Of a stretch of DNA of 64,000 nucleotides, positions 1 to 64,000 are shown piece by piece. A program made the translations under genes and the position numbers. The DNA comes from Ceratodon purpureus (taxonomy: Eukaryota; Streptophyta; Bryopsida; Pseudoditrichales; Ditrichaceae), in the NCBI GenBank assembly GCA_014871385.1, contig CM026431.1, forward strand, positions 2,240,464 to 2,304,463. Direction: 5' to 3'. How positions within the stretch are numbered: position 1 is the stretch's first letter; every line of letters starts with the position of its first letter. The notes below the pieces were generated by a model. That model was not told where the DNA came from, made no database searches, and was given only the letters and a program-made list of their open reading frames with translations.

Positions 1-3000
1 TAGTAAAGGTGCTTACAATACGTGAACTGAGTCCTGCCTTTGAACGTAGTCATCGTCTTCTTGAATGCTGGGCAAGTGCAACCAGGGTAAGAACTGATGG
101 TAATCTGGTACCGTGTGATGTGAGGAGCGACGCCCGAATCCAGCCCAATGATGCAACCGTGGCCCGGCTCAGGTATCATGGTGACGGAACGGAGGCGCGC
201 TTTAAGAGATTCGGAGGAGCCCATGGAGAGTCGCTGCGCTTGATTGGGACGAGTGGCAGTGCGCTTCACCATCTTGCCGTCTCTCTTCCCTGGGTAGCGG
301 TCAGCGTCTGCAGGGACTGGCACTGAGCTGAGATTTGCAGGAGGCGGGGCAGAGGAGAAGAGGCGTCTTGGGGAGACCGGTTTCTTCTGCGGAAGTTGAA
401 AGCCCGCTGCTTCGAGGGCAAGAATCTCAGTCAGTTTTAGGTTAGTACCTAGTTTCACTGGCCAGACCTCAGGAATGGAGGGGAATTCCTGGTCCTTTGA
501 GTAGTGTGCTACCCACTTGCGCTTAGAGCCTTTCACGCAGCGTTCAATATCGTCGGAGCAGAAGAAGAACTCAGTCTTCTCGACTAGGTTCCTACGATAG
601 TTAGTCCAGAGCCCAGTGTAGGTCGGTGCAGCTGTGCAAAGGGGCCCCCTGACGATTCTCTCAGTGCACTTCTTCTTCGTTTCAGCTCTTTGGGCCCAGC
701 AGCACTTCGCAGAAAGTTTGTGTAGTCTCGAAATGTGCCACTCCTTCACGTCCACCTTGGTTTCTTCAACCGCGTTGACATGGCGAATGCCGCCCTTGTT
801 CACAGGTGAAGGTAAAGGGGAATCAACTTCCTGGGAAGGAGGTTGCGTACATTGTACCTCGGTGTCGTGTTCGGAGTCGTCTTCCACAATGACGGGCATC
901 TGCATAGGGCGAGCCCTGACGGCACGTCTTGGGCCTCTTGGGCGTGAGAAGTTGGTCTTATCCGGGCGATGAGACTCTTCGTCAGCTCCGATAAGGACGT
1001 CGGCTTTTCGCTTCTGTGAACCGAAGACTTCCGCTCCTGGCATGATAGGCTGACGGGTGCAGAACTCGTCCGCGCCTGGCATATCGAGCATGGGCTTGTC
1101 GAGCAGTGTAGGATTTCCCCATTTCTTCGCGTTGCGTTCAGCCATCCGAAGCCTGAGTTCCTTCTTGGATGGTCCTGTTCCGCCGACGTCACCTTTGAGG
1201 AACTGGTAGTAGTTGACAACCTGTAGAAATGCCCGAACGAAATCGTCCACGGTAGCAACGTAGAGGTCGTTCCCGTTGTTTCCTGAAGCTTGGAGCCACT
1301 TGTTGTGAACTGTTTCGGCGAGGTTACAGGTAGGCATCTCTGTGAGTTCTTCTTTTGTGAATTTCTGCACGTTTGACAGTAGGTGCCGTTAGATTCACGG
1401 ATTAGACTTTTGTAGGTTAGGGCTAGGAAACCAGTATGAAAAAACATCAAAACAGAGTGCAGAGAGAATACCTCGGTCATGAATCCCCCCCACTGGCGGA
1501 AGCGGTGGTGCCAGAATGACAGCCACTGATCCAGTTTGATGAGCCCGCTCTCGCCAACGACCCCGGTGGATGCCCACCATGCTCGCAACGCGTGGTACAG
1601 AGTTTCCGCCTCTGCCATGCTGGTCGCATTCTTGTACTGAGTGCACATCTTCTTGTGCTGTTCCCAGAGTTCTTCGGGGAAGTGCTTCTGCGTATACGCC
1701 ACCATGTTCTGAGTCCAGTGGAACAAGCACGATCGCTCTCGGTCCTCCATTGGGTCCTCTTTGTTGCCATTGCCGTAAAGGATCCGCACTGCATTCCAAT
1801 TGGCCTGTGCGTTATCCGCCATGAACCCCTTGAAGTTCGGCGCTGCAACGCCATTGATCTCCATGACCAGGTTCAGGTTTTTCCAGAAGACGAGCTGGGC
1901 CTCCGTGTCCTCGAACTGCATGTCGCAAGTGGCGATTGTCATCACGCGGCAGTATGTGGCGTCGTACACATGGCACGCCATCGTCGACCAATCTTTGACG
2001 CGTTTGACATGGTCGAACATGATCCATGCGTTCTCCAAATCGCCACCAGCTTGCATACGGCTGACCAAGTCGACACCACTGCCCGGCCCGACCTCCGACA
2101 TCTTGAAGACAAAGACTTTGTCACGCATCGATCCCTGACCAGGAAACCTATTCTCCTGGACATACGCCCAGAGGCTGTTACCACGGAGCTTGGTGATACC
2201 GTCCATGATTCCGTACCTTACGAATTTTTTGAAGGTGGCGACTTTGTTGCGGATGTTGGGCGACGCCATGTCTTTGCATCGATCCAGAACAGGAACCAGC
2301 TCCTCCATCGTCAGTTTCCTCGGTGGTGCATCCTCGGGCTGTAGAAGGTAGCTCCCGATGAGGAGTTTGCTCGCCTCCAGGACAACGGCGCTCTTCGTTG
2401 CTTTGTTGTTCATCTCTACCTGCTCTTCTATTAAGCTACTAATCTCTGCTTTAGAGTCTCTGTAGTCTCCTACTTTCACTGGATGATCATGTGTTCCTAT
2501 GTGAATACACGCTCTAGTCTGATTCGGTTTGCCCACAACGTAATAAATCTTAGCCTCGCATGTAGCTACACATGATGGAGGTTCTTTACATACCTTGCAC
2601 ACAAGCGTGGAGTCAGATGGAGGAGGCTGGTCCATGACAAAAGCTTGCAGGGTACAGCCTTCGAACTCAGTCTCGTTAACCTCGAAGATCTTGGGAACAC
2701 GCTTGAGGAAGTCACACTCAGTGTTGCTGCAGCGGAGCCATCCGACGCAGGTGGAACTTCGAAAAGAGAGTCCGAAGTCGTTTTTGATGTTTGTTGTGAT
2801 GGTCTTGGTCCACAAGTGTCCGTCGTATCGTTTGTCCATTCCCTGCATAGACTTGGCGGCGAGCTTAGAGGAACCTGCAGCAGCTGGGGGCAACTCAAAA
2901 AGAACCGGACCATCAAACTTCGCAGGCAAGTACTCTACTCTCTCGTGTCTAATAGTGGAATAGTCTATCTTTTTCAAAATGTTTTTGGACCCACGCGTCT

Positions 3001-3550
3001 TAGCAATCTCTTTAAGGAGCGGAACAATGCTAACTGTGACCTGGGACAATGGAGGAGAGACATTGGAAGGAGGAGCATCTGCATGGACCTTAGGCACCAA
3101 CTTGATGGGACTGACTTCGTCATCAGAAGAGAGAGATATGACAGTCGGAGTAGGTTTGTCTACATCTGAAGTCTCGGTACCAGGCTCGACTTTGACTTTG
3201 ACATCACGAGGTAAGGGAGTCTGAATTGTGCAAGTAGAAGAGCGACGGGGGGTGAGGATCTCAGTGGATGCAGCCATCAGAGAATCAGTAAGACCATAGA
3301 CTCTATAGGATCCAGGGAGGAGTCTCCACTGCAACATGTTGTTCTCATCTCTCACTGAAGGTTGCCCGAGGGTGTGGGTAACCTCGGCAGTAACGTCATC
3401 AAAGATCTCCTCCTCTATACTGATGGAATCCTCACGGAAATGGAATCTGAGACTCAGGCGAAGAGAGGAGACTGTAGCTAGACCATCGTCATCTACGCGA
3501 AACCTAAGAGGGATGCCCATGCCTTGGGCGTACAGACAGACCATCCCCAT
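1..3550 (-). CDS. MULE-like transposase with SWIM zinc finger, running off the left edge
   Basis: This is a probable DNA-transposon transposase or a domesticated relative. Exon 1 runs from 3550 to 1472 and exon 2 from 1364 to the window edge. They are joined by a GT-AG intron of 107 bases in matching phase, and exon 2 stays open to base 1. The N-terminus carries an acidic/serine region with a SUMO-motif-like ISLSSDDE stretch. The middle has a zinc-knuckle-like cysteine cluster. The catalytic core follows: an Asp in YDATYCRVMTIATCDM, a second in GFMADNAQANWNAV, then the CLFHWTQ motif usual in MULE transposases. Near base 1-80 there is CTCPAF and then FTYCKH, the CxCxnCxH SWIM finger. The first good ATG is at 3550; the frame stays open further upstream but without an ATG. 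No inactivating change is seen in the visible part. Family assignment comes from these motifs and is fairly firm; whether it is mobile is unknown. Confidence 0.75.
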
Positions 3551-4189
3551 GATCGCAGCGTACTCAGTGGTACTAGTGGAAAAATGGAGAAGAGCGAATG
3601 TACTAACAAAGCGAAATTGCGTGAGCAAAGTGAGAGGAATGATGCATCGTTGTTGATCTTTTTATTGAAGTTGGATTGTGCATGTGGACGACTAGATAAT
3701 AATTCATTCTGTTAGATAACGAATGTATGATTTATGATAGAGACGGCGATAACTAATCTGATTGCCAGTTTGTGCCTGTCTTAGTATAGCAATTAAGATT
3801 TTTACTCCTAAACTTGTATAATTCGAATCGTGGAGCAGATTCTATTTGTCATGATGTATTATAAGATTAGAATGAGCCGTCTTTTAAATTCTACATTTAT
3901 AACAATGAATAATAAGAAAGGCATGCATTAAAGTACTTGATTCAAATCTTTTAATATATACTGTGCTTGGAATTTTGCTGTATATTTAAAGGTGATAATT
4001 TTAACTTTACTTCAAAGTAGAATTATTATGGGTACTCTTTAAATAAAGAAGGTAGAAAAGGTGACAGTTGTTAAGATGCTTTATCAACTTAGGGTTGTAT
4101 CGAAATAGTTGTACGTTATAGGTATTTAAGCTGGGAGGAAGTTTTGCAGGGAGATTATTTTTGAGAGAGTCCTCCTAGTGGTTAGACAC
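3551..4189. other. AT-rich intergenic stretch between two divergent genes
   Basis: About 640 bases with no credible coding frame. It separates the minus-strand transposase start from the plus-strand start at 4190, so it probably holds two divergent promoters. A TATA-like TATTTAAG lies near 4122, about 65 bases before the plus-strand ATG. No transposon ends were recognised here. Confidence 0.5.
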
Positions 4190-7100
4190 ATGAAGCAGAG
4201 TGGAGGGCCATCTCCCTCTACTTTTGTTACTCCGAAACGTAGAAGAAAACGAGGTCGTACAGATTTTACGGATAGAAGAGCTAGGAAGAGGAGAGAGTCA
4301 CGTAAGAAGGAAGTATTTAAAAGTGACCATTTAAGTGCTCCCGTGAAAAAGAGAGGTTCAGGTCTGCCTGTAGCTTTGAAGTTTTGTAGCATTCGTAAAC
4401 TCATTCTAGAGTCTATAGTGGAGGAGCAAGAAGATGTTTTAGAGAATACCGTAGTCGCTAATCACGAGCAGGAACACGAGGTACTCTTAAGTGGAGTTGA
4501 ACGACGCGAGGCCATGACGGATGAATTAGAGTTTAATTGTAGTCAAAGAGAAGAGTCACCGCAGCCATCAATCCTCTTTAATGACGCTTCAACAAGAGGG
4601 GCAGATTCTCAGTCTGATCAATATTTTAATTCCAACGAGGTAAGTATTTCTAAAAGATTTTGAACATGAGTGATGTGATTTTTATGACTCCTTGTTGTAT
4701 TCGAGTTACATATAAGATATTATATTAGAATATTGTAATTGTAATATGAATTATTTGTAGGCTAAGCTTCAAGTGAAAATGTTGCATTGGTTCTGATGGA
4801 TACTATTTAAATCTAGTATTCAAAGAGCGAGGAAAGAATAAAGGAGGTGAGAGGATCGGGTGGATACCTTTCTGTTGGGGAGGATAGCATTTTCAACCAC
4901 TTGCGGGTGGAGGCGAGGCGAGCAAGGGAGGGAATCCTTCGAGCAGGGGAAGGAGGCCGAGCTATGGCAGGAAGGGAAGGGGCGAGGGCAGGGCGAGTAC
5001 CTGCGGATCAAGGCGAGGACGCTGCTGAGGCTGCAGCAGGAAGAGGAGCAGGGATGGACGTCGAGAACCTGGGGTTCGAAGGTCGACGAGGAGGGGGAGA
5101 GGTCGAGCAGAGGGATATGCCTCAGAGCGAAGAGGAGCAGAGGAGTGGAGGCGAGGAGCAGGTCCCGGCCGAGGAGGAGGAGGAAGAAGATGACCAGGTC
5201 GAACCTGCAACAGACTTGGAGGAGGTACGAAGCTGCCTCGCATATTTGTGTTAATGGGTTTTGAATGTGTTATTGGGTACAGGGGCATTGAATGTGTGAA
5301 TGGATCGTACAGAGATTGGAATGTGTGATTGTTGTACGGGGGTTTGAATGTCTTAAGGTCGTACGGGGGTAATGAGTGTTAAGGTCGTACGGGCGTTTGA
5401 ATCTGGTGCATGATATTGACTTGGTTGTGGGTAGTGGGTACTAGGTAAGGAGAAGGTTTTTGGGGTTGCGGTCAGAATTGTTTTTGGGTTGCGGTTTTGC
5501 TAGGGATTACGTTGGGAGAAGGTTTTTGGGGATTTGGGTTTTCTGAGGGATTGAGAAGTGCTGCTGCTTGGGGTTTGAGAAGTGCTGATTGCTTGGGGTT
5601 CGACAAGTGCTGCTACTTGGTGCTGCTGAAGGGGAGCGGGTCACTTTTTGTTCTTTGAATTGGTGATGTTTGCTCGCATGCTGCTGCCTTGGGCTGCTCG
5701 GCTTGGGGTATAATGTTTATTATTTTTTTGTATTTTTAATTTTCTGATATTTAATTGCAATTAGATGAGAAAAAATTTGAATTTTGTTTTGTGAAATTGG
5801 ATTTTGCACCCTACTGTCTGTGACGACAGTAGGGGAGCGGGTCACTTTTTGTTCTTTGAATTGGTGATGTTTGCTCGCATGCTGCTGCCTTGGGCTGCTC
5901 GGCTTGGGGTATAATGTTTATTATTTTTTTGTATTTTTAATTTTCTGATATTTAATTGCAATGAGATGAGAAAAAATTTGAATTTTGTTTTGTGAAATTG
6001 GACCTTGCACCCTACTGTCTGTGACGACAGTAGAGGAGCGGGTCACTTTTTGTTCTTTGAATTGGTGATGTTTGCTCGCATGCTGCTGCCTTGGGCTGCT
6101 CGGCTTGGGGTATAATGTTTATTATTTTTTTGTATTTTTAATTTTCTGATATTTAATTGCAATTAGATGAAAAAAAATATGAATTTTGTTTTGTGAAATT
6201 GGACCTTGCACCCTACTGTCTGTGACGACAGTAGGGGAGCGGGTCACTTTTTGTTCTTTGAAATGTTGATGTTTGCTCGCATGCTGCTGCCTTGGGCTGC
6301 TCGGCTTGGGGTATAATGTTTATTATTTTTTTTTATTTTTTATTTTCTGATATTTAATTGCAATTAGATGAGAAAAAATTTGAATTTTGTTTTGTGAAAT
6401 TGGACCTTGCACCCTACTGTCTGTGACGACAGTAGGGGAGCGGGTCACTTTTTGTTCTTTGAATTGGTGATGTTTGCTCGCATGCTGCTGCCTTGGGCTG
6501 CTCGGCTTGGGATTAAATGTTTATTATTTTTTTGTATTTTTAATTTTCTGATATTTAATTGCAATTAGATGAGAAAAAATTTGAATTTTGTTTTGTGAAA
6601 TTGGACCTTGCACCCTACTGTCTGTGACGACAGTAGGGGAGCGGGTCACTTTTTGTTCTTTGAATTGGTGATGTTTGCTCGCATGCTGCTGCCTTGGGCT
6701 GCTCGGCTTGGGATTAAATGTTTATTATTTTTTTTTATTTTTAATTTTCTGATATTTAATTGCAATTAGATGAGAAAAAATATGAATTTTGTTTTGTGAA
6801 ATTGGACCTTGCACCCTACTGTCTGTGACGACAGTAGGGGAGCGGGTCACTTTTTGTTCTTTGAATTGGTGATGTTTGCTCGCATGCTGCTGCCTTGGGC
6901 TGCTCGGCTTGGGGTATAATGTTTATTATTTTTTTGTATTTTTAATTTTCTGATATTTAATTGCAATTAGATGAGAAAAAATATGAATTTTGTTTTGTGA
7001 AATTGGACCTTGCACCCTACTGTCTGTGACGACAGTAGGGGAGCGGGTCACTTTTTGTTCTTTGAATTGGTGATGTTTGCTCGCATGCTGCTGCCTTGGG

Positions 7101-10100
7101 CTGCTCGGCTTGGGATTAAATGTTTATTATTTTTTTTTATTTTTAATTTTCTGATATTTAATTGCAATTAGATGAGAAAAAATTTGAATTTTGTTTTGTG
7201 AAATTGGACCTTGCACCCTACTGTCTGTGACGACAGTAGGGGAGCGGGTCACTTTTTGTTCTTTGAATTGGTGATGTTTGCTCGCATGCTGCTGCCTTGG
7301 GCTGCTCGGCTTGGGATTAAATGTTTATTATTTTTTTTTATTTTTAATTTTCTGATATTTAATTGCAATTAGATGAGAAAAAATATGAATTTTGTTTTGT
7401 GAAATTGGACCTTGCACCCTACTGTCTGTGACGACAGTAGGGGAGCGGGTCACTTTTTGTTCTTTGAATTGGTGATGTTTGCTCGCATGCTGCTGCCTTG
7501 GGCTGCTCGGCTTGGGGTATAATGTTTATTATTTTTTTTTATTTTTAATTTTCTGATATTAAATTGCAATTAGATGAAAAAAAATATGAATTTTGTTTTG
7601 TGAAATTGGACCTTGCACCCTACTGTCTGTGACGACAGTAGGGGAGCGGGTCACTTTTTGTTCTTTGAAATGTTGATGTTTGCTCGCATGCTGCTGCCTT
7701 GGGCTGCTCGGCTTGGGGTATAATGTTTATTATTTTTTTGTATTTTTAATTTTCTGATATTTAATTGCAATTAGATGAGAAAAAATTTGAATTTTGTTTT
7801 GTGAAATTGGACCATGCACCCTACTGTCTGTGACGACAGTAGGGGAGCGGGTCACTTTTTGTTCTTTGAATTGGTGATGTTTGCTCGCATGCTGCTGCCT
7901 TGGGCTGCTCGGCTTGGGGTATAATGTTTATTATTTTTTTGTATTTTTAATTTTCTGATATTTAATTGCAATTAGATGAGAAAAAATTTGAATTTTGTTT
8001 TGTGAAATTGGACCTTGCACCCTACTGTCTGTGACGACAGTAGGGGAGCGGGTCACTTTTTGTTCTTTGAATTGGTGATGTTTGCTCGCATGCTGCTGCC
8101 TTGGGCTGCTCGGCTTGGGATTAAATGTTTATTATTTTTTTTTGTTTTTAATTTTCTGATATTTAATTGCAATTAGATGAGAAAAAATATGAATTTTGTT
8201 TTGTGAAATTGGACCTTGCACCCTACTGTCTGTGACGACAGTAGGGGAGCGGGTCACTTTTTGTTCTTTGAATTGGTGATGTTTGCTCGCATGCTGCTGC
8301 CTTGGGCTGCTCGGCTTGGGGTATAATGTTTATTATTTTTTTGTATTTTTAATTTTCTGATATTTAATTGCAATTAGATGAGAAAAAATATGAATTTTGT
8401 TTTGTGAAATTGGACCTTGCACCCTACTGTCTGTGACGACAGTAGGGGAGCGGGTCACTTTTTGTTCTTTGAATTGGTGATGTTTGCTCGCATGCTGCTG
8501 CCTTGGGCTGCTCGGCTTGGGATTAAATGTTTATTATTTTTTTTTATTTTTAATTTTCTGATATTTAATTGCAATTAGATGAGAAAAAATTTGAATTTTG
8601 TTTTGTGAAATTGGACCTTGCACCCTACTGTCTGTGACGACAGTAGGGGAGCGGGTCACTTTTTGTTCTTTGAATTGGTGATGTTTGCTCGCATGCTGCT
8701 GCCTTGGGCTGCTCGGCTTGGGATTAAATGTTTATTATTTTTTTTTATTTTTAATTTTCTGATATTTAATTGCAATTAGATGAGAAAAAATATGAATTTT
8801 GTTTTGTGAAATTGGACCTTGCACCCTACTGTCTGTGACGACAGTAGGGGAGCGGGTCACTTTTTGTTCTTTGAATTGGTGATGTTTGCTCGCATGCTGC
8901 TGCCTTGGGCTGCTCGGCTTGGGGTATAATGTTTATTATTTTTTTGTATTTTTAATTTTCTGATATTTAATTGCAATTAGATGAGAAAAAATATGAATTT
9001 TGTTTTGTGAAATTGGACCTTGCACCCTACTGTCTGTGACGACAGTAGGGGAGCGGGTCACTTTTTGTTCTTTGAATTGGTGATGTTTGCTCGCATGCTG
9101 CTGCCTTGGGCTGCTCGGCTTGGGATTAAATGTTTATTATTTTTTTTTATTTTTAATTTTCTGATATTTAATTGCAATTAGATGAGAAAAAATATGAATT
9201 TTGTTTTGTGAAATTGGACCTTGCACCCTACTGTCTGTGACGACAGTAGGGGAGCGGGTCACTTTTTGTTCTTTGAATTGGTGATGTTTGCTCGCATGCT
9301 GCTGCCTTGGGCTGCTCGGCTTGGGGTATAATGTTTATTATTTTTTTGTATTTTTAATTTTCTGATATTTAATTGCAATTAGATGAGAAAAAATATGAAT
9401 TTTGTTTTGTGAAATTGGACCTTGCACCCTACTGTCTGTGACGACAGTAGGGGAGCGGGTCACTTTTTGTTCTTTGAATTGGTGATGTTTGCTCGCATGC
9501 TGCTGCCTTGGGCTGCTCGGCTTGGGATTAAATGTTTATTATTTTTTTTTATTTTTAATTTTCTGATATTTAATTGCAATTAGATGAGAAAAAATTTGAA
9601 TTTTGTTTTGTGAAATTGGACCTTGCACCCTACTGTCTGTGACGACAGTAGGGGAGCGGGTCACTTTTTGTTCTTTGAATTGGTGATGTTTGCTCGCATG
9701 CTGCTGCCTTGGGCTGCTCGGCTTGGGATTAAATGTTTATTATTTTTTTTTATTTTTAATTTTCTGATATTTAATTGCAATTAGATGAGAAAAAATATGA
9801 ATTTTGTTTTGTGAAATTGGACCTTGCACCCTACTGTCTGTGACGACAGTAGGGGAGCGGGTCACTTTTTGTTCTTTGAATTGGTGATGTTTGCTCGCAT
9901 GCTGCTGCCTTGGGCTGCTCGGCTTGGGGTATAATGTTTATTATTTTTTTTTATTTTTAATTTTCTGATATTTAATTGCAATTAGATGAAAAAAAATATG
10001 AATTTTGTTTTGTGAAATTGGACCTTGCACCCTACTGTCTGTGACGACAGTAGGGGAGCGGGTCACTTTTTGTTCTTTGAAATGTTGATGTTTGCTCGCA

Positions 10101-13100
10101 TGCTGCTGCCTTGGGCTGCTCGGCTTTGGGTATAATGTTTATTATTTTTTTTTTTTTTTATTTTCTGATATTTAATTGCAATTAGATGAGAAAAAATTTG
10201 AATTTTGTTTTGTGAAATTGGACCATGCACCCTACTGTCTGTGACGACAGTAGGGGAGCGGGTCACTTTTTGTTCTTTGAATTGGTGATGTTTGCTCGCA
10301 TGCTGCTGCCTTGGGCTGCTCGGCTTGGGGTATAATGTTTATTATTTTTTTTTATTTTTAATTTTCTGATATTTAATTGCAATTAGATGAGAAAAAATAT
10401 GAATTTTGTTTTGTGAAATTGGACCTTGCACCCTACTGTCTGTGACGACAGTAGGGGAGCGGGTCACTTTTTGTTCTTTGAATTGGTGATGTTTGCTCGC
10501 ATGCTGCTGCCTTGGGCTGCTCGGCTTGGGATTAAATGTTTATTATTTTTTTTTATTTTTAATTTTCTGATATTTAATTGCAATTAGATGAGAAAAAATA
10601 TGAATTTTGTTTTGTGAAATTGGACCTTGCACCCTACTGTCTGTGACGACAGTAGGGGAGCGGGTCACTTTTTGTTCTTTGAATTGGTGATGTTTGCTCG
10701 CATGCTACTGCCTTGGGCTGCTCGGCTTGGGATTAAATGTTTATTATTTTTTTGTATTTTTAATTTTCTGATATTTAATTGCAATTAGATGAGAAAAAAT
10801 ATGAATTTTGTTTTGTGAAATTGGACCTTGCACCCTACTGTCTGTGACGACAGTAGGGGAGCGGGTCACTTTTTGTTCTTTGAATTGGTGATGTTTGCTC
10901 GCATGCTGCTGCCTTGGGCTGCTCGGCTTGGGGTATAATGTTTATTATTTTTTTTTATTTTTAATTTTCTGATATTTAATTGCAATTAGATGAGAAAAAA
11001 TATGAATTTTGTTTTGTGAAATTGGACCTTGCACCCTACTGTCTGTGACGACAGTAGGGGAGCGGGTCACTTTTTGTTCTTTGAATTGGTGATGTTTGCT
11101 CGCATGCTGCTGCCTTGGGCTGCTCGGCTTGGGGTATAATGTTTATTATTTTTTTGTATTTTTAATTTTCTGATATTTAATTGCAATTAGATGAGAAAAA
11201 ATTTGAATTTTGTTTTGTGAAATTGGATTTTGCACCCTACTGTCTGTGACGACAGTAGGGGAGCGGGTCACTTTTTGTTCTTTGAATTGGTGATGTTTGC
11301 TCGCATGCTGCTGCCTTGGGCTGCTCGGCTTGGGATTAAATGTTTATTATTTTTTTTTATTTTTAATTTTCTGATATTTAATTGCAATTAGATGAGAAAA
11401 AATATGAATTTTGTTTTGTGAAATTGGACCTTGCACCCTACTGTCTGTGACGACAGTAGGGGAGCGGGTCACTTTTTGTTCTTTGAATTGGTGATGTTTG
11501 CTCGCATGCTGCTGCCTTGGGCTGCTCGGCTTGGGGTATAATGTTTATTATTTTTTTGTATTTTTAATTTTCTGATATTTAATTGCAATTAGATGAGAAA
11601 AAATTTGAATTTTGTTTTGTGAAATTGGACCTTGCACCCTACTGTCTGTGACGACAGTAGGGGAGCGGGTCACTTTTTGTTCTTTGAATTGGTGATGTTT
11701 GCTCGCATGCTGCTGCCTTGGGCTGCTCGGCTTGGGGTATAATGTTTATTATTTTTTTTTATTTTTAATTTTCTGATATTTAATTGCAATTAGATGAAAA
11801 AAAATATGAATTTTGTTTTGTGAAATTGGACCTTGCACCCTACTGTCTGTGACGACAGTAGGGGAGCGGGTCACTTTTTGTTCTTTGAAATGTTGATGTT
11901 TGCTCGCATGCTGCTGCCTTGGGCTGCTCGGCTTGGGGTATAATGTTTATTATTTTTTTTTTTTTTTATTTTCTGATATTTAATTGCAATTAGATGAGAA
12001 AAAATTTGAATTTTGTTTTGTGAAATTGGACCATGCACCCTACTGTCTGTGACGACAGTAGGGGAGCGGGTCACTTTTTGTTCTTTGAATTGGTGATGTT
12101 TGCTCGCATGCTGCTGCCTTGGGCTGCTCGGCTTGGGGTATAATGTTTATTATTTTTTTTTATTTTTAATTTTCTGATATTTAATTGCAATTAGATGAGA
12201 AAAAATTTGAATTTTATTTTGTGAAATTGGACCTTGCACCCTACTGTCTGTGACGACAGTAGGGGAGCGGGTCACTTTTTGTTCTTTGAATTGGTGATGT
12301 TTGCTCGCATGCTGCTGCCTTGGGCTGCTCGGCTTGGGATTAAATGTTTATTATTTTTTTTTATTTTTAATTTTCTGATATTTAATTGCAATTAGATGAG
12401 AAAAAATATGAATTTTGTTTTGTGAAATTGGACCTTGCACCGTACTGTCTGTGACGACAGTAGGGGAGCGGGTCACTTTTTGTTCTTTGAATTGGTGATG
12501 TTTGCTCGCATGCTACTGCCTTGGGCTGCTCGGCTTGGGGTATAATGTTTATTATTTTTTTGTATTTTTAATTTTCTGATATTTAATTGCAATTAGATGA
12601 GAAAAAATATGAATTTTGTTTTGTGAAATTGGACCTTGCACCCTACTGTCTGTGACGACAGTAGGGGAGCGGGTCACTTTTTGTTCTTTGAATTGGTGAT
12701 GTTTGCTCGCATGCTACTGCCTTGGGCTGCTCGGCTTGGGGTATAATGTTTATTATTTTTTTGTATTTTTAATTTTCTGATATTTAATTGCAATTAGATG
12801 AGAAAAAATATGAATTTTGTTTTGTGAAATTGGACCTTGCACCCTACTGTCTGTGACGACAGTAGGGGAGCGGGTCACTTTTTGTTCTTTGAATTGGTGA
12901 TGTTTGCTCGCATGCTGCTGCCTTGGGCTGCTCGGCTTGGGATTAAATGTTTATTATTTTTTTTTATTTTTAATTTTCTGATATTTAATTGCAATTAGAT
13001 GAGAAAAAATATGAATTTTGTTTTGTGAAATTGGACCTTGCACCCTACTGTCTGTGACGACAGTAGGGGAGCGGGTCACTTTTTGTTCTTTGAATTGGTG

Positions 13101-16100
13101 ATGTTTGCTCGCATGCTGCTGCCTTGGGCTGCTCGGCTTGGGGTATAATGTTTATTATTTTTTTGTATTTTTAATTTTCTGATATTTAATTGCAATTAGA
13201 TGAGAAAAAATTTGAATTTTGTTTTGTGAAATTGGACCTTGCACCCTACTGTCTGTGACGACAGTAGGGGAGCGGGTCACTTTTTGTTCTTTGAATTGGT
13301 GATGTTTGCTCGCATGCTGCTGCCTTGGGCTGCTCGGCTTGGGGTATAATGTTTATTATTTTTTTTTATTTTTAATTTTCTGATATTTAATTGCAATTAG
13401 ATGAGAAAAAATATGAATTTTGTTTTGTGAAATTGGATTTTGCACCCTACTGTCTGTGACGACAGTAGGGGAGCGGGTCACTTTTTGTTCTTTGAATTGG
13501 TGATGTTTGCTCGCATGCTGCTGCCTTGGGCTGCTCGGCTTGGGATTAAATGTTTATTATTTTTTTTTATTTTTAATTTTCTGATATTTAATTGCAATTA
13601 GATGAGAAAAAATATGAATTTTGTTTTGTGAAATTGGACCTTGCACCCTACTGTCTGTGACGACAGTAGGGGAGCGGGTCACTTTTTGTTCTTTGAATTG
13701 GTGATGTTTGCTCGCATGCTGCTGCCTTGGGCTGCTCGGCTTGGGGTATAATGTTTATTATTTTTTTTTATTTTTAATTTTCTGATATTTAATTGCAATT
13801 AGATGAGAAAAAATTTGAATTTTGTTTTGTGAAATTGGATTTTGCACCCTACTGTCTGTGACGACAGTAGGGGAGCGGGTCACTTTTTGTTCTTTGAATT
13901 GGTGATGTTTGCTCGCATGCTGCTGCCTTGGGCTGCTCGGCTTGGGATTAAATGTTTATTATTTTTTTTTATTTTTAATTTTCTGATATTTAATTGCAAT
14001 TAGATGAGAAAAAATATGAATTTTGTTTTGTGAAATTGGACCTTGCACCCTACTGTCTGTGACGACAGTAGGGGAGCGGGTCACTTTTTGTTCTTTGAAT
14101 TGGTGATGTTTGCTCGCATGCTGCTGCCTTGGGCTGCTCGGCTTGGGGTATAATGTTTATTATTTTTTTGTATTTTTAATTTTCTGATATTTAATTGCAA
14201 TTAGATGAGAAAAAATATGAATTTTGTTTTGTGAAATTGGACCTTGCACCCTACTGTCTGTGACGACAGTAGGGGAGCGGGTCACTTTTTGTTCTTTGAA
14301 ATGTTGATGTTTGCTCGCATGCTGCTGCCTTGGGCTGCTCGGCTTGGGGTATAATGTTTATTATTTTTTTGTATTTTTTATTTTCTAATATTTAATTGCA
14401 ATTAGATGAGAAAAAATTTGAATTTTGTTTTGTGAAATTGGACCTTGCACCCTACTGTCTGTGACGACAGTAGGGGAGCGGGTCACTTTTTGTTCTTTGA
14501 ATTGGTGATGTTTGCTCGCATGCTGCTGCCTTGGGCTGCTCGGCTTGGGATTAAATGTTTATTATTTTTTTTTATTTTTAATTTTCTGATATTTAATTGC
14601 AATTAGATGAGAAAAAATATGAATTTTGTTTTGTGAAATTGGACCTTGCACCCTACTGTCTGTGACGACAGTAGGGGAGCGGGTCACTTTTTGTTCTTTG
14701 AATTGGTGATGTTTGCTCGCATGCTGCTGCCTTGGGCTGCTCGGCTTGGGGTATAATGTTTATTATTTTTTTGTATTTTTAATTTTCTGATATTTAATTG
14801 CAATTAGATGAGAAAAAATATGAATTTTGTTTTGTGAAATTGGACCTTGCACCCTACTGTCTGTGACGACAGTAGGGGAGCGGGTCACTTTTTGTTCTTT
14901 GAATTGGTGATGTTTGCTCGCATGCTGCTGCCTTGGGCTGCTCGGCTTGGGATTAAATGTTTATTATTTTTTTGTATTTTTAATTTTCTGATATTTAATT
15001 GCAATTAGATGAGAAAAAATATGAATTTTGTTTTGTGAAATTGGACCTTGCACCCTACTGTCTGTGACGACAGTAGGGGAGCGGGTCACTTTTTGTTCTT
15101 TGAATTGGTGATGTTTGCTCGCATGCTGCTGCCTTGGGCTGCTCGGCTTGGGGTATAATGTTTATTATTTTTTTTTATTTTTAATTTTCTGATATTTAAT
15201 TGCAATTAGATGAGAAAAAATATGAATTTTGTTTTGTGAAATTGGACCTTGCACCCTACTGTCTGTGACGACAGTAGGGGAGCGGGTCACTTTTTGTTCT
15301 TTGAAATGTTGATGTTTGCTCGCATGCTGCTGCCTTGGGCTGCTCGGCTTGGGGTATAATGTTTATTATTTTTTTGTATTTTTTATTTTCTGATATTTAA
15401 TTGCAATTAGATGAGAAAAAATTTGAATTTTGTTTTGTGAAATTGGACCATGCACCCTACTGTCTGTGACGACAGTAGGGGAGCGGGTCACTTTTTGTTC
15501 TTTGAATTGTTGATGTTTGCTCGCATGCTGCTGCCTTGGGCTGCTCGGCTTGGGGTATAATGTTTATTATTTTTTTTTATTTTTAATTTTCTGATATTTA
15601 ATTGCAATTAGATGAGAAAAAATTTGAATTTTGTTTTGTGAAATTGGACCTTGCACCCTACTGTCTGTGACGACAGTAGGGGAGCGGGTCACTTTTTGTT
15701 CTTTGAATTGGTGATGTTTGCTCGCATGCTGCTGCCTTGGGCTGCTCGGCTTGGGGCTTAATGTTTATTATTTTTTTTTATTCTTAATTTTCTGATTTTC
15801 TCAGACTTGAAGGGGTAAGAATCTTTCATAAAAAATTGAGGCCATCATTGCTAGAGCTTTCTAGCACTAGCTCCGGCCTAGGGGAATCGAACCCGATACT
15901 CTCTACAAACTGAAATGATCTTTGAATTGGTGATGTTTGCTCGCATGCTGCTGCCTCGGGCTGCTCGGCTTGGGATTAAATGTTTATTATTTTTTTTTAT
16001 TTTTAATTTTCTGATATTTAATTGCAATTAGATGAGAAAAAATTTGAATTTTGTTTTGTGAAATTGGACCATGCACCCTACTGTCTGTGACGACAGTAGG

Positions 16101-19100
16101 GGAGCGGGTCACTTTTTGTTCTTTGAATTGGTGATGTTTGCTCGCATGCTGCTGCCTTGGGCTGCTCGGCTTGGGGTATAATGTTTATTATTTTTTTTTA
16201 TTTTTAATTTTCTGATATTTAATTGCAATTAGATGAGAAAAAATTTGAATTTTGTTTTGTGAAATTGGACCTTGCACCCTACTGTCTGTGACGACAGTAG
16301 GGGAGCGGGTCACTATTTGTTCTTTGAATTGGTGATGTTTGCTCGCATGCTGCTGCCTTGGGCTGCTCGGCTTGGGGCTTAATGTTTATTATTTGTAGAG
16401 AGTATCGGGTTCGATTCCCCCAGGCCGGAGCTAGTGCTAGAAAGCTCTAGCAATGATGGCCTCAATTTTTTATGAAAATTTCTTATTATGTGTTAAATTG
16501 ATGGAGTTTCCTTGTTCTCTGGGTTGAGCTTGTGGTTATATTTTTTGTAGATTTGTCTTAAACCTTAATTTTGAATGGAGGTTTGATGGATGTAAATTCA
16601 CATTTATTTGTCTTTACATTTGTTTTATCACTGATAGTCGATTTCTTTGTGTATGAACTAGGAGTCTTCTGAGGATAATATGGGGAGCCAACGTGAAGTT
16701 CCAACACCAGCTGAGACCGAGGTACATTACTAGTTCTTCTTACTTGTCTCTTATTTTTAATTTTTTGCTTACAACTCTTTTAAAGGTGGAAAATAACCCT
16801 CTCTTCATTTCTTCTACTCTATGTATATTCAGATGCTCCTGAGATGTCCACGACCTCCCCCATTTCAGTTATCAATGTTTCCGACCTCTCGGATTCATTT
16901 GATCAGCCTTATTGTACCTGTGATGTAGCCAACCCTGTAGTTGGAGATAGTGGACCTCTCGAGGTCCACTCTCCACAGTACATGCCTACTTCTCCCGTGT
17001 ACATGCCTACCTCCCCAGTGTATGAGCCTACGTCCCCGGCCTACATGCCTACTTCCCCTCTACAGGGCTCACCGCCTATGTCTCCACCCTCTCCTTCATC
17101 GCCTATTAGAGTGAGAAGGCCAGCGCATGTGGTGTTCGCTCTACCGGCAATTCTGCCCTGCCCGGTTCAGCAAACCAGGCGGTTTTGGAGGAGGCGCCGT
17201 CACTGGAACTGTAGACAGTCTAAGGAGTACTATAGTCGAGCATCACGTAGATAGTTCCCCCAAGCGCAGATGAATTCTGACTTGTTACAAACGAGATGAC
17301 AGTATGAAGATATATTGTTACTTCCTTTTACATACTTGTCTTCTTTGCATGACTTCCTCTGATTCTGATTCCTCTTTCAATTCGCACACCTCTTGGCAGG
17401 TTACTCAAACACAAGATGTGTTGGCAAAACCATCTTGCCCGTCTGACTTGAAGACTGCTATGGAAGGGGAGTTGCAGCATCGAATACAATTCAAGCTCGA
17501 CTCCAACGCCGTCATCAACGACCTCAGGATCAAACCCACGCATAAGTCGCGAATGCTGGTGCCCCTGTGCAGGATGATCCCAATGGCCAAGGTTAGACCA
17601 GTGGGTGAAATGGGGGTACAACACTTGGAGCGGGAGTTTGTTAAGGGATATAGAGATGGGGACCGCGTCATGTACATCTCTATGTACAACACTGAAGAGC
17701 AAACAAAGAATGTGACGGCGGAGATCATGGCCACTTGGGGCCCTTTATGGACGGCAGCGAGTGATCGTTTTGATGATGAGATCTCTGGGGACGAGGAGTT
17801 GATGCAGTTCTCGCACAAGATGTTTTATGTCTGGGAGGGTAATCACCGCCTTTCCGCATGGCTAAGGCATATCAACAAGCATCATGCAGACGACCCATCC
17901 TGGCACATCTCTGTGCATTGCATTGTACTTGACCCCCGTGGCCATGTGGGCAATCTCTTGCACGCCATGCACGACATCAATTGGTACGTTCAAAAATCTT
18001 GAGCATTTGTTATCCATTTGAAGTCTTTTTCTAATAAATTTCATGGCAATTACTTACTAATTAGATACTCAGGTCGACTGAGAATGACCACGTGAAGAAT
18101 AATCTCCCAGCAAAACTGTTTCGAATCCGCTCATTTGGAATGATGAAGCTGGAGGAGTTCAAGGACCTCCTGTACCCGGAAGAATACGATGCTTGTTTGA
18201 AGAACAAGCCACCAAACCCGTCATGGTTTCCCTTAACTACTCGAGTTTTCGTCGCATTTCTTTACCGAGTAAGTTTTACCTCCTCCCTCTCTTTGCTCGT
18301 TTTATCTCCTCTCATTCTTTGAATGCTTTATTTCGTTCATTTATTATTTCCCTAAAAAATGATTATCCTTCTACAGCGGGAAATTGCTGTAGCCTCCGAT
18401 GAAGCAGCTAAGGCCTACAAGGAGAAGACACCGGCGGATGAACAGACTGCATCTGCGGTTTGGGAAATCATGAGTGAAGCGTCTGAGAAAATGGTGGACT
18501 CCATTAAGAATAAGGACTTCACCAAGTACTTGGCAATTGCAAATCCCAAGAACGGTGACGACTTCTTGAACGAGGTGACACCTTCATCTAATTTCAGATA
18601 GTATTTTGAATTGTTACAACGTTATGCAATTATAGTTTCTAATTCTTTACTCCTGGCAGATCAATCGGCATTACAGTCAGAACTCAAAACCTGAGATGTC
18701 CCTCGATAAGCTCCAGAAGATCTGTCCGGCGGCCGTTGAGCCCAAATACAAGGTTCGGTGGCTGAGGTGGTGGAACTCATCTCTGAGTTCTAGACTATCA
18801 TACAGATTTCCAAAGCCCGGATTCAAGGATACTGATTTCGACCCCTGGTTGAACAGGGCTTCATTCTGGGCTGGGGTATGCTTTCGAAATATGCCTTACC
18901 AATTACAAAGTGCTTTCTTAATTCTTCTCTCATTGGTACTTATTTCAATTCTGTATTACAGTTGGAGGAAGCCGTCATCAACGAGGTCGAGGACATATTC
19001 AAGTCGGAGAACCTCGATATCGATTGGAGGGCATTTCCTGATGTTCAACAGCCGGGCGACTTTGTCGAGAGTTCACGTATTATGTTATGGGACAAGGCCT

Positions 19101-21364
19101 TCCCTACGTTCATTGGGAAGAAGGCTGAGAAGCCCTTTGACAAGAAGTCCAACTTCGCTAAATTCCCTGGAACCGCTGAAGTTGTCAAGAGGGTTATATT
19201 CCGGTATGTCACGAAACTGTATTGCATTTGCATATTATAATTCGCTATTGCTTCTAATGCTACTAAGCTTCTAAATTTCTTCCCTTAGGTACTTCAAGCG
19301 AGAGCTTCTTCTGAAGGGGGCCATCACGGTCCACCAGCTCCCCAACTACTTCCTTTCTTGGACGCAGACAACCTCGGACCAGTGTATCTATTCTCCACAG
19401 CAGATAAAAAGGTACAAAGCTCCTCACTTGCTTGAGGGATGCTGGTACCTTGATTGTTCTCGCGGTTTCACAATTGACTCTGAGGTGGACATCAAGACTT
19501 TACACGATGGGGGTAAGGTGGTGGTCGAAGAGACGGTGGACGGTCCTGAAGATGACAATGGCCCTGAAGACCAATCATCGGCTCCTCCACCGAAGAAAGG
19601 GAGAGGAAGGCGACTGAAATCTTTGCGATCACATTCACAAGCTTCAGAGCAAACTGGTGCGGCGTCTTCCGCTCCAGAGCAGACCGCTCCAGAACCCTCT
19701 CCGGGTAATGTGATTACGAAGCCTTCTTCAACTTCTTCACCGGGTCCTTCCTCGATCAGTGCTTCGGAGATCACCAGAGGTCTCCTTGAGCAGAGGAAGG
19801 CCAAACTATATCCCCAACCAACTTCTTCCGCTGGAGCTTCGATTTCCTCACAAGTGTCCGTCTTCAACTCATCTGTGGATTCCCTGTTGCGGCGAAATAG
19901 GAGACAGGAGAGAAAAGGTGGCGACCCGGATTGGATCAAGACTCAAGACTTCATTCGCAAGGTTTGTTCCTATATTTTGACATATAATGGATTCTGCCAC
20001 CTCTACTCGCTATGTAGTTACTAACTCTCCTTTCTTGTTTCCTCAAGTTTGGAGCAGGCCGTGAAAACGAAGTTCCCGACCGCTGCAAACAAGAGAACCA
20101 TCTGGGAGTCGACTTGATCATTGCCGACATCCCTGAGAATCTTCCCGTCCCATCCGTTTCCGTTCCCCCCACGAGTATTCCGCCTTGGAACTCTCGCTAC
20201 AAGGATTATTTGTACGACATCTTCCATTTTGCAGATGAATTCCTGCAGAAAGATGGTGCCATCTGCCTCATCTACAACACCGATCAGAAGCTGGCTAAGG
20301 ATATCGAGGTAGAAGCTGCTGGTGGTGGATACGTGCTGTTCAAGGACTGGTGGGGTGTCAATGTACTCGGCCTGACTTCTCCAACGAACCCCGAGAAATT
20401 GGTAATTGACCTAAACATACCCTTCCCTTTACTGATTGATAACCCTTCCGCTTAATTTTACTCACTAGTTTTGCTTGACTGCAGACTATGCGGTTCTGGA
20501 TTCGCGTCTACGTTCGTAGTGGCAGTACTTTCTCCTTCCAGACGAAGAAGGAAGACCTGATACATGGGCTCCTCAACATTACCGAGAGTGATGCCATTTT
20601 CAACTTCACCGATGTGGATTCGCAGCTCATGAATGGGGAGGTGCCGTGGAGAGGCGCAAGGGAGAAATCCATTGACATGATGCAGGGCATACTTGAGGAG
20701 CTGTCAAAGCCCGGCGACATAGTTGTTGATTGGAATGCTGGGACAGGTAACTATTCATGCATATCTTTGCTGAATTATTCCTCTCGTTTTTACCACAGTT
20801 TCTCATTTCTTTGTATCTCTCCGAGTTTCAGGAGCCTCCATCAAGGCTGCCCAGGCTACTGGTCGCCACATTCTCGCTTTTGAGGAGGACGAAGCCATAT
20901 TCAACGCCCTTCTCAAACCATCCGCCATGGGCCCTCCTAAACATCCAAGGCCGGCAGCAGCAGGCGAAGCGCCTCCAAAGAGACCAAGACCTGATAAGTG
21001 GTGTAAGTCTTCTATTCTACGTTCAAATTATCCAAGCATTACTTCTCTTTGCTGCTCTACGTACTCGATGTAACCACAGTCGGTTCTCTATTGCAGAGTA
21101 GTTTCAGCATCACCGCCACGTGTGCCAAGTGCAGTGTCCACTCCATCGTGGCGTCTTCATTCCAGCCCGATTCAGCCTTTCATACTTCCGGACTACGCAG
21201 AGGACTTAGCACAGGCGTTTCAATCTCGAGCCCTTACATATGTTCCTAGTCGGCCATCTACTTTTGATCCCAGAGCCCTTCTATTCGTCGATGACGAGGC
21301 GGTAGAAGGAGATTCGGAGTCATCTAGTTCTGAGAGTGAAAGTAGCGATTGTAGCATGTTGTGA
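4190..21364 (+). CDS. Multi-exon gene: CTD-like heptads, ParB-like motif, permuted amino-methyltransferase fold
   Basis: Exons read by eye: 4190-4639, 4817-5224, 16662-16721, 16844-17110, 17400-17983, 18073-18268, 18377-18574, 18660-18875, 18962-19203, 19289-19961, 20048-20401, 20485-20746, 20832-21002, 21099-21364. All phases agree and give about 1448 residues. Residues 1-60 are very basic (RRRKRG, RRARKRRE), a likely nuclear signal. Residues about 352-379 are four heptads of the form YxPTSPx. A ParB-like VWEGNHRLSAW lies near residue 539. The C-terminus has a beta-class N4/N6 amino-methyltransferase order: DLIIADIPEN in the motif IV position (about 1125), then KPGDIVVDWNAGTG as motif I (about 1293), followed by GRHILAFEEDE. 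The usual DPPY/SPPY and DPFxGSG are altered, so activity is doubtful. The weakest join is exon 4: the best acceptor (16832) is out of frame and a poorer one at 16843 is needed. Exons 5-13 are solid. It could be a host gene of bacterial or phage ancestry, or transposon cargo. Confidence 0.6.
5290..5630 (+). repeat. Short GT-rich degenerate repeats at the start of the long intron
   Basis: Just inside the second intron there are short imperfect repeats. Around 5300-5400 the phrase GTCGTACGGG recurs, each time near TTTGAATG or a variant. Around 5505-5620 phrases such as GAGAAGGTTTTTGGGG and GAAGTGCTG-TTGCTTGGGGTT recur. They abut the first unit of the 201-bp array and may be older, decayed tandem repeats. 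Confidence 0.5.
5631..16391 (+). repeat. 201-bp tandem array, about 53 units, filling an intron
   Basis: The unit is 201 bases: landmark GGGGAGCGGGTCAC starts at 5631, 5832, 6033 (one change), 6234 and so on to 15679, which is 50 steps averaging 201. About three more partial or whole units follow an insertion near 15796-15910. Units are nearly identical. They differ at a few fixed sites (GGGGTATAATG or GGGATTAAATG; AAATTTGAAT or AAATATGAAT; ATTGGTG or AATGTTG; T-run length). Each unit contains a perfect 10-bp stem, CCCTACTGTC with GACAGTAGGG, around a loop TGTGAC. The rest is AT-rich with long T runs and a TGCTCGCATGCTGCTGCC phrase. The whole array lies between the donor at 5225 and the acceptor at 16661, so it should be transcribed as intron. 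It has no ORF of interest; the 67-residue frames near 10.1 and 11.9 kb are repeat artefacts. Confidence 0.95.
15825..16476. repeat. 85-bp inverted repeats with a tRNA B-box, bracketing the last array units
   Basis: Bases 15825-15909 and 16392-16476 are inverted copies of each other, almost perfect over 85 bases. Between them sit about 480 bases of the 201-bp array in its normal orientation. The right arm reads GGTTCGATTCC near 16408, an exact match to the RNA polymerase III B-box consensus GGTTCGANTCC; the left arm carries its complement. The arms also contain short self-complementary runs (CTAGTGCTAGAAAGCTCTAG). This could be a foldback element that has caught array units, or two SINE-like copies in opposite orientation. 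No target-site duplication was found. Confidence 0.75.
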
Positions 21365-21877
21365 GGTTAAAGGAGGCTTCGGTCTATTGTTGTTTTCATT
21401 TGATTTGATTTGATTTAATTGGATTTCATTGGGTAATCCTTCGTCTACTCTTCTTCCCTGAACCTAAACTTGTTATAATTCTCATGTCTAATTTGTCTCC
21501 GTGTTTGTAAAGTATGAAATGTCACAACTGTAATGCTCAAAATATAATATGAAGAATGAAATGTTACAAAATAAAGGCTCAAATATAATATTGTGCTGTT
21601 AATTATATTTTACTCATTCAGAATCCCACATTTGCATAGCCATGTTACCTATTCTCGAGTTGGTGTACATCTTGGTTTCTGCTACTCCATTATTGTACAC
21701 GAACTCTGAAATATTCCACGGACTTCTAAGACCATTTCCTTTAGTTGCTTTTTCTTTTCTTATTTCTAGAATCATCTATATTATCTTAAACCATCATGCT
21801 GGAATACTCGTATGTAGATCCAATGAATGACCAAATCTTAAGGATTGTATTCGATCACCCCACTAGACTTCACAGTA
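21365..21877. other. 3' flank of the methyltransferase-like gene
   Basis: AT-rich DNA after the TGA at 21362-21364. It holds a TTGATTTGATTTGATTTAATT run, a plausible 3' untranslated region, and several AATAAA-like or AATATAATA signals between 21535 and 21590. From 21662 it enters the left copy of a direct repeat. No gene is visible. Confidence 0.5.
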
Positions 21878-22600
21878 CTAATCCTTCGAAGGATATACAG
21901 TCCAACTCTTGTCTATATCAAACCAGCAAGTTTCGCCATCCGATATGATCACTTCGGGCAGCTGAACAACTGGATTTCCATCGACGTTCGATAGCAAGGG
22001 ATACGGGATTCGGGACAACTCCATAATACGGAGAAGCTCATTGGTACAAAGCACTGTCCAACGCCATTCACCTTCACCAACATGGAGGCTTCCGATGTGC
22101 CTAAACGGTGGCAGGTCCATGCCTCGTTCCCTGGCGCGCTCCACCTCCAGCAGCCACGGCCGCAGCTCCTCATAACTCGCCGGTGCCTTTGGGGGCAAAC
22201 CTACAGCCGCTCTCGTCCTCCTGGATCTCGCATTACACACCTTCGGCATCGTGCAACAGACTAAATTGTTGTAGTCTTAAAACGTTCCACGCAAGCCTAC
22301 AGATTGACCCCCCCGAACTCCATCGCTACCTTCGCATACAGCACAGAATGCCAAGGACTGTATGACTATCCTAATACGCCACCTCGAGACAAGCTCAAGA
22401 AACCAAGAGTGACCTCCTTCTATGGAACCCAGCTTACCAAGTGTTGTTTGATGATGAAAATCTCCTACTTGTATCACTCAAATGAAGATGCTTTGCTGCC
22501 TAGGAAGAGAGAGTAATCTTCGATGAAGACAAGCACTCTGACAAGGTATATCTTGGTTTCAGCAGTCAAGATATTATACACGAATTTTGAAATATTCTAG
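21662..22600. repeat. Diverged direct repeat flanking a small ORF
   Basis: A stretch at 21662-21719 (ATCTTGGTTTCTGC, then GTACACGAACTCTGAAATATTC) recurs in the same orientation at 22544-22600 (ATCTTGGTTTCAGC, then ATACACGAATTTTGAAATATTC). Weaker similarity continues for some tens of bases on the right. The two copies bracket the 123-residue minus-strand ORF. They may be the edges of a small insertion or duplication. Divergence suggests it is not recent. Confidence 0.5.
21878..22249 (-). CDS. Small unrecognised ORF, 123 residues
   Basis: It starts at an ATG and ends at TAG, with a composition that looks coding: a basic N-terminus (MPKVCNARSRRTRAAVGLPP), then a charged helical part (EELRPWLLEVERARERGMD), then a hydrophobic/aromatic tail (WRWTVLCTNELLRIME, ending WTVYPSKD). 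No family is recognised. The frame is uninterrupted while the surrounding DNA is AT-rich, which favours a real gene or gene fragment. Its direct-repeat flanks and its position next to transposon genes suggest an accessory transposon ORF or a single exon of something larger. Confidence 0.4.
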   Translation of the reverse strand: MPKVCNARSRRTRAAVGLPPKAPASYEELRPWLLEVERARERGMDLPPFRHIGSLHVGEGEWRWTVLCTNELLRIMELSRIPYPLLSNVDGNPVVQLPEVIISDGETCWFDIDKSWTVYPSKD

Positions 22601-23034
22601 GAAGTTTTCAAACCTTGCCTCCTTTATGTTCTGTGACATTTGTTTTTTTCCTTGTACATTTACATAATCTTATGAAAGAATTATTTGTTTGATCTAAAAC
22701 TGAACGCCTGATCATTGTATCTTGCCTAAACCCATGACAAATCTAAAGGAATGTATGCATGACGTCATCATGACATCAGCCCTAATTTTTATCGTAGAGA
22801 ACAAACGTAATAAATTCTTACCAGAGATAACCCTAATTTCCACGGTAATATACTCTTTTTCTAAAAAAAGTGTCAAAATTAAGCCTTAATTTAGTAATTT
22901 TCCACGGTTATAGGGTCTACTTTGCTTTCGAAAATTTTCCTAATTGTCAATTCTGTGCTCTCCATTCTGCGCTCACCGCTCTCCGCTCTACGCTCTCCGC
23001 TCACGTACGAACTTTCCCCTCCGAACGGAGTAGG
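22250..23034. other. Non-coding spacer before the second SWIM gene
   Basis: About 785 bases without a credible gene. It includes the right direct-repeat copy near 22544 and a palindromic ATGACGTCAT at 22759-22768, a bZIP/CRE-type sequence. A similar GTGACGTCAC lies at 32998-33007, near the far end of the motif-rich block. The stretch at 22970-23030 has CTC-rich short repeats (CTCTCCGCTCTACGCTCTCCGCTC). Confidence 0.4.
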
Positions 23035-23832
23035 ATGACAGGTAGAAGAGTTGATTGGTGCATTACTGCTCTTACAGAGGATGTCGTGGACCATTACTGG
23101 TATAAGGATCTACGAAAGGAGAAAGGTTTTGTTGATAACAAGAAAATGCAGGATACAGTGGTAGATTCAATTCTGAAGGCAAGGCAAATACCTGACACTG
23201 ATGTGACGTTGCCGGAGAAGGATGGTGACACTGCAATGGTGACATCTACAACGCATCGACACATGCGGTACACAGTGTACAATCCGGGATCTGAGTGGGG
23301 CGTATGCAATTGTATCTGGGCGCAACGTGGTAACATGTGCAAACATCATGTAAAAGTTGTTATGATGATGCATCCTGAGATAGCGGAAGGCACGATTGCA
23401 CGATACTGTGGGAGAATGGCTGGTAATGTTAACGGAGGATTACAGCAATTATTAACACCGAGCAGGGCTCAGAATAAGGTACCAGTTGATGTGTATACTC
23501 CTTTACCTGATCACACATCAGTGCCTCAAACTCCCATTACGACTCCTCAAAGGAGACGTCCTCTTGATCTACCGGAGACTCTGCGACAACAGTTTATCCA
23601 CCTCCACGAAGTAGTAGGAGAAGATTCATTTTTACAGGAACATCTCGTGGCTGAGTTGAACCAAACGCTTGGTCGACTGAGGAGACTGAAAGTGGAAAAA
23701 AGGGAGGGGACCCTCCATCCCATGGCTGGTTCTCCGATATTTGAGACTGTTGTTGACGGAATGGGATTCAAGCTTGCTCGACGAAAGGGCTTCCTCGAAC
23801 GCGGCGGGTCCTCCGTGGCTCGTCGTCTTTAG
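23035..23832 (+). pseudogene. C-terminal part of a MULE-like SWIM transposase
   Basis: The open frame begins at ATG 23035 with RRVDWCITALTEDVVDHYW, which aligns by eye with the region just before the SWIM finger in the transposase family also seen at 1-3550. The SWIM finger follows: CNCIWAQRGNMCKHH, i.e. CxCx7CxH. After it come a PTP-rich linker and a leucine-rich helix (LVAELNQTLGRLRRLKVEK). About 265 residues are present. The DDE catalytic core that should lie upstream is absent, and no frame for it is seen between 22.3 and 23.0 kb. It is therefore 5'-truncated, or its earlier exons are lost or replaced. It sits in the block rich in the GTGACACT motif and may belong to the same element as the Ulp1 gene. 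Confidence 0.65.
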
Positions 23833-24198
23833 GTAACGTTACTGTTCCAGTGACACGTTCGTGACAGAGTCCATCCTCTACCTGACTTCTTCTTCACGCT
23901 TTCTCAGCGTGACACTGTTCACGAGTGTCACCGTCATATTGCCTTCCACCAGATGGAAGACTCCCTTTCTTTTGTACGCCTACCTCTTTTTTTATTTTGG
24001 GTCTGTTTAGGGTGAAGAGATGATCCGCATTGTTTTCCACGTCGAGTTTGATACAGTGGAGGTTTTGGTCCTTGGTTTAGGGTTACTCGTACTCCTTTTT
24101 CTTTGGAAGAGAATGGCTATGACGTGCGACGCAGAGGAACTTCCTAACGGCAGTTTCGGACTTGTTCGGGGGGAAATGTTTCTCGCTCAGATTGTCCG

Positions 24199-24438
24199 AT
24201 GCTGTGTTCTCATCCCACGTTGAGGAAGTCGAAGCAACGTGGAGACCGTTATAGCATTCCTGTCCACCGGGGGAGAACAGACACAGAAGTAGATGACCTG
24301 TCTGCCCAGACCCCGCAATCGTGCTCTGAAGAATCTGTTGATGACGACGAAACTGAAGTGCAATGGGTTATGCGTCAATTTCACGGCGGACTCGGTGAAC
24401 ATGAATGGGACAACCTAAGTAATTACAGTGCGAAGTAG
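24199..24438 (+). CDS. Small acidic ORF, possible last exon
   Basis: An 80-residue frame with a basic start (LRKSKQRGDRYS) and an acidic end (SEESVDDDETEVQW, then HGGLGEHEWDNLSNYSAK). A good splice acceptor (CTCGCTCAG) sits at 24178-24190 and opens directly into the frame, so this may be the final exon of the transposase-like gene upstream rather than a separate gene. No family is recognised. The frame ends at TAG near 24436, and motif copies start just after (24447, 24546, 24581). Confidence 0.3.
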   Translation: MLCSHPTLRKSKQRGDRYSIPVHRGRTDTEVDDLSAQTPQSCSEESVDDDETEVQWVMRQFHGGLGEHEWDNLSNYSAK

Positions 24439-25690
24439 GTTATTACAGTGTCACCTATATTTCCGTACATTGACCTGTTCGTAGAATGTATCATTTCTGA
24501 CTATGTCAGATATAATCAATTGAAGCCCTTGCGGTCATCTTGTCTGTGACACTGAAGTTGCTTAGTATTATGGTCATTAGGTGACACTGTGTCAGTTCAT
24601 GTGTTATCTCCAGTAGTTATGATTTCAGCTACTCTTTTCGTATTCTGTGATTCAGAAAGATTCTAAAAAAAATGTTTATAGTTCACTCTGCGGCCCAACT
24701 TATAATTAAAAAAACCAGCTTATTATGTACTTAGCCCTCTCCCGTTAACTCATTTAAGTAGATTTGAAAACCTCTATGAATGCAAGCAATTTTCTGGGTT
24801 TTATTATAATACTTTCGATTTATACATACCGAATTCGAATTTATACAAGGATATATTCATTCCAAGCATGTTTCATATACGTCAATATATACTCCTTAGT
24901 CCTACAGAAGACTTTGCTAATCCATTTGAATTTCTGATTTAATAATCATGATTTCACTTATTAAGGTATGATGACTAGAGATTTACAATCACAAGCAAGG
25001 ATTAAAACGTGAGATTAAAAATTCATAATACACATTTTAACCAGATTCATATTCGATAATTAATGATTGTATTTCTTGTATAGATGTTTCCATTGATATT
25101 TGTCATTGTCACTTGTTTTTTATATACGTATAATAATAAAATCTAAACAAAGTGAAATTAATTATTTTATACATTTTATAAACGTTGAAGTACATGTACA
25201 ACACATAAAATAATATAATAAATTTAAACCCAAATAAAATTGTAAAGAATAATACAAAAAACTTACACGTACGTTCATATATACTTATATATCCATGTAC
25301 ATATTGAAAGAGTATATGTGTTTTTTACATAACGTCTAACATTATATTTCTTAAATGTATAGAATCATATTCATGCATTAGAAATCACCTATATAACTAT
25401 CAGGGTCAATACACACTACATTTGGATCCTCTTTTACTTACGAGCGTATCCCCTTAGTAATGTATATTATAAAAAAATAAACTATATTAATTACTTTGGA
25501 AATGTTTAAGCACTACATGTATGTTTACTCAATCAATATTTATTATGAATATTTACTTTACTATATTCCGGTCCTTATTGCCCACGGCTGCAATCTAGAA
25601 CCGTATTAGATTTATGGTTCACAATATTGGGAGTTGCAAAGTTCCCAATGGAGAAGAACGTGGGACGTTCATCTGTCATACTTCCTCTTT
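24439..25690. other. AT-rich spacer with no gene
   Basis: About 1.25 kb, very AT-rich between 24640 and 25560, with no frame worth naming. Three copies of the GTGACACT/AGTGTCAC octamer lie in its first 150 bases and none in the rest. The AT-rich core may be an insertion into the motif-bearing block. Confidence 0.5.
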
Positions 25691-25695
25691 GCCTG

Positions 25696-25703
25696 TATAT
25701 AAG
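25696..25703 (+). promoter_or_regulatory. TATA box
   Basis: TATATAAG in a locally AT-poor, pyrimidine-rich context, followed about 30 bases later by a CT-rich stretch (TTCGGACCCTCTCTTGCACTC) that would suit a plant transcription start. The first ATG of the small ORF is 111 bases downstream. This is a conventional core-promoter layout. Confidence 0.5.
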
Positions 25704-25813
25704 TGATCACTTCTTCGCTTCGGACCCTCTCTTGCACTCTGTCTTTACGAGGTCCATTTCTTAGGCTGTGACCTAGGTTGCTCTGTTGTCGTTGCACACT
25801 TAGGAAATTAGGG

Positions 25814-26203
25814 ATGGAAGGTCTAGAATCAGAAGTACTGGAGTTCCTAGCTAGAATGGCCGACTACGTCGACATAGCTGTTCCGAGAACGGGTCTCTCT
25901 GTTCCGACTTCCAGTGTCACGGTTCTGCCTGTGTGTAATGATCGACTATACCCTCCCCCGTTGACATCAGGACATGCCAAGCTGAAGCGTAAAAGGGCAA
26001 ATCCTTTGGGTGTGACATCAAAGGCTCCTGAAAAGAAGAAGGTGGTTCTCTTCCCCGGGATCGAACGGTTTAAGGGAGTACAGCCTACGAGTACATACGC
26101 GTCACTACTGCAAGGGCGGTCTATGTGGAAGAGAACGTCATGTGAGAAGAAGACCATGATATGTGGTTGCAGCTCTATGATATCATGTACTCATAGTAGT
26201 TGA
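25814..26203 (+). CDS. Small ORF with nuclear-localisation-like basic cluster, 129 residues
   Basis: The frame starts at ATG 25814 behind a good TATA box. It begins MEGLESEVLEFLARMADYVD, a short amphipathic helix, continues with a Ser/Thr/Pro-rich stretch, then KLKRKRANPLGV and KAPEKKKVVL, two basic clusters that look like a nuclear signal. It ends with a Cys/Ser-rich tail. An AGTGTCAC motif copy lies inside the frame at 25913. No family is recognised. It may be a complete small gene or the first exon of a longer one; a donor-like GTGAGAAG near 26142 is in the frame. Confidence 0.35.
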   Translation: MEGLESEVLEFLARMADYVDIAVPRTGLSVPTSSVTVLPVCNDRLYPPPLTSGHAKLKRKRANPLGVTSKAPEKKKVVLFPGIERFKGVQPTSTYASLLQGRSMWKRTSCEKKTMICGCSSMISCTHSS

Positions 26204-26842
26204 GTTTTTTATTTTCGTGCAATTAGTTCTACGTTTGGTCTATGCAATTCTCAATCTGTATTTGGAGAAGAAATCCAGCTTCGTCAAGAACAGTAATAAA
26301 ATATCCATCTTCGTAATCACTGCCCTCTTGTCGCGCAATTATTAATCATTGAGTTGTACGAAGTGTAATACGTTCATAACACTGTGACACTATGCAACAG
26401 AGGGTACACTGTGACACTGAGTCTTGCTCCTTTAGATGTATAGAACTTATTACTAGTTCACTGGAGACTGTAATGGACTATACATGTCATTGGATGGAAA
26501 CTTAGAGTTACAATTCTGATTTTTAATGAACTATCTTTTCTGATTGTGGGTTTTCATCAAATACTGTGAGTCAATGTGATCTCCTAGCGTTACTCACTAC
26601 TTGATATTGGTAAGTCAAAATGATTCATTTCAGTGTCACTACGTCCATGGAAACATTGACTGACACCAGCAACAGCTTACAGTGCAACCAAAGAGAACTA
26701 AGGACTTTCGAACTGAATGCTTAAATTGCAACCTCACAAGCATGTACTGTTCTTGTCACATAACTGATGAAAAAACGTTTTGCACTGAGTCAAGGCCTAC
26801 CACTGTCTGATATTTAAACAGCAGCAGTAAGTCAGTAATCAT
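26204..26842. other. Intergenic stretch between convergent ORFs, motif copies present
   Basis: No coding frame. It holds three exact octamer copies (26384, 26411, 26632) and lies between the 3' ends of the plus-strand small ORF and the minus-strand Ulp1 gene, so it should contain both polyadenylation regions. AATAAA occurs near 26294-26300. Confidence 0.45.
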
Positions 26843-29800
26843 TCACTTTTTCTGAGGAACACAGAAGGGTGCCCTAAATCTAGTGTCACGGCGTGCACTG
26901 TCTAGTTCCCGTGCTAGCAGACATAGTATCTCCATGTTCGTGACTTTTGGACTGAAAGGGGCCATCAGTGCACTTCTCATCAGATCAACCTTCTTCGAAG
27001 AAGGCCACGCTCGGAACTGCAAATCAGTAACCACAAAGTCAGAGAGCATTCTACTAGATTTATTCCGAAGTGAGAAGCAAACAGTCAGTACATGAGATTC
27101 GGTACAGGGTTCTGGTGCTGGCTTACCTTGAGATACAGAATGGTATTTCGAATAGTGTGGTGTCCACACTCGTAATCGCCCGTTTGACGCAACGCCTCCA
27201 CCTTCACCAGAGGAACATCATAAGGTTCGACACCACGGAGGGTCTGCCATGCTCTGGAGATCCACTGAACAAACGAACTATGTATCCCATCCGGCTTATG
27301 ACAGTCACCCTCCGCGGAGTCTAAATGCACCACCTTATCATATTGTAAAACCAAAAGAGACCAGTGGTCTTCACCCACCCATGGCAAAAACACTTCCTTC
27401 ACCTGATGAACTCCGACAGGAGGTGCGGGCTGGAGAAACTTCCTCGCCCATTTCAGCATACCATCATGGTCCGACATTGAACATCTAAAAGTAGAACTGA
27501 CCCGACTGAGAGCAAACATAATCTCGTGCCTGTTGTTAGCGGGGTACTGAAAATACAGGCGAGACATGACAAAATCCACGATATTATTCCCAAGCCGAGT
27601 CCGTACTCGCTTGAGTTCTCTTATCTCTTGGAACTTCACCTCTAGCTCTTTGTTCTTCTCACTGAAGAACACCACGTCAACTGCGCCGTCCTTCTTTCCC
27701 TTTCGCCCCGGCATCGTCTGCAACAAGTGCTCGATGTGTAAGTAATTGTAAGCTTGAGACAATGTCATCACAGTAACATCCTCAACTCGGACTATAGCAC
27801 AACCTGGCCACGGAGCTGCTGCCACGACAGTCGCAACGTCCGTATCCTCAACGCTGTGGACTTCTTCGTCAGTGTTCTTTATTTTCTTTTCGGTCCGCTG
27901 TGATAAGCTCACAAGCTCGGCAGCAGTGACTTGGAGATCGTCTTCCTCATCAAACGTAGAACTCAGGTTCCGGCACGCAGAGTCTTTCTCCACCAGTGTC
28001 ACCTCCGAATCACTGTTCCCGGGTACAATGGAAACACCTTTGTATGGGGTTCGCATAGCCTCCTCTGGATTTCCCTTCACCCACTGCTGGAAACTTGGAT
28101 CTTGCGAAAACGTTGTTTCCTCCACCACCATATCGTCACCTGCGTGGGCAGTATTGTGGAATTGACTTAGTGTCAACAACGGAGTTACAACCGATGGCGA
28201 AGAGTCCCCCTCAAGAATGTCGCGGATTTCAGGGAAGACAGTGGGCACAGAGTTTCCCTCACCAGAGACCGGGAGCACATGGACAGTGTCACCCAGTGTC
28301 ACCGTGGCTTCAGAATCTTTCTCCGACGTAGGCGATGTTGACAGTGTAACTGAAGGGTCTGATGTCATCGTAGGGTTCAAGTTCTTCCCTTCAACCGTGG
28401 CTGAATGTAACCCTTTCCCTTCTATGACCTTGGCCACCACTGTGACACTGTCAGTAGGATCTCCCTCAGCCATATCAGAGTGGGGTGACACTGATCTTTG
28501 CACATCCGAAGGCCGAACTGTGACACTGAATGCCTGCTCATGTGGGGGACATTCGGGGAGCAATGGTAAACCGTCGACGACACTGTCAGTGCATCCGGCG
28601 GGAGCGATGAGGTAAGGTCTTGGAGAGAATCCCGTTACACTGCCAGCAACATCAACCGCAGTGCCGACAGATTTTACCTCTTCGGATTTCGTGACACTGG
28701 GTATGTTCGCACCCTGCTGGCCATGACCGTGGGAGAGGGGTAGTGTAGCCGTAATTGTACTTGACTCCATTGTCGTGGCTTCTATACGAACACGGGGGAC
28801 CGACTGAAGGTCGATATTTACTCCGGTCTCAGGTACGGTTTTTGAATCACAGTGCATGTCCTCCTCCCCCCCTTCTATGTCTCTGTCCCCTGATTCTGAG
28901 ATCGAAGTCTTGGTATGCATCACCATATGTGCTGAAATGGGGGTCTGCTGATCCGCTTGGGCTGTACATTCCGCATCGCCTACAGGTGTTGGCGGGACCG
29001 TGTCAAGTACATCCTTCTTGGATCCTGGTATTCCACCCACGCATGTTGAGTGTTCTTCTTCAAACCCTACGGTATCACAGAACTGTTTAGCACACACCAT
29101 CCAGTATGCTGTGTCCTCCTTTTTCAACGTCTCGCTGATGTCGCAAACCGATTCCTGGATACGAAGTCTTAATGCCGCGACGCCTGGATTCCAGCTTGGG
29201 GTCTGCACACTGAGAACCCATCCAATATCGTGCTCCTCTCGAGTCCTCAATATCCAATCCCACGTCTTCTGGTGCTCCATCCACTGCTCATGAGAAGAAT
29301 TAACCCAGATATGCGTGAATTCCATAGCTTGACAGACCGCCAAGTCTTGTACTGCTCTCAATCGCACCCTGTGAACCCACCCGAGCAGGTTCTCCACTAT
29401 TTCGTGACCTTCCCCTCTGTTTATCTTGTTCACTTCATCCATTACCCTCTCTCGCAGCATCTCCCCGATCCCGAAGGGAACTCCAGATTACGTGCAAAGT
29501 CCCTCGGTCAGGAAAGTAGACAAAGCGCGGTGGATGTTGAGGACGACTCCGCACTCCCTCCGGACGATAACCTCGGTTAACCCATAGAAAGGACAAGTGA
29601 TTAATCTGTAGGGACCGTACAGTGATTTGAAGAGGACGCGGATTACGTAAAGCAATGGTGTTGGTGTTGCTGGTTCGACCCGGTTTTCGCAAAGGGATCT
29701 CCGAATTACTTTAGCCTCCACGGCTAATGCACATAACAGGATATCAGCAAGCAATAACTCTATGAACATTATACAACAACAACCTATAAGTATATAATCT

Positions 29801-32743
29801 GCAGCCTATTCTTATCCATGCTCGAAGTATATCAAAGGACGAGCTAAACATCATATTAATTTCACAGGTAAAACTCACCATCGTGTCGCCAAGGTAACCC
29901 AGGCATTCTCTTTAGAAGGTCCGGGTCTGACGATATAATTCGCCAAAGTGGCGACCAATCCCAGTGTGCCTCTTCGTACAGGCGACCGTTCTTCTCCCTG
30001 AAATGCATCCTCGCCATACTGGCTCGCTTCATGTCTGCCTGACGCAATTCCACCCGATAGGCATCTAGTGCTATCTGGTATCGGTCGAAGTCAACCTTCC
30101 ACTGGACGTATTGTCCCAAGGCACCTAGGTCTTCATAAGGGGCGACGTCTTCGACACTCTCAACGAGCGCATCAATCGATTTCGAAACAGCTTGAACCAC
30201 AGCCGCCGGCAGTGGTGCCTTCTTATCCCCCTGCCCAGGAAACAAAGTCTTAACAGTCAAAAACAATGCAGAAACCTTAGAAACAGAGTAACCATACAAC
30301 CTAAACACTAAGAGAATTTCCATAAATTTGTGACTAACCTTTTTACGGGACCACCAATACGTCAGGCGCATCAATTTATCCCTAAATTCTTCCCGGGTAA
30401 TGTCTTCATTCCAGCGGTTCACAAACTCCTCTCCAGTGTCACACTCCCATGACCAGGGCAGTGTCACGTCCTCTCCGATCTCCCTCAAGTAATACAAACC
30501 GGGCATTTGGGGTTCCTCGGGACGCAAGGGCGGAGGCGGATGTCGCTGCACTGACTCCGATTCACTGCATTGCTTCATGACGTGGTCCTTTTCAATCTCC
30601 TCGAGACGTTTCTGCCTGCGCTGGAACTTCTTGTACGCATCTGGGTGATGTGTGAACGGTCCAGGGCAGCCCTTCCCGTCAGCCCAGTACTGTTGGAGGT
30701 CGTTGGCGTTCCTGAATTCGTCGTCCCAAACTGCCATCCTCCTTAATTCATCCTCAGGTTCCAACCGCGACACTTCTACACGCTGCTGTGACGGACTATC
30801 GAGGACAGGGAGGTCGTCTCCCGCATGGAGTCCACTGTGACACTGCATCATTTCCTCTATAACGTTACAGGGTTTCTGTCTAATGACCTCGACCTCTTGG
30901 AACTGTCTATCTATACAATCTGAAACCACGGCCCGTAAACGGATGTCGGGAACTCTATACTTAACACAGAACCTATCACGTAAAAGATCGATTGCTATCT
31001 GTTTGTCGCTTACCTCCAAAGTCGATGGCTCACCGCCATTGTGAATTTTCAAGGGCTTTTTCTTCTTGCGACAGTTCTTCCCTACCTTCTTCTCTTCTGC
31101 TTTTCGCTTTAGGGTTTCTTTGATAGTGGGCCCGCGAGTCTGATCGTCTACATCCGGATCCGGTGACATCTGTACCTGCACATTGGTGTTACAAGGCAGT
31201 ATTGACATGGTACCTTGTAAACCCCTGCGAGTAGTAGTTGCGATTTTGTCCATCGATACAGTCTCCAGCGGTGGAGACGCTTCGGGTGACATTACTCTAT
31301 GGTCTGCAGCCACCTGAACATCGACAGTGTCTTTTTTAGGTACCCGAAAGACGTCTATGTCTTCGTCAGCATCTTCAACGTCACATATCTCTTCCACTGG
31401 CCCTAAACCTTCGGCGACGGGGTCATCCCTGTCAGCACTCCTAGCAACCGCTGGTTCACGAGGTCCAGGCATGGCACTTTTTCTGCAGCCCTTGGCCGGG
31501 GATGGAGCTGCATTGGAGACCTTTTTCTGAACCTTCTTCCCATCCGCACCCACCTTCGGCTGCTCCTCTGTACAAGATACTCTCTTGTAAATGAGGTCTT
31601 CTGCAATCGGCATTTTCCCTTCCACTGGCTGAATCGCATCGAATCCTTGAACAGCATTCGCAGTAGAACTCCCGCCCGTAGGTAGACTCTGCCCCCCTCT
31701 ATCCCTCGAGTTCAGTCCTTTACCGGTAACTGTCTTCTTCGATGGTGATGCCTTCTTGCACAGGACCTCCACTCGTTTCCCTTCCCCTCTCTTGAAATCA
31801 GGATAAGGGAGCAAGAGCGCCATGGTCCCGTCCGGATACGTAGCTCCCGAGCACCCTTCGATGTACCTGTGACGATTCAACATCATTTTATTGCTGAAGT
31901 CGTTCTTCCCGCAATGTATACAAACAAAGAATTTCCGAACCCCGTCGTCCTTCTTCTTCCCTTTGCACATCGTGGCAAATTCGGTTTGCAGATCCTCCAT
32001 CCTCCGTTGACTGGGATACTTCACTTCATAGGAATACCCGTAGATAACGACATTCAGTGTCACAGGCTCCATCGCCATATCCGTAGCCTTGTAAACTGCT
32101 GTACCCGCTCCACACTTTACACACCCTGCTGGAAAAAACGAGTAATACCTAAACCTACTCACGACCCCAATAAGAGTACCGCATCCGCTTCGGCACAGCA
32201 CCTCTGAAAAATACTAGTCCTCCTCAAGGTATTCGACATCGTCTCTGCAACAACCTCTACATCAGCACCCGGAACATCCCCACAATACAACTGAAATTGG
32301 AAAAACTTCCATATTACATTCACTGAAGTAAGTGGAGTATGGCGGGAGTTGACATACCTACTGTGGTGCTAAAATCCCGCGAAGAATGCAACATTTCTAG
32401 ACCCTAAAACACACATGTAACATGTAGAAATCGGGAGCAACATCAAACCCTAAACCCAGAAGACGGAACCCCACCTCGGAATGCTCCAGAATGCAAATTC
32501 GGGGTCCGGCGACGTCTCCACGGAGCTCCTAGACGTAACACGAAGGTCAGCAATGTAGAAAGTATCAAATTCCATCACGATAACAAGCAATGCAGCGAAA
32601 CCAGATTGGAGGGATACGCATAATCTCGGAAAAAAACACAACTTACCTCCATAGCGACGATGTTTACAGAGTAGCTCCTTCTCCAACATGAAGACAGAGC
32701 TCTCGCCCTGTGCCATAGATGTCATCTCCAGCCCTCCTAGCAT
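26843..32743 (-). CDS. Large zinc-motif protein with C-terminal Ulp1/C48 protease, transposon type
   Basis: Read as one minus-strand gene. Exon 1 is 32743-32647 (MLGGLEMTSMAQGESS), exon 2 starts at 32128 in phase and runs to about 29890 with a small in-frame intron near 30240-30338, and a further exon runs from about 29781 to 27103. The last exon begins after the acceptor near 27021 and ends at TGA 26843. Cysteines in exons 1-2 (CKHRRYGG, CVKCGAG) could bind zinc. A C2H2-like finger follows (CIHCGKNDFSNKMMLNRHR), then acidic and lysine-rich linkers. The C-terminus has the Ulp1 signature: DHW (His), HLDS (Asp), RQTGDYECGHH (Gln and Cys), all four catalytic residues kept. One in-frame TAA lies at about 29488, between the two large open frames, so the copy may be disabled or the intron there misread. 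Ulp1-carrying MULEs (Kaonashi type) are known in plants; this is probably an analogous element. Confidence 0.6.
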
Positions 32744-32867
32744 TATGATGGCGTAATTATGCTAAACCTCCAGCTCGGACCGATTTAACACAGCAGAAGC
32801 ACGAAGCGGTGGGAGCAATTAACGAACAAAACGTACAATCCCTACAATCTACAATAACTTCGACTAG

Positions 32868-32880
32868 AAACCCTAAACCC
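32868..32880. promoter_or_regulatory. Telo-box upstream of the Ulp1-type gene
   Basis: AAACCCTAAACCC, a plant telo-box, about 125 bases upstream of the minus-strand start codon at 32743. A second copy lies at 32445-32457 inside the first intron. In plants this box is common in promoters of genes active in dividing cells. Here it could be a real element or coincidental telomere-like sequence. Confidence 0.4.
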
Positions 32881-33109
32881 AACAACCATCAAATCGCACT
32901 TCCTCCACAACAATCATACCCAGACGACGAGAACACGAAACACTGGGTAACCCTAACCCCTAGTCGCCCGTGGGAGGTGAGAGACGACTGACGTGGCGTG
33001 ACGTCACTTTTTCTGGATCGCGGTCAGTAGAAAATTTTAGTGTCACGGGAACATTCAGTGTTTAGTGTCACGGGAGTTGTGGTTGTGTCACAGTGTAACG
33101 CAGAGTTCG

Positions 33110-36100
33110 GATTTACGGGGGCGCGGAGTTACCCGGGAGGCGGGGCGCGGGGAAAACGGGGCCGTCCACGGTGGCGTGCCACGGTGGAAGCCGAGGCGCG
33201 CCGTCCCGCCTTATCCTTCCCTACGGAGCATTTAGCGTTCTCCTGGAGAGAGCATTTGAGAAATCATGTGAAGACAGGCAAGCATTGTCAGATTCTTGAG
33301 AGGAAAAAGAGCTTCAAATACAATCTTCAAGGTCTTCAGCAACTGGCAATTTTCAGCACCTATGATACTACAGCGTACTAAGTACCTTACCTTTTCATTG
33401 CTGCCAAGTTCTACACAAGTTTCCTTCAAGTTGAAATTACTATGAACAGCAATGTGACTGACTAGGTTCTGTAGCATACATGTGATAAGATATTTTGGAA
33501 GATGATTTCTATTCGTTTTCAAATCAAGTTAGTTCTGTATTCGCATTTTGGCCCTGCTGAATTTGTTATTTGTGTACTTTCCATGAATTCTTATCAATAC
33601 ACCAGCCCACATTCCACACCAACGGCTATTGATGCAAGCAGTAACTTATGTTATTACTGTTCACATCCATTTGGACTCGAGACAAAGTGCTGATTCCGAG
33701 TCCATTTGAATGGCATGAGTAAGAGGAAATTTGAGTTAGATATTAGCACGCACAGTACCGTACCTAACCTGGCAGTTGTGGTGTGGGCTTGAGATCAAAA
33801 TTTGATTTGAGAACTTCTCTAGGAAAAGATGTTTGTATCAAAAATAAATATAAGAACTGATTCAACACTAAAATATGAATCAGCTTTGTATGACTTACTG
33901 GGATCAGTGGAATGCAACATGGCATTGTTTACATATCCAATATTAAAAGAATCTTTGGAAATATTAAACCCATAGATGTAAAAATCTAATCTTATGACTA
34001 ATTAATAAATATCATAATATTTTAAGAACTACAATAGAAGACATTATTTCTTTGGTCTAAATTTCATGGACATTTAGTTGCTAACCCTTTGAAAGAAAAA
34101 AGCAATAACCAAAAACCTCTAATTATTTTACCATCTAAGCATTGAATGTTTGACTTTTGATAAGCTATTTCTTATTTGTGAAAAATCTAACCACAATAAA
34201 AGTTATGAGGACTTTGATCTCAATGCAAGTCTACATCTTTTGATAAAAATTCTATGCAAATACTCTTTTGGCAAACTCTTTGATACAAGTATGTCTAGTT
34301 TTGAACTATTTTTGCTTTGAAAAACTTGGCCAATTTCATTTATCTTACATGGCCATACAGTACTTGTAAACATTTGTTTTGGTAAGTATATAAATTAAAA
34401 GATGATTTCAAAAGATCTTGGAATTGTAAATTTTTTAATCGCACAAATTGTAGAAGTAAGTATCCAAATTCAAAGTGCTAACAATCAAACTTCAAATTTT
34501 ATTTGATATTGAAACATATTGATCTTTCAATTCATGAGGCTCAAGAATTCCAAATCAATCTACATCGTCTACTATAAGTCTATTGCAAAAGATTTCAATT
34601 GAAATTCACATTTGTAACTTCTATTTATACATATGATACTTTAACCTCTAAAGCATCAACTCAGCAGTTTTGGTATGACTTAGGATCCGGTTAGGCTCCC
34701 TATGAGTCAAATTTTACCGGATGTGGCTGTAACTTTGGCACAAAATGAGAAATTTTCATATCTTTCTAACAAGACCATTCATGCTTCAAAATTTCTCATA
34801 CTTTAAGAGATATCCGGAGTCAAAATTTGAAAACACTATTTGGGAATGCTGAATTTGGCACTGTATTGCCGTATAATTATCTGATTTTAAACTAGGGCTT
34901 CGCTGCTCTCCGCTTTACCAGTGACGATTGGTATTTTATGATTGATAGGTATATAAAGGTAATGGTGGATACGATTGGTATTTTATGATTGATAGGTATA
35001 TAAAGGTAATGGTGGATAGGTATATATTGGAAGAAGGTAGTTGGTATATATTGGAAGAAGGTATATATATATAATTTAGGCAAAGCTGCTAGCAACCTAT
35101 GGTGCTATGCAATAAGTGCATGGTGTTAGAATAATAAATTAAAAGAAACTAGTCTATTTGAAGAACAATAATAACTTTGTCAAATCGACCACCACTCACA
35201 ATGCCCGTCCACCAAGTAACACCCAAGTATAAGACCGGGTGTCAACGTAGTATCACAGACGCAGTATCCAGGTATCAATGGAGAAGTGGACCCTCAGAGT
35301 ACATGAGCTTTCTAAGCATTCAGCACTTGAGCTTTCTGCAGGTTTAATTTTGCAGGTTTTCTTTCGAGTTTGGGCTCACAGTGAGGGTGTTAAAGTTGAG
35401 TCATCTCTAATGGAGTTGCACTTGATGATAACCCAGTTCCTAGAGATTGTAAGTGTATACAAGTTTTTGTTTACACAAGCCTCTGTACCTGCCATGGTGT
35501 TGGATTCCAAGAGCTCTGATTAAGCCTTTCGTTCCACTGACTTCTTCAAAATCTACAACAGCAGTTCTTCAAAATCTACAACAGCAGTACGTTTTTCATA
35601 CAAGCTCAGTAGAGTTCTGGGCAAGTGCCCTGCACAAAAGTTTTCACGGAGAACAGGATGATCACAGGTTCATTATCATTCAATCACACTTCTCCGTGAT
35701 ATCTAGGCACATTACACAGAAGTAAAAACTGTGCACACATAGAATTGGCACACAATATCCACACAAACAATTATCTTCTCATCACCTCTCCATGTTTATA
35801 ACATCCTTCACTGCCACTGTTTCCACCAGAGATTCTGCCAAGTACCATGATTCTCAGATCAACCACAAGTTGTTCTTGTAAAACACCGAATCAGCCAACA
35901 CAAAATTCTCATCTTCAATAATGTAATTTACAAAAGGTGCATCAGCTCTGGTTTCGAATCTTCCACTGCTGCATTAAAATTAAATTCCCTCTAATCAAAC
36001 AAGCCTTGGGTTCAATGGATTCAATCACACCAGCTCCATATTCCCGATTCCTGTCTTCCAGAAATAAGCTGCCAATGTCGTCAACACAATCCTCTCCACA

Positions 36101-36170
36101 CAAGGCATCTCCATCCCGGTTCCTGAATACAATCCCTTGCTGTGGCATAAGAGTGCAACCTTCAGAGTCT
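33110..36170. other. AT-rich gene-free stretch, with a GC-rich left edge
   Basis: Bases 33110-33230 are GC-rich (GGGGGCGCGG, GGCGGGGCGCGGGG). From about 33250 the DNA becomes AT-rich with no credible gene to 36170. A 47-bp tandem duplication starts at 34926 and 34973 (GATTGGTATTTTATGATTG), followed by shorter TATATATTGGAAGAAGG repeats to about 35070. A 28-bp segment at 34864-34891 is identical to one at 41460-41487. A possible exon-like 35278-35523 frame shows no recognisable family. Confidence 0.45.
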
Positions 36171-37190
36171 CTAGTGAACCTTGTTGGACTCATCAGCTAC
36201 TCTTCTACTCCACGGAGAGAAATCTTCAAATGCAGACTCCTCATCGTTTTCATCTCCATCGTCATCATCAGAATCGTCCTCCCAGGTCGACCCATCTGCG
36301 TCGTCATCGCTCTCCCAGTCTTCATCCTCGGAGAAAGTTGACAGGCTCGAGTTGGAGCGCAACGGGACAAACTCGGAATCCTCCTGCTCAGGGTAAAGGT
36401 CCGAATCATCCTCAAGCTCTCTAAGTAAGGCAGCCTTGTTTGCCCACTCTTTGTGCGCTTCTGCAGCTGCCGATTGAGCTCTACCTGATGCCACTTCGTC
36501 CCACGAGAAAGAGATGTCTGCGTGTCTGCTCAGAGTCATTGTGTCCCCTGTCACAATCGTTTGCAAGTTTTTCATACTCGCCAGCCTCAGAATGTTGACG
36601 AAGTCGGAGTCGTCTGATACAAGGACTAGGGTTTCTAGGCCCCTGCAACCAAACCGTCATTCACTGGGAGGTTAGCATCATGTGCACAGGACTGTGAGGA
36701 ACTGTTTCTAGAGGATTGGAATTCCTGCAGCAAATTGAACTTTGCAAACTGGTTCTAGGGCTGGTTTCAAAAAACTTCGGTCATCTGAATTGTGGAGACG
36801 GGAAATGGAGAGTTACCTGTTGATATACACATTCATATGCTTGATGAGTACTTCATTAGCTGCTTGGGGCCTGTCCTCCACGGTCCTCAGATAGACACCC
36901 GCTCTTTTCAGCTCAGGGGCAAGGCCGTAACCTGTCTTGGGGGCCAGGAGCTGAGAAGCGATGGCCTGGTACATGTCTTCTTTCTCAGCCAGCTTCGCCT
37001 TGTACCTCTGCCGCTTCCCTCCTTTCAGGTGATTCAAGTGGGTCATTCTTTTATTGCGTTCTCTCTCGTGCAGCTGCTTGAAATGCTTCTTCAGCTTCAA
37101 ATATGTTTGGCACTTGCGGCCGCCATACTGGCACCGATACGGCTCTGTCGCACCACACAATGTCACAAATGATACCGAATCTGTGGGTAT
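36171..37190 (-). CDS. NYN-domain (PIN-like RNase fold) protein with zinc finger, C-terminal two exons
   Basis: The penultimate exon is 37190-36817 and the last exon 36642-36171, joined by a 174-base GT-AG intron in matching phase. The first exon has a finger-like CQYGGRKC with HFKQLHERE, then KTGYGLAPELKRAGVYLRTV and DRPQAANEVL. The second opens GLETLVLVSDDSDFVNILR and continues IVTGD, LSRHADISFSWDEV. This matches the NYN half of plant organelle-type 'putative endonuclease' proteins, where SDDSDF supplies acidic catalytic residues. The tail is strongly acidic (EDEDWESDDDADGS, DDSDDDDGDENDE). The second Cys expected in CxxC of the finger is Gly here. The N-terminal WDLDN part of the NYN fold was not found upstream, so the gene is either incomplete or its 5' exons lie beyond the copia fragment. 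Acts on RNA by family analogy. Confidence 0.65.
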
Positions 37191-37199
37191 CTTGCAGAG

Positions 37200-37810
37200 G
37201 TGCAAAAACTTGGGCATCCATCAAACTACCAACTATGGAACATCAAAATGAAATACATTGTTCTCCTGGCATACTTGTGGGACATAGTAGATCCATCACA
37301 AGAAATACCAAATGACAATATGATCAAATTGACTCCTCTAAATGCTTCCATTGATGAGTCACGAAAATCACTGGCTATGGCTATCTTGCAATCAGCAGTA
37401 AATCATACAACCAAAAACTTCATATCCCACATAAAAGAGCCTTGAGAATGTTGGATGGTGCTGCAAAACCACTTTGCACCTCACACAATTGCTCGTAAAT
37501 TCTATCTTTACAGAAGCCTTCTTAGTTTGAGAATGAAAGAAAACGAGCGATTTGATCATTTTTATAAAAGATTCACTCAACTGAAATGTGATCTCGAGGA
37601 TATGGGGAAGTTGTTTGAAGAAGAGGACCTGGTGTTTATGATACTTCAAGCCTTACCAAGGAGCTGGGATGACTTCACACGAAAGTGCGTGATGACGGAG
37701 AATTTCAAGGAGCTCAATTTATCTGAATTGTGTAGGAAGGTTAGGTCTGAAGAGAAGTGGTCAGGGGTTCTTGCGAAACTAAGCACGGTAAAGAAATTAT
37801 CCCTTTAGAA
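37200..37810 (+). mobile_element. Ty1/copia retrotransposon fossil, gag fragment
   Basis: Plus-strand translation shows a copia-type gag: an NYQLWNIKMKYIV start and, further on, LRMKENERFDHFYKRF and ALPRSWDDF, the pattern of the UBN2/gag domain. Only the gag part is visible; LTRs, protease, integrase and reverse transcriptase were not seen nearby. It is broken and short. It abuts the upstream edge of the NYN-gene exon, in the opposite orientation, so it probably inserted into that gene's intron or 5' region. Age cannot be set without LTRs, but the degree of decay suggests an old copy. Confidence 0.6.
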
Positions 37811-39402
37811 CCCAATTCTGAAATGACTTCTACGCGTGTGTCGTAAACAAACGTAAAACTTTATGTTGACAGTACACAAACAAAAATTTACTAAACATTC
37901 ATGAATCAGACTTTAAGTCACAGTGTCACAACACACTATGATGGAGTTGTCATTTTCTGATGAGGGGACCGGTTTATGTATTACATAATACTTGTAGGCT
38001 CCGGCAATCTACATAAACCAGGTGAGAAAAAACATACCAGCTAAAATCGGCATTCGCAGTGTTCCGGGGATGTTGCGGCACACAACTTACGCACTGCTGG
38101 CCACATTACATTTTGTCCGCTTCCACTTTCAGCAGGGTGCAAAAAAATTCTGCATGGCAGGATACAAACGCGTTAATCACTTTTGGCATCTCATCATTGG
38201 TATCTCATCACTGGTAACCTCTCTGGTGGCACTTCAGAAGGTAGCAGGAATATTCAGACAAAAAATTGTAGTAAAGAAAAGCTGTACTTCTGTTGCTTGC
38301 TGTAAAACCCTAAACCCTTAACCTGAAAAACTCTATCAAGGAGTAGTTGAACGTCAGACCAGGAATAGAAGCAGAGACTCTAGCGTAGACAACATCTAAG
38401 CGTATGACAGATCTAAGGTGGACACTGTTTGCCATTAATGACATACATGCAAGGTGAGCAAAGAACATTGACAAATATTTTTTCAGAAAGTTGAGTAGGT
38501 CTTACATGCGGAGGAATTACTTGATTGCTTTTCAGCAACAGGCTCAATGTACTTCCTGGGTTGAGTAGCGCCCAAGACCTCCAAAATCTGGAGGTTCGGG
38601 AGCTCAGTGAAGCTTTCCAAATTTTCTATCACAGAGCAAGGAAAACTCCAGATCAATCTCAAGGGACATGCTAGGCATGGTGTGTGCATGTTCTTGATAA
38701 CCAGAAGCATGTATCAATCATGGCCAATGAAGCATTGTTACCGGTTGCCACATTCTTGATGTCTCTCATCGCTGAAACTCTTTGAAACTGAGAAGATGAT
38801 TTCCGGATGCTCTCGTTAGCGATCTTTCCCTAAAAGAGACGCCCCAACACTTTAAAATTAATAGAATTCGGAACGCTTACATAAGTCTTTGGTGGAATTG
38901 ATTCCGACTTAGGTAATTGATTCCGACTTAGTTAATTGTAGAAGTCCTGATTCAACTGTATAACTCCTGTGTACAGCTAGTTCTAATGGTAGACTCTGCA
39001 GTGGTGGCCATGCTCAGGCCACTCACGCCATCGAAAAAGAACCGAAGAATTGATCACTACGACGGCTTGATATTTTTGGGAGGAAACACCAACCCTTTTG
39101 CTCTGTTCTAACGTTCTAACTCATGCACTCTGTACCCGAGTCTAGGTCTAAATGCTAGAATCTTTCTAAAACCTCATGGTAATGGTATGAGGCCTGGACC
39201 TAGATACTACAAAAATTCGTGTCAAATATCCTAAACCTTAAAACGATCATTGATTGATTCCGAAACTGATTTAAAAAGAATAGTATTTCTAATATCGCCT
39301 CCATATAAAAGCCGGAAGGGTCTTGCCAGCTGCCCGACATCTGCAAGATGTTCTGTAACGATATAACCATACTGAAATAAGAAAATTTGGAAAGAGATGT
39401 AC
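37811..39402. other. Mostly non-coding; one exon-like minus-strand segment
   Basis: No clear gene. On the minus strand, about 38625-38505 reads ENLESFTELPNLQILEVLG then PRKYIEPVAEKQSSNSSAC and meets a GTAAG donor, so it may be an orphan exon; no family is recognised. One isolated AGTGTCAC copy lies at 37922. The rest is unremarkable AT-rich DNA. Confidence 0.35.
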
Positions 39403-39582
39403 CTCGTCTGGTTTGGCAACGACCACCCCGAGCAAGATTAGCAAGTCTGCTTGTGGGTTATGATCAAAGAAATGGGGTAATGATGTAAGCAGGCAGTTGG
39501 AATAATCACATGAGTACGCCGGCTCTGGTTTGACACATGGGACGAAACTTCAATCAGCAGGAGGCGTCCACAGCTGCTTGAA
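39403..39582 (-). pseudogene. O-fucosyltransferase-like exon fragment
   Basis: An exon-like stretch bounded by a TTTCCAG acceptor and a GAG/GTACAT donor. It reads FKQLWTPPAD, a TGA, then SFVPCVKPEPAYS. The pattern LWxPP...FxPCVxPxPxY is typical of the start of the plant O-fucosyltransferase domain. The following residues do not continue with the expected GGLNQMR segment. With a stop inside and the rest of the domain missing, it looks like a dead or captured fragment. The match is short, so the call is tentative. Confidence 0.3.
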
Positions 39583-39894
39583 CTGGAAACGAAAAGCACA
39601 AAGAATAAGCAATACAAACGAGGCCTAAAAGAAATTATATGACACCACGGCGAACAAATACTAACCAGTCAATCCTCTCTCATGAGGTGCTCCTGAATTA
39701 AGCTCCTGTAGACATCACTCATGACAACCGAATCGGCCTATGCGGATGAAAGCACCATCTCACAAAAGCAAATGACCAAACCCTACTCATCCTTGAGCAA
39801 TGCTAGCGGATGCAGAGAAAAATGAGCAGTGAGAGTTCTATGTGACGTTTCTCATATAAATTGATACCAGGTTTAAAGGTAATCAAATACTCAC

Positions 39895-40374
39895 TTCTTC
39901 TGTGACGCAAGTCTCGAGTTTGCAAATATCGAATTTCAGCACTAACAGCCTCAAGGAGTTCACCGAGCTGGGCAATTTTCACATCAACGGGTTTGAGGTG
40001 CTCTGCAACCAAGAAACCAATGCTACCATACTTAACACATTGTTTAAATTTCAGAATAATCAACTACAAAACATTTAAAGCACTCAAGTCGTCTCTTTCT
40101 TTTGTCACTCTGATCATGATACAAATATATCATCGTAGAAAGCCATAATAAATCACCACCAATGCTATTTAGTACAAAAAGATCTGAACAAGCAGCCATG
40201 CAATAAAAAAGCCCGTCATTTATCCACGACAAACACCACGTTCTTCGTATCCACTTCCAAGCATTTTCACGTCACCATGCTAGAACAAGTACCGCCTCAG
40301 GAAGCATTGAACCATGAAGCTCAGAGATATGAATCTTACCATCCTTCGCCAAATCTTCGACACCAAATCTTGTT
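39895..40374 (-). pseudogene. p24/TMED (emp24) family exons, beta-type
   Basis: Two exons, 40374-40340 and 40002-39895, join across GT-AG borders in matching phase. The join gives TRFGVEDLAKDEHLKPVDV and then IAQLGELLEAVSAEIRYLQ plus TRDLRHRR. This is the coiled-coil region of plant p24 beta proteins, cargo adaptors of ER-Golgi vesicles, where LAKDEHLxPVxVKI and the RDxRHR end are characteristic. The lumenal GOLD domain upstream and the following transmembrane exon were not found. A frame upstream (40.4-40.8 kb) does not resemble the GOLD domain. Either the remaining exons have diverged past recognition or this is a captured or dead fragment. Confidence 0.55.
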
Positions 40375-40922
40375 CTGGTGCAGACAACGGGTTGTGAAGA
40401 CAAAATTTGTAGCGTCTCTAACCCGAAAACCCCCTTATACAAACCCAAATACACATGAGCTGCACCAACCACCCAGCATCCGCGCCATAGCCATGGCACA
40501 CGCAAACCACGCCCCGAACCCCACCCTCCACCGGCGTCCACGACCGCCACCACTGCTTCAATTGATCACACCTTCAAGAAAAGTAAAGCTCCGGCAAACA
40601 CAAATCCCACCAAACCCAACAAAATTCTCGATACACGCTGGTCCCTGAACCAGCATTCTCTCGATCTCTCTTCCAACAGAGCCAAAATCCGAAACTCTCC
40701 CCAAGGTTACTCCCGCATTCAAAGACGACTTCCAGCAGTAGCATGTATAAGGACTACATAACCCACAACAATTGCACACCAAACGACACTCCCTCCGTAT
40801 ATAACTCCCGCTCACTTTTCCATTAAATCGCAGATTCCGCAACGCTGTAAGTGAACCGCTACCGGGAACGTCGGAACGCCGGGAACGCGATTACTGGGAA
40901 CCCAAGTATCGGGAACAATGTT

Positions 40923-41014
40923 GGAACTGTCGTGGGTGACGAAATGGAACTGTCGTGGGTGACGAAATGGAACTGTCGTGGGGGCCGAAATGGAACTGTC
41001 GTGGGTGACGAAAT
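40923..41014 (+). repeat. 23-bp tandem repeat, four copies
   Basis: Units start at 40923, 40946, 40969 and 40992. Each begins GGAACTGTCGTGGG and ends with GACGAAAT; the third unit has GGCC in place of TGAC. It lies just upstream of the minus-strand p24-like exons and could be a promoter-proximal minisatellite. Confidence 0.85.
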
Positions 41015-41080
41015 AATTGTCATGTTGACGAACGACCCTCCCAGCCATGCTAAACCAGATCCGACTTAGGTCGTCACTGG

Positions 41081-41864
41081 AATTTTTACATTTGGTAAAC
41101 CTAATTTTGTCGTGCATCAGAAAACATTTGAATACAAATATATTTGTTCTATTTTTAGAAAATTTATGCATGTTTGGAAATCTCTAAAAAGGACTTCGTT
41201 TTTGTTGAACATGCCATGTAGGTACGGTATGTGTTTTGTTTGAATTTTTTTCAAAGACTTTTAAAAATTGTTGTAGCTTTTTTCAAGACATCAAATGACT
41301 TGTAAACATTTTTCTACAAGTATGAATTACCTATAAAATGTGATACATGAGTAAAAAAAATTATCTTGTTTGACGTTGTAAATTTTTCATATATGTGCAA
41401 TTCAATGATTTAAATTTTTATTTTTTTTGAACTTACGGATTACTTTTTGCTATCCACGGTATTGCCGTATAATTATCTGATTTTAAATTTTTACATTTGG
41501 TAAACCTAATTTTGTCGTGCATCAGAAAACATTTGAATACAAATATATTTGTTCTATTTTTAGAAAATTTATGCATGTTTGGAAATCTCTAAAAAGGACT
41601 TCGTTTTTGTTGAACATGCCATGTAGGTACGGTATGTGTTTTGTTTGAATTTTTTTCAAAGACTTTTAAAAATTGTTGTAGCTTTTTTCAAGACATCAAA
41701 TGACTTGTAAACATTTTTCTACAAGTATGAATTACCTATAAAATGTGATACATGAGTAAAAAAAATTATCTTGTTTGACGTTGTAAATTTTTCATATATG
41801 TGCAATTCAATGATTTAAATTTTTATTTTTTTTGAACTTACGGATTACTTTTTGCTATCCACGG
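41081..41864 (+). repeat. 379-bp direct duplication with 26-bp spacer
   Basis: Bases 41081-41459 recur at 41486-41864 with no difference that I can see, an offset of 405. The 26-base spacer plus two bases of copy 2 (41460-41487) equals the segment at 34864-34891. The copies are AT-rich and non-coding. Near-identity indicates a recent tandem duplication of a 405-bp unit. Confidence 0.9.
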
Positions 41865-43496
41865 CAAAGCAGACGAGTTGCTTTTCGCAACCCATCGCCG
41901 GGGTTGTCCATGTGGTAGAGGTGAGATTTCATAGCCGATCGAAAACGAACCGCCAACCTCTTGGCACCCCGGCAACACTCGACACTTATCCAAGTCCATC
42001 ATCTTGGTAGTTTAAGGTCATTTTTGGACAAAATTCAATGATATTGATCCACAAGGAATCTAAGGTGTTAGCTTGGCAAAATTATGTGCAAAGAAACCTT
42101 TGTTTACTTCATACTACCATAATACCATAGCATATTTGTCACCTACCGAACAAACAATAATTGCTTGTAAAACTAAGATTTATTTGCTAAAAATAGGTTC
42201 ATTTTTTAAATTTGTTCTTCAATTTTTTGGAGTAAAGAAGATGTACCAAGATGACAATTTAAATTACATTTTTATTGATTTTGTTGGCTTACCTTGTCTT
42301 TACCTAAGTTTGTGCCCCAATCTTGGTTAACTTGTCGTAAACTATTTGTCTTTGGACTTTGCATGGTTGTATGTATTTGTTTTTGATTGAATTTAGCGTA
42401 CAAGAATATTGGCTATAGCACCCTTACAATAACGAGTAGATTTTGCATTTGTTTCCATTACAAAAGACGAGATTGGCGGAGAAGTGTCTTTAGGCACTGT
42501 GAAGGTGAACAATTTGAGCAAGGTGGCTGACTTTTCCAAGACAATAAACACGAATAGCATGACAACAATAAGTAGCTTGATGTAAGTCTTTCCTTCATAT
42601 TTTAGAAATGTGATTTGTAAATACTAGAAAAGAAATTCGTAAAGTTATATTTGCATTAAGATTAAGAGAGCTACTTCAATATATGTATTTGCAATCACAA
42701 AGAACTTTATATATAAATTCAATTGCTTTGCCGGTTAAGGGACGCTAATTAGCAAGCCACATCACAAGTACAAAAACAATTAGCCACAAACAAATTGAAC
42801 ATCTACTTCAATAATTTAATTTGAAGTTTGTAGCAAGCTATCACTAATTCTGTAAGCCACAACAAGTTGTTTCAGCAAAGAGTCAAGAAAATGAGTTTTG
42901 GCTTATCTTAAATTAGTATTCGCAACCTCAATAATTTTGCAACTGCTCAATAAAATCTTCAACACTTGAGGGCCCCTGCATAGTCATGGTATTCAATAGC
43001 ACAAGAAGTTTTTATTTTCCAAATGTATAAATAAGCTTTTATAAACATCCATAGGAGCAACAAAGAAGAGGTGGAAACGGACTAGATTTCAGGAGGTTGG
43101 TGTTAGAGAAAGGTGACCTTGAACTAGAGTACGTTAGCTTTGAAGCTTCTCTACTACATCTCCTGGACAAATCTCTGCTCCTCCCGAAAGTTCATGTCTT
43201 TACTTCTCCCGAATGTTTATTCTCTGATCATTTGATCCTTTGCTCATCCCAAAAATCTTCTCACCTCTACTTCCTCTTGGCACAAATCTATGACATAGCT
43301 ATATAAGAAACAATAGATTCAAAATAAAGGTTAAAAAAATAGATTCACAACGACTTTGAATATATTACTCGAAGTTGAATTTGTTTCTGAACCACTCGGA
43401 ATTTGTTTGTTTCAGAACACCGGTTTCTAAAACAATCCGAAGCTTGCTCCGGAGCTGAGCCATAGGGATAATATGTTTATGGCTTAATAGATGTAA
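41865..43496. other. Gene-free stretch
   Basis: No credible gene. A short exon-like plus-strand frame at about 42470-42585 (GGEVSLGTVKVNNLSKVADFS) ends at a GTAAGT donor, but it has no recognised family. The first 100 bases are moderately GC-rich, the remainder AT-rich. Confidence 0.4.
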
Positions 43497-44025
43497 GGCC
43501 ACTACAAGAAAACATGCCCAATGTGACTGCATATGACCGTGAAAATGTGACCATGCAGTCACCTTAGTCATCGGTTTAGTCATGATTCAGCCTAGTCATG
43601 CAGTAGTCATAAGAGTAGTCATATTTTTTAGGACCTCGGAGGGAACGGCTATGGGAACGGGTTCTATTCGCCTTGGTACAGGTCCATATGGTAATCACTA
43701 AGCGCTTACTATGGGGAGTCACAATAAGGACAACGATGACTGGGTGCATCGGAATAGTTGTGATGTCCTTTATTTATTTGAGGTCCTTTGCAATTGATGA
43801 ACATTCAGACTATGTTATTATATGTTGAAGTTTATTAAAGGATTGGTCTTTCCACGAGTTATTGCAGTTACAATAGCCACATCCGCTCTTGCACAATATT
43901 TGCCGATCAAAAAGGAAATTTTCATTAGTTCATACATTGGTTTGCATCTCTTCTAGTTTACATAACAGAGGAATATATTTATATGAATGTAGTCATAAAA
44001 AAACATCTAAGTAATCATGAGTCTA

Positions 44026-44690
44026 CTATGGATGCGGGATCTAATTAAGAGAATTTGTAATTTAGAAAGAGGAAAATAAAGGAGATGTCAACAAAGTTTT
44101 TAAAGCGTACTTTGGATACGGCAAGTGATTAAAAAATCTAGATAGAGATAAAAAAAGAGAATGCCAACAGAGTTCTGAAACTGTATTAAGAATACAATAC
44201 AATAAGTGATTCAAAAATGACTCATAATTTTTAAAATAAATTAAAAAATAAATGAAGTTCCAAAATTCTACTTTGGCTAAGGTAAAGAATTGACAGAACT
44301 TGTAATTTAGAAAGAGAAAAAAAATGTCAACAAAGTTCTAAAAGTGTACTTTGGATACAGCAAGTGATTCAAAAAAAATTATTTCAAAAAAGGAAAAAAA
44401 TAGAAAAACAGAAACCAAAATTCTACTTTGGATATAATGACTATTACAAATAATGTGTAATTTAAAAAAAAAAAATCTCAATTCTGAAATTCTATTATAG
44501 ATACGGGAACTAATTGACTAAATTTGTAATTTAGAAAGAGGAAAAAAAAGAAAATGACAAAAAAGTTTTGAAAGTTTACCAAAGATACAATACAACAAGT
44601 GATTAAAAAATGACTGAAGGAAAAAAAGGATAAAACCGAAGTTCTGAAATTCTACTATGGATACAATAATTAATTCAAGTAATGTCTATT
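44026..44690 (+). repeat. Degenerate internal repeats of the CACTA element
   Basis: Four to five imperfect copies of a phrase like CTATGGATACGGGA-CTAATTGA followed by TTTGTAATTTAGAAAGAG and then TGTCAACAAAGTTCT and AGTGTACTTTGGATAC. Copies begin near 44026, 44272, 44432, 44493 and 44647. They lie inside the CACTA element and are non-coding. Confidence 0.65.
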
Positions 44691-45049
44691 GGAACAAGAC
44701 ATATGTTCCTCTGCGCAGTTCCTAGAGTCATGCTTTGTTGTAATAAAGTTGGTTTGGATGACTACACGTAGTCATGTAGTCTTCTACCTGACTAATAGTA
44801 ATCATAAACCTCTAAAAGACTCAATCAATAATTGAAACGTGGCCAAGGTGGACCTTGCCTTCATTTTTGTTTAGGGTTAAGGTTAGGCTTAGGTGTATTA
44901 AGGGCCACTAGCCGCCAGCCCCTCATTTTTGGGGCTTTCTCTCCCTTGTAGCATTGTTGAAGGTAAGAGGTGTTGAGGAGTACTTGGAGATTGGAGTTTA
45001 GAGGGATACTTAGAGGATTAGAGGTGTAGAGGAGGAGAGGTTTTATATG

Positions 45050-45372
45050 TTTTTTTGCTTTGGTCGTGGGTTCAAATCCCTATGCCGACGTGGTGTTTAC
45101 TACCATAGTCCACCCAACTATGGTCGGGGGTCTTGAGACCTCGTCGCATGGGTACCCAAAAAGAACTTGGGGGGGATGACATGTCGATTGTCTTCAAGGC
45201 ACTTAGTGTAGAGGCACTTAGAAAAGTGTTTACCTTTGAAAGGGGGGAGTAGCTCTAGATTCATTATCCTTTGTCCAGAGGTCATCGGATTAGTGGATAG
45301 AACAAACAAACACTATATTCACGTCGGCTCCTTCGGGGCCGGAGTTCTTCTTCTTCTGGTTTTTTGCTTTGG
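45050..45372 (+). mobile_element. SINE-like insertion with B-box, inside the CACTA element
   Basis: The stretch has GGGTTCAAATCCC at about 45069, close to the tRNA B-box, and ends in a TTCTTCTTCTTC run. It is flanked on both sides by nearly the same phrase, GTTTTTTTGCTTTGGT at about 45049 and GTTTTTTGCTTTGGT at about 45358, which would be a target-site duplication. The body is GC-richer than its host element. No clear A-box was found, so it may be 5'-truncated or only SINE-like. Confidence 0.45.
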
Positions 45373-46351
45373 TAGTGGGCACTATCTATTGTATGACAGT
45401 GTTAATTGCTAGTGGTCTCTTGCAATGGGTCGAATAGCTAACCACTCTTGAATGTGTGAGGCAAAGACTCCAATTGTCCATCCAAAGGCTACATGAGATT
45501 CTTTAAGGTATTGTGTTTCATGCATCATCTTCTTTTCATCTTGAATCAAATTTGATTTTAATGGAGTCTAAATAGTACTAAATACAACTGAACAATGTGG
45601 CATTTCCCTTAACTTTGTATGTGTCTTCCATTGAATCCTACATATATTTCTTCCATTGCATGATTCTAGTACTCATGTAGAATGCGACTCTCAGTCAAAG
45701 AAATCACCGCTCTACGTAGTCATAGGGCCACATACGTGCAGTACGAACATTGTCACTACTACTAGTCATGTAATGTTGTCGCTCTTTTCGATATTGTCAC
45801 TGAAACCAGTCATCTACACTTTATACTTTTGTAAAACATTACTAGAGGTATGGAATACATCACTGCCGGCAATCACAACGTTAGCTCAAATATAATGATG
45901 CAGAGTCATAATTCACGGCAGTTAAAAACATAACTACCAGTAACATTCCACATCAGCAACATTATGACATTAAATATGACTCGACATAGTCACATTCCAC
46001 GTCACTAAAAAATATGAGTCAGTACAGTCACCATCACAGTACAATGCGTAATGATAAAACCATTTATGTATTGACTAGTACCTCACTACAATTAGTCATG
46101 TCAACAAAAATCATACTAAGTTGGCTGTACCCAATCATATTTTACGAAGTCCCATCTCAAGTCGCCAATCCAGGTTCCAAGACTGTCTGGAACGTAGCAT
46201 TGGGAACCCATATTGTCTGATATGCCAGCCAGTCAGATTGTCCGGAGCGACTAATTTGAAATGACTACAGATGGTGCTAGTCACATGTGGATTTATGCCA
46301 TATTTCAGTAAGAAAACCTAGTCACATTGGGCCTATTTTCTTGTAAAGGGC

Positions 46352-49344
46352 TTTTCCTACAACATCATTTTTTATCAAGTCTAATTATGAGCAATATGAT
46401 TCCAAAGACTACTCCATCAAAATTGGACAATGGAGATAAAATAATTGTCAACTGTGGACGCAAGGAGTCTTCAACACAACCCCATCGATCGTTGCAAATT
46501 CTCTAAACATATATGTGGGTCTTCACATTCTGAAACCTCTCAAGCTCCAACTTCGGAAGAATCTCGTCTCCCTTAATAAGGCCAAGTCGGTGCTTCTTAT
46601 TCAAGGCCGCGTCTCTACTCCTTCAACAAAGCCATGTCTCTGCTTTGCTGATGAGGCCCTATCTCCTTGACGCCTTTACTTGAGCAAAGTGCTCTTCTAC
46701 TCGTCAACTCTCATCGGCTCCTTATGGCCGTATGACTTCTCCTCGACCCCTCTCGCAATGTGACTCCTCAAGATTGCCTAGTTCAGCCATGGAGAATCGG
46801 CATTGCTTCACTCGAACACCAAAGGTATGATTGGTAATGAAAGATGATAACAGATCTTAGGAGCGAGGCTCTTATGCGGGGATGTGCTCGGCGTTCAGCG
46901 ATGGAATTTGTGGGCCATTGGTAATTTTTGAGCTCTCGGAACCGAGATTAGATGAAGAATATCGCATTGCCGATCTGTCAAAGTAGTGGTGGCCTGCGGA
47001 CATAGTAGTCACCAATCTGATTTTCTGATTTTTGTCTTTTTCATAATATGAATTTTCCGGCTTTTTGTTCTTCTTGGCTTGTAATTTCTGATTTTTTACA
47101 TTTTTTAAAACTATTTATGAGCAAACTTGCTTTGGTGTTACAATACATAATCTTCTTAGCCATGCGTTCAAAAGTTATGCATTAGAAAAGCTGCACCTTG
47201 TCTCAAATTTTTCAATTCAAGTTTAGATGGAGTAGGGTTAAAGAATCAACTTCTCTTTTCTTTTAAAACAATAAGTATCACAGTTTATGTAGTATTTTTA
47301 AATAAAACATGTTGAGTAAAATTAAATGTTAAATTATTATCATTGTATTATTTTCTAAATGAATTTTCATGCCACTAGGATTATATATACCTTTTGTCAT
47401 CCAATTGCTACAATTTATCTATTAAAAGTTGAAAGGTAGAGAGACTAATTTCCAAGCAAGTCATATTGTCAATCATTAGGATCGAGGGGTTTGGTCTCAA
47501 AAACTAGCCAACATGATTTCAGAAAGTTTCCAAGAGTACTTTCATTACATCCATGCTTGGGAAAATTGAGTGTTTTTGATTGGTACATAATTGCTCTATT
47601 TTCACAATCTAACCTCTCATGAAAACCATGACCCTATGAACGATTATTGGTCATTCTACATTTCTAGACTTAAAAAATCATAGAAAATTGTAGAAATGCT
47701 CAATATATGTGTTTTTTTGGGGGATGGCTTTGCACTAAAGTTGCGGAACGTCCGAAGATCATTAACTTTTTCTTTCACGAATCTACATATGCAAACCTGA
47801 AGTTCAGTCGAAAATACAACCCACTACCTTAGTGTACTGTACTCTGAGCAAGTTGTGCTTCTTGTGAAAGTACACTGCTGCTGTTTGCTGCAGGGGATGT
47901 TTCAACAGCAACATCCACAGTGGATGTAAGTGTTAGACATCTGAAGTATGTGGCCAGTAATTCAGATCTCCACTCACAATTGTTTTGTCCATTGTAAGTA
48001 GTCACTCCAACATCATCTTGACATCATCCGAGTACAACACAGACAGCAGTCTATGCATATTTTTATCCGGGAAATTATGTGTCTTTGTCCAGTCAAGCTC
48101 TGTCTTACACATGCTAACTATACCAACTCCACAAGTTCCAATTATTCCAAGCCTCTGTCTTTACTCTTGATGGACTGTTTCAGTGAGTTTGAGGTTAAGA
48201 ACAGAGTTAAGTAAACTTGAGGTGAACTGGGCTGTACCGGTGGGTTTAAGGCCACCAATGCAGTACTTTGACGGTAGATGTATCCCAATCTAAATTGCAA
48301 CTGGTAGTAACTTTCCTCCAAAAGACGGTTCTTTACACAAGAATTTTGTATTTGCTTATGATAACATACAGAGTATCTGAGTCGGCCTAGTCAGTGTAGG
48401 ACTTAAACCAAATAATTAACAAGACACTTGTAATTCTAATATTTATAGATAATTTCTCTTCACAGTTTTAATAATTATGGATTATAGAGAATGCTTTCCA
48501 ATTTTTTTGGAAAATCCAGAATTTTTTTAATTTGATTTTGATTTTTTCTTTGCTTTTACCTTTTCACCTCATCAACCTTTCACAATCAGCCTCTAGAGTT
48601 GCACTTCATCTTGAATGAAAATCCATAAGGATCCTGGAACCATGATGGGAGCACAAGGAAAGTATTGCAAGCATTTGAGTCAAAGGACTCAATGATTCTG
48701 TTGATGTGCCCATCATGGGGGATCAATTGGCTTGTGATAGACTCAATTGGCAGTCTACAGCAGGGTCTTGTAGAGGGCAAGGAAATCAAATTCAATGTCC
48801 TGAATCTGCTAATTTGAAAAGCCTAGTCAGCTGTAGGCGTGGTGCAGTGCCAGAGGAGCAGGCAACAGAAGTGCTTGATGGAGATGCACAGTGTGGTATA
48901 TCCTTGGTGAAAATGACCCTATTCCACTACTTTCATCCCACAGCACAAATATTAAGTCTAGAAGTCCTTGCGGCAGCTTAGCCATTATATTTCCCATGAC
49001 CTTACGGACTTGTAAACATGTCCCTTGATCCATCTATTACTTGCATTTCAGGTTTACATTCAAAGCACCAGTTCTGCATTAAAATAAGAAGTGGACCCCA
49101 AGAAAGAGGGTTACCACTAATAGTATGTAACTTACACTGGGAATACCTTAGCATACAAAGTTTTCACTTGACCAGGGACAAATCCCGTACCACCACTATT
49201 AATAAATTAACTTAAAACAACAAAAATCAGTTCCAGCTTAGCTTAGTTGCAGAACTTTTTTTATTCCCTAAATATCAGAAGCTGCTTTTTTGTGGTAAGT
49301 AGAGTACAATGTATTTTTGTTGTATTTGGAATGGATCTACAATT
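46352..49344. other. Gene-free stretch
   Basis: About 3 kb with only short, unsupported frames. GC content is moderate from 46500 to 46980 and low after. No terminal repeats, domain signatures or RNA genes were recognised. Confidence 0.45.
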
Positions 49345-49702
49345 TTAACCCTTCAACGTCATTTTGGGTCTTGGAAGGGCAGCCCGAAATTGGATCACGT
49401 CATCTTTTGTACTTGGGCATCATGAATGGTGCATTTTCTGAACTTGGGCATCATGAATGAACCAATCAATGATGAGCTTGCAACCTATATGCAACCCCAA
49501 TTTACCTACCATAATCCTTTCAAAGCACAAATTACTCATACAAATTGTGAATCGAATTGTAAAATTTCACTTTGAGAATGCATAACAAGAAGGTGATTAG
49601 AATGATATAAAAAAATAAGTGAAAATTTGAGTATTGGAAGAGCACAAAGAAGATTATGTGGAAACCCAGCCCCTCGGGTGGGGAAAGACGTTTAAGGGTT
49701 AA
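49345..49702. mobile_element. TTAA-flanked MITE (piggyBac-type), copy 1
   Basis: It begins TTAA-CCCTTCAACGTCATTTT and ends AAAGACGTTTAAGGG-TTAA, giving inverted ends CCCTTmAACGTC and a TTAA duplication, as in piggyBac-type elements. The 350-bp body is non-coding. A diverged copy in reverse orientation lies at 61047-61390; shared landmarks include GGCAGCCC, ATGATGAGCTTGCAACC and AGGTGATTAGAATGATAT. Confidence 0.75.
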
Positions 49703-49812
49703 TGGGTCTAAGGCCAAAGTATAGTTGGAATTCAAATTAATTTGGTTCTTATGAGCTATTACAATTCCAATTTTAAACTTTTTGTTGATAGCAAATACCA
49801 TATGTAATACAT

Positions 49813-50166
49813 TACCCCCTTTGTTTCTAAAAGAATCCGTGATTCCTTTTGAGGCAGGATTAAGTATAGTGACTACAGTCAGAATGCAACAGCTAGCTGC
49901 CATTTAGTTTCATCAAGTCAGAATGAAGTAGCTGTCATTTAGTTTCATAAAGTCAGAATCCAACGGGTGCCATTAACATAAAGCTATGAGATTCCCTGCC
50001 ATTAACATAAAGCTCCGAGATTCCCTGAACTGGTGTGTCACTTCCTCGAATTCCTCCTCGTTTGAATTCCTGACAGATGACTTACTTGGTAATGCTGAAA
50101 TCATGGTTTTTTTGTGAAACAAAGTATTTGTAGAAACCATGGTTTCTTTGTGAAACAGAGGGAGTA
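49813..50166. mobile_element. Stowaway-like MITE
   Basis: Left end TA-CCCCCTTTGTTTCTAAAAG, right end GTTTCTTTGTGAAACAGAGGGAG-TA. The ends are inverted, start with a CTCCCT-type sequence and are bordered by TA, the mark of Tc1/mariner-derived Stowaway MITEs. The inside carries short direct repeats (AAGTCAGAAT, CCATTAACATAAAGCT, GAGATTCCCTG). Confidence 0.55.
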
Positions 50167-51576
50167 CATTGTTTGTGCTATCTTTGAGAGGAAAATTATT
50201 TGTGGAAATAAGATTTTTTTAATTCGTTTTTTTGTTATTGGATTTTCCATAGCTTAAAGTGAGACCAAGTTACCAATCTATTGAGGATCAGAATCTTTGG
50301 ACAAACAGAAGAACCACATCAGAAAACACACGGGAAGATGCAGACTTAGAGCAGATTCTGCTTATGTTCTTGGCCAGTCCTTAAGCTAAGAGTGGACAAG
50401 AAGGAGGATGGCCGGGAAGTTGAAAGGGCCAATAATATGGAAAAGGAGGTCACAGGGATTGACATGTATGAGGTAAGTTAGAAGGTTCTGTTGGAAAAAC
50501 CATGTCACACTTCACACTGCTTTGTTGAACTTCTCTTGCCAGTCACAGGCCACAAGTTGGCCTCACTATTACACACACACATGCAACCTTCATGTCCAAT
50601 CTAGTGCATTCATAATCAACTCCTCAAAGACAAACTATCCCACACACTTCTACACTTAATCATGAACTCCCAGATATCTTCATCAAATTCAAAACACATC
50701 ACAACATATAAATCAACCCTTATTAACACCAAACCAACATTCAAATCTCACATCCAACATCAAGGAACCACATCCAACATCATAAAGCCACATCGAACAT
50801 CGGTGAACCTCATCCATACCCCCTTTCAAAAATAAAAAATAAACATGGCGAAACAAAGAAGCTGTTACAAGTCACAAGACTCTTGCCTTGCCTACAGAAT
50901 CCACGATCCCTACAATCACAAGCCAAAAGCCAAAGCCCAAACATCCCATCCCACAAAATAGTTGAACCGTAAAACTTAACCGGACCAACAAGTTAAACCG
51001 ACCTATAAGTTGAACCAACAAACCAACGAGTTAAACCGACCAACAAGTTAAACCAACAAACCCAGTCACCGCTCGGTTCGAACCCGGCGCCGTCACCGGG
51101 AAGGGGTTCTTTAATAACCAGGGTTCCCAACGCGCGTTCCCGACCCTTATCCGTTACAGCAAAGGCGGGGAACGCGCCCGGGGTGGCCGGGGAACAGAAA
51201 CCATGGCGTCGGTCGGCTGGGCAATCGCCTCCGCAAAGCTTCAACCAAAAAAGAGAGACAGAATGGCAGCCAGGGCCCCGTCCCGCGACCCACCCCGGTT
51301 TAATTCGCTGCGTATCACGTTGCTACCAACTCACGCCCCCGCAATGCATCGCTGCTGATGCAGGCCCCCCCCGGCACGCAGGAACGGGCCCGGCCTGGAG
51401 CACGGTACAGACAGTGGAGCAGAGCAGGAGCAGAGCAAAGCAGAGCAGAGCACAGACACAGCGAGAGAGAGAGACGGGAAGAGAAGAGAAGAGAGGGAGA
51501 CAGAGACGTCAAGAGATCAGTCGAGGTCGAGGGAGCGAGACGCGGGGCTCTCGGGAGGGATGAGGAGGTGAGGGCC
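50167..51576. other. Upstream region of the MLK gene
   Basis: Composition changes from AT-rich (to about 51030) to GC-rich (from about 51060). From 50530 to 50800 short CATCCAACATC-type repeats occur. Around 50940-51060 AAGTTAAACCGACC-type repeats occur. From 51420 a purine-rich stretch (AGCAGAGCAGAGC, GAGAGAGAGACGGG) probably belongs to the 5' untranslated leader. No TATA box was recognised. Confidence 0.4.
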
Positions 51577-51612
51577 GGGGCGGGGCGGGGCGGGGCGGGG
51601 AGGGAAGGGAGG
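51577..51612 (+). promoter_or_regulatory. G-tract run, potential G-quadruplex, upstream of the MLK start
   Basis: Five consecutive GGGGC/GGGG blocks lie about 90-120 bases before the start codon. The spacing of four-G runs by single bases fits a stable G-quadruplex on the coding strand. It is probably in the 5' leader or core promoter. Confidence 0.5.
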
Positions 51613-51696
51613 CATTGCGGGCGAGGGTTTGGAGGGGAAAGATATGATCGGGAGGAAGGACGGGAAACTGAGGGCGGAGGAGTGCATGGGTGAAGG

Positions 51697-54600
51697 ATGC
51701 CAGAGCTGCGAAGTGGAGCGCGACAGCCACGCTCTCCACTCCCGGCAGTAGGTGTGTGCGCGGAGGCTGGGGGTGCGGGCAGGAGGACGACGCCGCGGAG
51801 GCGAGGGGGTGCGGGGACTGAGGAGGGCGGGGAGGGCGTGGCGCCGGAGGGAAATCGTGTGAGGACGAGGGCTGCGGTCGCGAAGGAGGCAGCGGTTGTG
51901 ACGCCTAGGGTTGCCGGCCGCGGGAAGGCACGTGCGGCGGGGAAGCAGGCGCGGGGAGGGAAACCTAGTGGGAAGGGTGCTGCTGCTGCGGGGACTAAGG
52001 GGAAGGGGGCCGCGGGGCGGGGGAAGCAGGTGCCGTCTAGATCTCATTCGCCCGCGGAGGAGCCGTTGCAGGAGGATCTCTGCACGTCGGACGACAACGT
52101 TGACGAGGATTTAGATCTAGGGGTCGGGAAGAAGGAAGAAGGGGGCGAAGAAAACAGGGAGATGGAGGAGGAGAGCGCTGGACGGAGTGCGGAGAAGGTG
52201 CCCGGAGCGGGAGACGATGATGGAAGCGCTGCCCCGCTTCCGGAGAGGGTAATTGAAGTCGCACACTCGCAGTTTTCGTTGCTTTCTTATGTGGTTGCTT
52301 ATTTTGTATGCTGTGGTCATGTGTGTGATTGCTCTTGGGAATGCGAGATGTTGGAAGTCCATTTCACATAGGATTTGGCATGCTTTGATGGATATTCATG
52401 TGGCCCCATGGTTGACAAGGATATCTGCATGCATTCAAGCATACACGTTGCGAGTTTGGGACATTGGGGCATTCTCGTCTAGGATGGCGTTGTTGTGTTG
52501 ATAGAGAGAGCTCATAACGTTGAATTGATGTGTGTGTCGAGGTCCTTGACTCTGTCAATCATTTGGTTTAATGATTGCTAACACGCTGAACATGCAGGTC
52601 CAAGTTGGTGGGTCACCTGTGTACAAGATTGAGAGGAAACTTGGCAAGGGTGGGTTTGGCCAAGTGTATGTTGGTCGGCGATTGAGCGGTGGTTCAGAGC
52701 GGACCGGTCCACAGGCTGTGGAGGTACTGGTTTGCTTGAACTTTTCGAAATTCCTTCTGCAGCATGCTAGATGTGATAATCATGTGTGGGAGGAGGTCTC
52801 AAACGTATGGTAGGAATGACCTCGGGTGTTTGTAGGTGCTGTAACGGCGTGTTGTGTGTGGTATTGACCGATGCGGCGGTGCGTTTGGTTGCAGGTAGCA
52901 TTGAAGTTTGAGCATCGGAGCAGCAAAGGATGCAATTATGGTCCTCCTTACGAGTGGCAGGTTTACAAGTGCGTCCCTGGGATCCGTATGATGGTTGGAA
53001 GTTGGTTTGTGTGTTGGGTGTGTGGCAGACCTAAGGTGAAGCGAGCATGGGATTAGTGGTGGCTGATTGGATCGATATGGTTGGTGTTGTGCAGCACTTT
53101 AGGTGGCAGTCATGGTGTGCCTCGGGTACATTACAAAGGGCGTCAAGGGGACTACTACGTGATGGTGCGTGATCGGGAGTGATGAGTGAATGGTTTTTGG
53201 GTTCCGAGTACAGACGTGTGTGATGAGTTGCAAGCGTATGTTGTGGGTGTGGTGAGAATATGCGTGGAGTTTGATGGTGGTGGTTGTGGTGGTGCAGGTG
53301 ATGGACATGCTTGGACCTAGTCTGTGGGACGTGTGGAACACATCTGGGCAGGCGTAAGCATCGACATCCTGGGGAGGGGGCCGTGTTGCATGTGTGTTGT
53401 TGTGAGCGGGGTTGTGATTGTCTTGGTTGAGTCGGCTGATGGTGTGAACGGTGCGTGTGTTTGCAGGATGTCGACTGAGATGGTGGCCTGCATTGCGGTG
53501 GAGTCGATCTCGATCCTGGAGAAGATGCATGCGAGAGGGTACGATGCGTGGGCCGAGTGTATGTGTGTATCGGGGCATTGTGTTTGAAGCGTGGGTGAGT
53601 TTAGGGTTGGTACGGTTGAGTATCGTGAGACGGGAAGTGGTGGTGGTGCTGACATGTAGGATGCGCCGTGGTTGGGATGCAGGTATGTGCACGGAGATGT
53701 GAAGCCGGAGAACTTTCTGTTGGGACAGCCGAACACGACGGACGAGAAGAAGCTGTTTCTTGTGGATCTGGGGCTTGGTGAGTTGTAGCGGAGTGCATGT
53801 CCGGTCGGGGTAGTTGCATCCGTTTTGGAAGCGTTGTTGGTTGGTGTGGGAGAGGTGAATGGAATGGTTGCAGGCTTGTTGGAGTACGTGGGAAGAGGAT
53901 GCATGTCTGATTGTGATGATCTGACAGGTTGTGATGTGGTGATGTGGGGTGTGCAGCTACTCGATGGAGGGATGGGACGACGGGTCAACATGTAGAATAC
54001 GACCAGAGGCCTGATGTGTTTCGGTGAGGCTCGGGGTGTGGTGATGGAGTGGTTGCGTAGGTTTCGTGAGGTGTTGGTTTGGGGTGGCAGCGTGTATGTG
54101 GGTAGTTGTCGCTGAATGTGTGCGTTGATTTGTGTGACAGGGGAACAGTCCGGTACGCGAGCGTGCACGCACACTTGGGAAGGACTGGGAGTAGGAGGGA
54201 TGATTTGGAGTCCCTTGCATACACTCTGGTGTTCCTTCTACGAGGGCGTCTGCCGTGGCAAGGTTACCAGGTATGGGATAGAGCGCGTGCGTGCGAGGGC
54301 TGAGCGTTATAGTTGAAGGATATGTGTATGGAAGGTGTCGTGTGTGCGTCAGGCGGTGTGGATGGTTGGTAAGTCGGTTGGCATGTTTTGTGGAGATGGT
54401 GGAAGTGTGACGGTGCGTGTGCGTGGTTTGTAGGGCGACAACAAGGGGTTTCTGGTGTGCAAGAAGAAGATGGCAACATCACCCGAGATGCTTTGCTGTT
54501 TCTGCCCACCTCCGTTCAAGCAGTTTCTGGAGATGGTGGTGAACATGAAGTTCGACGAGGAGCCCAACTACGGGAAGCTGGTGGTACTGTTCGATTCTAT

Positions 54601-56437
54601 ATTAGGCCCGAACCCCGCCGTGAGACCGATCAACACAGATGGTGCCCAGAAGGTGAGCATTGGGAGGGAGTGTGTGGGGTTTGATGGGGTGAGTATGGTG
54701 GTGTTTGTCTGTATGGTAGTGATGATGGTGGAGTCCTGAGAATGTGTGGGGGTGCAGTGTTCGATACAGGTGGGCCAGAAGCGGGGTAGGATTAGCGTTG
54801 AGGAGGACGAGGATGACCAACCAAAGAAGAAGATCCGTTTGGGAATGCCTGCAACTCAATGGATTACCGTCTACAATGCCCGACGACCAATGAAGCAGAG
54901 GTATGGGATAGAGAGGCGATTTGAGTAATGCTTGGGTTGATGTTGGAGGTGTCTTGCTGCCAATTCTATATGGTGAAGTTTAGTTTGTGTGGGTTTGGAA
55001 GGAGTTTTGCTCTATGGGGACTGTTGAATCCGTGGGACAGCATGTCTGGATGCAAAGTTAGGACTGCACTTTGATATGCTGTAATCGTTCCCATGTGTTT
55101 CTAGGTTTGCATGTGAGTTGTGGGTTTGTGGGGAGTGGTATGAGAGTCGTGTGTGCGGAAGGGGTGTGTATGCTGACGATGTTGTGGATGGCAGGTACCA
55201 TTACAATGTGGCGGACTCTCGGCTGACTCAGCATGTGGAGAAGGGTAACGAAGACGGCCTGTATATAAGCAGCGTGGCTTCTTGTACAAACCTGTGGGCT
55301 CTGATCATGGATGCGGGGACTGGATTTACTGCACAAGTGTACGAGCTGTCGCATGTTTTCCTCCATAAGGTGGGCATGTGTGGGATTGGTGTTGGAGTTG
55401 AGGTGTTTATGGGCGGTGGATGATAGCGTGGGTTGCGGGCGAGGGTGGTTGGGAGACGAGCGGTGGTACTTAGTGTTGGGTGCGGTGTGTGTGCAGGAGT
55501 GGATCATGGAACAGTGGGAAAAGAATTTCTACATCAGCGCCATTGCTGGTGCCAACAATGGGAGCTCTCTGGTTGTCATGTCCAAAGGTAGGGGCGTGGA
55601 GTGGCGTGGTGGATGAATGTCGCTGTGGAATCGTGCTTGTGAAGTGAGATGTTGGGATGTGTGGGGGATTGAATTGAATTACCCTGATCGAGGAGTGGTT
55701 CTGTTTCGATGTGAGACGTGATTGTTTGCTGTGTGGAGTTGTGTGTTATGGTGTTGATGGATTGTTTTGTGGGCGCGTGGTGTGACTGCGGTGTGGGTCG
55801 TGCAGGTACATCGTATACCCAGCAATCTTACAAAGTGAGCGACTCTTTTCCGTTCAAGTGGATCAACAAGAAGTGGCGGGAGGGGTTCTACGTGACGTCG
55901 ATGGCGACAGCGGGTAGCCGATGGGGTGTGGTGATGTCACGCAATGCCGGGTTTTCCGACCAGGTGAGTGGGTGTGACGTGTGATAGGTGGGGTGTCGAT
56001 GGTGGGGTTTGGAAGCAGTTTGAGACGTGGGAGTGAGGTGTGGATGGGATGCTGATGTTTGTGGGGTGGCAGGTGGTGGAGCTGGACTTTTTGTATCCCA
56101 GTGAAGGCATCCACAGACGATGGGACAGTGGGTATCGCATAACGTCAACAGCTGCGACATGGGATCAGGCAGCGTTCGTGCTGAGTGTGCCGCGGCGGAA
56201 ACCGGCCGACGAGACTCAGGAGACGCTGCGGACGTCGGCGTTCCCGAGCACGCATGTGAAGGTGGGTTTGGGTGGGATGGGGTTGTGGAGTGTTGTTGCG
56301 GAGTGTTTGGAGTAGGAGTGGTTGGTCATGGTGATGGATATGGTTGCTGAGGGGTTGTTGGATGTGTTGTGGAGCAGGAGAAGTGGTCGAAGAATCTGTA
56401 CATCGCAGCCGTAAGTTACGGGCGCACTGTTTCATAA
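51697..56437 (+). CDS. MLK: MUT9-like / casein-kinase-1-like protein kinase (MLK/PPK family), 16 exons
   Basis: A nuclear Ser/Thr kinase; in Arabidopsis the family phosphorylates histone H3, photoreceptors and hormone-signalling proteins. Exons: 51697-52248, 52598-52723, 52895-52968, 53095-53164, 53298-53353, 53467-53538, 53683-53777, 53957-54023, 54141-54270, 54434-54652, 54770-54900, 55195-55369, 55497-55587, 55806-55963, 56073-56261, 56378-56437. All GT-AG and in phase, 754 residues. The start MPELRSGAR is the family signature. Residues 1-184 are a basic, Gly/Ala-rich then acidic tail. The kinase has GKGGFG at 200-205, Lys230 in [13 protein letters not shown] at 320-327 and DLG at 345-347. 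A conserved C-terminal non-kinase region holds [28 protein letters not shown] and [10 protein letters not shown], ending YGRTVS. Nothing is missing, so it looks functional. Introns are short (about 100-350 bases) and GT-rich. Confidence 0.95.
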
Positions 56438-57450
56438 TTGGTTCCGTTTCGCGACGTAGTCCGACGGGCACGTTGGCGGGAAGACCTGATGGACGGTCAA
56501 TTGAGTAGGGCTACTCTGTGGGTTTTGTGCGTAATCGGCGCATCTTGGCACATTCGTCCGGGCTGAAAGCTGGGACGGCCCTCGAGGTAAAGCAATAGCA
56601 TCCTGTCAGTATGAGTAAAGGGGTCGCGCGGAACGCATATAGGGAAGAGGGATAGGTGGCCTAAGTTATCCAGACTGTCGGTTTGGTGGAGTCGCTACCG
56701 GCTTGCAGGCAAGTGAGAGGGTAGTGACGGTGGAGCGGCAGCACTCTGTGTGAGGTGACTGTCGATGCGGGCAGGGGTAGTCCTTGCCTGGAGGAGAGAT
56801 TGTTGTCACAGAAACCGAGGATACTGCATGGAAGTTTGATCTGAAGGTTTTTTTCTACATTTTCGTGGGCCGGTGGAGGTGTGTGGGGATGGGTCTCCGG
56901 TTGTGGGGAATGGAACTTTTGCGGGGATGTGGAATTGGGAAGGTAGAAATGTGTATTTTTGCACTCAGCATGTGTTGGGTATAATATAGTTGAGGCTGAA
57001 TTGTTGAATATGGGTGGCGTTGAAGTGATTGATTGTATGACGGATATAGCGAATGGACTTGATGATTGTTTAGAGGTTGATGGTTATCGATCCTTCTTTT
57101 AGTGTATTTTATGTTTATATGCTGTGTCCATTTATTAGTTTTGTGTTGTTGTTTTCTTCTTGTTAGTAATGGAAATGACGGTGCGATTTGAAGATTGTTT
57201 TAATATTGTGCTTTTTTACTGTGCCAATTTTATTTGTTGCTTGCAGTTTTGTTCCTCATTTAGATACTCTTGCGTCAAGTATGAATGCTTCATGAGGTTA
57301 TGGTGTGGATTTACTTTGAAAATTGTCTTGTATGTATCGGTTAGTATGTTGTTTTTGGTCGAGAGTTTGAGTTTCGTATTATGGATCTGTAGAGCAATTG
57401 GATTCTAATTTAGCTTGCATTACATATCTTTTCGCTATGTAACGTAACTA
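56438..57450. other. 3' flank of MLK
   Basis: The first 350 bases are GC-rich and are probably the 3' untranslated region; the DNA then becomes AT-rich. AATAAA was not found close to the stop, and plant signals are often degenerate. No other gene is visible. Confidence 0.45.
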
Positions 57451-57553
57451 TTAAGGTAGAGATGGGTATCCCCGTCAGTTTAAGCCATTCAGCACATTTC
57501 ATTTGGGATTGAGAAGTCTATGGGGATTTCATCTCTACCCATCTCTACCTTAT
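57451..57553. repeat. Small foldback, about 100 bp
   Basis: TTAAGGTAGAGATGGG at 57451-57466 is matched by CCCATCTCTACCTTA at 57538-57552. A further partly complementary pair, GTATCCCC and GGGGAT, lies inside. It has the size and form of a small MITE or remnant; no target duplication is certain. Confidence 0.6.
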
Positions 57554-57870
57554 GTAAATTTTATCATGGCCTTGAAGCATCTTGGGATAAAATTTCGTCA
57601 GAAAGGAATGCATGGAGTGATCATCATTGCGTATTTCCTAATTGCATAGCGGATCAGTGCTCTCACGTCATATCTGTCTTTGGTCGTCATTATACCGGTA
57701 CTCCCCCACTCAATCCGGAGGTTACCTCCCCCTTTCTATCTTCGGTGTGAAAATATTTTGATTTACTGCTCTGATTGCTTGAGAGCTCCGAGAGAGGATG
57801 AGAGGCTTCAGAGGAACAGGGTTTCAAATGGTGAGAGTCTATCCCTGTTTTACATACCCGGAAACCGAGT

Positions 57871-57923
57871 TTAACTTGGTATACTTTTCCAGAGTTTTTT
57901 AAGACAAGAGTATACCAAGTTAA
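57871..57923. repeat. 15-bp perfect inverted repeat
   Basis: TTAACTTGGTATACT at 57871-57885 and its exact complement at 57909-57923, with 23 bases between them. It would form a hairpin in RNA or single-stranded DNA. It may be a degenerate foldback element. Confidence 0.7.
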
Positions 57924-58209
57924 GACAAATTTTGGTGGAGTAGAGTAGTTATAAACTATGAAATACATTTGTTCGAGTAGATCTGGAATTGATGTGATGA
58001 TAATACTTCAATTATAAATTTCGTAACTTATTTGAAAATTATTAATTGAGTTTAATATTGATTTACTGCACATTTAAAGCTGGTTGTTGAAGTAATTTTG
58101 TTTGGGCTTTTATAAAAATAAGATATCTACAGAATTTTCGTATTCGGATTTAAAGTAATTAGATTGGTTAGAGCAGCCCAGATGTCTTCAATTAGATAAA
58201 TTTTATTGA

Positions 58210-58371
58210 TACACTCCCTTTGTCTCACTAAAAGACTCTTATTTGCTAACAATATTGGTTTTAAGGATAAACTAAATTTAGAAACAAGTTGGCCAAAATT
58301 AGAAATAATGATCTTATTTCGAGATAGATTTTTTGAACAAACAATGGTCTTTTAGTGAGACGGATGGAGTA
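58210..58371. mobile_element. Stowaway MITE
   Basis: TA-CACTCCCTTTGTCTCACTAA at the left and the matching inverted TTAGTGAGACGGATGGAG-TA at the right. The ends begin with the CTCCCTCCGT-type Stowaway sequence and are bordered by TA. About 160 bp, non-coding. Confidence 0.8.
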
Positions 58372-58465
58372 ATTTCTTGTAGTTTCGTTTTTCAATGTTA
58401 GAATGTTAAAAAAAATTCATGTTTGTAATATCTTCAAACAAATCCGCTATTTGTGAATGGCTTCC

Positions 58466-59403
58466 TTAACCCCTAAAGGTTCAAGCCGTTTTTAAACCTC
58501 CAAAACCAAAAACTGTGATTTCTGACAACCTTATAGAAGTTGAAGTATGGTTCTTAGTTTTTTAATTTTTTGATACATTCAACCGTAAGATCTTAAACCT
58601 AACTAACTGCACTAATACCATGTCAAATTTCAACGGTTGGATCTTTACAATTTGTGAGATTATAACGTTTAAAGTTTACTGTTTTTTTTTTTTTTTGGCT
58701 TTGCGCAAAAGGCATACCCTAAATGGTACCAAGAGAGACTTGATTATTGTTACCTCAAACATTTTGCTCATATTTTTATCCACATAGGTAACTAAGTTGA
58801 GCACCTCCATGCAAAATTTTAGAGTCTCATTACACTTTTTTGGCCTTCATGCAAATTATTTTCCACAAGAAGTTACAAAAACCACAATATGGTAAAACTT
58901 AAATGACATGAAATGGTTTTGGTTTTTTAAAAAAGTTATCGGTTAAAAGTTACGTCCATGAGTTTTTGAATTATTGGAAAAAATAAATTTGAAAATTTCC
59001 TAAATGTCAAGTTTTGACAAATTTTGAAAGAAAGAATTGTAAAATTACCAAAAACTGTGAAGGTTGTTTTTGTGATTTTTGGAGGCTGCCCTTGTAGAAT
59101 TGGTAAGCTTTTTGACTTAGGCCACTTTGGATTTTGAGTATTGAATTGGTTATGAACACATTTCCAAAAAAAATAATCTAAAAAAGCCTAATTTTAAACT
59201 GCCCGTTTTGGACTTGAAACCTAAAATTTCTAGATGAAGGTTCTAAAAGTGAAATTTGGCTTTGAAAATTTTACCACATACACTTTGCCGTATAAGGAGC
59301 ATCCAGTAGAATTCTTAGGCAAAAAACTACTTTTAACCCCTTCATGTAGGCTGCCCGAAACGGCCGAGAGCGATTTTGGATTTCCAGAACCTTTAGGGGT
59401 TGA
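58466..59403. mobile_element. TTAA-type element, larger relative of the 49.3-kb MITE
   Basis: Left end TTAA-CCCCTAAAGGTTCAAG, right end GAACCTTTAGGGG-TTGA. The ends are inverted over about 13 bases; one border keeps TTAA and the other has drifted to TTGA. Near the right end a second TTAACCCCTTCATGTAGG and the phrase GGCTGCCCGAAA resemble GGCAGCCCGAAAT of the MITE at 49345, so the two may be relatives. The 930-bp body has no transposase. Confidence 0.55.
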
Positions 59404-61046
59404 AGTCATCTCGAGTTCTTGAAGGATATGATGAATTTTGCTTTATTGTATAATTAATTTTTTGTCATAGTTTTTAGGAAACATGGAAGATTTTGGTGTT
59501 TTCACTATATTTGTTGTTTAGAATAGAGGTTTTCACTAAAGTCAAAGAAATATGAGTTTGGCATCAATCCATCTTTTAAAACTAGGATTTTTTGAATTTG
59601 TAGAATACAAAGTTCTTACACATTTAATGCAGTGACCTTTAAGTTGATTAATGTTTGTTTTCTATTTGCTGTGAACAAATAAGATTATGTTTCATCAAAA
59701 TCCATGGTATATTACTCAAATACTAGATGCTTTTACAAGTAAGTGTAATCTTTGGTAGGAAAGTGTTATGATTAGTTTGAATATGACACCTTAATTATGA
59801 TGCTAATTTTACATGTAATAATTACTTACCTTTAAAAATTGATTTTTTATGTTGCTTTTTTTTTGTTGAATTCCTAGTACCCTTTTTGAAGTTTCTTCAT
59901 TCTTAAATGAAACATAGAAAATTCTCTTATCATCCCCCTTTTTAGAGTTTATGACATTATATTGAGATTGAATGAATTCAATCTGGGTTGTATCTGCTGC
60001 TTTCAGGTTGTCAAATGTCACAAATTTTGCAGTGGGAGAGTACTGGGTTGACAGTTTAGTTTGTCATCATATGCAAGGAGATATTTTAAATCAGGCAAGG
60101 CTACATGCCTTGCTACATGACTGTTTAACCACATTGCATGTAAGTGGTACTTGATGGTTACTATGCATTGGTGCCTTGTTCTTGGATAATTCAGTGTTTT
60201 GGAGGCTCCCACTTGATTGTGCCCCTGTGTGTAATTGTATCCAAATAGACGGTTGGTATGTAATTGAGTATTTTCAAAAGTTTATTTGGTAGATGAATCA
60301 TGGTTTCATTAGACAACATTAGAGGACACATATAAGGTTAAATGCTCTAAAACCACCAATGTAAGATGATTCCGAAGTTTCCAGAAGTTGTGTGTATTCT
60401 CTGAAATTTTTGTAGAATGGTGAAACAAGAATCATGAAGATTGCAAAAAAATTCAGAAATAATTAGCCAAAATTCAATTTATTATGAATTTTTAAACTCA
60501 AAAGTGTGGAAGACCTGTAAGCAATATGTAGGCTCTACTTGAGAACCACCGAGCTTGTACTACTTGTTGACTACGACTGAATGTAAAACCGACCAAAGTA
60601 GGTTGAATGAACTGAGAATTGCAAGAAGAATGAAGTGCCCAAGTGAATAGCCCACATGTGATGTGCCCAAGTGAAGGCTCCACCAATGAATAGCCCAAGT
60701 GCACATCTTGAACATGATCTATAAAATTAATCATGTTACTGTGTATTTCCATACTGACAGATTTCAACACTGTTGGACGCGGAAAAATCACCACGGCCAT
60801 GAGCGGTTGCAGGGATAGCCTATCGGTTGGTTTTTTTGGGGGGGGGGGAGGGGGGGTTGGTTTTAGAGCAATCTACCTTACTGTTGCAGACTCACAAGTT
60901 GTCAAGCTCTAGTTTGTGTTTTTAAGTTCCTAAGTAAGTAACTAAGTCAATGCATTTTAGTTGTGTGGTGATAAGTCATAGTTGATAGGTTAACACACCC
61001 ATTAGGAAAAAAGAAGTAAAAACCACCACAAAGGGATGAGAAATTA
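59404..61046. other. AT-rich gene-free stretch with a poly-G tract
   Basis: No credible gene. A tract of eleven G, one A and seven G lies at about 60838-60856. Around 60630-60705 short repeats of GCCCAAGTGAA and AATAGCCCA occur. Confidence 0.5.
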
Positions 61047-61390
61047 TTAACCCTTAAAGGTCATCTCCAGCCTGAGGGGTTGGATTTCCACAAAATCTTC
61101 TCTGTAGCTTTTCATGTACTCAATTTTTCACTTATTTTTTAATATCATTCTAATCACCTTCTTATGATGCATTTAAAAAGTGAAATTTTACAATTCAATT
61201 TACAACTTGAATGAGTGATTTGCTTTCTGAAAGAATTATGGTAGGAAGGTTGGGGTTGTACAATACATAACCTTGTAAGAGGTTGCAAGCTCATCATTGA
61301 TTGGTTCATTCATGATTCCCAAGTTCAAATAATGCCATGATCCAATTTTGGGCTGCCCTCCTAAGAGCAAAAATGATCTTTAACAGTTAA
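61047..61390. mobile_element. TTAA-flanked MITE (piggyBac-type), copy 2, reversed
   Basis: The reverse complement of the element at 49345-49702, with scattered substitutions. TTAA lies at both ends (61047-61050 and 61387-61390), and the left end reads CCCTTAAAGGTCATC. The right end is more worn. Shared landmarks include TGATCCAATTTTGGGCTGCC and GGTTGCAAGCTCATCATTGA. Confidence 0.75.
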
Positions 61391-61408
61391 TGCACTAATT
61401 GAAACTAT

Positions 61409-61526
61409 GGAATCCATGCCCACAATGACCTTGACAGGTGGCCATGATCATGACTATTTTGACCATTCTAGTCAGAATGGTCATGATTTTGGTCACATAT
61501 TCTTGGTCATTGTCGGCATGGATTCT
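61409..61526. repeat. Nested foldback, 118 bp
   Basis: The outer arms at 61409-61430 and 61505-61526 are complementary over 22 bases with about two mismatches (AATCCATGCCCACAATGACC and its partner). An inner perfect pair, GACCATTCT at 61461-61469 and AGAATGGTC at 61474-61482, sits at the centre, and ATCATGA/TCATGAT lies between. As RNA it would fold into one long hairpin. It immediately follows the TTAA MITE. Confidence 0.7.
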
Positions 61527-64000
61527 ACTGATGATGGGTTTGCCTCTCAACATCCATAGAGGTTTAGATATAACCTCTAAAACATTTATTGTCTTTTCCA
61601 CAAACAAGTGGGACTTTGAGCAAGTTCTTACTATGTCGATTTTCAATGTGATTTTTGAAGATATATGTGGGGATAGGAAATAACAAGTTATTTGTTGAAA
61701 ATTTGGTTCTTTTTCCACTAAATCTCTTGGAAAAATTTATACTCTTCTAAATCATTTTTCCTTGATGAAGAGTAGCTACAAAATTTTAGTTACACCCCTT
61801 TATTACCTTTGAGATATTTTTATTCAAGTAACAAACATCATTACATTTGAGATTGCCAAAATGTTTTATATCTATAGGCAAAATACTTCCGTAAAATCTT
61901 TAAAGATTTGTCACAGGCTTGGTAGGATACAAAAAAATAATTTGACAAATGTTTGGAGATTTTTACATGGAAGTACTTTCACTATGAAACTAGTTATTGG
62001 AATAATTCCTTTAAGGGAATTACCTTCTCCATTAAGGGATTTTAGTTTTGTCATATGTATTTTCAGTCTTTTAAATTCTCTACTGCAACCATCAACCTTT
62101 GGATTGCCATGTCCAAAACCCTTCCTCCGCTACATTCTCTTGCCTATGGACATCGACATGTGAAAATTTGCTTATATGCCCTATAAAGTTTTACCATATT
62201 ATGTTTGAAATTCATCCACTTGGTTTCTAAGAATCTAGCAAGTTGGATAGGACTATTTTGTAATTTAGTCTCATTGAAATGGGTAGTGATGCCCTCAAAA
62301 AGTGCCTTGTTGACAGTTGTTGTGTTGCCCATTTCCACACAAAGGTCTTGCAACACAACAAAAAAACCTATACACAAATCCCCCTCTTCAATTGTCATTC
62401 CTTACCCTTCTTGCGTGTACAATTGTCATTTGGGTGTTAACAACGTTTATTGTGAAGAAAAAACTCGTTGCAAAAAGGGAGAATTTGCAATGATTGAAGG
62501 TCTTTGATAAGACATAGGAGAGTAACAAGACTCTTCCCGCGCTTGTTGAGATGCAATATTGGCACCGTGATTACCAAAGCGCCATTAGCAAAGGCCGTCG
62601 GCGTACCTATTGTAGGTATTCTTAACAATTATAAAAAAAGTCCTCATTGGAGCCTATGTAACTACATTGAAATCATCATGTCCTTTGGAAGGTTGGATTA
62701 TGTGGTTTCAAATTTATTGCGATGCCTCCGTCACTACAAAAAAAGTGGGTTTGATTCTACACTTCTTGAAATAAATGTTAAGTTCAAGGTTCGTTTTAAT
62801 TGTAAATATTTTACTTGTCACACTTTTTCACATGTTTTCTTAAGATAACAAGGACTTTAAGGTCACAACATTTTTGAGCTTCACAAGAATTATTATTGCC
62901 TTAAAAAGACTTTTTGACCACAATATATTGGAAAACTGCTTCGATTTGTTATAAATACTGTGGCTTTCAGTGTGGTGGTAATTTCAGTGTAGATTCTCTT
63001 GCTTTTGCTCGTTACACATGCAATTCTTAGACCTTTACTACCACTTTCTTCACTACCCATTTGACCAAAATAGAGGACTGACTACCAAATGTTTTCTGAA
63101 TAAGTTACTGTTTGGAACCCAAGCTGGAACAATGGATCGAAGAATGTATATCCTCCAAAGTTTATCCCAGAAACTTCCTGATTACCTTCCCTACCAAGGC
63201 TTCTGTTTCAAGACTTAGAGAGAATCTGAGGTAAATGCGAGAGTTATTTGTAAACTCAACAATTTTCAAACACACCAGGGTCTACGTGTTCATGTCTCAC
63301 CTTCTTCTTCATTTTAGTTGTCTTTACGATTGGAGCACAAATTTTCATAAGGTTAAAAATTTCACTTACTTTTTACCACCTTCTTTTAGTATCTATAGTC
63401 AAAATATTCTTTAATCAACCATGAGAGAAGCTTAGGAATTTAGATATTTTTTTGAATTGTTACATGTCGCATGATGAATGAAATCTTATGTATAAAAAGA
63501 TCTATATATATCATAGAAAAAATGATCATAGTAATAATAGATCAAACCATAAGGATGTAGTTTAAAATTCACAATCTACAACTTTGATTTATGCATCAAT
63601 TGCAAATGTTCTTTTCTAGTTATAGTTTATAATTTCGTACTATTAGAATTGATATCATCCAATTATATGTCAAAATATTAAGCAATTTAGTGTTTAATTT
63701 TGAGCCACTCTATGATCATTCTAATTATAGTTTTGATTTTACTTAATGTGTGTCATATCAATCCCTAAAGGACCCATTGTATTTTGGAAAACATAATGGC
63801 TCATTATTGTCATTTTAACCATTTTTTAAACTTTCACAAAAATTTAACCATATGATCTTAAAGATCATGGTATTACAAGAGTGCCAAATGATTTATTGTA
63901 TAATATAAAATGAAATAATAGAACAATCATTTGTTGTTTTGGCCTTGGCCTTCCAAGAAGAACATATTACATTGTGCTGGAAAAATTGATACTAGTATTC
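61527..64000. other. AT-rich gene-free stretch to the right edge
   Basis: Only short frames with no domain signature. No terminal repeats or RNA genes were recognised. Confidence 0.45.

Follow-up and report, generated by a model that had tools for sequence, protein, structure and literature searches.

VANDAL elements are recognised by a target-site duplication of about 9 bp, terminal inverted repeats (TIRs) being optional, and KI-MULEs (Kaonashi) are Mutator-like mobile elements that carry a gene for a Ulp1-type protease. In the literature found, sequence-specific anti-silencing by way of a dense, private motif is described for the VANDALs of Arabidopsis. VANDAL21 (Hi) of Arabidopsis codes for several proteins, and VANC21 binds YAGTATTAY, a dense, element-specific motif whose copies are arrayed in one orientation, are mainly non-coding, often form tandem repeats and grow by tandem duplication (PMC5735166, in part). 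The targets of VANC6 carry AGTTGTCC/AGTTGTAC (PMC5735166, in part). The VANDAL group is one of many MULE groups for which a SWIM domain is listed (PMC6446971, in part). In two other systems, TnpA and MURA lower the methylation of their own elements (PMC10398659, in part).

In the window analysed here, by which is meant the whole 64-kb stretch of DNA, the octamer AGTGTCAC/GTGACACT occurs as 25 exact copies on the two strands. All but one lie, in both orientations, in the interval 23225–33071, where about 0.45 are expected; the remaining copy is at 37922. The earlier note had reported 24 copies in about 10 kb where fewer than one would be expected, with one elsewhere, and the recount bears this out. 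Order-2 Markov simulation of 22.7–33.2 kb (300 runs) gave a mean of 0.45 octamers, and no non-simple 8-mer exceeded seven copies in any run, while dinucleotide shuffles of the whole window (n = 100) gave a mean of 1.89 and a maximum of five. An order-4 Markov model gave a mean of 4.06 for the octamer and at most 13 copies of any 8-mer, but it was fitted on the block itself, so that the octamer was already built in. When words were counted in 10-kb sliding windows (2-kb step) outside the satellite, the runner-up among non-simple words was the A/T-rich ATTTTTTA, with 11 copies; higher word counts were found in those touching the 201-bp tandem array (5.6–16.4 kb). The k-mer spectra of seven segments, with the array excluded, held no 8-mer above 10 copies outside the block. 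Within this window, the octamer is a private short motif at high density, with close copies in the same orientation. A literature search for the bare octamer gave, among the matches listed, none that concerned a transposon motif by its title or the start of its abstract. The array itself is satellite-like: at 5630–16394 the 201-bp unit is repeated 53.5 times in tandem, with 96% matches.

The fuller consensus of the 24 block copies is YAGTGTCACV. Position −1 is a pyrimidine in 23 of 24 copies (C 19, T 4, G 1) and position +1 is a base other than T, again in 23 (A 8, C 8, G 7, T 1), with a milder preference for G at +2 (13 of 24). Past these positions the flanks are mostly unrelated and look random column by column, indicating that the copies do not belong to one spread repeat. 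Small exceptions are the recurrence of AGTG at +8 in four of the 24, and a short stretch of flank that the two copies have in common in the pairs 33039/33064 (TTTAGTGTCACGGGA) and 26384/26411 (AGTGTCACAGTGT). The block has 14 one-mismatch neighbours, where the rates in the adjoining sequence would predict about 4–5; three of them are AGTGTAAC, and a few overlap exact copies or one another. Two-mismatch words are found at 10.4 per kb, compared with 4.8 and 7.4 in the flanking stretches. The excess of exact copies (24) over one-mismatch copies (14) indicates a word that has been maintained, or assembled very recently, rather than a decaying repeat.

The gene models for the block consist of ORFs and splice-like sites, not transcripts. 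A SWIM-type zinc-finger ORF (23035–23832, + strand, 265 aa from its ATG) has a CxCx..CxH pattern by eye and contains one octamer; a 44-aa piece matches PF04434 at E 0.038, below the Pfam cut-off, and neither the whole ORF nor a 141-aa piece gave a Pfam match. The ORF of a small basic protein (25814–26203, + strand, 129 aa), also with one octamer, had no match in Pfam. The putative gene for a Ulp1/C48-type cysteine protease (26846–29487, − strand) has its main exon at 27127–29487 and a predicted last exon at 26846–27016, the splice sites being deduced from sequence, and carries eight octamers. Pfam gave no match for its 800-aa ORF or for a 217-aa piece, and the C-terminal 151-aa piece matched PF02902 at E 0.033, below cut-off. 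The ORF aligned weakly with SENP8 (E 0.27) and with a Ulp1-like SUMO protease (E 1.2), and in these alignments the His-Asp-Cys signature is kept, with Q before the Cys (HW, DS, Q..YxCG). A zinc-finger protein ORF (29865–32213, − strand, 783 aa including a putative in-frame intron) has four octamers, and matches PF16622 at E 0.059 over its whole length and at E 0.00038 on a 41-aa piece, both below the Pfam cut-off; searched by sequence against the PDB, it returned nothing up to E 10. The zinc-finger and Ulp1 ORFs may be spliced together as one gene. The domain assignments of the putative Ulp1-type, zinc-finger and SWIM-type proteins are all weak. Predicted structures had mean pLDDT values of 34 for the zinc-finger ORF and 41 for the ORF of the Ulp1 last exon, too poor for a fold search. 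No relatives of the Ulp1-type, SWIM-type or zinc-finger proteins were found in a viral contig collection, nor of the Ulp1-type protein in a collection of prokaryote genome contigs, which says little since such an outcome is expected for a eukaryotic element. No RNA family reached its gathering score.

The putative coding sequence (5856 nt) holds 14 octamers and the other 4644 nt of the 10.5-kb interval hold 10, so that neither coding nor non-coding sequence is preferred. Relative to their gene, six of the coding copies are in sense and eight in antisense orientation, and each of the three codon phases is represented. Shuffling of synonymous codons within the ORFs, which preserves the proteins and codon use, gave a mean of 1.29 octamers and a maximum of seven in 4000 runs, compared with the 14 observed. 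The main exon of the Ulp1-type gene has seven by itself (shuffle mean 0.62) and the zinc-finger ORF four (shuffle mean 0.45), numbers never reached in 4000 runs, while three short coding pieces with one octamer each are individually not significant (0.05–0.12). As the shuffled counts lie far below 14, the signal is at the level of DNA and not of protein.

The copies are also grouped. Successive gaps shorter than 50 bp make up eight of 23, compared with 2.6 expected (P 0.0016), and in seven of these eight close pairs both copies have the same orientation, compared with seven of 15 wider-spaced neighbours. Same-orientation pairs lie outside putative coding sequence at 24546–24588 (starts 35 bp apart) and 26384–26418 (27 bp apart), both on the − strand, and within the zinc-finger coding sequence at 30435–30467 (+ strand, antisense to the gene, 25 bp apart). 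An opposite-orientation pair, with starts 15 bp apart, is found downstream of the SWIM-type ORF (23909–23931). The densest group has six octamers in 28285–28698, in both orientations and three codon phases, in what appears by eye to be a linker-like stretch of the Ulp1-type gene. At the right end of the block, a + strand cluster (33039–33099) combines two exact copies, with starts 25 bp apart, and two one-mismatch copies (33084, 33092); the left end has no cluster of exact octamers. The pairs named in the earlier note (23909/23924, 28285/28295, 26384/26411 and 33039/33064) were all recovered. Its statement that copies occur in both orientations and in exons, introns and spacers stands for the orientations, for the putative exons (14 of 24) and for sequence outside them (10 of 24), but not for introns, to which no copy could be firmly assigned as the gene models derive from ORFs and splice-like sites only.

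The block (about 22.85–33.2 kb) would represent one transposon-like element, judging from its gene content, the extent of the motif, a lower GpC ratio and the change in CpG at its right edge. The GpC ratio is 0.76 over the block and 0.86, 0.95 and 1.09 in adjoining stretches, with some single kilobases elsewhere equally low. The observed/expected CpG ratio is 0.86 in the block, 0.83 at 0–5.2 kb and 0.73–0.79 at 16.5–22.85 kb, and the similar values of the left neighbours mean that high CpG is not specific to escape from methylation. Undepleted CpG was accordingly rejected as a footprint of such escape, as most of the left flank is likewise undepleted and only the right flank drops. Most 1-kb bins left of 33.2 kb, satellite array excluded, have CpG ratios of 0.69–1.0, the lowest being 0.51–0.66 at 16–18 and 26 kb. 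Within 33200–39000, the ratio falls to 0.31–0.59 in the 1-kb bins of 34–39 kb.

No ORF of the block gave a Pfam match to a transposase core (Mutator-type DDE or VANA). This is not decisive, since Pfam also missed a transposase-like ORF at 803–3661, and a diverged core is possible. An inverted-repeat search revealed no convincing element ends among the 25 of 30 pairs listed. In a combined search for TIRs and target-site duplications, the best pair scored 17, compared with a mean of 12.8 and a maximum of 16 in 30 shuffles, and it sits in a simple TTTGATT repeat. At the far left of the window (3–3661, − strand) are two overlapping large ORFs of 953 and 462 aa that look transposase-like by eye, with a SWIM-like C-terminal motif. 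A 40-aa piece matches PF04434 at E 0.026, below cut-off; neither ORF has a DDE family match in Pfam or an exact octamer.

When aligned with YAGTATTAY, the word of the block agrees at seven of nine positions. A random equal-base word would do so with a chance of 0.8% unshifted, or 3.5% if shifts of up to two are allowed. The likeness is suggestive but does not prove common descent with the VANC21 motif; the block contains YAGTATTAY a single time. Both systems combine a dense, short, element-specific motif with several putative or known proteins, and the parallel to VANDAL elements drawn in the earlier note is apt. The putative SWIM-type ORF fits a VANDAL-like reading. VANC-type domains (DUF1985, DUF287) gave no Pfam match in the block ORFs, although distant homology is possible. 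The VANC21 sites differ in being mainly non-coding, whereas those of the block occupy putative exons, with 14 of the 24 copies, as readily as spacers, in both orientations and with mostly unrelated flanks, and no tandem array found by TRF covers them. A looser likeness exists to the VANC6 targets, in that AGTTGTAC (the AC type; PMC5735166, in part) and AGTGTCAC both have the form AGT...AC, but their three middle bases are unlike and VANC6 sites are located in non-coding tandem repeats. By analogy, the block plausibly works like the VANC system, without necessarily being a VANDAL. A Ulp1-type protease gene is carried by KI-MULEs and, putatively, by this block, but a DDE core was not found in the block by Pfam, and KI-MULEs are not known to have a dispersed private motif.

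The octamer could be a cis-acting signal for transposition, through which a transposase or accessory protein joins the element ends, as TnpA of Spm/En does, with the internal copies being excess or regulatory. A DNA-binding protein of CACTA elements recognises a short motif that is present many times (PMC2613891, in part), and the right-end cluster, which packs two exact and two one-mismatch copies into some 60 bp, is what such a signal might look like. The block resembles Spm/En in its many copies of a short motif, the reader being the element-encoded TnpA in one case and a putative protein in the other. However, CACTA sites are confined to subterminal regions, whereas those described here run through the whole interior and the exons in proportion to length, with no left-end cluster of exact copies, no convincing terminal repeats and no Pfam match to a CACTA-type transposase. 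This interior and exonic placement makes transposition unlikely as the sole role, and the explanation as a whole is given a rather low probability. TnpA acts in transposition and is correlated with demethylation (PMC10398659, in part), so roles in transposition and against silencing may coexist. A text search of the literature with a TnpA 12-mer gave no match.

Two other explanations are less likely than a transposition signal. The word might be recognised by a factor of the host, acting on transcription or chromatin, which the element exploits or which is aimed against it. A length of 8 bp is normal for such a site and one octamer does lie outside the block, but the use of both orientations, the copies in putative exons and the presence of just one copy elsewhere in the window make a host factor improbable; an element would moreover lose sites that served to silence it, not gather them. 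Less probable again is that a short sequence multiplied without function, through local duplication, gene conversion or the insertion of filler DNA. Such spread would account for the slight sharing of flanks in some pairs (TTTAGTGTCACGGGA, AGTGTCACAGTGT) and for the AGTG at +8, but the 24 flanks are otherwise unrelated by column, no TRF tandem array covers the sites, and a neutral process would leave more one-mismatch copies. A tandem-repeat origin was rejected on the missing TRF array and the mostly unrelated flanks. In its linker-like part, the Ulp1-type protein does contain the tripeptides SVT and VTL repeatedly, as a repeated peptide, or an RNA-level signal in the element genes, would have it. 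This explanation is largely refuted by the synonymous shuffle (mean 1.29 compared with 14), and with ten copies outside putative coding sequence and the others in three codon phases and both orientations, its probability is minimal. An origin of the octamer in a protein repeat was rejected on the same codon phases and shuffle.

The explanation preferred here, to which we give about an even chance, is that the octamer is the site for a protein encoded by the element and acting along all of it, most likely against silencing. That these are putative binding sites marking the whole block, as the earlier note proposed, is well supported by the statistics, chiefly the synonymous-codon shuffle and the mostly unrelated flanks. 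An element-encoded protein would recognise YAGTGTCACV and, with many sites available, often in close same-orientation pairs, would cover all of the element through the density of its sites, with no need of a single strong one. Once bound, it would most likely remove or block silencing marks along the element, keeping the genes expressed, as in the VANC system. Candidate readers would be the zinc-finger/Ulp1 product, the SWIM-type protein and the small basic protein, which are equally open choices. A more tentative proposal, which we hold to be somewhat doubtful, is that an element outside the VANDALs has evolved whole-element marking, its coding sequence being shaped to carry sites for its own anti-silencing protein. 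If so, selection on DNA would keep the word inside exons, and silencing or separating any part of the element would entail a loss of recognition. The AGT-NNN-AC likeness to the VANC6 and VANC21 motifs would then reflect convergence or a deep common descent of the reader. A further case with different genes and an exonic motif would suggest that labelling every part of itself is a general transposon strategy, and a search for private words that saturate an element would give a simple computational route to more cases; a sequence-specific chromatin tool is perhaps a further outcome.

Several other features were seen in the window. Near the left side of the block, ORF pieces at 20018–20880 (+ strand) are possibly a diverged DNA-methyltransferase-like gene; one of them matches N6_N4_Mtase weakly (E 0.042, below cut-off). 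To the right of the block, a piece with an NYN domain (36174–37220, − strand; E 0.0013, below cut-off) adjoins an ORF whose matches to zinc fingers are very weak, and a Copia-type gag fragment (Retrotran_gag_2, E 1.6e-16) is found at 37446–37805 on the + strand. At 41081–41864, a recent direct duplication comprises 1.9 copies of a 405-bp unit with 100% identity, and the related sequences at 49431–49703 and 61046–61335 form an inverted pair that is about 81% identical.
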